From positions 20,970,001-21,034,000 of the forward strand of contig NC_080581.1 of NCBI RefSeq assembly GCF_029962835.1: a stretch of 64,000 nt of DNA, in the 5' to 3' direction. The notes beneath the pieces are model-generated. The model saw nothing but the letters and a program-made list of their open reading frames with translations, was not told the DNA's origin and did not search any database. Shown piece by piece: positions 1-64,000 of the stretch. Source of the stretch: Magnolia sinica. Taxonomy: Eukaryota > Streptophyta > Magnoliopsida > Magnoliales > Magnoliaceae. The position numbers were made by a program, and so were the translations under genes. The stretch's first letter is position 1, and the number at the start of each line of letters is the position of its first letter.

Positions 1-867
1 TAACATCAAGCTTTCTTCGATAACATTGAACACTCAATGTTAATGATATCGAAATCACCTCGATAAGATCGAATTCAAACATTGTATGTCCAGTAACCAC
101 AACGTATTTTGGACAGGATTTTCAATAAATCGAATATGCCTTCGATGACATCGAACTTCAGTAATCGATGATATCGAAGGTTAGTCGATAATATCGAAGG
201 ACTTAAAGCATTATCCAACAAACCTTCTTGGAAAACATTCTGATATTGCTCGAGGAATCGAAACGACAAATCGATGTCATCGAAATTCAAATCTTGATCA
301 CATCGATACGGTATCAATGACATCAAATTGGGACAAGTTATGTCCAGTGAGCTTCAGAGGAAAAACATATAAAATGTTCGAGGAATCGAAACCCAACTTG
401 ATATCATCGAAATTCAAATCGCAATGATATCGATACCGCCTCGATAAGATAAATCTGGACAAAACTGGTCCAACAAACTTGAAAAGGAAAATCATATGTA
501 AATGATAGAGGAATCGACATAATCTCGATATTATCGCAATTCAAAAATTGATGATATCGATATGGGATCGATGTCATCGAATTAGGACAAAAAGTGTCCA
601 ACAAGCTTTCTCAAATTATGCTTGGAAAAGATCGATGTATCAAACCCATTGTCGATGTTATCGAAATTCAAATTTTGATAACATCGAAGCATGTTGATGA
701 CATCGATCCTCAGTCAAAAAGTTCCGAGTATGTGCTTCAGATGAGTTCGTATCATCGAACCCTGATTCGATGGCATCGAAGGTATACGTTCAATGACATC
801 GAATGAGGACCGATAAGATCCAACGTAGTCAGACTCTGACATGTTTGTTACCATTGAGACTTTTGTC

Positions 868-875
868 TATATAAA
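868..875 (+). promoter_or_regulatory. LTR promoter TATA box
   Basis: TATATAAA, with the same octamer at the equivalent place in the 3' LTR (26903-26910). Transcription would start about 30 bases downstream, near the GAGAAAAATAGAGAG stretch. Only the motif and its conserved position support it. Confidence 0.6.
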
Positions 876-1285
876 GAAAGCTTGCTCTTGGTTGCTAAGT
901 GAGAAAAATAGAGAGAGCTTCGAGAGTGTAATTGCATATCACCTACCCTAAGCTCATTTTCTCATGAAAGTTCATCCTTCAATCCACCCTCATCATTGAT
1001 ATTCAATAGAGTGGATTGAGGAATGGACTTCCCCATTCAAGAATCATCTAGTTACTATCTTAATGGCAAATATTAAGTTGGGATACCTTGAATGCTTGAT
1101 AGCTTGGAATCATTCCTTCTCTATAGTAGGAAAACATTTATTAGAGTAGGATTCCAACATAACCTTGACCCAACCCGTCGCCTTTATTGGAACATCATCA
1201 AGTGTTGCGTATCAAGGGAGCTGAAGCATCTTCGTCATCAAGGAGAAGATCTTCATCAACGTGCATAATGGGGCTCATCTACTTA

Positions 1286-1708
1286 GGGCCCGTTTGGCCG
1301 GGTGGATTGGAAGGGATTGAATGGTATTAGGGTGGTTGACATGGATTTCATGGTAATGATGGTGTTGTAAGTGGATTGTCTTAAGATCCATGGGATTACT
1401 ATATCTTGGGATTGCGATATCGAGTCTGTTTGGCACGCCCGGCCAATCCTGGGATTAAACCTTCCCATCCCTTCCAATCCCTCAAACCAAACACGTCCCA
1501 GGCAAATTTGAACGGATTAGGGTGGATTGGATGAGATTTAAAGGTAATGATGGTGTTGTCAGTGGATTGTCTTAAGATCCATGGAATTGCTATATCCTGG
1601 GATCAGATCACCCAGTCTGTTTGGCATGCATGGCCAATCCCAGGATTTAACCTCCAATCCCTTCCAATACCATCCAATCCCTTCTAATCCGCTCAGCCAC
1701 ATGGGCCC
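1286..1708. mobile_element. MITE-like insertion made of two head-to-tail units
   Basis: This block is present in the 5' LTR and absent from the 3' LTR, so its edges are fixed by comparison. It begins GGGCCCGTTTGGC and ends in the imperfect complement of that (gccacatgggccc), a short terminal inverted repeat. No transposase is encoded. Inside, a segment containing GTGGATTGTCTTAAGATCCATGG occurs twice in the same orientation. Between the two lies caaaccaaacacgtccc, which reads like an internal terminal repeat, so the element looks like a dimer. The TSD is unclear: the left flank is TTA and the right flank is ATC. It could belong to the hAT or PIF/Harbinger group. Confidence 0.7.
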
Positions 1709-2405
1709 ATCTATAAGTCATTAGAGTTCAGACACCCTGTTGATCATTCCTTGTGTAAGATTGGGTCACAGGTACATCTTACTCCTTATAAGTCCTCATA
1801 AGAGGCCTCCGATGGGAGAGTACGTTTGGGTGTTGTGTGTTGACCCTTGCTCTTGTGTAGGGCATAAACTTGTGCCTTGTGTAGGCATGTCTAGGTTTCT
1901 TGCGTAGGTCCAAGAGTCGACCTTGCGTAGGTTGTAAAGGTTAGAAATGAACTTGATTTAAAACCTCCGTTAGTGATATCCGATACACTCATGGGATGAG
2001 TGCGTCCGCCGAGATTGGAGTAAGCACATAGCCGAACCACAATAAACGACCATGTTTGGGATTGATTCTTGCTTGATTTTTCATTATATTAATATTTTAC
2101 TTGCAAGCTTGATAATATGAATGCTTTGACTTGAATCACATCTCACACACATTCACACTTCTCATCCATCTTAGACTATTTGTTGAATCATGCTTAATAT
2201 TGAGTAGTCTTATGATTGGATCCTCTACTTGCCTTGGAAGCCATTAGAGTTAAATGGGGGATATCTTGATAGTTGCATATTTGATTAAGATTAAGGTAAT
2301 AGGATTTAAAATAAGGCATAAAATTTTATAAAGTCGTATTCACCTCCCTTTACAACACCTTGAGCTATTTCCACTTCAACTAAAGCGGTCCTCACCGTAA
2401 TTTCA

Positions 2406-2423
2406 ATTGGTATCAAAATGGGT
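2406..2423 (+). other. Primer-binding site of the copia element
   Basis: ATTGGTATCAAAATGGG directly follows the 5' LTR. TGGTATCA matches the complement of the 3' end of plant initiator tRNA-Met; bases after that have drifted from the usual GAGC. Confidence 0.75.
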
Positions 2424-2475
2424 CTCTCTTAAGGGCTTAACTGCCTAGAGAGTGATCTTGACTGAAGTTGGAATT

Positions 2476-2724
2476 ATGGCCAAAGGGGAGGGCTCATCTG
2501 TCACTAGACCTCCTATATTTGATGGTTCAAATTATGCATACTGGAAGGCTAGGATGCACTACTTTCTGAGATCTTTGGATCATGATGTTTGGGACATTGT
2601 TGAAAACAGATATGCCCCCAACTGAACAAATAATACTTGAAAATGGCATAACTATCTCCAAACCAAAATCCAAAGAAATGTGGACTACATTTGATAAAGA
2701 AAAACAAACTTCAGAAGCTAAAGC
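2476..2724 (+). pseudogene. gag: Copia gag, N-terminal part (broken by insertion)
   Basis: This is the start of the copia capsid polyprotein. The ATG at 2476 opens MAKGEGSSVTRPPIFDGSNY followed by a YWKARM stretch, the usual opening of plant copia gag (DUF4219/UBN2 families). The frame shifts by one base near 2600, after DVWDIV, and continues as a segment with PPTEQI and WTTFDKEK until base 2724. There the gypsy element with giant LTRs is inserted. The remainder of gag resumes at 20965. Frameshift plus insertion make it non-functional. Confidence 0.88.
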
Positions 2725-4699
2725 TGTCACACCCCAAACTCGAAAATTGGGCTTACAAAATTCCTAATTACCGAATCCGGTGCCAACAACCTCCGTAGCA
2801 CCCCATTCTCGGCTACCAATGCCTATACGCCAGTTTCTGATCTTGGGATCCTGCAAGGAGGAATTTTAATATGAATTTGTCTCATAAGAAGCATAACTAG
2901 AAGTATACCCAAATTACAAGAACAACATCATCACCACATATCCACTAATATAATCATTTGAGTATAATACTGAAAGGGAAAAATACATGCATATAATAAA
3001 ATCTTCACAAGGCTCAGTCGCACACTCCTGCTCCTGCTCAACTACGACTATGTCCTAACGTCACCTACACACATTTATCATGCATAAGCTTATATAAAGC
3101 TTAGAAGGTGGTGTAAGTATGCGAGCAGTATATGCGTGCTCAAAATGTAGTATCAGAGTAAACGAAAATACTGGTAAGCCTATGAACCATACAATATCAA
3201 AGAAATACTAATAAGTCCATAAAAATATCATCAACGTTATCCAGGATATCTGATGAAAAGACATAGCAAGCCAATGTCATATACTAAGGATATAATGCAA
3301 TATGCAATATGTGGTGCGAATGAAATGACCAAGCAGTAGTGTGAAGTCGAAATGATAGTACGTGGTATCGCAGGCTATGGGGCCTATCACAAAGGACTTC
3401 TATCCAAACCAATCTCATACCTAAATTTGGATAGATAGACTCAATTTGGTAAGTTCCTAGTCTCAGGTTAGTCTCGGGCCCTAACCGAAATCTTAGCCAA
3501 TGCGAAAGTACACATAACAATTAGTTGCGCACCACCAACCCGAGTGGATAGTGAATGAATGAATGAATGATCATAATGCTGAGGATACAACTCTTACTCA
3601 ATCAGTCCACAAATCAGTACTGTACATATATGGGATCATCACCGGGGTCTAGTACACTCTACATGCAATTGCCGCCTACTGACGCGCGACCATGCAAGTG
3701 GAAGAGACCTCACCATCCACTTGACCAATAGCCAGCCCAAATCTACCCAGCATATCGATAAAGGACCCATTCAAGAGCTGGTCAAACTCAGCTTAGCTAT
3801 GCCCACTACACTCGGGAGGATAAGGCCACATCCCCTCCCAACCAACCACGACACAGTGGGAGACGCGATCTCCTGGTATTTGGCACTCGGGCGCTCATGT
3901 ATCCACCCGGTCTAAACGTTGGGGCGTTTCCTGGCCTCAGAGGTTTAGGAACTTTCACCCACGGACATCTAAAGTGCCCAGATGCTTGAACGAAACATTT
4001 TCGGTGTCCTATCTGGCCATCCATGACATGCCTGTGGAGGTCACAGCCCTGATGTCGCTAAGGCGTATAGTAATCACAATCATACAATGCAAGATGCATG
4101 AGTCATGTGGTTCAATCATGCATCAATCCTGTGCATATCGTGTGCTCATGTGGAATAACTCCACCTATCAGAGAGTCTCATAAACCATCTGTATTATGAC
4201 ATATGCAAAGGTTAATCACATCTCATAATAAACATGCAGATGATGCGTATGGGTATGTATCATGATGCTATGTTGTCACATACTCATAATCGGTATCAAT
4301 AACTGGCATCGACAATTGGCCTCGACAATGTGGACATTTAACCAACATTGCCCCTAAGGAATGGCCCACATAGAGCCTAACATATAGTGGACCCATGGAC
4401 TCACACAAGGGCCTAATATATAACACCAAGGGCCTCACTCAAGAGCATAATACACATCACGATGGGCTTCTCACACGGGCCTAATATACATTACAACGGG
4501 CTACATCACTTGGCCCTCAAATGGACCACAATGGGCCTCATCACATACGCCTCACATACATCACATAGGCCTCAAATACATCACAATGGGCCTCATATAC
4601 ATCACAATGGGCCTCATCACATACACCTCATATGCATCAAGCCGAGACCGAATGCTCATCACAATGGGCTTCAAATACGGGCCGCATATACATCACATT

Positions 4700-5520
4700 G
4701 GGCCTCGACAATTGGCCTCGATATCCGGCCTCGACCATCGGAATTGGCCTTGACAATTGGCTTCAACAATCGGAATCGGCCTCGACAATTGGAATCGACC
4801 TCGATAATCGGAATCGGCCTCGACAATTAGAATCGGCCTCAATAATCGGAATCGACCTCGACAATCAAAATCAGCCTTGATAATCAGAATCGGCCTTGAC
4901 AATTGAAATCGACCTCAATAATCAGAAACGGCCTCAATAATCAGAATCGGCCTTAATAATCAAAATCGGCCTTGATGATTAGAATCGGCCTTGACAATCA
5001 AAATCGGCCTCGATAATCGGAATTGGCCTCGACAATCAGAATCAGCCTCAAAAATCAAAATCGGCCTTGACAATTAGAATCGGCCTCAATAATCGGAATC
5101 GGCTTCGACAATCAAAATCGGCCTCAATAATCAAAATCAGCCTTGATAATCGGAATTGACCTCAATAATCAGAATCAACCTCGACAATCGGAATCGGCCT
5201 TGATGATCGGAATCGGCCTCGACAATCAGAATCGACCTCGATAATCGGAATCGACCTCGACAATCGGAATCATCCTCAATAATCAGAATCGGCCTCAACA
5301 ATCGGAATCAGCCTCAATAATCGGAATCAACTTCAATAATCAGAATCAGCCTTGATCTTCAAAATTAACCTCGACAATCAGAATCGATAATTGAAATCGG
5401 CCTCGACAATCAGAATTGGCCTCGACAATCAGAATCGGCCTTGACAATCGGAATCGGCCTCGACAATCGGAATCGGAATCAGTCTCAATAATCGGAATCG
5501 GCCTCAATAATTGGCTTAAC
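4700..5520. repeat. 19-bp tandem array in LTR
   Basis: Consensus unit approximates AATCGGCCTCGACAATCGG. Spacing of the core ATCGACCTCG measured at 5231, 5250 and 5269 is exactly 19. C/T and G/A variants dominate, as expected for methylated, deaminating DNA. Because 19 is not a multiple of three, each frame cycles through all phases and long stop-free frames appear on both strands; they are not genes. Confidence 0.93.
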
Positions 5521-5689
5521 AAAGGGCTTAAGGGAAGGTCACAATGTGGACATTTAACCATCATTGCCCATCAATGTGGACATTTAACCAACATTGCTCC
5601 TAAGGAGTTGCGCTTATAGGACCAATCATATAGGGGGCCCACAGCCTAGCACAAAGGGCCTAAAATACGTCATCATGGGCCTTAATTAC

Positions 5690-5960
5690 ATCAAATGGGC
5701 CGATTCAAATGGACTGATTCAAATGGGCCGATCAAATGGGCCGATATAAATGGGCCAAATCAAATGGGCCGAATCAAATGGGCCGATTCAAATGGGCTGG
5801 TCAAATGGACCAAATCAAATGGGCTGAATCAAATGGACCAATTCAAATGGGCTGATCAAATGGGCCGATACAAAATGGGATGAATTAAATGGGCCGAATC
5901 AAATGGGCCGATTCAAATGGGCCAGTCAAATGGGCCGAATCAAATGGACCGATACCAATA
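5690..5960. repeat. Tandem array of AAATGGGCCGAWTC units
   Basis: About seventeen copies of a 13-17-bp unit with core AAATGGGCCGA. The equivalent array in the other LTR of the same element is at 18665-18930. The neighbouring bases 5961-6520 hold a non-repetitive module that recurs at 18930-19490. Confidence 0.9.
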
Positions 5961-6520
5961 CACCATTCATCCATTACTAGAGATCATTTTAGAGCATTAT
6001 CATAAAAAAATGAATCATATCCAAAGGATCATCTAGACCATGCCACACCTAACAGTGGTGATAAGGGTTCCCACTGTTAAAATCCTAGTGGGCCCCACCA
6101 TAGTATTATTTCCCATTCGGTCTGTTTATAAGGTCACAAAGACCTGGATAAGGAGGAAAAAAAAATATATTCTATTGATTCAAAACTTCTGTAATCCCAA
6201 AAGGGTGTTTCAATGGTAGACATTCAAACCCACTGTTTGCTGTGGTGTGGTCCACTTGATAACTAGATCTGTCTTATTTTTATTCCCAAGCCTTGAGACA
6301 GACTTACCAAAAGGATAGACGGTTTTAGATGTAACACAGACATCAGTGTGGGGTCCATATATATGGTCCAACATACTAGATGGATGGACGGTTTAGATGG
6401 AATTCATCCATCAGATGGACCCCACCCATTCAGCATGCTGGACGGTGTGGTTAAAACCCATATATCACGGTGGCCCCTTGGACGACAAGGATTCAACACA
6501 TGCATTAAGTGGGAATCCAC
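5961..6520. repeat. Non-coding LTR module (GTGGGCCCCACC type)
   Basis: This stretch has no gene. It carries the sequence family 'cagtgggccccaccatagtattattt ... ggtgtggtccac ... atggacggt', present again at 18930-19490, in altered form at 10480-10700, and inside the CACTA element at 35.4-37.2 kb. Confidence 0.7.
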
Positions 6521-8329
6521 TATCACGCCCTAAACTCGAAAATCGGATTCACATGAATCTCGATCGCCGAATCAGGTGCCGAAAGCCTCCGTAGTACCCC
6601 ATTCTCGGCTCCCAGCGCCCATATGCCAGGTTCCGATCATGGGATCCTATAAGGAGGTTTTTTCCAACGTCCATTTAACTCGTAAGAAGAATAACCACAA
6701 GTTTACCCAAATCACAAAGGCAACATCATCATCACATATCACTAATATAAACATTTGAATATAATGTTGAAAGGGAAATACGTATGTCAAAATCAAAGCT
6801 CTAGAAGTTAGCTACATGCTTCAAGCTCCACGCTACTGCAACCTAACATCACATGCACACATCGATCGTGCATAAGCTTATAGAAAGCTTAGAGGGTGGT
6901 GTAAGTGTGTGCACAAGGTAAATGCCAAGTATACAATATAATGCCATAATCAAACAATATCAAAAATACTGGTAAGATCATAAATCATACGATATCAGAG
7001 TAAGCGAAAATACTGACAAGTCCATGAGTCAAACAATATCAGAGTACGTAATATAGATCAACTTTGCAAATGATAATTCATAAAGATCCAAATATCAGAT
7101 GTCGAGGATGCAATGCGATATACAATTCCTAATGAGTTCACGAATACTGTCAGCCGTATCAAGACCATATAAATGCAGAAACACAATAACCCAAAATGCC
7201 ATATGCGGAGGATGTAATGCAATATGTAATATGTGATGTGAATGAAATGACCAAGCTGTAGTGTGAAGTCGGGATGATAGTACGTGGTATCGCAGGCTAT
7301 GGGGCCTATCACAAAGGACTTCTATCCAAACTAGTCTCATACCTAAATTTGGATAGATAGACTCAATGTGGTAAGCTCCTGATCTCAGGTTAGTCACGCG
7401 CTCTAACTGAAATCCTGGCCATTACGAAAGTACACATAATAATTAGTTGCGCACCACCAGCCCGAGTGGATAGTGAATGAATAAATATGATGCTGAATAT
7501 GTAACTCCTGCTCCACCAATCAGTACTGTACATCTCTGAGATCATCACTGGGGTTTAGTACACTCCAAGCTGGCTATCATCCCGGCCGGCCGAGCAGCCT
7601 AGCGAGTGGAAAAGACCTCACTACCCGCCTGCTAGTATACCAATGCTTACCCGGCTCATCGATAGTGGACCCATTTGGGAGCTGGTCAAACTTAGCCTAG
7701 CTTATAGCCCCCTCACTCAGGCGGATAAGGCCACACCCCCTCCCAACTGACCATGACACAGTGGGAGACGTGGCCTACTGATATTCGGCACTCGGGCGCT
7801 CATGTATCCACTCGGTCTAGACGCTGGGGCATATCCTAGTCACGGAGGTTTAGGGACTTTCACCCACGGACATCCAAAGGGCCAAAATGCTCGAACTAAA
7901 TATTTTTGGTGTCCCATCTAACCATCCACGACATGCCTATGGAGGCTACGGCCCTGATGTCGCTAGGGCGTACAGTAATCACAACACACAATGCAAGGTG
8001 CATGAGTCATGTGGTCCAATCATACATCAATCATGCACATACCGTGTGCTCATGTGAGATAACCTCTGCCTATCAGGGAGTCTCATAACAACTTGCCCAA
8101 TGACATATGCAATGGTCAACCATATCTCATAACAAACATGCAGATGATGCATATGGGCATGTATCATGATGTTATGCTGTCACATACTCATAATCGGTAT
8201 CAATAACCGGCATCAACAATAGACCTCGACAGTGTGCACATTTAACCAACATTGCCCTCAAGGAATGGCCCACATAGAGCCTATCATATAGTGGACCCAT
8301 GGCCTCACACAAGGGCCAAATATACAACA

Positions 8330-8935
8330 CCATGGGCCTCACTCAAGAGCTTAATACACATCACGATGGGCCTTTCACACGGGCCTAACATACATCACAA
8401 TGGGCTCCATCGCCTAGCCCTCAAATGCATCACAATGGGCCTCATATACATCACATTGGGCCTTAAACACGGGCTGAATACACATTACAATGGGCCTCAA
8501 ATATGGGCCGCATATACATCACATTGGGCCTCAAACACAGGTCAAATACACATCACAATGGGTCTCAACTATGGGCCACATATGCATCACATTGGGCCTC
8601 AAACATAGGCCGAATACTCATCACAATAGGCCTTAACTATAAGCCGCATATACATCACATTGGGCCTCAAACATAGGCCGAATACTCATCACAATGGGCC
8701 TCAACTACGGGCCGCATATATATCGCATTGGGCTTCAAACATAGGCTGAATACACATCACAATGGGTCTCAACTATGGGCCACATATGCATCACATTAGG
8801 CCTCAAACATAGGCCGAATACACATCACAATGGGCCTTAACTACGGGCCTCATATACATCACATTGGGCCTCAAACACAGGCCGAATACTCATCACAATG
8901 GGCCTCAACTACGAGCCGCATATACATCATATGGG
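8330..8935. repeat. 34/68-bp tandem array in solo LTR
   Basis: The repeating dimer alternates 'catatacatcacattgggcc' with 'actcatcacaatgggcc' half-units. Consecutive GCCGCATA cores at 8643 and 8711 are 68 bases apart. The half-units are related to each other at about 34 bp. Host LTRs hold only a few copies, at 4480-4700 and 17400-17610, so the array has expanded here. Confidence 0.88.
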
Positions 8936-8936
8936 T

Positions 8937-9785
8937 CTCTACAATCAGCCACGGCAATCAAAATTGGCCTCGACAATCGAAATTGGTCTCGACAATCGAA
9001 ATTGGCCCCGACAATCGGCCTTTACAATCAGAATCAGCCTCAATAATCGACCTCAACAATCATCCTCTACAATCGGAATCGAAATTAGCCTCAACAATCG
9101 ACTTCAACAATCAGCCTCGACAATCGGAATCAAAATTGGCCTTAACAATCAATCTCGACAATCGGAATCGGCCTCGATAATCAGCCTCGACAATCAGAAT
9201 TGGAATCAGCCTCGATAATCGGCATCGACAATCGGAATCAAAATCGACCTCAATAATCAGCCTCAACAATCGAAATCAGAATCATCCTCAATAATCAGAA
9301 TCGGTATTATCAATCAGAATTAGCCTCAATAATTAGAATCAGAATCGATCTCAACAATAGGAATTGGCCTCGACACTTGGAATCAGAATCAGCCTCGATA
9401 ATTGAAATCAGAATCGATAATCAAAGTCGGCATTAACAATCAGAATCAGCCTCGACAATTAGAATCGGCCTTGAGAATCGAAATTGGCCTCAACAATCGG
9501 AATCAGCCTCGACAATCAGAATCAGCCTCGATAATCGGCCTTGACAATTAGAATCGAAATCGGCCTAGATAATCGGAATCGGCCTCGATAATTGGCTTTG
9601 ACAATCAGAATGGGCCTCAACAATCGGAATTGGCCTCGATAATCAGAATCGGCCTCAACATTTAGAATCGGCCTCGACAATCAAAATCGGCCTCGACAAT
9701 CGGAATTAGCCTCGATAATCGGCCTTAACAATCGGAATCGGCCTCGACAATCGAAATCGGCCTCAATAATCGGAATGAGCCTAAC
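8937..9785. repeat. 19-bp tandem array in solo LTR
   Basis: Same AATCGGCCTCGACAATCGG-type unit as at 4700-5520 and 17615-18500, with more irregular spacing and shortened units such as 'cctcaacaatcg'. It directly follows the 68-bp array. Confidence 0.9.
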
Positions 9786-11350
9786 AAAGCTTAAGTTAAG
9801 GTCACAATGTGGACATTTAACCATCATTGCCCATCAATGTGGACATTTAACCAACCATTGCTCCCAAGGAGTGGCCCATATAAACATCATTACATTGGTC
9901 CGCATATTCATTCACATTGGGCCTCATGTAAGGGTTAAGGGCTACATACACATCACTATGGGCCACATCACATGGTTCTAATACAAGTCACGGTGGGCCA
10001 CATCATATGGGCCCAATACGCATCGTGATGGGTCACATCACATGGGCCTACATACATTAGATGGGCCATGTCCCATGAGCTTATTACATCACAATGGGCC
10101 TCAACTTATGGGCTCCAAATACATCTCAATGGACCACCTACAATCACAATGGGCCACATACAAGTCTCAATGGGCCTTATACAAGGGTCTCATACATCAA
10201 GCGGACCGAATCGCATGGGCGTTATACATCACATTGGGCCTCGTCATATGGGCCTCATACAAAGGGTCAATGTACATTATAATGGGGCTCATAATAGGTG
10301 GGCCTACACCTCCCGAATGGGCCCCACTAGATGAATATGGACAGCATGAATGTAACTTGGACAGTAGGTGGGCCACTTTGGACAGTCAACCCAGCTGTAT
10401 GCTGGAACTGATGGGTGCACAAACAGGTGGGTGACCTGAATATACAAAACATACATACAAGGTGGGCCACACGTGCAATCAAGGTAGGGCCCACTATAAT
10501 GTTTATTTTCCATCGAATCTGTTCATATGGTCACATGGACCTGTCATAAGAGGAAAAATGAATTTCATACTAATCCAAAACTTTTGTGACCCCAAAATTA
10601 GGTTTCAATGGTAGCCGTTCAATCCCCACTGATTTTTGCAGTGTGGTCCACCTGATAGACAGCGTGGATATATACAACATATTCATCAAAGGTGGACCCC
10701 ACCATCAAGAAACTGCTAGATGGTGTGGATGATAATCATCAAGGTGGGCTCGGAAGATGAACGGCGTGGAGTATACTGTATGCAGGACCCACAGAGCTTG
10801 GTGACGTCATAAACAGTAGCAGCATAGGAGGGTGGTCCCCACCGTCCAGATGGATGGTGGATGATGGGGATCATCAATGTGGGATCCATGTCTAGTCGGC
10901 CTGAAGGGCATGAATATACAACACATACATCACATGTGGGCTCCACATGCTGGACAACATGTATGTACAACACATACATCAGTGGCCCCACCATCCATTG
11001 CTGGACGATGGGTGGGTGCAATACACACATCATGTGAGTCCACATGGGTGTGGCCCACAGTAGATGGATGGCATGAATAATACATATATATATATATATT
11101 ACGCTGGGGTCCACAAGATGGACGGTCCGGACAATCAGACCCCAGTGCTGACGTCAGTGCAGTGGTCCCACCGTCCTAAAAGCTGATGGACGGCGTGAAT
11201 GAAACACATATCATGGTGGGTCCCTCCTGCCAAAACAGATGAACGGCTTGGATCCAAAACGCATAGCTCAAGGTGGGTACCCACCGTCTAGGCCTGCTGG
11301 ACGGTGCAGGTAAGACCCATACATTAAGGTGGGTTCACACATGTGGCCCA
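9786..11350. repeat. TGGGCC-rich, non-coding part of the solo LTR
   Basis: No gene is visible. The stretch contains dispersed 'acatcacaatgggcc' units up to about 10320. After these come modules alternating GTGGGTCCCACC-like and 'ctggacggtgtggatg' blocks, which can be read on either strand. Such blocks also occur in the other LTR copies. Confidence 0.7.
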
Positions 11351-11353
11351 CCA

Positions 11354-11356
<3 letters not shown>

Positions 11357-11406
<50 letters not shown>
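11357..11406. repeat. (TA)n microsatellite
   Basis: About 24 uninterrupted TA units inside the solo LTR. Host LTRs have separate TA tracts at 12867-12894 and 14138-14183. Confidence 0.97.
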
Positions 11407-11409
<3 letters not shown>

Positions 11410-11704
11410 TATTATATGGTTTAAATGTCCAGGGCCTGGACGTCTATTAAAGAACGACCTGGATATGGCAATTCATACATCTGTGGGGTCTACGCCCCTG
11501 GATGGTGGTGACCCCACACGCTGTCATGGTGGGTCCACGTCTAAAGGGTGGACGGTGTAGATAGAAGGCATACATCAAGGTGCATCCCATGTTAGCATGG
11601 CCCACTGCTTGGATCAAACTATATTTGTGATTCCCTTCATCCAAGGCAACGGGAAGGGGGGGCAACAGATGAATGGTCTAGATAAAGTGGGCCACAATCC
11701 AACA

Positions 11705-11715
11705 CAAAAGAGAGA

Positions 11716-11759
<44 letters not shown>

Positions 11760-11765
11760 AAGAAA
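11705..11765. repeat. (GA)n microsatellite with GAAA tail
   Basis: A run of GA units interrupted once (ggaag) and ending in AAAGAAAGAAAG. It lies in the purine-rich 3' part of the solo LTR. Equivalent shorter GA tracts occur at 13205-13235 and 20490-20513. Confidence 0.95.
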
Positions 11766-12860
11766 GAGGAACGTGTGAAGGGGAAGGACCCCGCCACTGG
11801 GTCCTCCCAATACAACGCATACATCAAGTGGGTCCCACCATATGTGGGCCCTCAAATCATAAAAACAACGGTAGAAAATCACCCACCTTTGATCTTCTCT
11901 TCCTTCTTCCCCCAATGCGATATAGAGCTTTAAGGGGTGCGATTCAACGGTCGAGATAGACTTTGGATGGTGGGGATGGGAGATAGGAAGGTGGGCCACA
12001 CCAAGCTCTCTCTCATGGAGGTTGGGACGTGAGTTGCTTAGGAGAAATGAGAGAGATAAGAGAGATGAGAGAGATAAGAGATGTGATGTAAAGAGAGAGA
12101 GAGATGGATGGGTGAGTGAGTGATGGGTGATGGGGAGAGTTGACTTTGGGGAGGGTGGTTGTACTTGGAGATGGGTGTGAGTGATGAGAGTGATGGGGTG
12201 TGTACTTGACATTTGATGGGAATATTCTCTTGAGATTTGCAACGTGCGGCGCTTTTCTTGAACTGAACGCGGGCCCACATCTTTTGGCCCGAGTATCGTC
12301 TCAATGCACAAGACGTGACATCAGAACCGTGACGACGTCACGGTCCCGAGGGTACAAGTTTTGAGTCGAGCCAACTCAGATATACAGGGTACAGCTCAGG
12401 GATACGTGCAACTACTCTCTACACGTCGCGGGTCACCAAAATTTGACTGGGAGGACCACGGAAGCCTAAGGAATGGTATGGGCTAGGATATGGGCCTCAC
12501 ATGCACCATCCCAACCAGGGACGGTGTGGACGAAACCATACATCACAATGAGACCCACCATCCAGACTTTTGGACAATGAGGATCTCTCCTCATGTCAAC
12601 AGAAGATGACGTTGATCAGCTGCTGGAGGTATAGTGGGTCCTACGTGGGAGTGGCCTGCCAAATGGATGGATGGTATGGATACAACACATGAGTGCCAGG
12701 GGCTCCATCGTTGGAACGGCAGGTATAAAACCCATATACCATATGAGATCCCACCGTCTAGCTATTAGACAGTGAGGATACAACATTTATATCATGGTGG
12801 GTCCACGTGGTGGCCCCCACCAAAACTTATTAATTATTATTATTAAATATATATAATATC

Positions 12861-12866
<6 letters not shown>

Positions 12867-12894
<28 letters not shown>
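12867..12894. repeat. (TA)n microsatellite
   Basis: About 14 TA units in the left LTR. The matching place in the right LTR (near 19845-19862) is short, so the tract has changed length between the two LTRs. Confidence 0.93.
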
Positions 12895-12900
<6 letters not shown>

Positions 12901-14044
12901 ATACATCCCCAAACCAACGTCCAGAGTTGGACATCCATCCACGGACGGTCTGGGTTGCACAGTAGCTATGCAGCTGCTGTACGTGTCTGGCCAGCATGCC
13001 TCCACGGCAGGTGGGTCCCACGTATGTGTGGGCCACATGTGCCATCAAGGTGGGCCACAGTCCACATTAAGCTAGTATTTATTTTATTTTTATTTTTTTA
13101 CCTTCATCTAGATTTGTCCGGCCCTGTCCACCGGACGTCAGCAAGGTGGGCCCCACGAATGAGATGGATGGATCATACATCACAGTGGGGTCCACAACAT
13201 ATGAGGGAGAGAGAGATAGAGGGAGAGAGAGAGAAACGTGAAAGGAGAGGGACCCCACCACTAATGGGCCCTCCCCTATACAATGCATACATTATGTGGG
13301 TCCCAGAACAAGGGGGCCCTTAGAAATCAAAATCAACGGTGGATCACCCACATTAGGCCTCCTTCTTTAGCTCCTTGGACCCCTAGGCTCCTTATCTTCA
13401 ATATTGATGGAGGTTGATGAAGAATGAAGGGTTGAGATGGGAGATGAGATAGTGGGAAAGTGGGCCACACTTATTTTCGGGAGAGCTTGGACGTTGGGTG
13501 CTTGCTCTTGGGAATTTGGATAATGAAGATAGAAATGAGAGAGAGAGGAGTGATGGATGAAAAGAAGTGGATGGAGTGGGTGTTGTAAGAAATGGGGATG
13601 GGAAAGCATGGGTTGGTTTGAAATTTATGGAAAGGTGGAATGGGTGGGGAGAGAGAGAGAGTTGACTTGGGGAAAAGAGGGAATGGGTGCTTGTACTTGG
13701 GATAGGGTGAGGTGGCATTGGGGTATGGAGGATATACTTGACTTGATTGATGTGACAGGTCTTAGAGATTCTCTCAGAATTGGCAACGCATGGCGTTTCT
13801 TCGGAATGAATGCGGGCCCACATCTCCTGGCCTGGGTATCGCATTGACTCGCAAGACGTGGCATTAGAACCGCGGGAATGGTACTGTCTCTAGGTTACAA
13901 GTTTCGGGTCGATCCGACTCCGGTTTGCAGGACTCGGCTTAGGATCGCGCGTAAACGTCGGGTACAGGTCAAGGGTTGTTGAAATTCGACCGGGAGGACC
14001 ATGGAAGCCTACGGAACAATACGGTCTAGGATATGGGCCTCACA

Positions 14045-14060
14045 GCTCTCCCCTCCTAAT
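14045..14060 (-). other. Polypurine tract of the giant-LTR element
   Basis: Read on the minus strand this is TTAGGAGGGGAGAGC, directly next to the 3' LTR end at 14044. That is the correct place for second-strand priming in a minus-strand element. Confidence 0.8.
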
Positions 14061-14134
14061 AAAAATTTCATCCTCGAGATTTACATAATCATTGTAACTA
14101 GACATACCTAATAAGGAAGAGGACACATGACATT

Positions 14135-14137
<3 letters not shown>

Positions 14138-14183
<46 letters not shown>
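14138..14183. repeat. (TA)n microsatellite in the internal region
   Basis: About 23 TA units between the polypurine tract and the gag remnant. The surrounding 14061-14480 shows no recognisable coding domain, so the deleted pol would have been here. Confidence 0.95.
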
Positions 14184-14186
<3 letters not shown>

Positions 14187-14479
14187 AAGGCACATTCAGT
14201 TTACAAAAGGATGGGAATAGCGCTCTCTAATCTCAACCTCGCGCTCCCAAGATGCCTCATCAACATTATGGTAACTCCTACTGAACCTCAGACCCTGGAT
14301 CAGAAATTATCAAAACTGGGATACCTCGCAGCCTCATCATCTCATCAATGACCAATCTAACAAGATAATCCTAATGCCTGGTTGTGCGAATCATCGGCGA
14401 CCCCTCCTAGTGACTGAGGGTCCTGCCAAGCTGTATAAGACCTGCCCTAAGTCTACTGGGGGGCGTATGCCCTCCCCCA

Positions 14480-15240
14480 AAGAAGTTATTGCTACTGAAA
14501 AATGGGGGCACTCATGCTTACGATGCCCCATCTCACCACATCTGAAGCAAACACCCGTGAACGGTCTCTGTGGTAGTGCTGAAGGTGCTGTTGGCGCTCG
14601 AAAGGATGGATGACTCCTGTGCCTCTGCGGTCATCGACGATGCTGCTGATGGGATCTACTAGAGGGGGTCTTCCTCTTCCGATCTCCTCTATGGTCACGA
14701 ACCCTCTGCGAATCGTTCCATTCTACCTCGTAAATCTGAGCCCTCTGAACTACCTGCTCAAAGGTTGAGAGCATGTGTCCGACAACACGGCTCCTGAGGT
14801 TAAAGCGTAAGCCGTTCTCTAAATGGTGGGCCTTTCGCTTCTCATCATCAATCAAATACGACGTGAACCTTGATAGCTTCATGAAACGATCCGCATATTG
14901 TGCCACAGACATGTCCCCCTGCATCATGGTCTCGAACTTTAACACTTGTTGCCAACGAATGTGGTCGGGCAAGTACTGTTGGTCGAATCGGTCAATGAAA
15001 TCCTCTCATGTCTAGACAAAATCAGGCCCTGCAACACGAGTAACAGAGGTCCACCAGTGCTCGGCCTCGCCCTGAAGAAGAAACACAGTTAACCGAACCC
15101 GCTGCTAGGTCGAACATGCCATTGTATCAAAAATCATTTCCACATCGGAGTGCCATTTCTCAGCTGCTATCGAATCTGGCTCACCCTGGAAATGCGGGGG
15201 GTTGAGCTGTCAAAACTCTCAAAGAAGGGCGCTCATGTGC
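14480..15240 (-). pseudogene. gag: Gypsy gag remnant (Retrotrans_gag plus zinc knuckle)
   Basis: Read on the minus strand, 15100-15040 encodes FLLQGEAEHWW, the hallmark of the Retrotrans_gag fold. It is followed after two stops by QQYLPDHIRWQQVLKFETM and the MSVAQYADRFMKLSRF stretch (14972-14631). After a frameshift comes the nucleocapsid zinc knuckle CFRCGEMGHRKHEC (C-X2-C-X4-H-X4-C, about 14510-14555), which has all four metal ligands. The protein would package RNA. Frameshifts and stops inactivate it. The gag type agrees with plant chromoviruses; no protease follows. It is the only coding remnant of the 18-kb element. Confidence 0.85.
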
Positions 15241-15621
15241 TCCTGCTCTACCTGGGTTGGCGAAACAATGGGTCACCTACCCTGCCTCTAAAGGATTGTG
15301 GTTAAAGCCTATAACTCTGCTAAAGCTGATTTGCACTCACGAGCACTGTCGGGGTTGCGCTAGACTCAGACGGAGGTTCAGAAGTCTTAAGTGGGGGAGC
15401 GAAAGTTGCTTGGGTCACTCGCTTGGATGTCATGTCCTATAAGAAGGAACAAGGGCCTATTATCCTTGAACACTCGAATATACACACAATGGGGAGCTAT
15501 ATCAGAAAATCTCTAAGTTATTCGAACTCAGGGATCTAATCATTCTAAGTTCTCAACAATTATAGAGTGTAAGGTAGCAATCAACAGATATGTGATATTA
15601 TCCTCAGGTATTCCCAAGTTA

Positions 15622-15639
15622 TGCTCTGATACCAACTTC
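15622..15639 (-). other. Primer-binding site of the giant-LTR element (tRNA-Met)
   Basis: The minus strand reads GAAGTTGGTATCAGAGCA immediately after the LTR end. TGGTATCAGAGC is the initiator tRNA-Met complement. The leader between it and gag (15241-15621) shows nothing else recognisable. Confidence 0.9.
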
Positions 15640-17614
15640 TGTCACGCCCTAAACTCAGAAACCGGGCTCACAAAATTCTCGATCGCCGAAACTGATGCCA
15701 ACAGCCTCCTTAGCACCCCATTTGTGGCTCTCAGTGCCTATATGCCAGTTTTCGATCCTGGAATCTTACAAGGAGGAATTTCAATATGAATTTGTCTCAT
15801 AGGAAGCATAACTAGAAGTATACCCAAATCACAAGAACAATATCATCACCACATATCTACTAATATAATAATTTGAGTACAATGATGAAAGGGAAAAATA
15901 CATGCATATAATAAAATCTTCACAAGGCTTGGCTGCACGATCCTGCTCCTGCTCAACTACGACTGCGTCCTAATGTCACCTACACACATCTAGCGTGCAT
16001 AAGCTTATATAAAGCTTAGAGGGTGGTATAAGCATGTGAGCAGTATATACGTGCTCAGAATGTAGTATCAGAGTAAATGGAAATACTGGTAAGTCTACGA
16101 ACCATACAATATCAGAGTAAGCATAAATACTGACAAGTCCATAAAAACATCATCAACCTTATCCAGGATATGCGATGAAAAGACATAGCAAGCCAATGTC
16201 ATATACTAAGGATGTAATGCAATATGTAATATGTGGTGCAAATGAAATGACAAAGCTGTAGTGTGAAGTCGGGATGATAGTACGTGGTATTATAGGCTAT
16301 GAGGCCTATCACAAAGGACTTTTATCCAAACCAGTCTCATACCTAAATTTGGATAGATAGACTCAATGTGGTAAGTTCCTGATCTCAGGTTAGTCGCGCA
16401 CCCCAACTGAAATCCCAGCCATTGCGAAAGTACACATAACAATTAGTTGCGCACCACCAGCCCCAGTAGATAGTGAATGAATGAATGAATAATTATAATG
16501 CTGAGTATACAACTCCTGCACATTCAGTCCATGAATCAATACTGTATATCTATGGGATCATCACCGGGGTCTAGTACATTGTATATGCAATCGCTGCCCA
16601 CTGACGCACGACCATGCAAGTGGAAGAGACCTCACCATCTGCCTGGCCAGTAGTCAGCCAATATCTACCCGGCACGTTGATAGCGGACCCATTCACGAGC
16701 TAGTCAAACTCAGCCTAGTTATGGCCACTACCCTCGGGCGGATAAGGCCACACCCCCTCCCAACCGACCACGACACAGTGGGAGACGCAGCCTCCCAGTA
16801 TTCGACACTCGGGTGCTCATGTATCCACTCGGTCTAGACATTGGGGCATCTCCTAGCCTCGGAGGTTTAGGAACTTTTACCCACGGACATCCAAAGTGCA
16901 CAGATGCTTGAACGAAACATTTTCGGTGCCCCATCTGGTCATCCACGACATGCCTGTGGAGGTCATAACCCTAATGTCGCTAGGGCGTATAGTAATCACA
17001 ATCACACAATGCAAGATGCATGAGTCATGTGGTCCAATCATGCATCAATCCTGTGCATACCGTGCGCTCATGTGGGATAACTCCACCTATCAGGGAGTCA
17101 CATAAACCATCCGTATTATGACATATGCAATGGTTAATTAGCATATGATGCGTATGGGCATGTATCATGATGCTATGCTGTCACATACTCATAATCGGTA
17201 TCAATAACCGGCATCGACAATCGGCCTCGACAATGTGGACATTTAACCAATATTGCCCCCTAAGGAATGGCCCACTTAAAGCCTAACATATAGTGGTCTC
17301 ATGGCCTCACACATGGGCCTAATATATAACACCAAGGGCCTCACTCAAGAGCTTAATACACATCATGATAGGCCTGTCACACGGGCCTAATATACATCAC
17401 AACGGGCTCCATCGCCTAGCCCTCAAATGCACCATAATGGGCCTTATCATATAGCCCTCACATACATCACATAGGCCTCAAATACATCACATAGGGCCTC
17501 ACATACATCACAATGAGCCTCATCACATAGGCCTCATATACGTCAAGCCGAGGCTGAATGCACATCATAATGAGCCTCAAATACGGGCCACATATATATC
17601 ACATTGGGCCTGGA

Positions 17615-18500
17615 CAATCGGCCTCGATATTCAGCCTCCATTATCGGAATCGGCCTTGACAATTAGCCTAGGCAATCAGAATCGGCCTCGACAATTGGAA
17701 TTAGCCTCGATAATCGGAATCGGCCTCGACAATCGGAATCGGCCTCGACAATTAGAATCGGCTTCGATAATCGGAATTGGCCTCAACAATCAAAATTAGC
17801 CTCAATAATCATAATCGGCCTCGACAATCAGAATTGGCCTCAATAATCGGAATTGGCCTCGACAATCGGAATCGCCCTCGATGATCAAAATCGGCCTCGA
17901 CAATCGGAATCAGCCTCGACAATCGAAATTAACCTCAATAATCGGAATCGGCCTCGACAATCGAAATCGACTTCAATAATCGGAATCGGCCTCAATAATC
18001 GAAATCGGCCTCGACAATCAGAATTGGCCTTGATGATCGAAATCGACCTCGATAATCGAAATCGACCTCGATAATCAGAATCAGCCTCAATAATCAGAAT
18101 CGACCTCGACAATCAGAATCAGCCTCAATAATCAGAATCGACCTCAACAATCACATTCGGCCTCGATAATCAGAATCGGCCTTGATGTTCGAAATCGGCC
18201 TCGACAATCAAAATCAGCCTCATAATCGGAATCGGCCTCGACAATCGGAATCGAGCTCGATAATCAGAATCAGCCTCGATAATCGAAATCGGCCTCAATA
18301 ATCGTAATCGGCCTTGACAATCAGAATCGCCCTCAATAATCGGAATCGGCCTCAACAATTAGAATTGGCTTCGACAATAAGAAATGGCCTCAATAATCAG
18401 AATCGGCCTCGACAATTAAAATCGGCCTCAATAATCGAAATCAACCTCGATAATTGGAATCGGCCTCGACAGTCAAAATCAACCTTAATAATCAAAATTG
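17615..18500. repeat. 19-bp tandem array in 5' LTR
   Basis: About 45 copies of the AATCGGCCTCGACAATCGG-type unit, homologous in position to the array at 4700-5520. It yields long spurious open frames on both strands. Confidence 0.92.
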
Positions 18501-18664
18501 GCTTAACAAATGGCCTAAGGAAGGTCATAATGTCGACATTTAGCCATCATTGCCCATCAATGTGGATATTTAACCAACATTACTCCTAAGGAGTGGCACT
18601 CATAGGGCCAATCATATAGGGTGCCCACGGCCTAGCACAAGGGCCTAATATACGTCATCATAGA

Positions 18665-18930
18665 CTTCAATTACATCAAATGGGCCGAATCAAATGGACC
18701 GATTCAAATGGGCCGATAAAAATGGGCCGAATTAAATGGGTCGGTAAATGGGCCAAATTAAATGGGCTGAATCAAATGGACCGATTCAAATGGGCTGATA
18801 CAAATGGTCCGAATCAAATGGGCCGATTAAATGGGAAAAATCAAATGGGCCGATTCAAATGGGTCGGTCAAATGGGCCAAATCAATGGGCCGATTCAAAT
18901 AGGCCGAATCAAATGGACCGATACCAATAC
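18665..18930. repeat. Tandem array of AAATGGGCCGAWTC units
   Basis: Partner of the array at 5690-5960, with a slightly different copy order. It is followed by the non-coding module 18930-19490, which is the uninterrupted counterpart of the site where the solo LTR sits in the left copy. Confidence 0.9.
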
Positions 18931-20964
18931 ACCATTCATCCATTACTAAAGATCATTTTAGAACATTATCACAAGAAATGAATCATATCCAAAAGATCAT
19001 TTGGACCATGCCACAACTAACAGTGGTGATAAGGGTTCCCACTGTTAAAATCCCAGTGGGCCCCACCATAGTATTATTTCCCATCCAGTCTGTTCATAAG
19101 GTCACAAAGACCTAGATAAGAAGGAAAAAAATATATTATGTTGATTCCAATTTTCTATAATCCAAAAAGGGGGGTTTTAATGGTAGACATTCAAACCCAC
19201 TGTTTGCCGTGGTGTGGTCCACCTGATAACTGGATCTGTCTTATTTTTAGTCCCAAGCCTTGAGACAGACTTGCCAAAAGGATGGACGGTTTTAGATGTA
19301 ACACAGACATCAGTGTGGGGTCCATATATATGGCCCAACACGCTAGATGGATGGACAGTTTGGATGGAATTCATCCATCAGATGGGCCCCACCTATCCAG
19401 CATGCTGGACGGTGTGGCTAAAACCCATATATCATGGTGGCCCCTTGGACGACAGGAATTCAACACATGCATTATGGTGGGAATCCACCGTCCTAACCAG
19501 GGATGGTGTGGATGAAACCATACATCACGGTGAGTCCCACCATCAAGACTTCTAGACGGTGAGGATCTCTCCTCATGTCTACAGAAGCTTACGTTGATCA
19601 GCTACTAGAGGTATAGTGGGTCCCACGTGGGAGTGGCCCACCAAATGGATGGACAGTATGGATATAACACATGAGTGTTAGGGGCCCCACCGTTGGGACG
19701 GCGGGTATAAAACCCATATACCATATGAGATCCCACCGTCTAGATAGTGGACGGTGAGGATACAACATTTATATCATGGTGGGTCCACGTGGTGGCCCAC
19801 CAAAAATTATTAATTATTATTATTAAATATATATAACATCATATAAATATATATTATTATTATATAATACATCCCCAAACCAACGTCCAGAGTTGGACGT
19901 CCATCCATGGACGGTCTGGATTGCACAGTAGTTATGCAGCTACTGTACGTGTCTGGCCAGTATGCCTCTAGGGCAAGTGGCTCCCACATATGTGTGGGCC
20001 ACATGTGCCATCAAGGTGGGGCACGGTCCACATCAAGCCAGTATGTATTTTATTTTTATTTTTTTTACCTTCATCCAGATTTGTCCTGCCCTGTGCGCCG
20101 GACGCCAGTGAGGTGGGCCCTACGGATGGGATGGCGCGGATCATACATCAGAGTGGGGTCCACAACATATGAGGGAGAGAGAGAGAAACGTGAAAGGAGA
20201 GGGACCCCACCACTAATGGGCCCTCCCCTATACAATGCATACATTATGTGGGTCCCACAACAAGGGGGCCCTTAGAAATCGAAATCAATAGTGGATCACC
20301 CACATTAGGCCTCCTTCTTTAGTTCATTGGACCCCTAGGCTCCTTAGCTTTAATCTTGATGGAGGTTGATGAAGAATGAAGGGTTGAGATGGGAGATGAG
20401 AAAGTGGGAAAGTGGGCCACACTTGTTTTTGGGAGAGCTTGGACGTTGGGTGCTTGCTCTTGGGAATTTGGAGAATGAAGATAGAAATGAGAGAGAGAGA
20501 GAGAGAGAGAGGAGTGATGGATGAAAAGAGGTGGATGGAGTGGGTGTTGTAAGAAATGGGGATGGGAAGACATAGGTTGGTTTGAAATTTGTGGAAAGGT
20601 GGAATGGGTGGGGAGAGAGAAAGTTGACTTGGGGAAAAGAGGGAATGGGAGCTTGTACTTGACTTGATTGATGTGATGGGTCATAGAGATTTTCTCAAAA
20701 TTGGCAACGCGCGATGTTTCTTTGGAATGAACGCAACCCACATTTCCTAGCTTGGGTATCGCATCAGCGCTCAAGACGCGGTATTGGAACCGCGGCGATG
20801 GCACGGTCACTAGGGTACAAGTTTCAGGTCAAGCCGACTCTAGTTTGCAGGACTCGGCTTAGGATCATGCACAAACGTCGGGTATAGGTCAAGGGTTGCC
20901 GAAATTCGACCGGGAGGACTGCGGAAGCCTATAGAATGGTACGGTCTAGGATACGAGCATCATA

Positions 20965-22571
20965 AAAGGAATGAATGATATTTATTGTGCTGTGTCTTAA
21001 ATGTATTCAATTAAATTAGTATGTGTAGCACATCAAAACACGCTTGGGATTTGTTAGAAATAACTCATGAGGAAACCAGCATAGTGAAAAGATCCAAGCT
21101 GCAACTCCTAACATCACAATTTGAAAATCTCAGAATAGAGGAGCATGAGACCTTCATGGAATTCTTTACAAAGCTAAACATCATCTGTAATTCCATGGGT
21201 GGATTGGGAGAGAAAGTTCCGGTCCCAAAAATCTATAGGAAGATTCTAAGATCCCTACCGAAACATTTCAACTCAAAAGTAACTACCATTGAAGAATGTA
21301 GGAACATGGACGAAATGAAAGTAGAAGAACTAGTAGGTTCCCTACAAACATTCAAACTTCACTTCAAACCAACTCCTAAATCCAAAAGCAATGCCCTCAA
21401 AGCTGCAAAACACACCATCACTAATGAGGAGGAGAGTGAGAGAGAAAATGAAGATGAGGAAGTGGCTCTCTTGGCTCAAAGGTTCAAATAGTTTTTCAAC
21501 AAAAACCGTGGCCGGCCATACAAAGGCAAACATTTGGACAACAAACACAATATAGGCAAATCTTCTAAAAGGTCCAGAGAGCCTCAGTATTACAACTGTG
21601 GGAAGTTTAGACACTTGTCCATTAAATGTCCCACCAAGAAGACTAAGGGAAAGGCCATGGCAGCCACTTGGTATGACACTGAAGAATCGAACTCCGATTT
21701 CGGTGATTCAGAAAGTGATGGAGACCAGAAATATTTGAAAATACTCATGGCCTCCACACATACAAACATTCCCTTGGAAACTGAGGAAATTGATGAACCA
21801 CAAGCCAAAGAGTCATTTCCATCAGAAGATGAGAAAGAAGAACAAGAGGAAGAAAAAGATAATATACAAGATGCCTATGATCAACTTTATATACATAGCA
21901 TCAACATCCTTAAAAGACTTGGCATTAGTGAAAATAAGAATAAATTACTGCAAATGGATCTGGATAAAACCTTAGAAACCAATACACACATAATTAATGA
22001 TCTTCAGCAATACCACTTAGATAATGATAGGCTAGAAAGAATTAATTCATTTCTCAAATCTGAGTCAATAAAACTAACCAAACAGATTGAACTATTGAAA
22101 GATGAAAACATGCATCTTAAGAATGAAAATCACACACTTATCTTTGATGCAGAAAAATCTAAAAAGTCTGTTGAACTTAGTTACAAAGTCTCCCAAAGTA
22201 GTGTAAAATTAGAAAGACTTTTAAGGATGGGGAGAACTCAAAAAGATAAGAGAGGATTGGGATATGAAAAAGTCAAGACAAGTCCCAATAATGCAGTACC
22301 ATTGATTAAGAAAGTTGCTGCATCAGGAAGCAGTACAAGAGGTACCCTTATTTGTCATTCATGTGGTGACTCGGGTCATAAATTCGAATGCCTCACTATT
22401 GGGAGAACTCAATCCAATTTTGGTTTGAACCTTACAGGAAAATACAAATCAACCGGAAAAATGATACAAACTGTCAAGAGTTCACCAAAGTACATGGCAA
22501 GAGGTAAGCCACTTCTGTCTCCACCTAAAATGACTAAGAAAACGAAGGAGCTACTAAGTCAGGTGACTTAA
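20965..22571 (+). pseudogene. gag: Copia gag, C-terminal part with coiled coil and two zinc knuckles
   Basis: Continuation of the copia gag after the nested element. Early codons contain one stop and one frameshift. From 21021 a UBN2 domain is clear (SKHAWDLLEITHEET, then LRIEEHETFMEFFTKLN). A TAG at 21489 interrupts the same frame, which continues to 22571. The first zinc knuckle (about 21588-21630, YYNCGKFRHLSIKC) has Tyr in place of the first Cys. A long charged coiled-coil segment follows (about 21850-22190). A second knuckle, CHSCGDSGHKFEC, lies near 22352-22390 with shortened spacing (C-X2-C-X4-H-X3-C). The coiled-coil C-terminus fits SIRE-type gag. Stops, the lost ligand and the insertion make it inactive. 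Confidence 0.87.
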
Positions 22572-22684
22572 CTGAATAAAAAAATAGAGAAATTAATGAA
22601 ACAAGGAAAAGTGATTCAATCACCTAACATACCCAGACAAGTTAATAAAGTAAAAGCAACATCTTCAAGGAAACTTGTCACCAA

Positions 22685-23116
22685 ATGGGTAGTGAAAGAA
22701 AAAAAAAATTGCCTAGTAACTCATTCAAGTCAAAAAAAATAGGCAATAATACTAAATGGTACTTAGATAACAGGTACTCAAGACATGTCATGGGTGACAA
22801 AACTATTCTCTCCAACTATTCAAATCTTGATGGTGGGAAGGTCACCTTTGGTGATGGAAGCACCGCTAAGGTACTGGGGCATGGGACTATCATTGGATTA
22901 GAGATGCTCAAAAATGAGAATGCTTTTTGTGTAGAAGGACTGACACATAACCTTCTAAGCATTTCTCAAATATGTGACAACAAGCATGTGGTAACATTCA
23001 ACAAGCTAGAATGCACAATCACAGACCTATCAGGAAAATCAATTATGAAGGGACTACGCACTAGCGATCACTGCTATGTTGTCAAGGGAACCAAAGAGGT
23101 TGATCCATCTACCTAA
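22685..23116 (+). pseudogene. pol: Copia protease remnant
   Basis: After a frameshift from gag the frame reads WYLDNRYSRHVMGD, where a functional copia protease has D-S-G. The catalytic Asp is present but Ser-Gly are replaced by Asn-Arg. Downstream, VTFGDGSTAKVLGHGTI and GLTHNLLSISQICD are the normal protease-to-integrase landmarks. The frame ends at 23116, just where the GAG-pre-integrase region should continue. Everything beyond (integrase, RT, RNase H) is deleted, so this is a dead fragment. Confidence 0.88.
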
Positions 23117-23840
23117 TATCAATTGAGCATAAATGAATCAGTCCAGGTCATGGCATCTAGACCTAGATGGATGTAAGAAATGGTGCACCTTTCTGAGAAT
23201 CATGACATATCTGAGGTTTCTATACCTCAAAATTTCTTTTTGACGATGAGCATAACAAATGTTTATAATTTTGAGACACAAATTTTTGTACAAATTTTTG
23301 TTGTGTATACAAGCTGATGAGAAAATACTGTATGATATGCATATTTGAGAGGTTATTGAAATACACAGATCAATGTCATATTCTTCTCTTCGATAAACCT
23401 GATGGTGAATCGAATGACTCCTCGATGATGTCGATCTAAGGTCGATATCATTGAGGATCCTTCAAAATTAGAAGCGTCGAGCATGAAAATCTATCATCGA
23501 ACACTTCTTCGATGACATTGACGCAGGCATCTCGATATCATCAAAACTAACTCGATAATATCAAAAAATCCCACCTGAGAAAAGGCAGATGAGCGAGAAT
23601 TTTGTTTCTTCTTCCCAAGAATCCTCCACTGCCATTGACAAGCAAGGAGCGGTTTGCACCTTAGATCCGGAGTCTCCTAGGCATTTTCGTCAATTTCACT
23701 TAAGTTATTCATCCTCCGATTGAGGTATTCTAAGGTTGCTGATCTTTTTCAGTTTTCCCTCCTTTCTTCCTCTGCGTTTCTATTGAGCATTTGGTATCTC
23801 TTTCATTCTTCCTCATACATTTGAGATTGCCGACACCCTC
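23117..23840 (+). other. Non-coding stretch replacing the deleted copia pol
   Basis: No pol domain can be found in any frame. From about 23380 to 23580 the sequence carries the same TCGATNNNATCGA near-palindromes that fill the copia LTR, for example tcgatgatgtcgat and ttcgatgacattga. Bases 23580-23840 read like an untranslated leader to the next ORF. Confidence 0.65.
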
Positions 23841-25099
23841 ATGTCTAAAGATAAAGGAAAAGCTCCAATCATTAGAGAATCCTCGCGGCCTACTCGGAAG
23901 AAGGCTCTGGCTCCACGCGAAAGAGCCAGAGCTCCTGAATTACCAACTCGCCACCGTTGAACCACTGTTAGACAGTCGACTCGCGGTGAGGCTCTAGCTA
24001 CTACACATGCTTCTCCTCCAGCCGCTGAAATCCCTCCTCCACATGCCAATATTTTGAAAAAATATTTGGGGAGGAGTCTTGTGCACGAGAGCCAAGTAGA
24101 CAGGGAATGCATTTGACCTTTTGATCTGGAATCCCTCCTATCTGTAGTTGATTGGTCACCCATTTTGGATTTTGGCGGACCATGTCACAATGAAAGGACC
24201 TATCATTTCCTCACCTACTGTCATTCTCCTATCCTTGAGCCTCCATCGATCACACTCATTGTTGGGGAACTCAGTGTCGAAATCACAGCAAAGTCTGTCA
24301 CAGAATTACCTGGTTTAACTCTTTCCCCAATTAGTATGTCTGATCTTGATATGGAGGATCCCACTGTGCGATCCCGAGTCACCAATTTTCTATGCCATGG
24401 AAGAGATGTTCCCTGGTATCAAGGTAATGCACTCAAAGCTAAATATATGGAAACAAAATATCGGGTTCTGCATGGGATCTTCTCAACTAATGTGTATCCA
24501 AGGGGAACTAATCGAGCCAATCTTACCAGCTCCATGGTGCTCATTATGTATAGCATTACTTCAGGTATCAAATTGTGTCTGCCCACGTTAATAGTCCACC
24601 AATTAGCCGGTGTGATTCACACTTCTAGGTCAACTCATCTACCTTTCCCACATATCATCCATGTGTTACGCAATGAAATAGGACTGCTTGTGACGGATGA
24701 TCCTGAGCATCCACTGCAACATTTCAACAAGGTCAACATCCGAAAGATGGACCTCAAGTTCCATCCCCTTATAGAAGGATAGATCGAAGAGGAGATGTAA
24801 GGAGAAACAGACATAGGGGAAGGAGCAGCACCTACTGAAGGAGAACCTCAGGAGCCACGAGCTATTCCGACCACGCCTGATTCTACACAAACTCAATAAC
24901 ACAAGCTAATCAGGATTGGGTCGAGGCAACCTTGTGAGGAGTGGCGCGGATTGAGGACAGGCTTGATAAACAGGATGAACGACTCTCAGGCTTAGAGAGG
25001 ATGGTGGTTGGATTACAGCATACAGCACATTAGATCGTTGATCTATTGAAGTGTCGTCGGGATGACACAGCTCCATCTCACTCGGCCCCAGCACCATAG
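23841..25099 (+). pseudogene. Extra 3' ORF, 'putative plant transposon protein' type
   Basis: Starts at the ATG at 23841 (MSKDKGKAPIIRESSRPTRK, basic). It is interrupted by stops and shifts near 23958 and 24115, then runs open from 24140 to 24782. The open part has the layout of the putative plant transposon protein domain (my recall of Pfam PF20167): 'RVTNFLCHGRDVPWYQGN', 'YRVLHGIFSTNVYPRGTNRA', 'FPHIIHVLRNEIGL', 'FNKVNIRKMDLKF'. After a TAG at 24781 an acidic, proline-rich tail and a short coiled coil (DRLDKQDERLSGLERMVV) continue in frame-shifted pieces to the TAG at 25097. Function is unknown; it sits where SIRE elements keep their 'env-like' ORF, but I see no signal peptide or membrane segment. 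A matching ORF lies at 55980-57200 in the gypsy element. Confidence 0.75.
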
Positions 25100-25748
25100 T
25101 GTTAATTTTTATCATCACATACACTGATTACTCATTCATACTTAGGACATGAGTATCTTTTTGAATGTCCTACGTACTTATGACTGTATGTGATGGTCAA
25201 CTAACTTGGACATATTAACATTTGTTTTGGTTGTCTAGCCCATGGTTGGGAAGAATATTTTGGATTGATCGTCTAACTTTGCCTTTGGATGAGGAGAATA
25301 TTTTTTTTGATGTGCCCATGGATGGGCTAGATTTTTAGATGTGTTAAAAGTTCATACTGCCAAGCTTGGGCAGTTCTTTTGAACGCTCTTATGGATGAAT
25401 GATAATTTTTCTTTGAGCTTAGTATTGAGTGTTTATGGGATAAATGATACATATAACATGATGATAGGCTAACTACTATTTATTGCATGCCCGTGAAAGT
25501 GTTTAATTGCGAATGTTCATTGATGATTTCAATACCTTAAATTCAAATGCAAATGTGCTCTTCAAAATGTTGACTCTTCTGCTATCTATTTATGCATTTT
25601 TTTAAAGATATAATTACATGGTTTAAACTAATATCTGTCAGCTTTTTGCATTTTGGAGATATAATTACTTTGATCTCCCATGTTCTTCAAGTTCAAACTT
25701 CAATCAAATTTGATATTGGTACATACTAACCTTTGCCAATGACTGACA
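25100..25748 (+). other. 3' untranslated region of the copia element
   Basis: AT-rich, with no open frame or recognisable domain. It lies between the extra ORF and the polypurine tract, as in SIRE-type elements. Confidence 0.55.
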
Positions 25749-25762
25749 AAAAGGGGGAGAAC
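25748..25762 (+). other. Polypurine tract of the copia element
   Basis: AAAAAGGGGGAGAA. Runs of this form mark the second-strand primer in copia elements of the SIRE group. The LTR start is placed about 12 bases later at the TG at 25774; the exact first base is uncertain. Confidence 0.8.
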
Positions 25763-25773
25763 AAATCCCACCA

Positions 25774-28014
25774 TGAGAAAGTGCCCTGGCTTGTCAATTA
25801 GTGTGTAAGTTGAGTCATGAGTTAGGTAGCCTCATATGAACATTGATCAAGCTATCGCGCCTCAACCGGATGTGTGTTCCAAGCTCATCATAGGTAAATT
25901 AGCCTCACATCCCAAGTCCCAAAACACCCAGGTAAATAAATCCTTAAAAGTCTTAGAATATAATAGGATGAAATAGTCTAAAAACTTAAAGTTTTTAACA
26001 GAAAAATTTTCTAAGTTTTTTAGCTTAGTTCGATAACATCGAGCTTTCTTCGATAACATCAAACACTCAATGTCGATGATATCGAAATCACTTTGATAAT
26101 ATCGAATTGAGACATTGTATGTCTAGCAACCACAATGTATTTTGGACAGGATTTTTGATAAATCGAATATGCCTTCGATGACATCGAACTTCAGTAATCG
26201 ATGATATCGAAGGTTAGTCGATAATATCGAAGGACTGAGAGCATTATCCAACAAACCTTCTTGGAAAACATTCTGATATTTCTTGAGGAATCAAAAGACA
26301 AATCAATGTCATCAAAATTCAAATCTCAATCACATCAATATGGTATTGATGACATCGAATTGGGACAAGTTATGTCCAGTGAGCTTCAGAGGAAAAACAT
26401 CTAAAATGTTCGAGGAATCAAAACCCAACTCAATGTCATCGAAATTCAAATCACGATGATATTGATACCACCTCGATAAGATAAATCTAGACAAAACTAG
26501 TCCAGCAAACTTGAAAAGAAAAATCATATGTAAATGATCGAGGAATCAACATAATCTCGATATTATTGCAATTCAAAAATTAATGATATCGATATGGGAT
26601 CGATGTCATCGAATTGGGTCAAAAAGTGTCCAGCAAGCTTTTTCAAAATATGCTATGAAAAGATCGATGTATTGAACCTGTTGTCGATGTTATCAGAATT
26701 CAAATTTTGATAACATCGAAGCAAGTTCGATGACATCAATCCTCAGTAAAAAAGGTTTCGGGTACGTGCTTTAGATGAGTTCATATCATCGAACCCTGAT
26801 TCGATGGCATCGAAGGTATACATTTGATGACATCAGATGAGAATTGATAAGATCGAACGCAGTCAGACTCTGACATCTTTGTTACCATTGGGACTTTTTG
26901 TCTATATAAAGAAAGCTTGCTCTTGGTTTTTAAGTGAGAAAAATAGAGAGAGCTTTGAGAATGTAATTGCATATCACCTACCCTAAGCTCATTTTCTCAT
27001 GGAAGTTCATCCTTCGATCCACCCTCATCATTGATATTCAATAGAGTGGATTGAGGAATGAACTTCCCCATTCAAGGATCATCCAGCTACTATCTTAATG
27101 GCAAATCATTAAGCTGGGATACCTTGAATGCTTGATAGCTTAGAATCATTCCTTCTCTAAAATAGAAAAATATTTATTAGAGTAGGATTCCAACATAACC
27201 TTGACCCAACCCATCGCCTTTATTGGAACATCATCAAGTGTTGCGGATCAAGGGAGCTGAAGCATCTTCATCATCAAAGAGAAGATCTTCATCAACGTGC
27301 ATAATGGGGCTCATCTACTTATCTGTAAGTTATTAGAGTCCAGAGACCCTATTGATCATTCCTTGTGTAGGATTGGGTTACAGGTACATCTCATCCCTTA
27401 CAAGTCCTCATAGGAGCCCTCCAACAGGAGATTACATTTGGGTGTTGTGTGTTGACCCTTGCTCTTGTGTAGGGCATAAACTTGTGCCCTGTGTAGGCAT
27501 ATCTACGTTCCTTATGTAGGTCCTAGAGTCAACCTTGTGTAGGTTGTGAAGGTTAAAGGTGAATCTGATTAAAAACCTCCATTAGTGAAATCCGGTACAC
27601 TCATGGGATGAGCGCCCGCCAGGAGTGGAGTTGGCACATAGCTGAACCACTATAAATGACTGTGTTTGGGATTGATTCTTACTTGATCTTTCATTATGTT
27701 AATGTTTTACATGCAAGCTTGATAATATGAATACTTTGAATTGAATCACATCTCACACATGTTCACACTTCTCATCCATCTTAGTCTATTTGTTGAATCA
27801 TGCTTAATATTGAGTAGTCTTGTGATTGAATCCTCTACTTGGCTTGAAAGCCATTAGAGTTAAATTGGGGATATCTTGATAGTTGCATATTAGATCAAGA
27901 TTAAGTTAATAGAATTTAAAATAAGGCATAAATTTTATAAAGTCCTATTCACCCCCCTCTAGGACACCTTGAGCTATTTCCACTTCAACTAAAGCGGTCC
28001 TCACTATAATTTCA
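25774..28014 (+). repeat. 3' LTR of the copia element
   Basis: About 2.24 kb. It is the uninterrupted partner of 1-2405 and lacks the 423-bp MITE. It ends TTTCA at 28014, directly against the Athila-like sequence. It contains the palindrome-rich U3 (26030-26840), TATA at 26903 and a 'tgtgtagg'-rich R/U5. This copy also serves as the reference for the empty site of the CACTA element (around 27655). Confidence 0.9.
26903..26910 (+). promoter_or_regulatory. TATA box of the 3' LTR
   Basis: TATATAAA in the same context as 868-875 (gtctatataaagaaagcttgctc). In a 3' LTR it could drive read-out into flanking DNA. Confidence 0.55.
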
Positions 28015-29136
28015 GAGCGGTCAACCAATTATAACATTGTCTTAGTAGGTTTCAACTCACCAAGGCCTAATTACTCATATACCGAGTATGGTATCAGATT
28101 AACACTTTTTCCAAGATCTAGAAGTGCTTTATCAATATGAAAGTCTCCTATTATACATGAAATTGTAGGGCTTTCAAGATCCTTATATTTTAGGGGAGTA
28201 TCTTAATTAGTGATGGCATTTACCTGTTCCGTCAAGAAGGCTTTCTTATGAATGCTTATCTTATGCTTTATTGCACATAGATCCTTTAAGAATTTGGAAT
28301 AAGATGGGAACTGCTTAATTACATCCAACACGGAGATGTTGATCTTGACTTGCTAGAAAACCTTTAAAATATCCTAATTTTCATTTGACCATTTTCATAA
28401 GGCAAGACGTTGGGGAAACAGGGTCACAGGCTTAGGCTCATGCTCTAGCTCTTTGTCATGTTGAACATAGCTAGATTCACCATCATCCTTTAAATCTCCG
28501 AATTTCTTAGGTTTCTCAACCTTCTTAGGAATCTTTTTATTAGTTCTTTGTCACTCTTCAGGGTGGTGATGGATTTAACATATTCTACATGTTGGGTTAA
28601 AGAATTAGGATCACTTATCTCGAATTGTCCCTTAGGGTTAGGCTGTGGTTGGGCCGAAAGAGGTCCATTTCTCCCTAACACTTAGCTGTGTCTTAATTCT
28701 TGCAACTGAAGTTTTAAGTCCATTGATGGCCTACATTTGCCCTTGTAAGAATGCATTCAATGTATCCTCAAGGGTTCTCCTCAGTGGGGGTCCAGTAGAT
28801 GGCCCTCGGGGATTATTGGGTGCATTCATAGTTGGTCCATTTCTCTAAGTGAAATTTGGATGATTCCACCAATCGAGAGTGTATGTGTTAGAATTTGGAG
28901 CACTGAAGAGGAGATGATACACGTTCATAGCATTCACTTGAGCATGCAATTCCTCCTATAAAGAAGAGATTGTAGGACAATTCTTAGTTAGGTGAACATC
29001 TCTCTCATAAATACTACATACGGTTTTAACGGCCTCAATGGCTTAGATTGCTTCCTTCTTAAGTTCCAAGGCCTTAATCTTCCTTGTGAGATCTGCCAAC
29101 CTTATATTAACATTGTGCTTCTCTTTGAACACATGT
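28015..29136 (-). pseudogene. gag-pol: Athila-like gag C-terminus and protease
   Basis: Read on the minus strand from 29136: NVNIRLADLTRKIKALELKK, then a Cys-poor region ending NCPTISSL and a TYTLDWWNHPNFT stretch (Athila: PGWRNHPNFSW). Next come TLEDTLNAFLQGQM, the QFEISDPNSLTQHVEYVKSI / TTLKSD stretch (Athila: ITTLRSGK), and finally the protease core LLDLGKSVNLIPYSVY with the Athila-style D-L-G. Several stops and shifts are present, for example at YE*LGLGELKPT. The sequence stops where the copia LTR begins. The upstream half of gag is at 63248-63900. Confidence 0.87.
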
Positions 29137-32100
29137 TGTCACACCCCAAATTCAGAACTCGAGCCTTACTACTTCACAAGTTCTGAACTCGGGTCGTAAC
29201 AACTTCCTCGAATTGGTGAACGGTTAGCGAACCTCCTGAATACCAAACCCGACTCATGGAGGAGGATTTTATTTTTGAATGGTTAAATCTGATTAGGCAG
29301 TTATACATCATATACATGGTATCAACACATACATCCAAGAGATACCATTCCCTTTAAGGATGGTCACCCAATATAACCATATATGTCATCCCATATGATA
29401 TATAAAGAAGTATAATAATCTCAACAATAATGAAGGAAACAACAACAAAGCTCCAACAACTCCTTCATGTACCCTGCTACAGAACGCATCCTGAAAAAGG
29501 TGTAAATTATTGGTATGAGCGAACTACAACTCCATGAGTCTATGGCGTGTGAAGAATAAAACATGGCTTATCAGGGTGCTCCCGTAAAGATATTCAAAAT
29601 AACTATAGACATATTATCAACCAATCATGTTATCATAGGTGAGTATGTTATCAATCAAGAATGTTGTTATAGCTAGACATACCATCATGGATGCACGAGT
29701 TGCATGGATAAGAAGGTTACCATAAATGAATACATCATCATAATCTAGTAAGTTCTCATGAGCATGTCACCAATCAAGCATGTTGTCACATGTGGATAGG
29801 TTATCATGAATATATCATCGTAAATGAACATATTATTATAGGTAGTCGGTTCACATATGAACATAATTCCCCAAACAGATGTACTACCATAGTTTATGAG
29901 ATGAACATGTTATCAATGTTAAGCATCTTACTCAAATGAGTAACCATAATGATCCACCCCTTTTCAAACCTTCTCAAAAATATAAACCACTTGGCCATCC
30001 CAGGGCCCCAACACAAACCATCTCGCCCAACCATCCATCACGTGGTTTTCATACAAAACATCCATCCATGTAATACATCACAATAAAGGCCCATATAATA
30101 GTATTCACTGACCCATACTCTAGATTTCATCTAGGCATACCGACCAACATGAGGGTCCAAATACTGCAATACAAATATCCAACCATATAATGCATCACAA
30201 ACTGATAATGTTATAACCATATCCCATATAAGGACTAACAAGAGGGCCCCAAATAACGATATAGACCAATGTGAGGGCTCATTCTAGTTCTCATCCAATC
30301 ATATGGAGCAACACGAGGGCTCAAATAAAAAAAAAATATATCTTCATAATCCCCTAACTCTTCTAGATCTCATCTAGGTATGTAGACTAACACGAGGGTC
30401 TCAATTTCATGATGTGCTCATGCATGCGTATCATGCATGCTCATGAATTAACTATGTATATCAAACTATCAAGCTAATGCTAATATAAATAAAGGCATGA
30501 TAGATCAGAATACCAAGCTATGGCACATTGATACTTAATAGTAAACCCTCAGGTCATATATCCCATTGACCATGGAAATATCCACATGGACCTTTAATCT
30601 CATTTTGATATAGGCTGGATCACGGCCCCAATACTCATAAGCAATGGGCCTTAACTTGGACTCAACTAAGATTCAATCATCAATTTATAATATGGTCTTT
30701 GTAAGACCCACGTTGTGTATAAGTTACACATTTCAGCCCATATTCATCACGTATTGGTTACATAACACATGCCATAATCATTGTGTGTAAGCTACACATC
30801 ACACACCATTATTCTTCACCACATATCATATGCCATCATACACCTATCATACATAACATGCCATCATACATCCACCATACATATCACGCCATCATGGGGT
30901 TTACTTATGATAGTGTCTATTGGCCAAGTAGACTAGTAAACTAACATTAATCAAAACATCATTCCCTTGACCATGGAAGTGGGCTGACTAGGCCTCTCAT
31001 CCATCAGTTATTTATAACAAGTTTGCATTCCAAGTTCCATGGGCAAGTGAGCTTTCACAAGCCCAAGGAACTAGGCCCAACTTAAGAATAGCTAACATAA
31101 TGTCAAGGTTCAATTTTCAAGTATCCATATGCATCATAATTTCTTAACCCCCAATCACATCTAATTCATCAACATTAATTATATCATTACAAGCTTGTGT
31201 GTTTTTCAACATGCATGTGCATGGAATGCATGTCATGCTGGAATTCACATCCCTCATCATTATCATAGTAATCATCTAACACCATCATCACACATGCCTT
31301 AGGTATCAGGTGTATGTTCATCATCATGCATATGGTTATCCTTATGTGTATCGTCCTCATCTATGTTATTTTCATCCATGCATCAAGTAAAACATGATTA
31401 TCACATACATGTCATCATCTTGACCATCAATGTGTGTATTATTGTCACTTAGAGATCAATATTTTCTCCCATGTAACCATCATCAAGTAAAGCATGGTGA
31501 TCAACTAACATATTTTTTCATATATATAATATCATCATCATTAGCATGAGGATAATTTCTACTTCATGATTAACAAAAGCAATGTTATGACAACCATAAA
31601 CAACTAGTCTTCCATCATCAATGTATATGCCATCAATTCACCATCCATTAAATCATCAGCATAATCGATATTAACCCTACCATAATCACTATTAATTAGA
31701 TCATATTCATTATTTCAATCAATAACTCACCATCATCATTATGTTACCGCACATGTATCATCATCTCAACCATCAAATGTGTGTCTCACCTAGGTGTAAC
31801 CTCCACGTGACTTTGGACTATGTGCAAGGCACGCGGTCCTGTGGGTCAAGTGTAGGTCTCAATTGGTGGACTACCAAGCTAAGATTCAAAGGATGGACCT
31901 TTAATCACAAGGCATTCAACGGTGTGGATCCAATTCCACAAGTAAGTGGGTCCCACTAGATTAAGGTAACATGTACCATTCAAGTTATGTTCCATACAAT
32001 ACAACAAGTATGGTTTAATGGCTTTCCAATAGTTGAATTTCTTATGGTGTAACTCACTAAATATTACAATTAGTTTGGCAATGAATAAAGGTCCCACACC

Positions 32101-33541
32101 ACGGAAGGCATACATAGACAATCTGCATCTAAAGTGGATCCCACAACACAACTGGGTCTCACATATTCTCTCATTAACTAGAAAATAAATCATGATCTCA
32201 AACATAAGAGCCACATGCCAACATTGTACAAATTCCACATTATTTTGGGCTCACAAGCCTCGTGCATAAGTAAAACAAGAAAGCTCAACTATTACGACTT
32301 ATACAATCCAAGTGGACCCCACTTAGTGTGGCCCAACTGAATAGTGGTAGTGTACAAGGCACACTGCCCACTAGGCAATGAGCTTGCCTAACGAGCTTGA
32401 GGTTACCATGGTGGGCTTCTCACTCCCCAATGATCTCTTAGTGTTGGTCCCACTTGGGCCTTAGGGTTGCCTCATTTAGATGAGACCAAGGCCACCCATG
32501 TCTTATGACAACAATTGTGCTACAAGATATGTCCACTATACATTTCACAAGTTAGGTAGCACTAATTTACAAAATATGCTAGGTGGGCCTCATTAGATGA
32601 AGGTATAACCCACTCAAAAAGGCCCACTCAAGATTTTGGGCCCACCATAACCTAGGATTTTACTTCTAAGGTCTAGATGGACCATCATATATATTGGGTA
32701 GGTGGTGAGCACCTTGGATGTAGACCCATACAAATTTCAAGTTAAACAAATTGGCCCCACAATTTCAAGTCAACAGACTTTTTAATGCAGAAATGGTTCC
32801 TAGCCATTTATGGGTCAAGTTTGTGATCATGAGGGGCCCGCATTTGGCGATCGGCTTTTACCTTGTCGTATCCCTACATATGGACTTCAAAACCTATAAG
32901 GTGGGCCTCATTGGTTGAGTGTGTACAATTTACAGTGATGCCCCAAACATGGGTACTTGGAGAAATTGTGCAGGAAATACAGTGTAGAAATAGTTTTTAC
33001 CCGATTTTGAGTACGTCCCACCATCACATGGAGCCACCTTTTGGCATGAGGTCAGGTATCCATGGTAATACTAATATGGCCTTCAAACCCATAAGGTGGG
33101 TCCCACTAGATGCGCATACATAATTTTTTGGCACAAGGCCAAACATGAGAATTTCAAATTTGTGTAGAATTTTCTGCACAACCGTGCTTGGCCCCATTTT
33201 GAGATATGCTCCCAATCATATGGGGTCCTCTTTGGCCTAATTAAATTGCTATTTCTCCAGCCATTTGTATCGGCTAGAAAGTGATGGTGGTAGCCCAATC
33301 CTATCTTGTATGTAGGGTCCACCATCGAGGGCCAAAGTTGGTCCAAAACCTAGAAAATCAGATATGCAGTTTCAAGAATGGATCTATCCCAGCTTTGGGC
33401 CTACTTCTCAAACACTTGGAGGCCATTCCTGATGAAATGGTGGGACATCCCAATAATCTGACATGTGAAATAAACATCCCCCATAGTGGGATCCTTTGTG
33501 AAATTGCGGTAATAGGCCGCAATGCGTCTAATACGGAAGTA
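29137..33541. repeat. Left part of the 29-63 kb solo LTR
   Basis: No gene. AT-rich non-coding DNA with imperfect 'catcatcat'/'atcatgcat' stretches (29600-31740). From about 31790 come GTGGGTCCCAC-type modules (for example near 31945, 32310 and 33090). Short open frames here have no domain or codon bias that I can recognise. Confidence 0.65.
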
Positions 33542-33885
33542 TGATGAAGCTATAGAATGTAGGCTGTCTTATAGGGGGAGGGTGGTGATTAGGATTGATT
33601 AAAAATTATACATATTAAAAACACTAATTGCCTAACTTAGGCTAATTTTCAAATAAACTAAGGCAATATAATAAGGCTTCTAAGCCATTAGAGGGTCCAA
33701 TCACATAGGTTACACTAGATATGCAAGTTAAGCAACTAGCCTATATAAGATAGTGTATATGAGTTTGTGGGATGTGCTACCTATCAATCACTAAGCATTT
33801 ATCTAATCATGTTAGCATAATGTAAACATTCAAAACCAAAAGCAAAATTAAACAATTAGGCAAATGACAATCCCAAACACGATCA

Positions 33886-34220
33886 CACTACGTCAAAATT
33901 ATGGATTTGTGATGCATTTTTGTGACGGACGAATCGCTTGGTTTAACGACGGATTTAATCCATCGCTAATGGAAAAGGTCCGTCGCCAATCCTGTCTTTC
34001 TCGAAAATCCGGTCCAAACGTCAGAATTTTTCGATGGACCAAAATCCGTTGCTGAAATCGGATTTACGACGGATTTTGGTCTGTCATAAAATGGCGACGG
34101 AATAAATCCGTCATAAATTTTAATTGTGCGACAGAATGACCAGCCACAATTTCCCGCCCAAAATAGCAATGCTCAACATTTTTTAGTTGCTTTTTGCAAC
34201 GGATCATGGTCCGTCGTAAA
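33886..34220 (+). repeat. CACTA left subterminal repeat region
   Basis: About ten partial copies, in both orientations, of the motif GCGACGGATTT/AAATCCGTCGC, several abutting as palindromes (for example gacggatttaatccatcgc near 33943). In known CACTA elements such motifs bind the TNPA-type transposase cofactor. Confidence 0.85.
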
Positions 34221-35260
34221 AGGAATTTTGCCTTGAACATTTATTTTTTTTCATTTTTTTTTAGAATATGGTGGAAAATTATGTTTTTTCCTAGTTTAAG
34301 AATTGTTTTTCAATACAAATTTAGTAGTTTAATTGTACATATTTGTATCTAATATTAATTTTTAACAATTGATTGAATGTGAAAAAAAAATAAATTGTTT
34401 TTATATCAAATGAGTGGAAATTATTATTTTTTATTTAAATGATTTGTAATATGACATGAAAAAAAATATTGAGAAGTTAAAAAAATTTAACAATGTTTGA
34501 GAAAAAATGAGATTTTGAAAAAATAAAAATCGTGATTTAATAAAAATCTATTTTGTGGGAAAAAAAATTGAATAAAGTTGATAAGTTTGAAAAAAAGAAT
34601 TTGATTTCTAGAAAAAAAATAATAACCTGAAAAAGAAAATTAAAAAGATTTAAAAAATGTGAAAATTTTGACGATGTTGAAAAATGAAAATATTTTGAAA
34701 AAGAAAATGAGAATTTGTATTTTGAAAAATAAAATATAATTGAGAAGTTCGAAAAAAATGCTTTTTAAAAAAAATGAAGAAATTAGAAGGAATTGAAATT
34801 TTTAAAATTAAACAATATTAAAGAATCGATATTTTAACAAAAAACAAACATTTTGAAATAAAAAAATAAAGAAGTTAGAAAAAATTTGTGATTCTAAAAA
34901 ATAATTGAAAATGTTTAAATTTTGAAATTAAAAGAAAAAGTTATTTATAAAAACATTGAGATTTTGAAAAAAAAAAATATTATTTTAAAAAAGAAATTGA
35001 AAAGTTGAAAACAAAATGATGCTTTTGAAGAAGAAAATTCGGCATTTTGGAATTTTTGAGAAAAAAATTAAAATTTGAGAAAAATTTTGAGATTTTGAAA
35101 ATAAAAATTCAGAATTTGGTTTTTTTTTTTCTGAAATATTTTATAATAAAAATGATATTTTGTTAAAAGTTTTCATGGAAAAATTAAGCGTAAAAAATAT
35201 ACATTTTGAAAAAAAAATGTTATTTTTAAATGGAAATTGAAATTATCTGTGAAAAGGAAA
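34221..35260. repeat. A-rich low-complexity DNA in the CACTA element
   Basis: About 1 kb made of 'gaaaaaaaat'-like runs with 'ttgaaaa' words recurring every 10-30 bases. It has no open frame, no repeat unit of fixed length and no known feature. Confidence 0.6.
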
Positions 35261-35399
35261 ATGTAGCCTGATTAGGATGAGTAACTAGTCAAATTGAGGG
35301 TATTGATCAGTAAAATAGAGTGAATGGACCAAATATATAAAATGGGCCAAATATTGTGGTCAAAATTGTGACCCGGCTTATTAACCTCCCGAGAACCTA

Positions 35400-37210
35400 A
35401 GAATTAATGTTAATAAGTTTTGTGGGCCCCATCATGATGTGTGTCGAACATCAACACTATGGATTTGATGTGTCCCCTTTAGGTTATGAGATATCTCAAA
35501 AATCATCCGTATACGAAACTCAGGTGGGCCATACCATCTAAAACTATGTGAAGACATCCTAAAAAATATAAAAGCACTTGGTGGGGCCCACATGATTTTT
35601 GGATGCGGCTGAAACTTGGTCTGACCCCTCATCTAAGTGGGACACACATAATGAGTGGGTTTGATATGTGAATCATATTTAGGCAATTCCAATATATGAT
35701 TATGAATGTTTTAAGGAAACCCCTCTCACTCCATTTAGGTGAGTTACTAATTACCCTTAGGATACTGGTAAACTCTGTAGGGTCCACCATTATTTATTTA
35801 TTTTATCCAATCCGTTCATCCATGTTAACAGATAATTTCAGGTCTAAAGAACAAAAAGGAAGTATATCCAAAGTTCAAGTGGACCACACCACAGGAAATA
35901 GTGATATTAAACCTCTACCATTGAAAAATTCTTGGAGGCCATAAAAGTTTTGGATCAAGCTGATGTTTGTGTTTTCTCTTCATTCATATCTTTTTGATAT
36001 TATGAATAGGTTAGATGGTAAATAAACATTACTGTGGGCCCAAGAAAAGTACCAACGGTTGAAATCATTATTCCACACTCTTTCGTGTGGCATGGTCCAC
36101 TTGAGTTTTGGATTTACTGAAAATTTGGGATCAACCTACACTGTTCATCCATTTTTCGAGATTATTTTAGAGAATTATCCAAAAAATGAATCATATCTAG
36201 AGATTAAATGGACCACACCACAAATAAGGGGAACGGATTGGCTACTCCCCCTGACACCGGCCAATGGCTGGTGGTCGGTGCTCTGTGGGCCCTAACATGA
36301 TGTATGTGTTTCATCCATGCCATCCATCTATTTTTAAAGATCATCTTATGAGATGAGACCAAAATTGAGGTATATCCCAATCTGAAATGGACCACATTAC
36401 AAGAAACAATGTTGAATGAGCGTCGACCATTAAAAACATTTTGGGGGCCATAAAAGTTTTGGATTGAGATGATTTTTGTTTTTACCCTTCATCTAGGCTT
36501 GTATGACCTAATAAACAGATTGGATGTCAAATAAACCGTGCAATAGGCCTTAGGAGGATTCTAATGATGGATATCCAATCACTAATGTTTTCATGTGGTG
36601 TGGTCTACCTGAGATTTATATACCTCTCATTTTTGGAATAAATCACTAAAATGATATTTAAAAATGGATGAATGTAATGAATGAAATACATACATCATGG
36701 TGGGGCCCACAGGGCACCGACCACCAGCTACGAGGATGGTGTCAAGGGGAGTAGTGAGACTAACTACGGAAGTGATATCAACAAGTTCCATGGCCCCACC
36801 ATGATGTATGTTTTGTATCCACACCTTCCATTCATTTGGAGAGATCATTTTAGGGCAATATCCAAAGAACGAGCTAAATCTAAAGCTCCAGTGGACCCTA
36901 GCACAGAAAACAGTAGGACAGTGAGGCCCACCATTAAAAACTTCTAAAGGCCACAAAAGTTTTAGATCAAGCTAATATTTGTATTTTCCCTTATTTCATG
37001 TCTTTTTTAACTTTTGGAAAGGTTGGATTTCAAATAAACATTATGATGGGCCTTAGGATAGTTTTAACGGTAGGAATCACTCTCCCCACTATTTTATTTG
37101 GTGGGTCCACTACGGATTTTTATTTTGCCTCATTTTTTGGTTCAAACCCTAAAATGATATCTAAAAAATGGATGGATGGTGCGGATATAACACATACATC
37201 ATAGTGGGCC
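35400..37210. repeat. Imperfect tandem copies of a 'gtgggcccaccatgatgtatg' module
   Basis: Three copies of a roughly 450-500-bp module lie in the same orientation, starting near 35770, 36290 and 36790. Each contains, in order, 'gggcccaccatgatgtatgt', a 'ccatccattt..agatcattttag' block, 'aagtggaccacaccacag', 'ggccataaaagttttggatc' and 'ggatgtcaaataaac'. Related blocks occur in the giant LTRs at 6.0-6.3, 10.5-10.7 and 19.0-19.3 kb. No coding capacity. Confidence 0.75.
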
Positions 37211-37335
37211 CACAGAACTTGGTGACGTCTATATCTAAGCCGTGTCCAGAGACGCTCTCGCGCCTTCTCCTCTCTCTATCTCTCTCGCACCCTCTCCTCT
37301 CTCCGTCTCTCTCGCCCTAATCCGACCCTCTCGCA

Positions 37336-37364
37336 CCCTCTCCTCTCTCTCTCTCTCTCTTGCG

Positions 37365-37413
<49 letters not shown>

Positions 37414-37503
37414 CTACTGTTGCCGAATGCCCTACCCATGCACGCCCTCTCTCTCTCTCTCTCTGAAGCTCGGTTGAAGGCTAGCTCATTCACGACCGTG
37501 AGG

Positions 37504-37574
<71 letters not shown>

Positions 37575-37575
37575 C
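37336..37575. repeat. (CT)n microsatellites
   Basis: Three long CT runs (about 37365-37411, 37449-37464 and 37506-37571) separated by short unique sequence. The 400 bases after them show 'gggatttagggattttgg' repeats. Open frames across them encode only Ser/Leu repeats. Confidence 0.95.
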
Positions 37576-37970
37576 TCAATACCAATTTAGGGATTTAGCA
37601 ATTTGTGGATTTCTGATTCGATGTGGACCCTCATTTAGGGATTTGGGGATTTTAGGGCTTATAGATTTGAATGTGGACCCCGAATTGGGGATTTTCTAAT
37701 ATTACAAATTAGGGATTTGGGGATCTTAGAATTTTAGGGATCTTGAGGATTTTAGGGATTTAGGGATCTTGAGGATTTTAATACTTCAAACAGAAAAATA
37801 TATTAACTAGGAGGATTGGAGAGATCCAGAAAGCAATATAGTTGCAAGTTTGCCATCACAAAAGAATTACAGGAATGCCATTACAAATCATTCCTCAACA
37901 AGTATAACTTTGTCTGTTAATATGCACAGGTGATTGATCTTTCTCAAATTATCTGGGTTTGTAATTGCAG

Positions 37971-39011
37971 TTGGGCCATGACAGAGTTCGGTTGGGATGT
38001 TAAATACGCTTGGGCCCAAGTTCTCGTCTCCAAGGTAAACTACACATTTGGCATTTTTTTTTCATACTATGAAATGTGTGTAATTTGCAGTCCAATTCTC
38101 TATTGAAATTTGAAATTGAGATGAGTTGTTATTGCTTCTGGCTATCCAAAAATGGTTGATTGTTTTTTCTTTTCACTTCCTCGCAATGCAGTTTCTAATG
38201 CAAGGGAAGGGGGCTCAGTACTCATCAGTCTTCCAAAGATATGAGCAAAAGGCAAAGTTCTTCATGTGTTCATGCCTCAGAAAAGGCAGCTAGAATTTAC
38301 AGAGAACACCTGGAGGACTACTCTATTGCCAGAGGTGGAACAACTTGCAATTCATATTGTGATATAGTTTTTATTTTGCATCTTTATAAGCTAATATGGA
38401 TGCAAGAAATTTTTAATTCTCTTTCAAAATCATAACATCTTTACAGACATTTTGTTGTGGTTGGGCTTCTTTTTTTTCTCCTGTTCATGTCCACCGCCAT
38501 TTCTAAATAACATAAAAGTGGATTAAATATCAAAAATTTCTGGTGTGTAAGTTTTCATCTCGAATGTCTCATTTAAAATGATATGTTCAATTGAATGCTA
38601 TCTCAGGTAGACTACATACTCAGAGACAACCCGAGAACTACAAGCTACATGGTGGGATATGGAAGCAATTTCCCACAACAAGTTCATCATCGCGGTTCTT
38701 CCTTTGTTTCCGTCAAGGTTGATCCTTCATTCATGTGTTGCAGAGAAGGTTACAACACCTGGTATTCGAGGAAGGCCAGCGATCCAAATCTTCTTGTGGG
38801 TGCAATTGTCGGTGGACCTGATGCCTATGACAACTTTGCTGATGAGAGGGAAAATTATGAACAGACAGAACCTGCAACTTATAACAATGCACCACTTCTT
38901 GGTGTATTGGCTCGTCTTAATGGCGAAAATAGCGGACTTAACCAACTCCTTCCAGTTATATTTTGTAAAAGAAGTATTGTAGATGATATGTTTGCTCCAA
39001 ATGCTTCATGA
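37971..39011 (+). pseudogene. GH9 endo-1,4-beta-glucanase, captured 3' fragment
   Basis: Three exon-like pieces with AG/GT borders. 37971-38034 encodes WAMTEFGWDVKYAWAQVLVS (family: MTEFGWDNKYAG, the last Gly now Trp). 38192-about 38350 encodes FLMQGKGAQYSSVFQRYEQK, then a TAG at 38291, then TPGGLLYCQRWNNLQF. 38607-39011 encodes VDYILRDNPRTTSYMVGYGS, VHHRGSS, GGPDAYDNFADERENYEQ/TEPA and APLLGVLARLNG. The catalytic His of VHHRG and the Asp/Asp/Glu of the D-x-E-R-x-N-Y-x-Q-x-E-P region are intact. The N-terminal half with the DAGD motif, and the exon between NNLQF and VDYIL, are absent. The enzyme family cleaves beta-1,4-glucans in cell walls; ATYNNAPLLG...NQLLPV is closest to secreted class C members, but no CBM49 follows. 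It is a pseudogene fragment carried by the CACTA element. Confidence 0.9.
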
Positions 39012-40308
39012 GTGTTGTTTGTAGTAATTCTTGTCACTAGTCATGCCTGTCCTTAATTGCATATCCGTTTTGTTTTTAAAAGTTCTTAAGACATTGGAAA
39101 TATTGTCAACGAAGTTACTGGGAAAGGGTACCTGTTGAAGGTTGTACTTCATCTTTCAGCTCTTTCTGAAATGAGAATTTTTATCTTCTTCGATTATTAA
39201 TGTTGATGCTGGTTCTTGTTCAATGTCTCAAAATTTGTGCAAAGAGGAATGCTCTTATGCGGCATACTGTGTAAAACTTCTAAGCAGTACTCTCTGCTCA
39301 TAGTGGACGTGGCTAACACATGCTAACATAAGTCGCTTCATATTCACTTCTTCAGTTACATTTGCAAATACAGTCATCCTAGCTTGAGACTATCAACCAA
39401 ACTCATCTTAGCCTGTGATTACTTTTTATTTTCAATGGTTGGCATGCTATTATTTTTTCTTTAACTTGTAGGAAAACTCTCAAATGATTAAAATTGTATG
39501 TCCTTGAGCGACTTATGTTAGCATGACCAGATACTTTCTAAATGTTACAGTTTTCTGCTATTAGCATACAACTTGGTCTGTAATTGGTTGGAGTGAGTTT
39601 TTCAGTTTTACTATGTTTTCACGCAACAAGTTGTATTCAACACTGGGGTTCCCGGCGTAGATTTTCTTGCTATTCCAATCAACAATGTTATTGTGGACAT
39701 TACTGAAACCATACATATCTGCATTCAGTTTATACATTGTTTGATTTTTTTTCTCTGGGATGTTAGCATGTAGCTTGGCAAAGTCCACATACACCTCTTA
39801 TGTTCACCTCTATCTGTGGTCCGATGTGTATGTGCATGACATCTGACCTGTGCATCAGGTGTGCCCCACTGTGAGCTGACTGTCCTCTTCTTTGGGACAG
39901 ATCACCTAACTGCATTATGCCTGGCTTGGATGTCCAACACAAGTGCTAGGTTGGCACATGCAATCATGTGTAATGCCAAGCTTTGATTACAATAATTGTC
40001 GGATGTTGATTCATTATTGTGGTTTCTGATGTGAAGTTTGCGATGTTTCAGCAAAGCAGGAACATCAGAGAAGGCAATGGTTATAGGATTGGGAGGGCTC
40101 AATCTTTTTGGAGTTATTGTTCTCAATAGCATGTTAAATTATGTTTTCCTATTCACCCTAAATTTTACTTTCCACTTTCTCTGTTGGTTGATCTTCTATT
40201 CACACTTCTCATATCTATTTGAAGGAATGTTGCAGTTTTGCCAGGGGGATTTATTTCATTTGTTTCTGACATATTTCCTCTACTTTAGGTATGGTCCGAT
40301 GTTTTGTT

Positions 40309-40357
<49 letters not shown>

Positions 40358-41666
40358 AAGTGCTTAATTCGTTTTACACCACATGTGCCAACATGGCAAA
40401 TAGGTGTAAGATCCAACCTGTCCATCAGGTTAATCTGAACTCGTACATCTTTTCCCAAAAATAAAAATACTCCACTCAGCATGTGGGCCTCAATATTGGA
40501 AACAGGTGAATGTACTAGAATACTTTCAGCTAAAATTTTCAGAGCTGTACATTTGTTTTGATAACCGTGGCCAACCTGACGAGTGGTTCAACCTGAATCC
40601 TGGGTTAGGGCATCAATAGTGTTAAAGGTTTGTTAGTTTGCATTGTAATAGAGATTGATGTTCTGACTTATCTAGAACAAGCTCTCCACAGACTCTTTAC
40701 GTTGAAATTTCTTCACAAAATTGCTTATTGGACTTTGATCATTATATTCTTCTGCAGAAAGCTTTGAAGAAAGAGCAGCTCTTGTGGCAACTTTTAAACA
40801 TTGAAAAGGATTTGAAGAAGTCAGATTTTCATAATAAACTATTATCAAGCAATCTGTTTTCAAAGAAAAAAAAAACTTATTAGTAGAGATACCAAAACAG
40901 CCTCTTTGTATAATTTAATTAAGGGGTTAAAATGATACTTTCTTGTGTAGAATCTGACGTGTAGATATTTTCTGAAATAAACAAAGTTCTAGACATTTGG
41001 TAAACTATACGAATAGTTTTGAGTCTAAAACAGAGTTTTGCTAACTGTAGGTAGACCTTATTGAATGGGCCAGGCCAAAAGTCTAATTGAATGATCTATG
41101 AGTAAATTCAGTTAGAAGTATTAGACTATTAAACAGCCTCCAAAAGGAGTCAGATCTGGACAGATTGAATTGCAGAATTGTACTTATAGTAAAGACATTA
41201 TGGTGTTTAGACTGTATAGTAAAGTTGCTTTTTTACACCCCATATTTCATTTAATTTGATGATACGTTCTGCTTTCTCAATTGTTTGTTTTCTATCCTTT
41301 GTTCTGATGTAATGTTAATTTTCAAATGAGGGTCGAGGGTCTTTCAGCAAGTAAGACAGCACATTTCTCTGTTATCTTGGATGTAGGATCCATGTTGTCA
41401 CTTAATCATTTGTTGTTATTGGTTCTTCTCCCCTCCATATTTTTGCATGTAACTTATTGTGGGCTTCAACAAGACGCATTTCATTTTTATCCCATCGTTG
41501 GAAAACTGAGCAGATCTTTGTGTTCTCATACTTAGTGTTCTCATATTTTGTGCCTTAGATGGTGTCTATTTCTTGTTGTTGTAGACTTTCTTTCACATCA
41601 ACAAGTTACATGCATATCCAGCCTGATTAGATTTTTTATTTTTTTATTTTTTTTGCACGTCTTCAG
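39012..41666. other. CACTA interior without recognisable genes
   Basis: AT-rich, intron-like or intergenic sequence between the GH9 and SSRP1 pieces. It includes a (TA)n tract at 40311-40354 and a polypyrimidine run before the SSRP1 exon. A short open stretch near 40050-40130 has exon-like borders but no family I can name. Confidence 0.55.
40311..40354. repeat. (TA)n microsatellite
   Basis: About 22 AT units inside the CACTA element. Confidence 0.97.
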
Positions 41667-44446
41667 GGGTTAATTCATGAAGTCTTCCCTATAATCTTGC
41701 GTGGTTTATGTGACACCAGAAATATTAGACCAGGAAAATTTTGTAGTTGTCAAGATGGATATGCAGTTAAGTCATCATTAAAAGCCGAAGACGGAGTTCT
41801 TTATCCACTCGAGAAAAGCTTCTTCTTTCTACCCAAGCCTCCTACTCTCATTTCCCATGAGGAGGTATATCTCCCTAAAATTACTATCATTCCTATGCAA
41901 ATTAACTCTTTGGATGTGCATGGTGAGCGTGCCTGTTTGCGGATGTGCATATGAGACATGCCATCCTATTTAGAGAGTGGCGTGGTCTGTTCTTGATTCA
42001 TTCCCTATCCAGATTGAATATGTAGAGTTCCAGATAGAATATGTCGAGTTCAAGAGGCTTGTAGATTCTAGGAGATTGAGCATATGTCATGGGGGTTATC
42101 TTTCTGCTTTATACTCAGGTTTGCCCATTCAATTGTGAGTAGTATTCGATAGGGAGCTAATTTATTTTAGTTTTTCTATGTAGGTTGTACTTTATAAAAC
42201 AAATTGGATCAATGTTGTGAAGACTGTGGTGCCTGAAGGCCAGTTACTGTGTAAACATTATACCAGGGTTTGTATTTCATACCTTAACTAGAGTACTTTA
42301 AATATAACTTTTGAGTACAACACTTTGATTTTTATTGCTATTTTGAATTGTATTCCTGATAATGTCTATTGTTCATGATTTCATAATGCATTGTCATTAC
42401 AGTTATTGAAATCAAAGAAATATTATGGCATATGCAAGAAGATTTGGCATCATTATGATGGTGGTAGTTGGGTGAGACCTTATGATCTCTACACAGATTT
42501 TGATTCTTTCCTTTTCACAAAAAAAATAATAATAAAATAAAATAAAATTATTCATGACACTGTTACTTGGTCTCGTTCAATAAAAATAAGTACGTTGTGA
42601 TTCATGTAAAGTTTGGGTTCATGCAGAGTGTGACAAAATTTACACCAAAGTTTTCAAGGTTTGACCTTATGTAAATGCTGATTTGGTCTCATGTTCATAA
42701 AAATGCACAATGTTTATAAATCACATCCTCTCGATGTTTATCTCTCTGAAATTGTGAAAGACTGTTTACCGACTGAGTTTTTCATATGTGAATGCAGACC
42801 CCTAAATGAATGGGAAGTAGATCTCCCAATCTTGCCTTATGGCAAGAACTGTGGGGTCCACTGTGTTGCATGTGTTTTATACACCCTGTCCATCCCTTTT
42901 GCTAGCTCATTTTCGAGCATAAGCCCCAAAATGAAGTAGATCCCAAGCTCATGTGGACTGCAAACAAGGTGATTAAATTGTTTGGCATTTCATGCTTGAG
43001 ACCTTTAACTGTTTGCAAATTTCACATTTCAGATAAGACATGATAGTTATTATCTTAATATTGGTTCATGTTGAAGGCTATATCTTGTTATTATTTTACA
43101 GAAATTACGAACCTGTAATTTGAGAATATTAGGTTTGTAACACTTATGAGGCTTGCCCAATTGCTTATGCAGACGAAATCATCCCTAAAATAGTTTGAGA
43201 TTCTTATGAGGTTCTTATGAGGCTTGCCCAATTGCTAGAGTATATACCAGACGAAATCATCCCTAGAATAGTTTGAGATTCTTATGAGGCTTGCCCAATT
43301 GCTTATGCAGCTAATCACTTGCTGTAAAACTTGTAGCTTCTTACTTTCTCCGTACCCTGAGGGAGAGACTCCATTCATAGGATCCTGTTTGGCTAAGTCA
43401 TCAACCTACAACAAGCTTGACTTCCTTATGAATATGGGAAGCAAATAATACACAATGTTGATAATAACATCAAAGGTACATCAAAACTTCCATGGCCTTG
43501 TTCATTGTTTCATGCAGTCAGTCCTATGGAATAAAAACCAACTTCAATTTCCTACTTTCATCAGCTTGAGGACACAAACATGTTTAACAATCATTTTTAT
43601 CTTTACAAGTATGGTTCCACAGCTGAACATGGAGTTGAGTTTTGTTTTAAAAAAAAAAAAAAAACTATCGCCGCTTTGTTTAGACCATGCCCTATTTGCT
43701 TTTCACAGTGGAAAAGGGTTGAAAATTATGAACTTTGGAGCAAGCCAACAACAGACTAATGGTGTTGAAGATGCTCTTCAAGCTGCTGATGATGATGTTG
43801 TAGATCCACATCTTGAACGGATTAAAAACAAAGCTGTTGTGAGGAAAGCGATGAAGAGGTACTCTTAGTCATCGGTGATCACTGTATCATTTTATCCCAT
43901 ATGAAATATGGGTACTTAATGATAGCTTTCATGGATTCATTATTTTCAGGATGAAGATTTTGTTGTGGAGAAGGATGATGGAGGCTCTCCTACTAATGAT
44001 TTTAGAGACGAAGAATCAGATGCTAGTGAAAATGGTGATGACAAAGAAGTAAACTACATCGACTCCCTTGTTTTTACTCCTTACCTTGTTTCAATAGAAG
44101 TTGGGTAACTAGAAAGTTCTGATACTTGATTTTGACATGGCGATTTATGTAATCGTCATTGCTGTTTTAGAATGTTTTGGTGCTTTTGATTACAGGCTAT
44201 AGCTTTTTCATCAATGTTTGGCCATGAAAGTTAATACTTCTTTCTCTTTTCTTCCCATTTCAGAAGCCTCTCAAGAAGGAAGTTAAGAAAGAAGCAGCTA
44301 CTCCTAAGGCATCTTCTTCTAAGAGGAAATCCAAGGATGGAGATGAAGATGGTTCAAAGAAGAGAAAACCAAAGAAGAAAAAGGATCCTAGTGCACCAAA
44401 GAGAGCTATGTCTGCTTTCATGTTCTTCTCAAAAGCTGAAAGAGAT
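41667..44446 (+). pseudogene. SSRP1: SSRP1 (FACT complex subunit), captured multi-exon fragment
   Basis: Exon-like blocks with proper splice borders occur in the right order. 41667-41864 encodes [20 protein letters not shown], then [20 protein letters not shown] (middle/PH domain). 42013 onward encodes IEYVEF twice, then degrades. 43709-43858 encodes [10 protein letters not shown] and [14 protein letters not shown]. 43950-44048 encodes DEDFVVEKDDGGSPTND plus an acidic tract. 44264-44446 encodes a Lys-rich linker and [20 protein letters not shown], the start of the HMG box, ending at a GT donor. The N-terminal domain, the exon between VEFKR and GKGLK, and the rest of the HMG box are missing. 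SSRP1 pairs with SPT16 as a histone chaperone. Here it is a broken copy inside the CACTA element, same strand as the GH9 and MAP65 pieces. Confidence 0.9.
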
Positions 44447-45201
44447 GTAGGTTGTTTTTGGTATGCCATGCTGGTTTTTGCTTCATGTTACCTTTAAAAG
44501 TTGAGTCCTACAATGTGCTTGGGTGGTCACAGTTCCCAAAGCAAAAAGGCATGCTGCTGCCAAAATCTGGTTAAAGTAGCACGCCAAAACGTGGTTATGC
44601 GAATCCACTCTGCCTTGCTCACATCCAAACCACATTTTAAAGAATCTCAGCCAAAATGTCTCTGTTACCTAAGAAGGGTGGCGAGTATTGAGTATGGCAA
44701 GTTAAAGAGTTTGTAGGATATGAGTACCTAAAGGGCTGTTTGTTTTACAAATTACCACAATATGGTAACGTAAATATGTAATGATTATCTAAATCTTTTT
44801 TTTAAAGACCATAATACCCCCATTTTCATGTGCAGGTGTTTCTATTACATCCCACCTCATATGTAGTGGTGGTGACTACATCTGTGACCGTTAATCTATA
44901 TGCCTTCCCTGTTTTTGAAGTTTTCCATTGAGGCGGATTGCGTGGTCACCGAACACTATCGAACTTCATGGTAGCAAGCCTATGTGAAGCCACAGAAGTT
45001 TCGGGTAAGCCGGTAGATCCAAAAATTCAAAACATTCTATCCGACCCCATCATGAGACAGGTATCCTTTTAGAAGTTTTTATGGTGGTCATGGTTGTGGC
45101 ATTATCTGTTAATACTGTAAAAACTTCACAGTTTTATGTTGGTTATCATTGGTCATGACATCATTTGTCATTTTTCTGATGATGCCATCTCTTCTATGTA
45201 G

Positions 45202-45308
45202 GAGTGATTGACCCCTCATGCATCGTGGAACAACTTGAGGCTCAAATTGCAAAGGTGAAAGAAGAAGCTTTTAGCAGGAAAGAGATTCTATCGAAGGTTG
45301 AAAGTTGA
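45202..45308 (+). pseudogene. MAP65 (PRC1/Ase1 family) single-exon fragment
   Basis: After an AG acceptor the frame reads [20 protein letters not shown] and [14 protein letters not shown], then a stop. The [18 protein letters not shown] core is a strongly conserved stretch of plant MAP65 microtubule cross-linkers, just before the microtubule-binding region. In family members KVEKW(L/M)AACEEE follows; here the sequence leaves the family after KVE, consistent with a decayed donor site. No other MAP65 exon is recognised nearby. At 35 residues the assignment rests on one motif; an unrelated coiled coil is the alternative. Confidence 0.7.
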
Positions 45309-45854
45309 TACTCACAAACCATGCTAAGCAACATATAGCAACTCCAAAGGTGCTTCATCCCCTTAAGTGTGTTTCGTTTATTCCAACCATTTCTGTAAGA
45401 TGATGCAACCAATTTATTGTCTCCATGTTGTACTTGCATGCCTAAATTTGTTTCAGCACGGTTTCTACCCTACAAACCATGATCACGGGACCCTACTTAG
45501 CTTATTTGATGTTATTTAACAAATGAACATTTAATATCAGGTCCAAAACAGCAACCTCAGAGAACAGATTTCAACCATACTGGCTATGACCAGCTAGTTT
45601 GCAGCAGCCTGGCACAATAAACTAGCAGTAACAAGCCAGAGAGCCAGATTTAGTATCTTAACTGATTCCTTTAGTATTAATAGACCGTTAACTATTTGAT
45701 TGGAATTGTGCTGATTATTGTCTTGATGAATGTTAAATGGGTGAAACATGATTACGATATTATTAAACAATCATGTGAATTATTTTTTGAATGACTATCA
45801 GGTGTAAGATAAAAAAAAATACAAACGAACCTGACAATTTTATTTTTTTTTAAT

Positions 45855-46211
45855 TCGTAGCTATTTTAGTGACGAACCAAATCCGTCGCTAATTTCTGAA
45901 CCGAGAATGGACGACGGATTGGAGGTCCATCGCTCTCCTCATATTAGCGACGGATGTTATCCGTCGCCAATATTTTTAATGACGAAAAATTCGGGTGGTT
46001 TTTTCTGAATTTCAGTGACGGATTTCTATTTTTTGTGACTGATCTTATCCGTTACTATCATGCGATGGACCTTATCCGTCGTAGATTAAACAATGGATTT
46101 TATCCATCGAAAAAGAAAAATGACCCAATAAACAGCGACAGACGAAATCCATCGTTTATTTGGTTTTACAATGGATTTGGTCCGTCGTAAATTCACGATT
46201 TTGGTGTAGTA
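45855..46211 (+). repeat. CACTA right subterminal repeat region and terminal repeat
   Basis: About ten copies of GCGACGGAT/ATCCGTCGC variants in both orientations (for example gcgacggatgttatccgtcgc near 45950), ending in the inverse of the left terminus. It mirrors 33886-34220. Confidence 0.87.
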
Positions 46212-47911
46212 TCATATATAGTGGTTCGGCTACGTGCCCACTCTACTCCCGACGGACTCACTCTCCTAAAGTATACTAGATTTCACTATCGGAAGTTTTA
46301 AATCAGGTTTACCTCAAACCTTTACATCCCTACACAAGAACTCAAAAATTTATGTCCTACGTAAGAGCAAAGGTCTTACACAAAAACCTAGACTTTATGT
46401 CCCACACAAGGACAATGGTTCGAATCTTGAACCTGACAATTTAGGCTACACAAGCCAAGGTCCTACACAATAACTTGAATTTATGCACTGCATAAGAGTA
46501 AGGGTCTAACTCCTGAACCCAACAATTTAGGCCCTACACAAGAGCCAAGTTCCTACATAAGAACTTGGTGGTTTAGGCCCTACACAAGAGCCAAGGTCCT
46601 GATCCCGAACCTAATATTTATGCCCTACACAAAAGCAAGGGTCCTACTCCCGAACCTGACATGTTTACTCCCGTCGGAAGCCTACAAAAGGACCTGGGTT
46701 GGTTTCTCCTTATGTTAACCAACAACCTTGGTCCTACATAAGGACCACAAATTTAGGACATAGGCCAAGGTACTACAAAAAAACCTAGGTGAGTTTGAAA
46801 ACAAACTCTTGCACTCCAATCTACACAAGGTTGGAGTACAACTTATTGACTCTTACAATTGACAACTTGTTGGATTGATCCCCTTTTGTCACGCCTCTTG
46901 GGTTGCATGATCTCTGCTCTCCCGTACTTCAGTCAGCTACCCGATGCTCCCCCGATCATGTCGCCGCGCGCCGCTTTGCCAAGGCTTTAACTCCACGATC
47001 AACAACCTTGCATGTAATACTTCTTCAAGATGAACAAGGTGATGAGAGTGGGTTGAATCTCTCATAACTAATAGGACGTTTTTTTCCTATTGGATTCAAC
47101 TAGATGGGTCTCCTATAAGATTTAAACAAAGGTTTAGCAAGATTGCTCAAGTCCAATCTCTAAGAAATGCGAGAGCTCAAGCACATCTCAATAATGAGGT
47201 TGAAATCCTCACTAGAGTTGTAATCTCAAAGGAGATAGCTTATAACTCAATGAAGTAGAAGCTTAGGATATAGGATTTGCATACATAATCACCCTACCTT
47301 CTATTGCTCTAAAAACCCATCAAAATGCCCAAGAACCAAATGCCCTTTATAAAAAGTTCAAACTCCAACGACTATAGCACGGGCAGAAAATGGCTTTGTC
47401 GATGCCATTGAAGGGTTCCCCAATACCATTGAAATATCTAGAAAAAAATGATGTTTGCTTCCTAGACGGATCTGGACATCTTTCGATTGCATCGACCCAA
47501 TCTTCAATGCCATTGAAGATCATACTTTGATGTCATCGAAGTGGCTTCGATGCCATCGAGAGAATCAAAGAAAAATCCAAAAACCTTGCTGGACAATCTA
47601 GATCCCAAATCGATGCCATCGAATTGTCCTTGATGCCATCGAATTGTCCTCGATGCCGTCGAGATTTCCATCATAAAATCTAGTTTGGTTGTTGGACATC
47701 CCTAACTATTTCTTGATTGCATCGGATAGGTCTTCGATGTCATCGAAGAGTATTCGATGACAGCTTGATGTCATCGAACATCACTTGGAATCTGTTGTTT
47801 TGGGCTGTCTTCTACACGGTAGATTCGCACCTCTTCTAGCTTTGTTTATCATGTTTTTCTTGTTCTCTTAAGACTAAGGATGATCAAATTTATATTCTTA
47901 TTGAGTCAAAA
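46212..47911 (-). repeat. Right part of the reversed SIRE-like LTR (R/U5 and U3)
   Basis: 46215-46880 is the reverse complement of the 'tgtgtagg...cctagagtc' region of the copia LTR. 47340-47780 is its palindrome-rich U3, here as TCGATGCCATCGA variants. A TATA candidate on the minus strand (TTTATAAAG) lies at 47345-47353. No gene is present. Confidence 0.75.
47345..47353 (-). promoter_or_regulatory. Candidate TATA box of the reversed SIRE-like LTR
   Basis: Minus strand TTTATAAAG, at the same distance from the palindrome region as TATATAAA in the copia LTRs. Confidence 0.4.
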
Positions 47912-50900
47912 TGTAACGCCCTGAAATTCGGGGGTCGAGCATAACTCAGCTCTCGAGTTCCAAAACATCACTTATGCAACATATTTAATGATAGATGTAT
48001 GTTGTCTGTATTAGTGCATAAAACATGGAATAGATTAAGCCAGATAGCAAATATAATTCAGGGATAAGTGAAGAAAGCAAGTGGAAGACTTATAGAAATA
48101 TATGTGTACAAGTGCAAATCCCTAAAGTACCTGCACAACCAGGTCGTAATGTAAGTGTGGCTATCAAAATTTCAAGTATCAAGTTACATCATTTAACTCC
48201 CAAAAATAATCCCAGAATCCCGCGCATCAGAACAAGCTCGTTAGAACCCGTCTGAAAACTGCATATAAGAGAAAGCAGCCTCATCATCATTCATCTCCCG
48301 CTCTGCCTCAGAAGTCGCATCCACATCTGCAACATTAGAACTTAAGACAGAGTCTGGTGGGTGTTTAACACCGCCCCAGAACATGGGAGTGAGTGATCAA
48401 CTCAGTGGAACAATAAGGCACTGGTTAACATGTTATCAGTTCAATCAAGCAGTAATGATAAAACAAAATAATTAAACAAGTCCTAAGTACTCTTGTTAAT
48501 GCAAGGATGTATGCAAAATGATGCGTGCCCTCACGCATACACCCTCAGCGTCTTCATCTTACGTTACGCATGACACCACCTCAAAGTGCGCCACATCTAC
48601 AAAGCACATGCAAATGCGGTGCATGGATATGATTACCAAGTTGTTATTAGTCCTTTTCATACAGCAGGATTGGGAAGCTAAAGTACCTTCCTCATATCAC
48701 CATCCAAACAGTGATCTATTCTAGGGTCGTCAATCCTAGGCATCTCATACGATCATATTGTTTTAGGTCGTTGTAAAGGGCTCGTCACCAATCAATACAC
48801 GCCTTTCATACCTTTATTACCATAGTTCGGCTCGTCACCTCATTGCGGTATCCAGGCATGCTCGAGGTCACTACAAAAGGCTCGTCACCAATCAACGTAG
48901 GCCGACAGCACGAATATAGTGTCCCATACCACCATAATCGGCTCACGAGTTCAGTTGCTCACTGGTCACTACGGGGAGGCCGTCACCCCAGCGTAGGCCG
49001 ACAGCTCGACCACGGTGTCCCATACCACCATGTCCGGCTCATGAGTCTTTGCGGATCAAGGTACCATGGTTAATACGATTGCATTGGTAAGTTCGGTACC
49101 CTAGATTCAAGCAGTAGCGTCCATACATGGTGAACATACATCGGATAATCGGGTTACTTAACGAACTCGACTAGCACGAGCGCACGTTGGGTTGAACGAC
49201 ATAGAGTGCGCAAACACTCCGCGTGGCCAAACCACTGCCGACAACTCTAATACGACTCGGGTTCGTCTAATACGTCCTACATGGCGAAAGCAATCTCAGC
49301 CACAATCCTTAAGGCAGATTACCGATTTCCTGGACTATTCATAGTCCCAAACACATTACACGACGACAGATATTCGCATTAAATGTAGAACAGTAATGGA
49401 ACAACTTCAATCATGTGGTACTCAAGCATTTGAAAAATATCAACTCAACATAAATGAAAGCATAAGCAATGCTTGAAATTAAATAACAAGGAATGTAACT
49501 GACATGGAGGAAATCATACACATCAATAGGAGTGTTGAGAATCACTTCTCAACGCCCACAAATAGTGTAATAAGTTACACTTTAGATCATTCAGGCATTT
49601 CTACAAACACTTAGAATACATAGTTCAACATACATGACGTATGTTGAAATACACACATTTGGACAATTCCTTTTACCAAGGAGTTGTCATACACACATCT
49701 AGCATACATACATGACAAATAATCATGGCAAACACATGTGCATATTTTATACGTATACGGTAGTTTATACATACACATAGAATACACAAATCTCAATATA
49801 ACACATGCATATCAGGAACGCAACATAAACACAACATTTGGCATGTGAAATCTCATCCATAACAAGAATAAATCATTAACTAGGATTGAAAGCCTTGAAA
49901 ACCATAACCTATACACTTAAAGTCCGCACCTTAAGCCAGAAAAGAACACCGAACTGATTTCAGACGAGATGTCTTCGTCAACGGCGACAGATTACCCTAA
50001 AACAAGGATAAGAATGAGATACAATAACACCAAGACTAATCTAAGCTCTAACACAGATTAGGGTTAGGTTAACTTATCCAAAGATGAACTCAGAATCGTC
50101 AGAATAACGATTCAAAGTGAAGGTTCAAGGATGTAGAAGAACAGGAAAGAATCCAAGATGATTCACCAACTTCTCTCTCACTATCTCTCTCTTTTCCACT
50201 CTCTCTTTAAGCTAGGGTTAGAGAAATTCGTATGGAAAAGAGAGCTAGGGTTTAAGGACTATAAATAGGCCTCAAATTGATGAAAATAACCCCGGGGCCA
50301 AGGTATACTTAGGGTATAACCAAAACCTAACTCTCGCGATCCAACGAAGCACTTCTGGTGGGCCTATAACCACGAAAGGTCGGACTTAAGCTCCTCAACC
50401 ATAGATCTAAGTCAAGCTGAGTTTTCGTACCGACCGGCTCTTCAGATCAGCCGTGGCGGACCACACTCAATTCAACAGTCACAGAATCTTGATCAGGTCC
50501 ACAAGCACAAGGACATGCCTGGGCCACCTTCTCTGATCAGAGGGTGAAATTGAGTCAGAATCCAACGGTCAGATTGCTTAAAATCATCGCGCAAGCGACA
50601 CGACTCAGATTTCATAAAAGCTTAATAAATTTCCAACCGTTCTCACACTCTTCACTCTGAACTCAATCAAATCGACCCAGAACATCACATGGACTTGATT
50701 TTTGAGGTGATGGTCAAGCCCAACATGGTGACCGCAACAACCTAAGATCATCGCTATCGGACTTCTGACGCGCGGTCCAGGTCCGATCCAGAACTTTCAA
50801 AAATTCTCCAGAACAACTGGATTTAGCGATGGATCCCAGATTTCAGAGTAACATAGCGCTAACTAATCTACAAGTTTTGAGTCATGCAGATCTAATTTAA

Positions 50901-51002
50901 AGTGATTGATGCGAATTTCACAAGCAATCGAGTATAGCGTTAATTACCCCAAAAACAACTACTTAGGGAAAGATAAGCACAAAATTTTTCAGGGTCATTA
51001 CA
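47912..51002 (-). repeat. 3' LTR of the chromovirus-type element
   Basis: Aligns end to end with 58092-61181. Contains a minus-strand TATA at 50260-50268 followed by a pyrimidine-rich leader with 'aaaccctagc' words. The middle (48880-49080) has short CGTCACC/GGTGTCCCATACCACCA repeats. No gene is present. Confidence 0.95.
50260..50268 (-). promoter_or_regulatory. TATA box of the 3' LTR
   Basis: Minus strand CTATTTATA, followed by tccttaaaccctagctctc, the look of a plant core promoter and 5' leader. The second copy is at 60439-60447. Confidence 0.55.
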
Positions 51003-51018
51003 ATCTACCCCCCTTAAA
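51003..51018 (-). other. Polypurine tract of the chromovirus-type element
   Basis: Minus strand TTTAAGGGGGGTAGAT, directly beside the 3' LTR. Preceded by the 'cgaggacgaaattttc' stretch common to plant chromoviruses. Confidence 0.85.
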
Positions 51019-51038
51019 GAAAATTTCGTCCTCGAAAT

Positions 51039-54000
51039 TCATACCTTCTCATAATCTTCAAGGATTTGAGGGTAGCTCTTCCTGACCTCAGCTTCAGATT
51101 CCCAAGTAGCCTCTTCCTCACCATGATGCGTCTATAGTACCTTCACAAAAGGGATAACCTTGCTACGCAATACCTGCTCCTTCCTGTCAAGAATACGCGT
51201 CGGTCACAGTACATAAGTGAAATCCTCACTCAACTGCACGTGCTCCCAACTGATAATATGCGAAGGATCAGGAACGTACTTCTTCAGCATAGAAACATGA
51301 AATACGTTATGCACGCCCGCAAGAGGTGTGGGCAAGGCAAGGCGGTATGCTACCGCTCTCACTCGATCTAGAACTTGAAATGGACCAATAAATCTCGGCG
51401 TCAGCTTTCCCTTTTTACCGAACCGCAGAACTCCCTTCATAAGAGAGACCTTCAGAAACACATGGTCTCCAACCTCAAACTCAAGCGGTCGACGCCTCGT
51501 ATCAGCATAACTCTTCTGCTTGCTCTGCGCTGTCAGAAGTCGACGTCGAATGATGTCAACCTTCTCTGAAGTCACCTGCACCAATTCTAGGCCAAGCAAA
51601 CTACGCTCACCAATTTCTGCCCAACAATGTGGTGCTCTGCACGGGCGACCATACAGCGCCTCATAGGGAGCCATGCCGATACTCTCCTAGAAACTGTTAT
51701 TATACGCGAACTCTGCATACTGAAGACAATCATCCCAACTGTCCTTGAAATCCAAAACACAAGCTTGCAACATATCTTCTAGGACCTGATTCACGCGCTC
51801 CGTCTGCCCATCTGTTTGCGGATGAAACGCGGTGCTGAACTTCAGTTTCACACCCATCGCTTCTTGGATACGAGTCCAGAAGATAGATGTAAAACGAGTG
51901 TCTCTATCAGATACAATCTCCAGGGGAACTCCATGCAGACGTACTATCTCCTTGATATACAACCTAGCCAACTCGTCTGCAGAGTTAGTGACTCTAATCG
52001 GTAAGAAATGTGCCGACTTCGTTAATCGGTCGACGATCACCCAAATAGAATCATATCCCTTTCTCGTCCTCGGCAACCCAGAAATAAAATTCATAGAGAT
52101 GAAGTCCCACTTCCATTCAGCTATGGGCATGGGCTGCAACAATCTAGGAGGTCGGAGATGCTCTGCCTTGACCTGCTGGCACGTGAGACAACGAGAAACA
52201 AATTCAGCAATCTGGACCTTCATATTGTCCCACCAATAAGACCTCTTCATTTCCTGATACATCTTCGTACTACCTGGATGCATCGCAAGTTTAGAACTAT
52301 GGGCTAACTCGAGAACCTCTCGTCTCAAGTCAGGGATGTCAGGAACACATAACCGGCCACGAAAACGTAAGCTCCCATCAGAACTAACACTCCAGTCGGA
52401 GTTCTCATCTGTACCAACCCGCTTCCTCATCTTCACAAAAAGCTCATTATCTGCCTGAGCTGCAACGATCCTCTCGTTGATAAGGGGTTGTACACGAATG
52501 TGTGCGATAATCTCATACGGCTCAACCACCGTAAGCTTCTGCTCAAAATCGCGCACGAACTCCAACATATCCCACTCTGCTATCATCAGCGAAGCCGTAA
52601 ACTCAATAGCCTTCTTGCGACTCAACGTATCTGCCATAAGGTTCGCCTTGCCCGGATGGTAAGAAACATCGAACATAAAGTCCTTCAATGTTTTCATCCA
52701 TCTACGCTGCCTCATATTCAAATCACGCTGCGTGAAAATATACTTAAGGCTCTTGTGGTCACAAAAGAGCTCGAACTCCTCACCATAGAGGTAATGTCTC
52801 CAAAGCTTTAATGCGAATATGACAGCTGCTAACTCCAGGTCGTGCGTAGGGTAATTCTCTTCGTGTTTCCTCAACTAACGCGAAGCATAAGTAATCACCC
52901 TGTCCTTCTGCATAAGGACACAACCCAGGCCAACGCGAGAGGCGTCAGTATATATAATATACTTAACCCCTTGCTCTGGCAATACTAGCACAGGGGCGGA
53001 CGTCAACTTGTCCTTCAGCTCCTGAAAAGCTAACTCCGCTTGCTCATTCCAAGCAAACATCAAATCTTTCCGTGTCAGTTGCGACAACGGTCTGGCAATC
53101 TTCGAGAAGTCTTAAATGAAGCGTCGATAATAGCCTGCAAGACCCAGAAAACTCCTTACCTCAGTAACTGAACCAGGCTGCTTCCAGTCCTGCACTGCAG
53201 CTACCTTGGCAAGATCGACAGCTATCCCTTCCTTGGACACCACATGTCCTAGGAACTTGACTTCCTCTTTCCAGAAATCACACTTCTTGAACTGCGCGAA
53301 AAGCTAATTCTTCCTAAGAGTATCCAAAACCGCTCTTAAGTGCTCCTCGTGTTCTTCCCGGCTCGCCGAATAAATCAAGATGTCATCGATAAAGACAATG
53401 ACGAATCGGAACAGGAATGGCCGAAACACCCTGTTCATCAGATCCATGAACACGGCCGGTGCGTTCGTAAGACCGAATGACATCACAAGGAACTCATAAT
53501 GACCGAAGCTAGTCCTGAAAGCAGTCTTCTGCACGTCCCCATCCTTGATGCGCAACTGATGATACCCTGACTGCAGATCAACCTTCGAAAAGTATCGTGC
53601 CCCCTTCAATTGATCAAACAGATCATCAATCCTGGGCAAAGGGTACTTATTCTTCACAGTTACCAAATTCAGCCTGCGATAATCAATACATAATCGCAAG
53701 GAACCATCCTTCTTCTTCACAAACAAAACAGGTGCTCCCCAAGGAGACACACTAGGCCGAATAAAATCCAAATCCAGCAAACCATCTATCTGCTTCCTTA
53801 ACTCCTCCATTTCACTCGTAGGCATACGATAGATGGGTAAAGAAATGGGCGCCGCACCAGGCATGAGGTCGATAGCAAAATCAATCTCACGCTGAGGAGG
53901 TAATCCAGGAATCGACTCAAACACATCTTTAAACTCCCGAACTACCGGCGTACTAACCAACGCCGATTCAGCCATACTCTCCAACAGAGAAGAATAATAA

Positions 54001-54480
54001 TCAATACGAAGAGGGTAACTGACCTGAACTGGGAAAGTAACAGTCTCGCCCTCAGGTCCATGGATCGTCACTGATCTAGCTTCATAATCAATCTCAGCTC
54101 GCATCCTCGTGAGCCAATCCATACCCATAATAACATCGTAATGATAAAGCGGTACGACTAAGAAATCAACATGGATCGATCCACTTCCAAGATCGACCAA
54201 ACAATTCATACAACGCTTGCCCAAAGCAGAGGAAATCCCCGTAGCGGTAGTAAGCGTTACTCCTTGCATGGAAACAGATCTCAAACCCAAACGCCTAACT
54301 ACCGCATAAGATATAAGAGAAGTAGTGGACCCTGTATCCACTAACATAGAAACGGGAATACCTTCAATGTGCGCTGTTACCTCGAAGGACCTCGGCACCA
54401 AGTCAGACATAGGCGCTTCAGCTGAAAGTGCATGAACTCGAGCCTGCTGCTGACGATTCGGCGGAGGAACCATGGGCCAC
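51039..54480 (-). pseudogene. pol: Gypsy pol: protease, RT, RNase H, integrase, chromodomain remnant
   Basis: One reading frame over 3.4 kb, broken only by stops (near 53301, 53115, 52872, 51686, 51202 and 51133). Protease: [16 protein letters not shown] intact (about 54330). [37 protein letters not shown] and FIDDILIYS (YxDD box as FIDD). RNase H: YTDASRVGLG, HDLELAAV, CDHKSL and MADTLSRK. Integrase: H-H-C-C zinc finger (LAHSSKLAMHP...CLTCQQ); the first catalytic Asp is replaced by Asn in FISMNFISGLP (codon at 52089-52091), while VSDRDTRF and the Glu of TERVNQVLE remain. The C-terminal HHGEEEATWE stretch matches the chromodomain of Tekay/Del elements, with stops before it. The TAG at 54480 separates it from gag in the same frame. 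Confidence 0.93.
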
Positions 54481-55690
54481 TAAGGTGGCCTGAAGCTAGG
54501 AACTGCAGCTCTGAAGGATGGATGAGCTGGCGCTGATCGAAGAGGTGGATGAGAGATAACCTGAGGCATCGGACGGCTAATCCTTTGCGGTGGAGTAAAA
54601 CCACTGGCTCGCATACGGGAGAAGCAAAAATGGTCCAAATGCCCTGTCTTCTCACAATAAGAACAGCGAACATCAGCTCTCATCTGCTGAACGGGCGGCG
54701 CTGAACGCCTAGGAGGAGAATCTGCTCGCTGCCTTTTGCCGAGAAAAGGTGCACCCTGAAAATCCGGTCGCGGCCTAGGAACCATCGGTGCTCGCATGCT
54801 GGACGACCTATCCCCGTCCTGCTCTGCTCGCAAGGACATGCTCACCAGCTCCGCGTAAGAAGAAATGCTAGCACAGCAAATCTTCGATCGGATCTCAGGT
54901 CTCAATCCCTCAGAGAAACGCCGCATCCTCATCGGCTGATCGCCCAGGATCAAAGGAGCATACCAACCCAGCTTAGTAAACCGGTTCTCATACTCCGTCA
55001 CCGACAGCCCTCCCTGGCGGAGTCGAAGGAACTCACTCTCCTTCTCATGTCGGTACGTAACCGGAAATACTTCTCGTGGAAGCGTGCCTCAAACGCCTGC
55101 CACGACCACTCAAAACCTTCCTCGACAGTGCGAAGAACACTGTCCCACCACAGACTGACCTCCTTCTTAAACATGAAGGAGGCAAGCTCAACCTGCTCAA
55201 CCTCAAAGTAGTGCAGCGGTCTCAATATCTTAGAGATGCGGTCGATCCAATACTCGACCTCCTAGGGTCTATGAGAACCCGCAAAAGTAGGAGGTTGTAA
55301 GCGCTGGAATCACTCAAAAGTGCCGCTGGCACTGGCACTCCCAGATGGAGGCATAGGTGAAACAGGTGGAGTCGCCCCCACTGACTGAGCAAAGATGCCA
55401 GCCATGGAAGAGAGGAACTCCTGCTGCTGCTGCTGCTACTGCTGTTGAATCTGCTGCTGCTGCATCAACAGCATCATCTGCTCAAACATATCAGTAGACG
55501 AAGTAGATGAAGGCGCACGGCTCGGCTCAGGAACTGAGGGCGTGACTGGAGGAGCCATAGGTGTAGGCCCAACACCGGCATGAGACGGACCCGCCTGAGG
55601 ATCTGACTGGCTATCGCTCAAGGGAGGAACCCCAGCAAGCGACTCAATCAAGGAGAGACGGACCGAAGACTTCGAACCCTTAGGAGGCAT
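54480..55690 (-). pseudogene. gag: Gypsy gag with Gln-rich N-terminus and zinc knuckle
   Basis: Start at 55690 (MPPKGSKSSVRLSLIE). A Pro/Ser-rich stretch and a poly-Gln tract follow; one Gln codon is now TAG (about 55433). Two further stops lie near 55309 and 55262. The capsid region reads VEYWIDRISKILRPLHYFEV and KKEVSLWWDSVL, shifts frame near 55020, and continues VTEYENRFTKLGWYAP. The nucleocapsid knuckle CSYCEKTGHLDHFC (about 54650-54610) has all four ligands. The product would form the virus-like particle. It ends at a TAG (54480) beyond which pol is in the same frame. Confidence 0.92.
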
Positions 55691-55979
55691 CCCTACATTC
55701 AACAGAGGATACAACCTGTCAGATTCTACATCACATAATCCATCCATACAGCAACACAGGACAACTTCAAAGATAAACAACATGCATTCCATTAATCAAA
55801 ATCGTCGCAATACAAGTAGTGCAGCAATACATGAATTACGACTAGGAAAGTATGAGAACAACAACATCTAACACTTCAAACAACCACAACAACCAACAAC
55901 AACTCCAACTACAAAGCCAACAATGGCTACACACAGAAAGAAAAACAACAAACAAAGCAAAGGACGGCCACGACGACAG

Positions 55980-57200
55980 CTACTCGCCGGAATTAGGAGA
56001 TGGAGGCGGGGCACCCTTATCCTGCAAGCAACACAGGATAGACTTCAGAGTTCGAGTCACTTTCTTAAACTTATGCTTAACAAGGGCTCGAAGATCAACA
56101 ATATCCTGGCGTAAAACAGCCTGCCCTTCTTCAAGCCGTGCGAGACGGGCATCTCTGGCAGTCTGCTCCGGCGCCACAGGAGGAGAGCTATCACCCGTAT
56201 CCTGTACCTCATCCTCTTCCTCGTCCTACTCTGTTTCTTCCTCAATCTCAGCACCACCTTCAGCATAACTCTCTTCATCATCGCTCTCTGACTCAGCCTC
56301 ACTCTCTGAGGCATGTCCACCAGAACCGATCTCCATCTGCTTAAGAGTCCTCAGATTAATATGACGAACAGGAACCGGCTTCTCTGCTCCAAGCCTATAG
56401 CCAAACTCATGTGCAAGCTTGCAAATGAGGCGGCCAAATGGAAGCGACTCGGTCCTCCTACTCGAACGAGTGATGAGAATAATCTGGCGCAGGACGTACG
56501 TCGGCACACACAACTTCGCTTCTTGCCCCACCTGATACAGGAAATATACCATCAGGTGCGTACACTCGCTGTGGTTGCTCCACCTTGGGTATGCATTGAA
56601 CGTACACATGTGATGAAGTAAACGGAAGTCGTCCGTCATGTAGGTAGCCAGAAGACTCCTATTAGGCTGCCATTCGACCAGACGACTACACAAGGATCGG
56701 GTGCGACGATCCCTCTCGCGCACACTGTTCACATTCTTCTCGCTGGCATGCACTTCACCAAGTGGCACATTCAGGAGTCGGGATATCAAAGCAACATTGA
56801 CAATACCCACTCGACCGCTACCACAAGGAATCTTGAACTGCAGAGGCTCCAGCGAAGGATCAAGAATATTGACATAAAAGGCTCGAACAGTGCTAGCATT
56901 TGCACGATACTCGCCTTCAAACAAAGGACACCAACCAGCCCCTTCCAGGCGCTCCAACAATAAAAACTCGCCATACAGCCACGTATCAACATGAGCCTCA
57001 AAAAGGACTCTACGGCCTTCATTGACTCCATGCGATAGCTCCGCTAATAAGGTTCTACTAATGGGAGCTCGAGGATCGAGGTCCCGCTTGGTCTGGAATT
57101 CACGAGTGGCGGACGTGCTAGCGGCGGCACCTCTCGGCCTCCGTGCACGGGTTGGACGGCTAGGCCCGGCTTCATCCACAGGCGCTATCTTCTTCCCCAT
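55980..57200 (-). pseudogene. Extra ORF upstream of gag, 'putative plant transposon protein' type
   Basis: Start chosen at 57200 (MGKKIAPVDEAGPSRPTR, basic, Ala/Arg-rich). A start 19 codons upstream at 57257 is also open, but its extension is hydrophobic and looks like leader translation. Open to 56226 with the domain landmarks HVDTWLYGEFLLLERLEGAG, FKIPCGSGRVGIVNVALISR, LVEWQPNRSLLATYMTDDFR, HLMVYFLYQVGQEAKLCVPT and HEFGYRLGAEKPVPVRHINL, then an acidic tail. A TAG at 56226-56228 (probable CAG to TAG) is followed in the same frame by more acidic residues and a coiled coil (ARLEEGQAVLRQDIVDLRAL) up to 55980. Function is unknown. The same architecture is found at 23841-25099 in the copia element. 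Confidence 0.8.
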
Positions 57201-58075
57201 CAAAGAAAGAAGAGTAGAAATGGAAAATATGGCCGTGATGAACTCAAAGAGGGCCATGAGAAATGAGAGAAAAAGAGAAATAGGAAGATGGTGAAACTTT
57301 CACACTTTAGAGATCTCAAAAGAGAATGCAAGAGCTCAAATGAGAAGGAAAAGGAGGGAAATCAGTAATGGGAGTGAGGGTTTTAAGGTAGGGTGATGGG
57401 GTTTGCACGAAAATGGAAGAAGAAGAAGGTTTGGAAGAGATTTGGAGAAGATTGGAGAGGGTTTTCAAGAGAAAAGAGAGCTTGGGAGGGATATTTGTGA
57501 AGGAAATAGGTTATAGGAAAGGTTTAAATCGACGAACCTTGGAGGGGTGGGCCACACAAGGCCTAGAAAGCATCGGCCCGCGCCGGCCCAGCCCGCCTGA
57601 CCCGCTGATGGGCGAGCCCTCGTCGAATCGGCGATGACATCACCGGTCTCTGGACTGACCGGCGATGCCTCGCTGTTTGGGTGAGGTCCTCCTTGTCCCC
57701 CATGGTCAGAAAAGTGTGGTTCCCCCCTGGGCCCCACAGGAAATGCCCGATCGGCCCCTTGCATGATTTAACGCCTATCGGGCCATTCGGGCAGAAATCT
57801 GATTCAAATAAAGATTTCTTGAATATTGAATGGTTGAAAAGGGAAGATAGACCATTTAAACTCATTAGTGGATGGTCTAGGAAAGGTTTCGGGTCGCTGT
57901 GTGTGATCAGGAGAGAGCACAGACTCGATCTCGGCGAACGTCTTCAAGAAACTTTCGCCGATAAAAGCTACGGAGCACAAACACACAATCTACGATAGAC
58001 TCGCACCCAAATACACTAAAGTGGCGACAACGTGCGGTGTGTGACCATAACCCAGGTCCGGTTTAATCCAGATCA
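57201..58075 (-). other. Leader of the chromovirus-type element
   Basis: Between the primer site and the extra ORF. It contains G/A-rich runs and a CGGCCC-rich stretch (57570-57760), but no domain in any frame. Confidence 0.6.
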
Positions 58076-58091
58076 TGCTCTGATACCAACT
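58076..58091 (-). other. Primer-binding site (tRNA-Met)
   Basis: Minus strand AGTTGGTATCAGAGCA directly follows the 5' LTR. It is identical in its core to the site of the giant-LTR element at 15622-15639. Confidence 0.93.
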
Positions 58092-61000
58092 TGTAATGCC
58101 CTGAAATTCGGGGGTCAAGCATAACTCAGCTCCCGAGTTACAAAACATCACTTATGCAACATGTTTAATGATGGATGTATGTTGTCTGTATTAGTGCATA
58201 AAACATGGAATAGATTAAGCCAGATAGCAAATATAATTCAGGGATAAGTGAAGAAAGCAAGCGGAAGACTTATAGAAATATATGTGTACAAGTGCAAATC
58301 CCTGAAGTACCTGCACAACCAGGTCGTAATGTAAGTGTAGCTATCAAAATTTCAAGTATCAAGTTACATCATTTAACTCCCAAAAATAATCCCAGAGTCC
58401 CGCGCATCAGAACAAGCTCGCTAGAACCCGTCTGAAAACTGCATATAAGAGAAAGCAGCCTCATCATCATCCATCTCCCGCTCTGCCTCAGAAGTCGCAT
58501 CCACATCTGCAACATCAGAACTTAAGACAGAGTCTGGTGGGTGTTTAACACCGCCCCAGAACGTGGGAGTGAGTGATCAACTCAGTGGAACAATAAGGCA
58601 CTGGTTAACATGTTATCAGTTCAATCAAGCAGTAATGATAAAGCAGAATAATTAAACAAGTCTTAAGTACTCTTGTTAATGCAAGGATGTATGCAAAATG
58701 ATGCGTGCCCTCACGCGTACACCCTCAGCATCTTCATCTTACGTTACACATGACACCACCTCCAAGTGCACCACATCTACAAAGCACATGCAAATGCGGT
58801 GCATGGATATGATTACCAAGTTGTTATTAGTCCTTTTCATACAGCAGGATTGGGAAGCTAAAGTACATTCCTCATATCACCATCTAAACAGTGATCTATT
58901 CTAGGGTCGTCAATCCTAGGCATCTCATACGATCATATGGTTTTAGGTCGTTGCAAAGGGCTCGTCACCAATCAATGCACGCCTTTCATACCTTCGTTAC
59001 TACACCAAGGCTCGTCACCTCAATGCGGTATTCAGGCATGCTCGAGGTCACTACAAAGGGCTCGTCACCAATCAATGTAGGCCGACAGCACGAATATAGT
59101 GTCCCATACCACCATAATCGGCTCACGAGTTCAGTTGCTCACTGGTCACTACGGGGAGGCCGTCACCCCAGCGTAGGCCGACAGCTCGACCACGGTGTCA
59201 CATACCACCATGTCCGGCTCATGAGTCTTTGCGGATCAAGGTACCATGGTTAATACGATTGCATTGGTAAGTTCGGTACCCTAGATTCAAGCAGTAGCGT
59301 CCATACATGGTGAACATACATCGGATAATCGGGTTACTTAACGAACTCGACTAGCACGAGCGCACGTTGGGTTGAACGACATAGAGTGCGCAAACACTCC
59401 GCGTGGCCAAACCACTGCCGACAACTCTAATACGACTCGGGTTCGTCTAATACGTCCTACATGGCGAAAGCAATCTCAGCCACAATCCTTAAGGCAGATT
59501 ACCGATTTCCTGGACTATTCATAGTCCCAAACACATTACACGACGACAGATATTCGCATTAAATGTAGAACAGTAATGGAACAACTTCAATCATGTGGTA
59601 CTCAAGCATTTGAAAAATATCAACTCAACATAAATGAAAGCATAAGCAATGCTTGAAATTAAATAACAAGGAATGTAACTGACATGGAGGAAATCATACA
59701 CATCAATAGGAGTGTTGAGAATCACTTCTCAACGCCCACAAATAGTGTAATAAGTTACACTTTAGATCATTCAGGCATTTCTACAAACACTTAGAATACA
59801 TAGTTCAACATACATGACGTATGTTGAAATACACACATTTGGACAATTCCTTTTACCAAGGAGTTGTCATACACACATCTAGCATACATACATGACAAAT
59901 AATCATGGCAAACACATGTGCATATTTTATACGTATACGGTACTTATACATACACATAGAATATACAAATCTCAATATAACACATGCATATCAGGAATGC
60001 AACATAAACACAACATTTGGCATGTGAAATCTCATCCATAACAAGAATAAATCATTAACTGGGATTGAAAGCCTTGAAAACCATAACCTATATACTTAAA
60101 GTCCGCACCTTAAGCGAAAAAAGAACACCGAACTGATTTCAGACGAGATGTCTTCGTCAATGGCGACAGATTACCCTAAAACAAGGATAGGAATGAGATA
60201 CAACAACACCAAGACTAATCTAAGCTCTAACACAGATTAGGGTTAGGTTAACTTACCCAAAGATGAACTCAGAATCGTCAGAATAATGATTCAAAGTAAA
60301 GGTTCAAGGATGTAGAAGAACAGGAAAGAATCCAAGATGATTCACCAACTTCTCTCTCACTATCTCTCTCTTTTCCACTCTCTCTCCAAGCTAGGATTAG
60401 AGAAATTCGTATGGAAAAGAGAGCTAGGGTTTAAGGACTATAAATAGGCCTCAAATTGATGAAAATAACCCCAGGGCCAAGGTATACTTAAGGTATAACC
60501 AAAACCTGACTCTCGCGATCCAACGAAGCACTTCTGGTGGGCCTATAACCACAAAAGGTCGGACTTAAGTTCCTCAACCATGGATCTAGGTCAAGCTGAG
60601 TTTTCATACCGACCGGCTCTTCAGATTAGCCGTGGCGGACCACACTCAATTCAATGGTCACAGAATCCTGATCAGGTCCACAAGCACAAGGACATGCCTG
60701 AGCCACCTTCTCTGATCAGAGGGTAAAATTGAGTCAGAATTCAACGGTCAGATTGCTTAAAATCATCGCGCAAGCGACACGACTCAGATTTCATAAAAGC
60801 TTAATAAATTTCCAACCGTTCTCACACTCTTCACTCCGAACTCAATCAAATCGACCCAGAACATCACATGGACTTGATTTTTGAGGTGATGGTCAAGCCC
60901 AACATGGTGACCGCAACAGCCTAAGATCATCGCTATCGAACTTCCGACGCGCGGTTCAGGTCCGATCCAGAACTTCCAAAAATTCTCCAGAACAACTGGA

Positions 61001-61181
61001 TTTAGCGATAGATCTCAGATTTCAGAGTAACATAGCGCTAACTAATCTACAAGTTTTGAGTCATGCAGATCTAATTTAAAGTGATTGATGCGAATTTCAC
61101 AAGCAATCGAGTATAGCGCTAATTATCCCAAAAACAACTACTTAGGGAAAGATAAGCACAAAATTTTCCAGGGTCATTACA
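58092..61181 (-). repeat. 5' LTR of the chromovirus-type element
   Basis: 3.09 kb, partner of 47912-51002. Begins TGTAATGCCC and ends GGGTCATTACA, next to the CAAAA TSD. No gene is present. Confidence 0.95.
60439..60447 (-). promoter_or_regulatory. TATA box driving the chromovirus-type element
   Basis: Minus strand CTATTTATA with the same downstream leader as in the 3' LTR. This is the copy that would start genomic RNA. Confidence 0.6.
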
Positions 61182-61366
61182 CAAAATCATCTAGAGGTTA
61201 TAGGGTTATTTTGGGTCAAGGGTTAGGGTCACCAAGGCCACCTATTTACATGTTCTTGCCGCCTTGATGCTTCTGTTTTGCTTGTGTCTTCGGTCTTTGC
61301 TTTCTAAAGGCTCAACCGACTTTATGACATAACGACTCACATGATTGACAAACTAGGGTGTAAAAA

Positions 61367-63247
61367 TGAGTGCACTAACACTTTACACAATAGAAGTGTA
61401 GGGCCCACCATGAGGTGTCAAAGAGGCTTACATGCAATATAGTTATGTACTTAGAAAATTTTTAGCAAATAAAAAAGTGTATAAGAAAGGAAATAGATAC
61501 AATGGCAAGTGGGGCCCACATGCTAGTGAAGCATAGACAAGACACAATTAATGCACATGGTTGTCCAGATTGGATGCATTAATAAAAGACATAAATCACA
61601 AGTGGGTCCTACTCCCAAGTGGGTCCCAGTCTCAAGTGGGTCCATAATAAGAGGATGAACATCATAAACAACATACATACAACATACACATTAAGTAGCA
61701 CATGAGCCGTGTTGATCAAATTTCTATGATCAGGTTCTCTATTGGAAAATCTGATCCAACGGATGGTTTTGGAATATATATTTAGGCTAAAAATAGATTT
61801 TTAGCCATAAAGGGTCTTGGATCCATCTAGACCACACATAACAATTTAAGTTTTACCCTTATAGAAGCATTCGTCGGTCCAGAATTTTCTAAATTCTATC
61901 AATAAAGACTTTGACCATAGAGATCATATATATGCTAACTAACTAACTAAACCAAGTAAATTAAGAAAAAAAATCTCTAATAAATCTGCCCAATGGAATC
62001 ACGGATATGGCCCATAAAATGTGTGGCCACAATAAGCCCCATATATATTTTCGTACGAGACCAAGATCTTAGTCACCCAAACTCCGATTGAGGCGTATTA
62101 TACACTATTAGAAAGCTAATTCAATTTTCTACGAATTCAATAGATCATATGTTTCTATTAGGGTCCATTAAAGTGATAAAAAATGGGTTCATTTTTGGCA
62201 AATCAGGACCACTTGTGCGTTGTTGGACAATAGCCCAGTAAAATTGATGCCACGGGATATTGGAATATCATATAGCCACAAAATTTGGTCCAAATTTAAC
62301 ACATAGTGTGGTACATAGTATCGCCAAGTTTCACTTCATATCTTATTGTGATTTATTTTATACAATTTTTACAAGTTGTTGTCCAGATAGAAAAGGGGGA
62401 TTGCATGTGAAAGGTGTGGATATAACATACATCTTGGTGTAGCATACTGACTTGGGCAACCTTGCTAACCACCATTGTCAGCCATACATGCAGATAGGGG
62501 CCCCACACTAATGGACCCCACATATATTAACAAAATACAAAACGAAGAAAGAAAGAGGAGGAAGAGGAGGGGGTGTAGACTCACCTCAAATAGATGAACG
62601 ACTGGATGATGATGAGTGGTCTAGGTTTGATGGCGGGCCACACCTTAGCCCCATTCTCTCTCTCTCTCTCTCTCATTTTTAAAATTTTTCTACATGTAGC
62701 AAAAGTATAAGTGTAAGAGAGCCCATACTCATGCATTAGATGAATGTGTAGGATGAGGTGGCCATGGGCCATGATTAGTTTCTAAGTCATGAGAAGATTG
62801 CTAATGATAGATTTTTAAAGTAGAACCCATTTTTGTCTCATAGTGCATTATCTCATATGTGCTAGCTTTTCATTTTTTTTTTTTTTTATGTAATGCTTGT
62901 CCTATCTTGTGATAATTCATATATTGTAGAAAGTGGGCTTTAGGCTCACGTGGGCTCAAGTCCAATAGGCCCATCACAATAAAGGTTGCTTGTGTTACAA
63001 GATACGAAATTTGAGTTATGGATTCAACAGGTCATATCTCACTAACGAAGCGTTGGATCGATGCGCATTTTTCACAATTGCAACCGTAGGGACGACATGG
63101 TCGACATGAGAGGGGTTTTGAAGGATCCGACATAAAACACTTAGGTGGGGTTGTTGGTTACACAAGGGTGCTCCATATAATCAATCGATAGTGCATATTA
63201 GGGCACACATGTGCTTGGGCCATGTTTCTAAGGACTGGGGTCCCACA
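61367..63247. repeat. Right part of the 29-63 kb solo LTR
   Basis: Non-coding, with 'gtgggtccca' repeats at 61600-61640, a (CT)n run at 62659-62682 and a T tract at about 62873-62888. The purine-rich block before the end (62540-62575) resembles the 3' part of the other giant LTRs. Ends GGGGTCCCACA. Confidence 0.65.
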
Positions 63248-63900
63248 TATATACTCCTCTTTCTTTTGACAGTTCCTTAAGTTTACTAGCTTGGTTAGAT
63301 GTGTCCCATGATTGGCCATTTTCAGCTAGCATGTCAAGATAATCCCAGGCATCTTATGGATCCTTGCTCATAAATTCGCTATTACACATCATCTCTATGA
63401 ATTGGTATACGTTTGAGCTCAATCCTTCATAGAAAAAGCAAATCACCCACCAAATCTCATATCCATGGTGTGGGCAAGCAAGAAGTAAGTCCTTGAACCA
63501 TTCTTGACACTGAAAAAAGTTTCATCTCTTTTTTGGGATAAGTTCATAATGTCATGCCTGAGAGAGTTGGTTTTATGAGTTGGTAAGAACTTTTAAAGGA
63601 AATCCTGGGTCATTTCGGCCCATATGCTAATAGATCTTAGCCTTACGGAGTGAACTCATGCTTTGACCTTCTCTTTAATAGAGAATAGATATAACTTTAG
63701 TCTAATCACACCAGGAGGAATGTTGTTAAAGTGTATAGTTGCGACAATCTCTTTAAACTCTTTTATGTGCAAGTATGGACTTTCTGAATTAAGTCCATGG
63801 AATTTAGGGAGTAATTGGATCACCATTGGTTTAAAGTCCACGTTTCCTACATTGGTTGGGAAAATCATGTAGGAAGGTGTACTTGTTCTTGCCGATTGTA
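63248..63900 (-). pseudogene. gag: Athila-like gag, N-terminal half
   Basis: Minus strand: TPSYMIFPTNVGNVDFKP, VIQLLPKFHGLNSESPYLHI and KEFKEIVATIHFNNIPPGVI are the standard opening of the Athila capsid. It continues after a stop near 63655 and several shifts through MNLSQKRDETFF, FKDLLLACPHHGYE, CFFYEGLSS and AWDYLDMLAENGQSWD, up to 63248 where the solo LTR starts. The rest of gag and the protease are at 28015-29136. Stops, shifts and the insertion inactivate it. Confidence 0.9.
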
Positions 63901-63926
63901 AATAATCACATAAGGTTCAAACCAGT

Positions 63927-64000
63927 TATAAGTCCCGTATCCTAGACCGTAACGTTCCGTAGGTTCCCGCGATCTTTCCAGTCCAATTCTGGCAACCTTC
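63927..64000 (+). repeat. End of another giant-family LTR, opposite orientation, running off the window
   Basis: The reverse complement reads gaacctacggaacgttacggtctaggatacgggacttata, matching the 3' ends of the LTRs at 14000-14044 and 20920-20964 (cctacggaacaatacggtctaggatatgggcctcaca). It lies immediately upstream of the Athila gag start, so another member of the family interrupts this element just outside the window. Confidence 0.75.

Follow-up and report, generated by a model that had tools for sequence, protein, structure and literature searches.

The question raised by this locus is whether pieces of unrelated host genes, lying in one orientation between transposon-like termini, belong to a single mobile element and how they were brought together. 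In the window (the whole 64,000-bp stretch of Magnolia sinica DNA analysed here, to whose positions the unprefixed coordinates refer), the segment at 33886-46211 (12,326 bp, + strand) is, with high probability, a transposase-less Pack-CACTA-type CACTA (En/Spm) transposon containing DNA captured stepwise from no fewer than four and probably five host genes. Its extent is defined by the ends, a target-site duplication (TSD), subterminal repeats and an empty-site test.

The left terminus at 33886 (CACTACGTCAAAAT) starts with an exact CACTA; the reverse complement of the right terminus at 46211 (TACTACACCAAAAT) starts with TACTA, its outermost base off CACTA by one, and this terminal base that is not C is the counter-point to the CACTA assignment. 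With 0 and 1 mismatch to the 13-bp terminal pattern CACTACNYCAAAA, the CACTA termini of the preliminary description hold; the pattern has 17 matches in the window at up to two mismatches (11.8 expected), and at 0 or 1 mismatch it occurs at the element's two ends only. The TCA duplication reported earlier is likewise present on both sides (33883-33885 and 46212-46214). As described before, GACGGAT repeats cluster subterminally: nine of the 11 in the window lie in the element ends, and a total of 11 was reached by 3 of 100 shuffles. Six GACGGA-type 7-mers taken together occur 9 times in the left 415 bp, 11 times in the right 361 bp and once in the intervening 11,550 bp, and outside the element 7 times in the 33,885 bp upstream and 4 times in the 17,789 bp downstream. 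The CACTA superfamily is characterised by short repeats arrayed subterminally in both orientations, and the left array together with the left terminal inverted repeat occupies 33886-34221 (+). When the flanks were joined without the element and less one TSD, 41 of the 45 genome matches (40 of 4933 candidates scored) crossed the join uninterrupted, the other four being short right-flank pieces. The host site is a dispersed repeat with uninterrupted copies elsewhere in the genome, and because 41 matches span the join, the 12.3-kb element is a single insertion. No Pfam transposase was found within it in six frames, in agreement with the earlier claim that it is transposase-less, so the element is non-autonomous; 33886-37100 gave no Pfam family in six frames, and an Rfam scan of 33000-47000 returned nothing at gathering thresholds.

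The element belongs to a family. A genome search with both ends, as the preliminary description had proposed, scored 40 of 623 first-look candidates for the left end and 40 of 868 for the right, and located at least 39 other places for each, those of the left end at 75-85% identity; left and right ends pair, by eye, at four other places, 6-14 kb apart and in the same orientation. The remainder of the left arm (34222-37259, +), an AT-rich stretch followed by repeat-like non-coding DNA, is common to elements at C14:28050149 and C17:49124825. The right arm with its subterminal repeat cluster and right terminal inverted repeat (45316-46211, +) is common to C2:77629092, C5:8591866 and C1:13848435. 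Copies with common arms carry differing cargo. Between left arm and cargo lies a CT-rich leader (37260-37502, +), putatively a 5′ untranslated exon, which ends in a splice donor (GTGAG/GTATCT, GT at 37503) kept in all four aligned family copies and is followed by a putative leader intron (37503-37967, +), common with the C17:49124825 copy up to about 37967.

The interior consists of genomic host-gene DNA, introns included. First comes a GH9 endoglucanase piece of three exons with introns (37971-38955, +), identified by Pfam (E 1.1e-30; another frame at 5.2e-5 falls under the curated cut-off), which substantiates the glucanase fragment noted earlier. Its closest gene-like locus is C5:3278422-3279753 (91.0%, 949/1043). 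A stop codon interrupts exon 2 of the piece, which has also lost the 5′ splice site after exon 3 (GT to TT) and shares an exon/intron internal deletion with a sibling copy, A; given the stop codon and the lost splice site, a working protein is unlikely. A 25-bp filler, ATATTTTGTAAAAGAAGTATTGTAG (38958-38982, +), present too in A and in another copy, D, separates it from a piece (38983-40618, +) of an At5g03900-like chloroplast gene of the iron-sulfur cluster biosynthesis family; the piece comprises intron DNA together with exons at about 40047-40135 and 40226-40288, the latter terminating in a stop. The likely source, C19:22718828-22721373, matches the pieces at 93-98% (K 0.025); Pfam had given only a weak reverse-transcriptase match at the C19 and C16 loci, and the C19 gene was then named by its match to the Magnolia sinica protein P0121. 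The following 40619-41663 (+) is cargo without an assigned source, in which 41190-41520 is 96% identical to C16:65808532 and a Pfam scan of 40659-40880 returned no family.

The SSRP1 piece falls into two parts, 41664-41867 (+; amino acids 317-384 of a 644-residue SSRP1) and 43686-44446 (+; amino acids 425-577, reaching into the HMG box). Its earlier identification is borne out by an Rtt106-like middle domain (Pfam E 6.6e-7) and by a protein comparison in which 510 of 517 candidates reached E ≤ 0.001; among the 120 proteins listed, those specifically named are mostly the FACT subunit SSRP1. The source gene was searched for in the assembly and not found: the middle-domain exon was found there in three copies of the element's cargo only, and the matches to PF08512 comprise the element plus two genes that read by eye as SPT16, not SSRP1. 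Nested between the SSRP1 parts is an ATX3/4/5-type histone-lysine N-methyltransferase piece (42055-42790, +) with three PHD-region exons (42217-42270, 42400-42477 and 42590-42658). It resembles a gene-like locus at C3:126696808 (91.8% across the 571 bases aligned, 85% when gaps are counted), which lacks a 32-bp exon deletion present in the element, in copies B and D and at C17:37605191; a PDB search with a 29-residue ATX piece found nothing. The last cargo piece (45016-45321, +; exon about 45204-45296) we take to be plant MAP65 from its resemblance and a sub-threshold match to the profile PF03999 (E 0.0086; 15.3 bits where the cut-off is 26.9). MAP65 genes exist in the genome, and copies of this 306-bp piece lie at C3:49714546 and C14:59317758; MAP65 is thus retained from the preliminary description only as the probable fifth cargo gene.

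That description had counted three captured genes in one orientation. The orientation and the introns stand, and the count becomes four firm and probably five, the At5g03900-like piece and the ATX piece having been missed. Likely donors were placed for GH9, At5g03900-like and ATX, at the loci on C5, C19 and C3, three different chromosomes, and none was found for SSRP1. Cargo sources identifiable elsewhere in the genome are a criterion of Pack-CACTA elements. The C5 locus may be only a relative of the donor, because the GH9 exon 3 dS of 0.175 exceeds the K of 0.025 to the At5g03900-like source.

The cargo has been amplified, being shared by copies A, B, C and D, of which B and C have the right terminus, D the left, and A neither end in the 20 kb examined; none of the cargo-sharing copies examined has both ends apart from the element itself. 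Comparison of the copies is consistent with stepwise capture. The shared core, found in several copies, is the At5g03900-like and SSRP1/ATX DNA, and copies that keep the right side also share the MAP65-like DNA. The slot adjoining the leader holds GH9 in the element and in A, whereas D has a citrate-synthase piece there, so that acquisition looks stepwise, although which module came first can only be conjectured from the comparison. Copy A matches 37643-40743 and then runs into a satellite-like array; B matches 40131-46210 and beyond that runs into unrelated DNA. A fusion of an A-like left half with a B-like right half was considered for the element and rejected: A, B and the element overlap in 40131-40743, and the breaks of A and B fit truncation, which accounts for them equally well. 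Joining would probably have followed a published mechanism, in which neighbouring insertions of the same family move together as one unit and deletions arise between them; such fusion of neighbouring insertions has been proposed for Pack-TYPE elements in the available text of PMC8903248.

The alternative that survives best, although we judge it rather improbable, is that the gene mosaic was assembled elsewhere (e.g. in a Helitron or a different family of transposons), entering CACTA as one or two ready-made blocks, or that elements with unlike arms exchanged it. Helitrons have a 5′ TC and a 3′ hairpin-CTRR end and insert between A and T without a duplication; the 12.3-kb element as a whole has a TSD and CACTA-type termini. 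No non-transposon locus with the fragments contiguous was found, the best gene-like matches of GH9, At5g03900-like and ATX lying on C5, C19 and C3; however, at C2:9049345-9049764 an interval of about 30 bp separates SSRP1 and MAP65 pieces next to what reads by eye as a kinesin-like piece, and the 1.5 kb examined there does not match the CACTA arms. The SSRP1 516-577 region is scattered over 33 places, including the element and copy C, and C1:27499001 and C4:42289001 share 1.27 kb including this exon without family ends within 10 kb. In the same pairs of copies the arms have also diverged further than the cargo: against B, K is 0.108 for the right arm and 0.050 for the cargo, and against D, 0.135 for the left end and 0.047-0.051 for the cargo. 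This excess indicates that vertical descent alone is insufficient; arms and cargo may have separate histories, or the arms may mutate faster. A ready-made mosaic nevertheless has to accommodate B and C, which join the SSRP1-to-MAP65 DNA to the family right arm and terminus, and D, which joins SSRP1/ATX to the left arm; these joins place the block in CACTA elements more than once, and the alternation of GH9 and citrate synthase at one slot requires later steps. Stepwise capture by CACTA elements, with some pieces perhaps already joined when they came into the element's lineage, is the reading we retain. An extension of it, speculative and in our view unlikely, is that the family is a standing exon-shuffling cassette, with a transposon-owned promoter, a CT-rich first exon, a splice donor and a slot in which modules are exchanged, its cargo passing between differing arms; if so, new spliced chimeric transcripts would arise by module swap and not by one-off capture.

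Every recognised cargo piece lies on the + strand, in sense relative to the leader, so that sense chimeric RNA is the natural prediction; of the chimeric or antisense RNA envisaged earlier, the former is kept and the latter is not favoured. Transcription from the leader, if any, would yield spliced sense chimeric RNA, probably non-coding. A chimeric gene that is functional or under selection is very unlikely to be encoded here. The leader with its conserved donor lies upstream, several splice sites are retained, and the reading frame of GH9 exon 3 remains open, dN (0.031) being lower than dS (0.175) in comparison with the C5 gene, although much of that divergence may precede capture. Against sibling A the same exon shows little constraint on few changes (3 synonymous, dS 0.041; 5 replacement, dN 0.020), and to the damage in GH9 exon 2 and its splice donor are added the stop ending the second At5g03900-like exon and the 32-bp deletion in the ATX exon. 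The idea that a pair of unrelated half-elements, or a degenerate cluster of host genes, only mimics one element, for which the deviant right terminal base might be cited, can practically be dismissed, since the uninterrupted joined-flank matches, the matching TSD and the pairing of family ends elsewhere speak against ends from two elements, and likely cargo sources on different chromosomes speak against a gene cluster.

A TNP2-type transposase acting in trans would be expected to bind the ends and subterminal repeats. The genome has many transposases of this type: a first look gave 1669 candidates, of which 150 were scored. None lies, by eye and among those 150, within 10 kb of the 40 scored left-end places; a candidate helper is a Transposase_21 whose frame at C11:57914213 stays open for 774 codons. 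It is located 6.6 kb upstream of, and oriented like, a family right end at C11:57907251, and uniform random placement produced such a pairing in 50 of 3000 trials.

CACTA elements of soybean and maize are already known for multi-gene capture. The closest known systems, going by excerpts of the reports cited here, are soybean Tgm-Express1 and Pack-CACTA, and gene capture itself is a known habit. Tgm-Express1, in the wp allele of F3H, likewise combines CACTA ends with intron-exon fragments from five unrelated host genes, and its cargo is alternatively spliced into chimeric transcripts; it is 5.7 kb long, sits in a gene intron and uses the host-gene promoter, whereas the magnolia element, characterised from sequence, is 12.3 kb long, sits in a dispersed repeat with its own family leader and has relatives with different cargo (PMC1947982, in part). 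The Pack-TYPE elements of Arabidopsis, maize and rice are also non-autonomous, with conserved ends and a gene-derived interior often from more than one source locus; compared with the examples whose lengths are stated in the excerpted text, the magnolia element is much longer, and it nests one gene piece in another and varies in slot contents by copy (PMC8903248). Grapevine Cactavine-5 is a CACTA family that has transduplicated both coding sequence and 3′ untranslated DNA, but its PPR gene piece lies downstream of a transposase frame in opposite orientation, unlike the transposase-free magnolia element, whose cargo has one orientation, sense to the leader (PMC2528002, in part). The open-access literature listed (titles, abstract starts and passages) contained no description of such an element in Magnolia; one passage mentions CACTA transposase architecture for Magnolia ashei (PMC8978399). 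What stands out here is an unusually readable capture history among the copies of one magnoliid genome: the steps recorded in them (shared deletions, the 25-bp filler, two modules at one junction) make the stepwise/fusion model testable. The cargo also presents an annotation hazard, as its SSRP1 middle-domain exon could be mis-called as a gene.

The element, a 12,326-bp non-autonomous CACTA (En/Spm) transposon, begins at window position 33886 with CACTACGTCAAAAT, ends at 46211 with TACTACACCAAAAT (opposite-strand reading) and has one copy of a duplicated TCA on each flank. GACGGA-type 7-mers in six variants number nine in its left 415 bp and eleven in its right 361 bp, with one in the 11,550 bp between. 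An empty-site query (180 bp of each flank joined, minus one TCA; 40 of 4933 first-look candidates scored) gave at least 45 genomic matches, of which 41 span the join at 82-87% identity and four are short and confined to the right flank. The join-spanning matches therefore indicate insertion into a dispersed repeat and that both ends belong together, which argues against two different elements, the weak point anticipated in the preliminary description. The flanks (33706-33885 and 46215-46394) are a single dispersed repeat with 4933 first-look candidates genome-wide, perhaps part of an LTR retrotransposon. Genome searches with the ends, as the same description had suggested, found at least 39 other full-size places for the left end (40 of 623 candidates scored) and at least 39 for the right (40 of 868). 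Four same-orientation left/right pairs, spaced 6.1, 10.1, 10.3 and 13.6 kb, were recognized by eye among the listed places.

A query spanning the cargo of host gene pieces (37580-45850) has at least 70 matches in the assembly (40 of 5658 candidates scored), and copies were compared at 16 places (20 ten-kb stretches). Sibling A (C9:20916486-20919562; C numbers denote contigs of the assembly, the window being C9:20970001-21034000), about 84 kb upstream on the same strand, is 96% identical to window 37643-40743, with no ends in the 20 kb covered; its right break adjoins, by eye, a AAATGGGCC array like the window's tandem arrays. A single end is visible in each of three further relatives: the right terminus in B (C2:77629092 to 77634886, minus strand, matching 40131-46210) and in C (C5:8588856-8591866, matching 42740-46210 with a gap), and the left terminus in D (C14:28050149-28059601), which carries the left arm, part of the At5g03900 block and SSRP1/ATX. 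In a copy at C17:49124825 the left terminus and arm are present as far as about 37967 and then give way to other DNA. The element, A, D and the C17:49124825 copy share a leader, a CT-rich stretch followed by GTGAG/GTATCT (GT at 37503 in the element), which would provide promoter and first exon; all recognized gene pieces lie downstream of it in the sense direction, in line with the single orientation first described.

The GH9 piece (exons 37971-38034, 38192 onward and 38607-38955, with introns; plus strand; Pfam and alignment) is 91.0% identical (949/1043) to C5:3278422-3279753, a locus with additional GH9 domain matches. Exon 2 has a stop in the element versus Arg in the C5 gene and Trp in A, and after exon 3 the element has TT at the position of the GT splice donor of A and the C5 gene. 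Because exon 3 dS to the C5 gene (0.175) exceeds the distance of the At5g03900 part to its source, the GH9 piece may in fact derive from a different, unseen gene. Exon 3 of the element differs from that of A by three synonymous and five replacement changes, and these few changes give little sign of constraint. The adjoining At5g03900-like piece (about 38983-40618, plus strand) has parts 93-98% identical to C19:22718828-22721373, where five collinear pieces of the Magnolia sinica At5g03900-like protein P0121 lie. Three PHD-region exons of ATX3/4/5 (42217-42658, plus strand, protein alignment) stand between two SSRP1 parts; of 145 candidate proteins compared with the related C3 locus, 141 matched at E<=0.01, and many of the 120 listed bear the names ATX3, ATX4, ATX5 or histone-lysine N-methyltransferase, the others being hypothetical or unnamed. 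Of the cargo originally named, GH9 and SSRP1 are upheld on the plus strand by domain and protein matches, and MAP65 is weak: one plus-strand exon near 45204-45296, which we take to be MAP65, has a profile E of 0.0086, below cut-off. MAP65 genes are present on C11, C18, C6, C16, C15 and C5. No named source was found for 40619-41663 or for parts of 42791-43685 and 44447-45015.

Protein alignment places SSRP1 residues 317-384 at 41664-41867 and residues 425-516, then 516-577, at 43686-44446, both on the plus strand. Searching the assembly with full-length SSRP1 gave 51 matches (all 69 candidates scored), which are scattered fragments only, and no ordinary SSRP1 gene, an observation noted for the assembly as a whole and for C15:64356501-64356900; residues 1-115, 165-312 and 387-424 had no match anywhere. 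Residues 116-164 stand alone on C12, C3 and C15, and the middle exon (317-385) occurs only in the element, D and B, three copies of this cargo. The 516-577 region gave 33 matches including the element and C; a different HMG protein probably accounts for one of them, at 34% on C15. Outside the element, B and C, adjacent SSRP1 exons number two at most (C1 and C4). No Magnolia-named protein appeared among the 120 listed of 510 SSRP1 matches. Since SSRP1 is held essential in plants, a gap in the assembly is the likeliest explanation. Another mosaic, C2:9048701-9050200, joins an SSRP1 HMG-exon piece to a MAP65 exon piece about 30 bp on, continuing by eye with a kinesin-5-like piece and then coding-like DNA; nothing in this 1.5 kb matched the CACTA arms.

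The order of acquisition is reflected in shared lesions. A GH9 exon/intron deletion is common to the element and A; one ATX exon lacks 32 bp in the element, B, D and C17:37605191 but not in the C3 locus; and in the element, A and D the At5g03900 block is bordered on its left by the same 25-bp filler. GH9 precedes this filler in the element and A; the module in that position in D contains a citrate-synthase piece, NEYFVKRKLYPNLVFYSG (C14:28053707-28057332; weak, Pfam E 0.0015, below cut-off, plus a reading by eye). The right-hand block is therefore common, and the leader-side module varies. Cargo K2P distances from the element are 0.029 to A, 0.050 to B, 0.047-0.051 to D and 0.025 to the At5g03900 source; right-arm distances are 0.108 to B and 0.090 to C, and the left-end distance to D is 0.135. 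Arm divergence (45322-46211 and 33886-35251) is thus about twice that of the cargo or more in the same copies B, C and D. This could reflect faster mutation of the arms, as may be the case for methylated CG-rich repeats, or else movement of cargo between elements with different arms.

Multi-gene cargo has precedent: the 5.7-kb soybean CACTA element Tgm-Express1 is described as carrying pieces of five genes, with exons spliced into chimeric transcripts (PMC1947982), and Pack-TYPE elements, foremost maize Pack-CACTA, are described as able to draw on more than one locus, with fusion of neighbouring insertions as the proposed mechanism (PMC8903248, PMC13317346). The present element is a new member of this known kind of gene-capturing element.

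A six-frame search found no Pfam transposase family inside the element, bearing out its description as transposase-less. Transposase_21 is plentiful in the genome (1669 candidates, 150 scored), and one match with a 774-codon open frame (C11:57914213-57914842) shares its strand with the family right end at C11:57907251 and sits 6.6 kb upstream of it; random uniform placement of 40 ends and 150 transposases gave such a pair within 10 kb in 50 of 3000 runs. C11:57907251-57914842 is a candidate autonomous partner, or helper, of the family. Among the 150 scored transposases none lay, by eye, within 10 kb of the 40 left-end places; the right end next nearest to a listed transposase, C2:44434933, is 12.6 kb off on the opposite strand (by eye). 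Elsewhere, the window holds large tandem arrays (4401-10185 and 17303-18921; AATCGGCCTCGAT and TCAAATGGGCCGAT types among them) and, by eye, Ty3/gypsy-type protease, reverse transcriptase and integrase frames (51204-55088, minus strand) and Copia-type gag-like frames with a zinc knuckle (21015-23116, plus strand).
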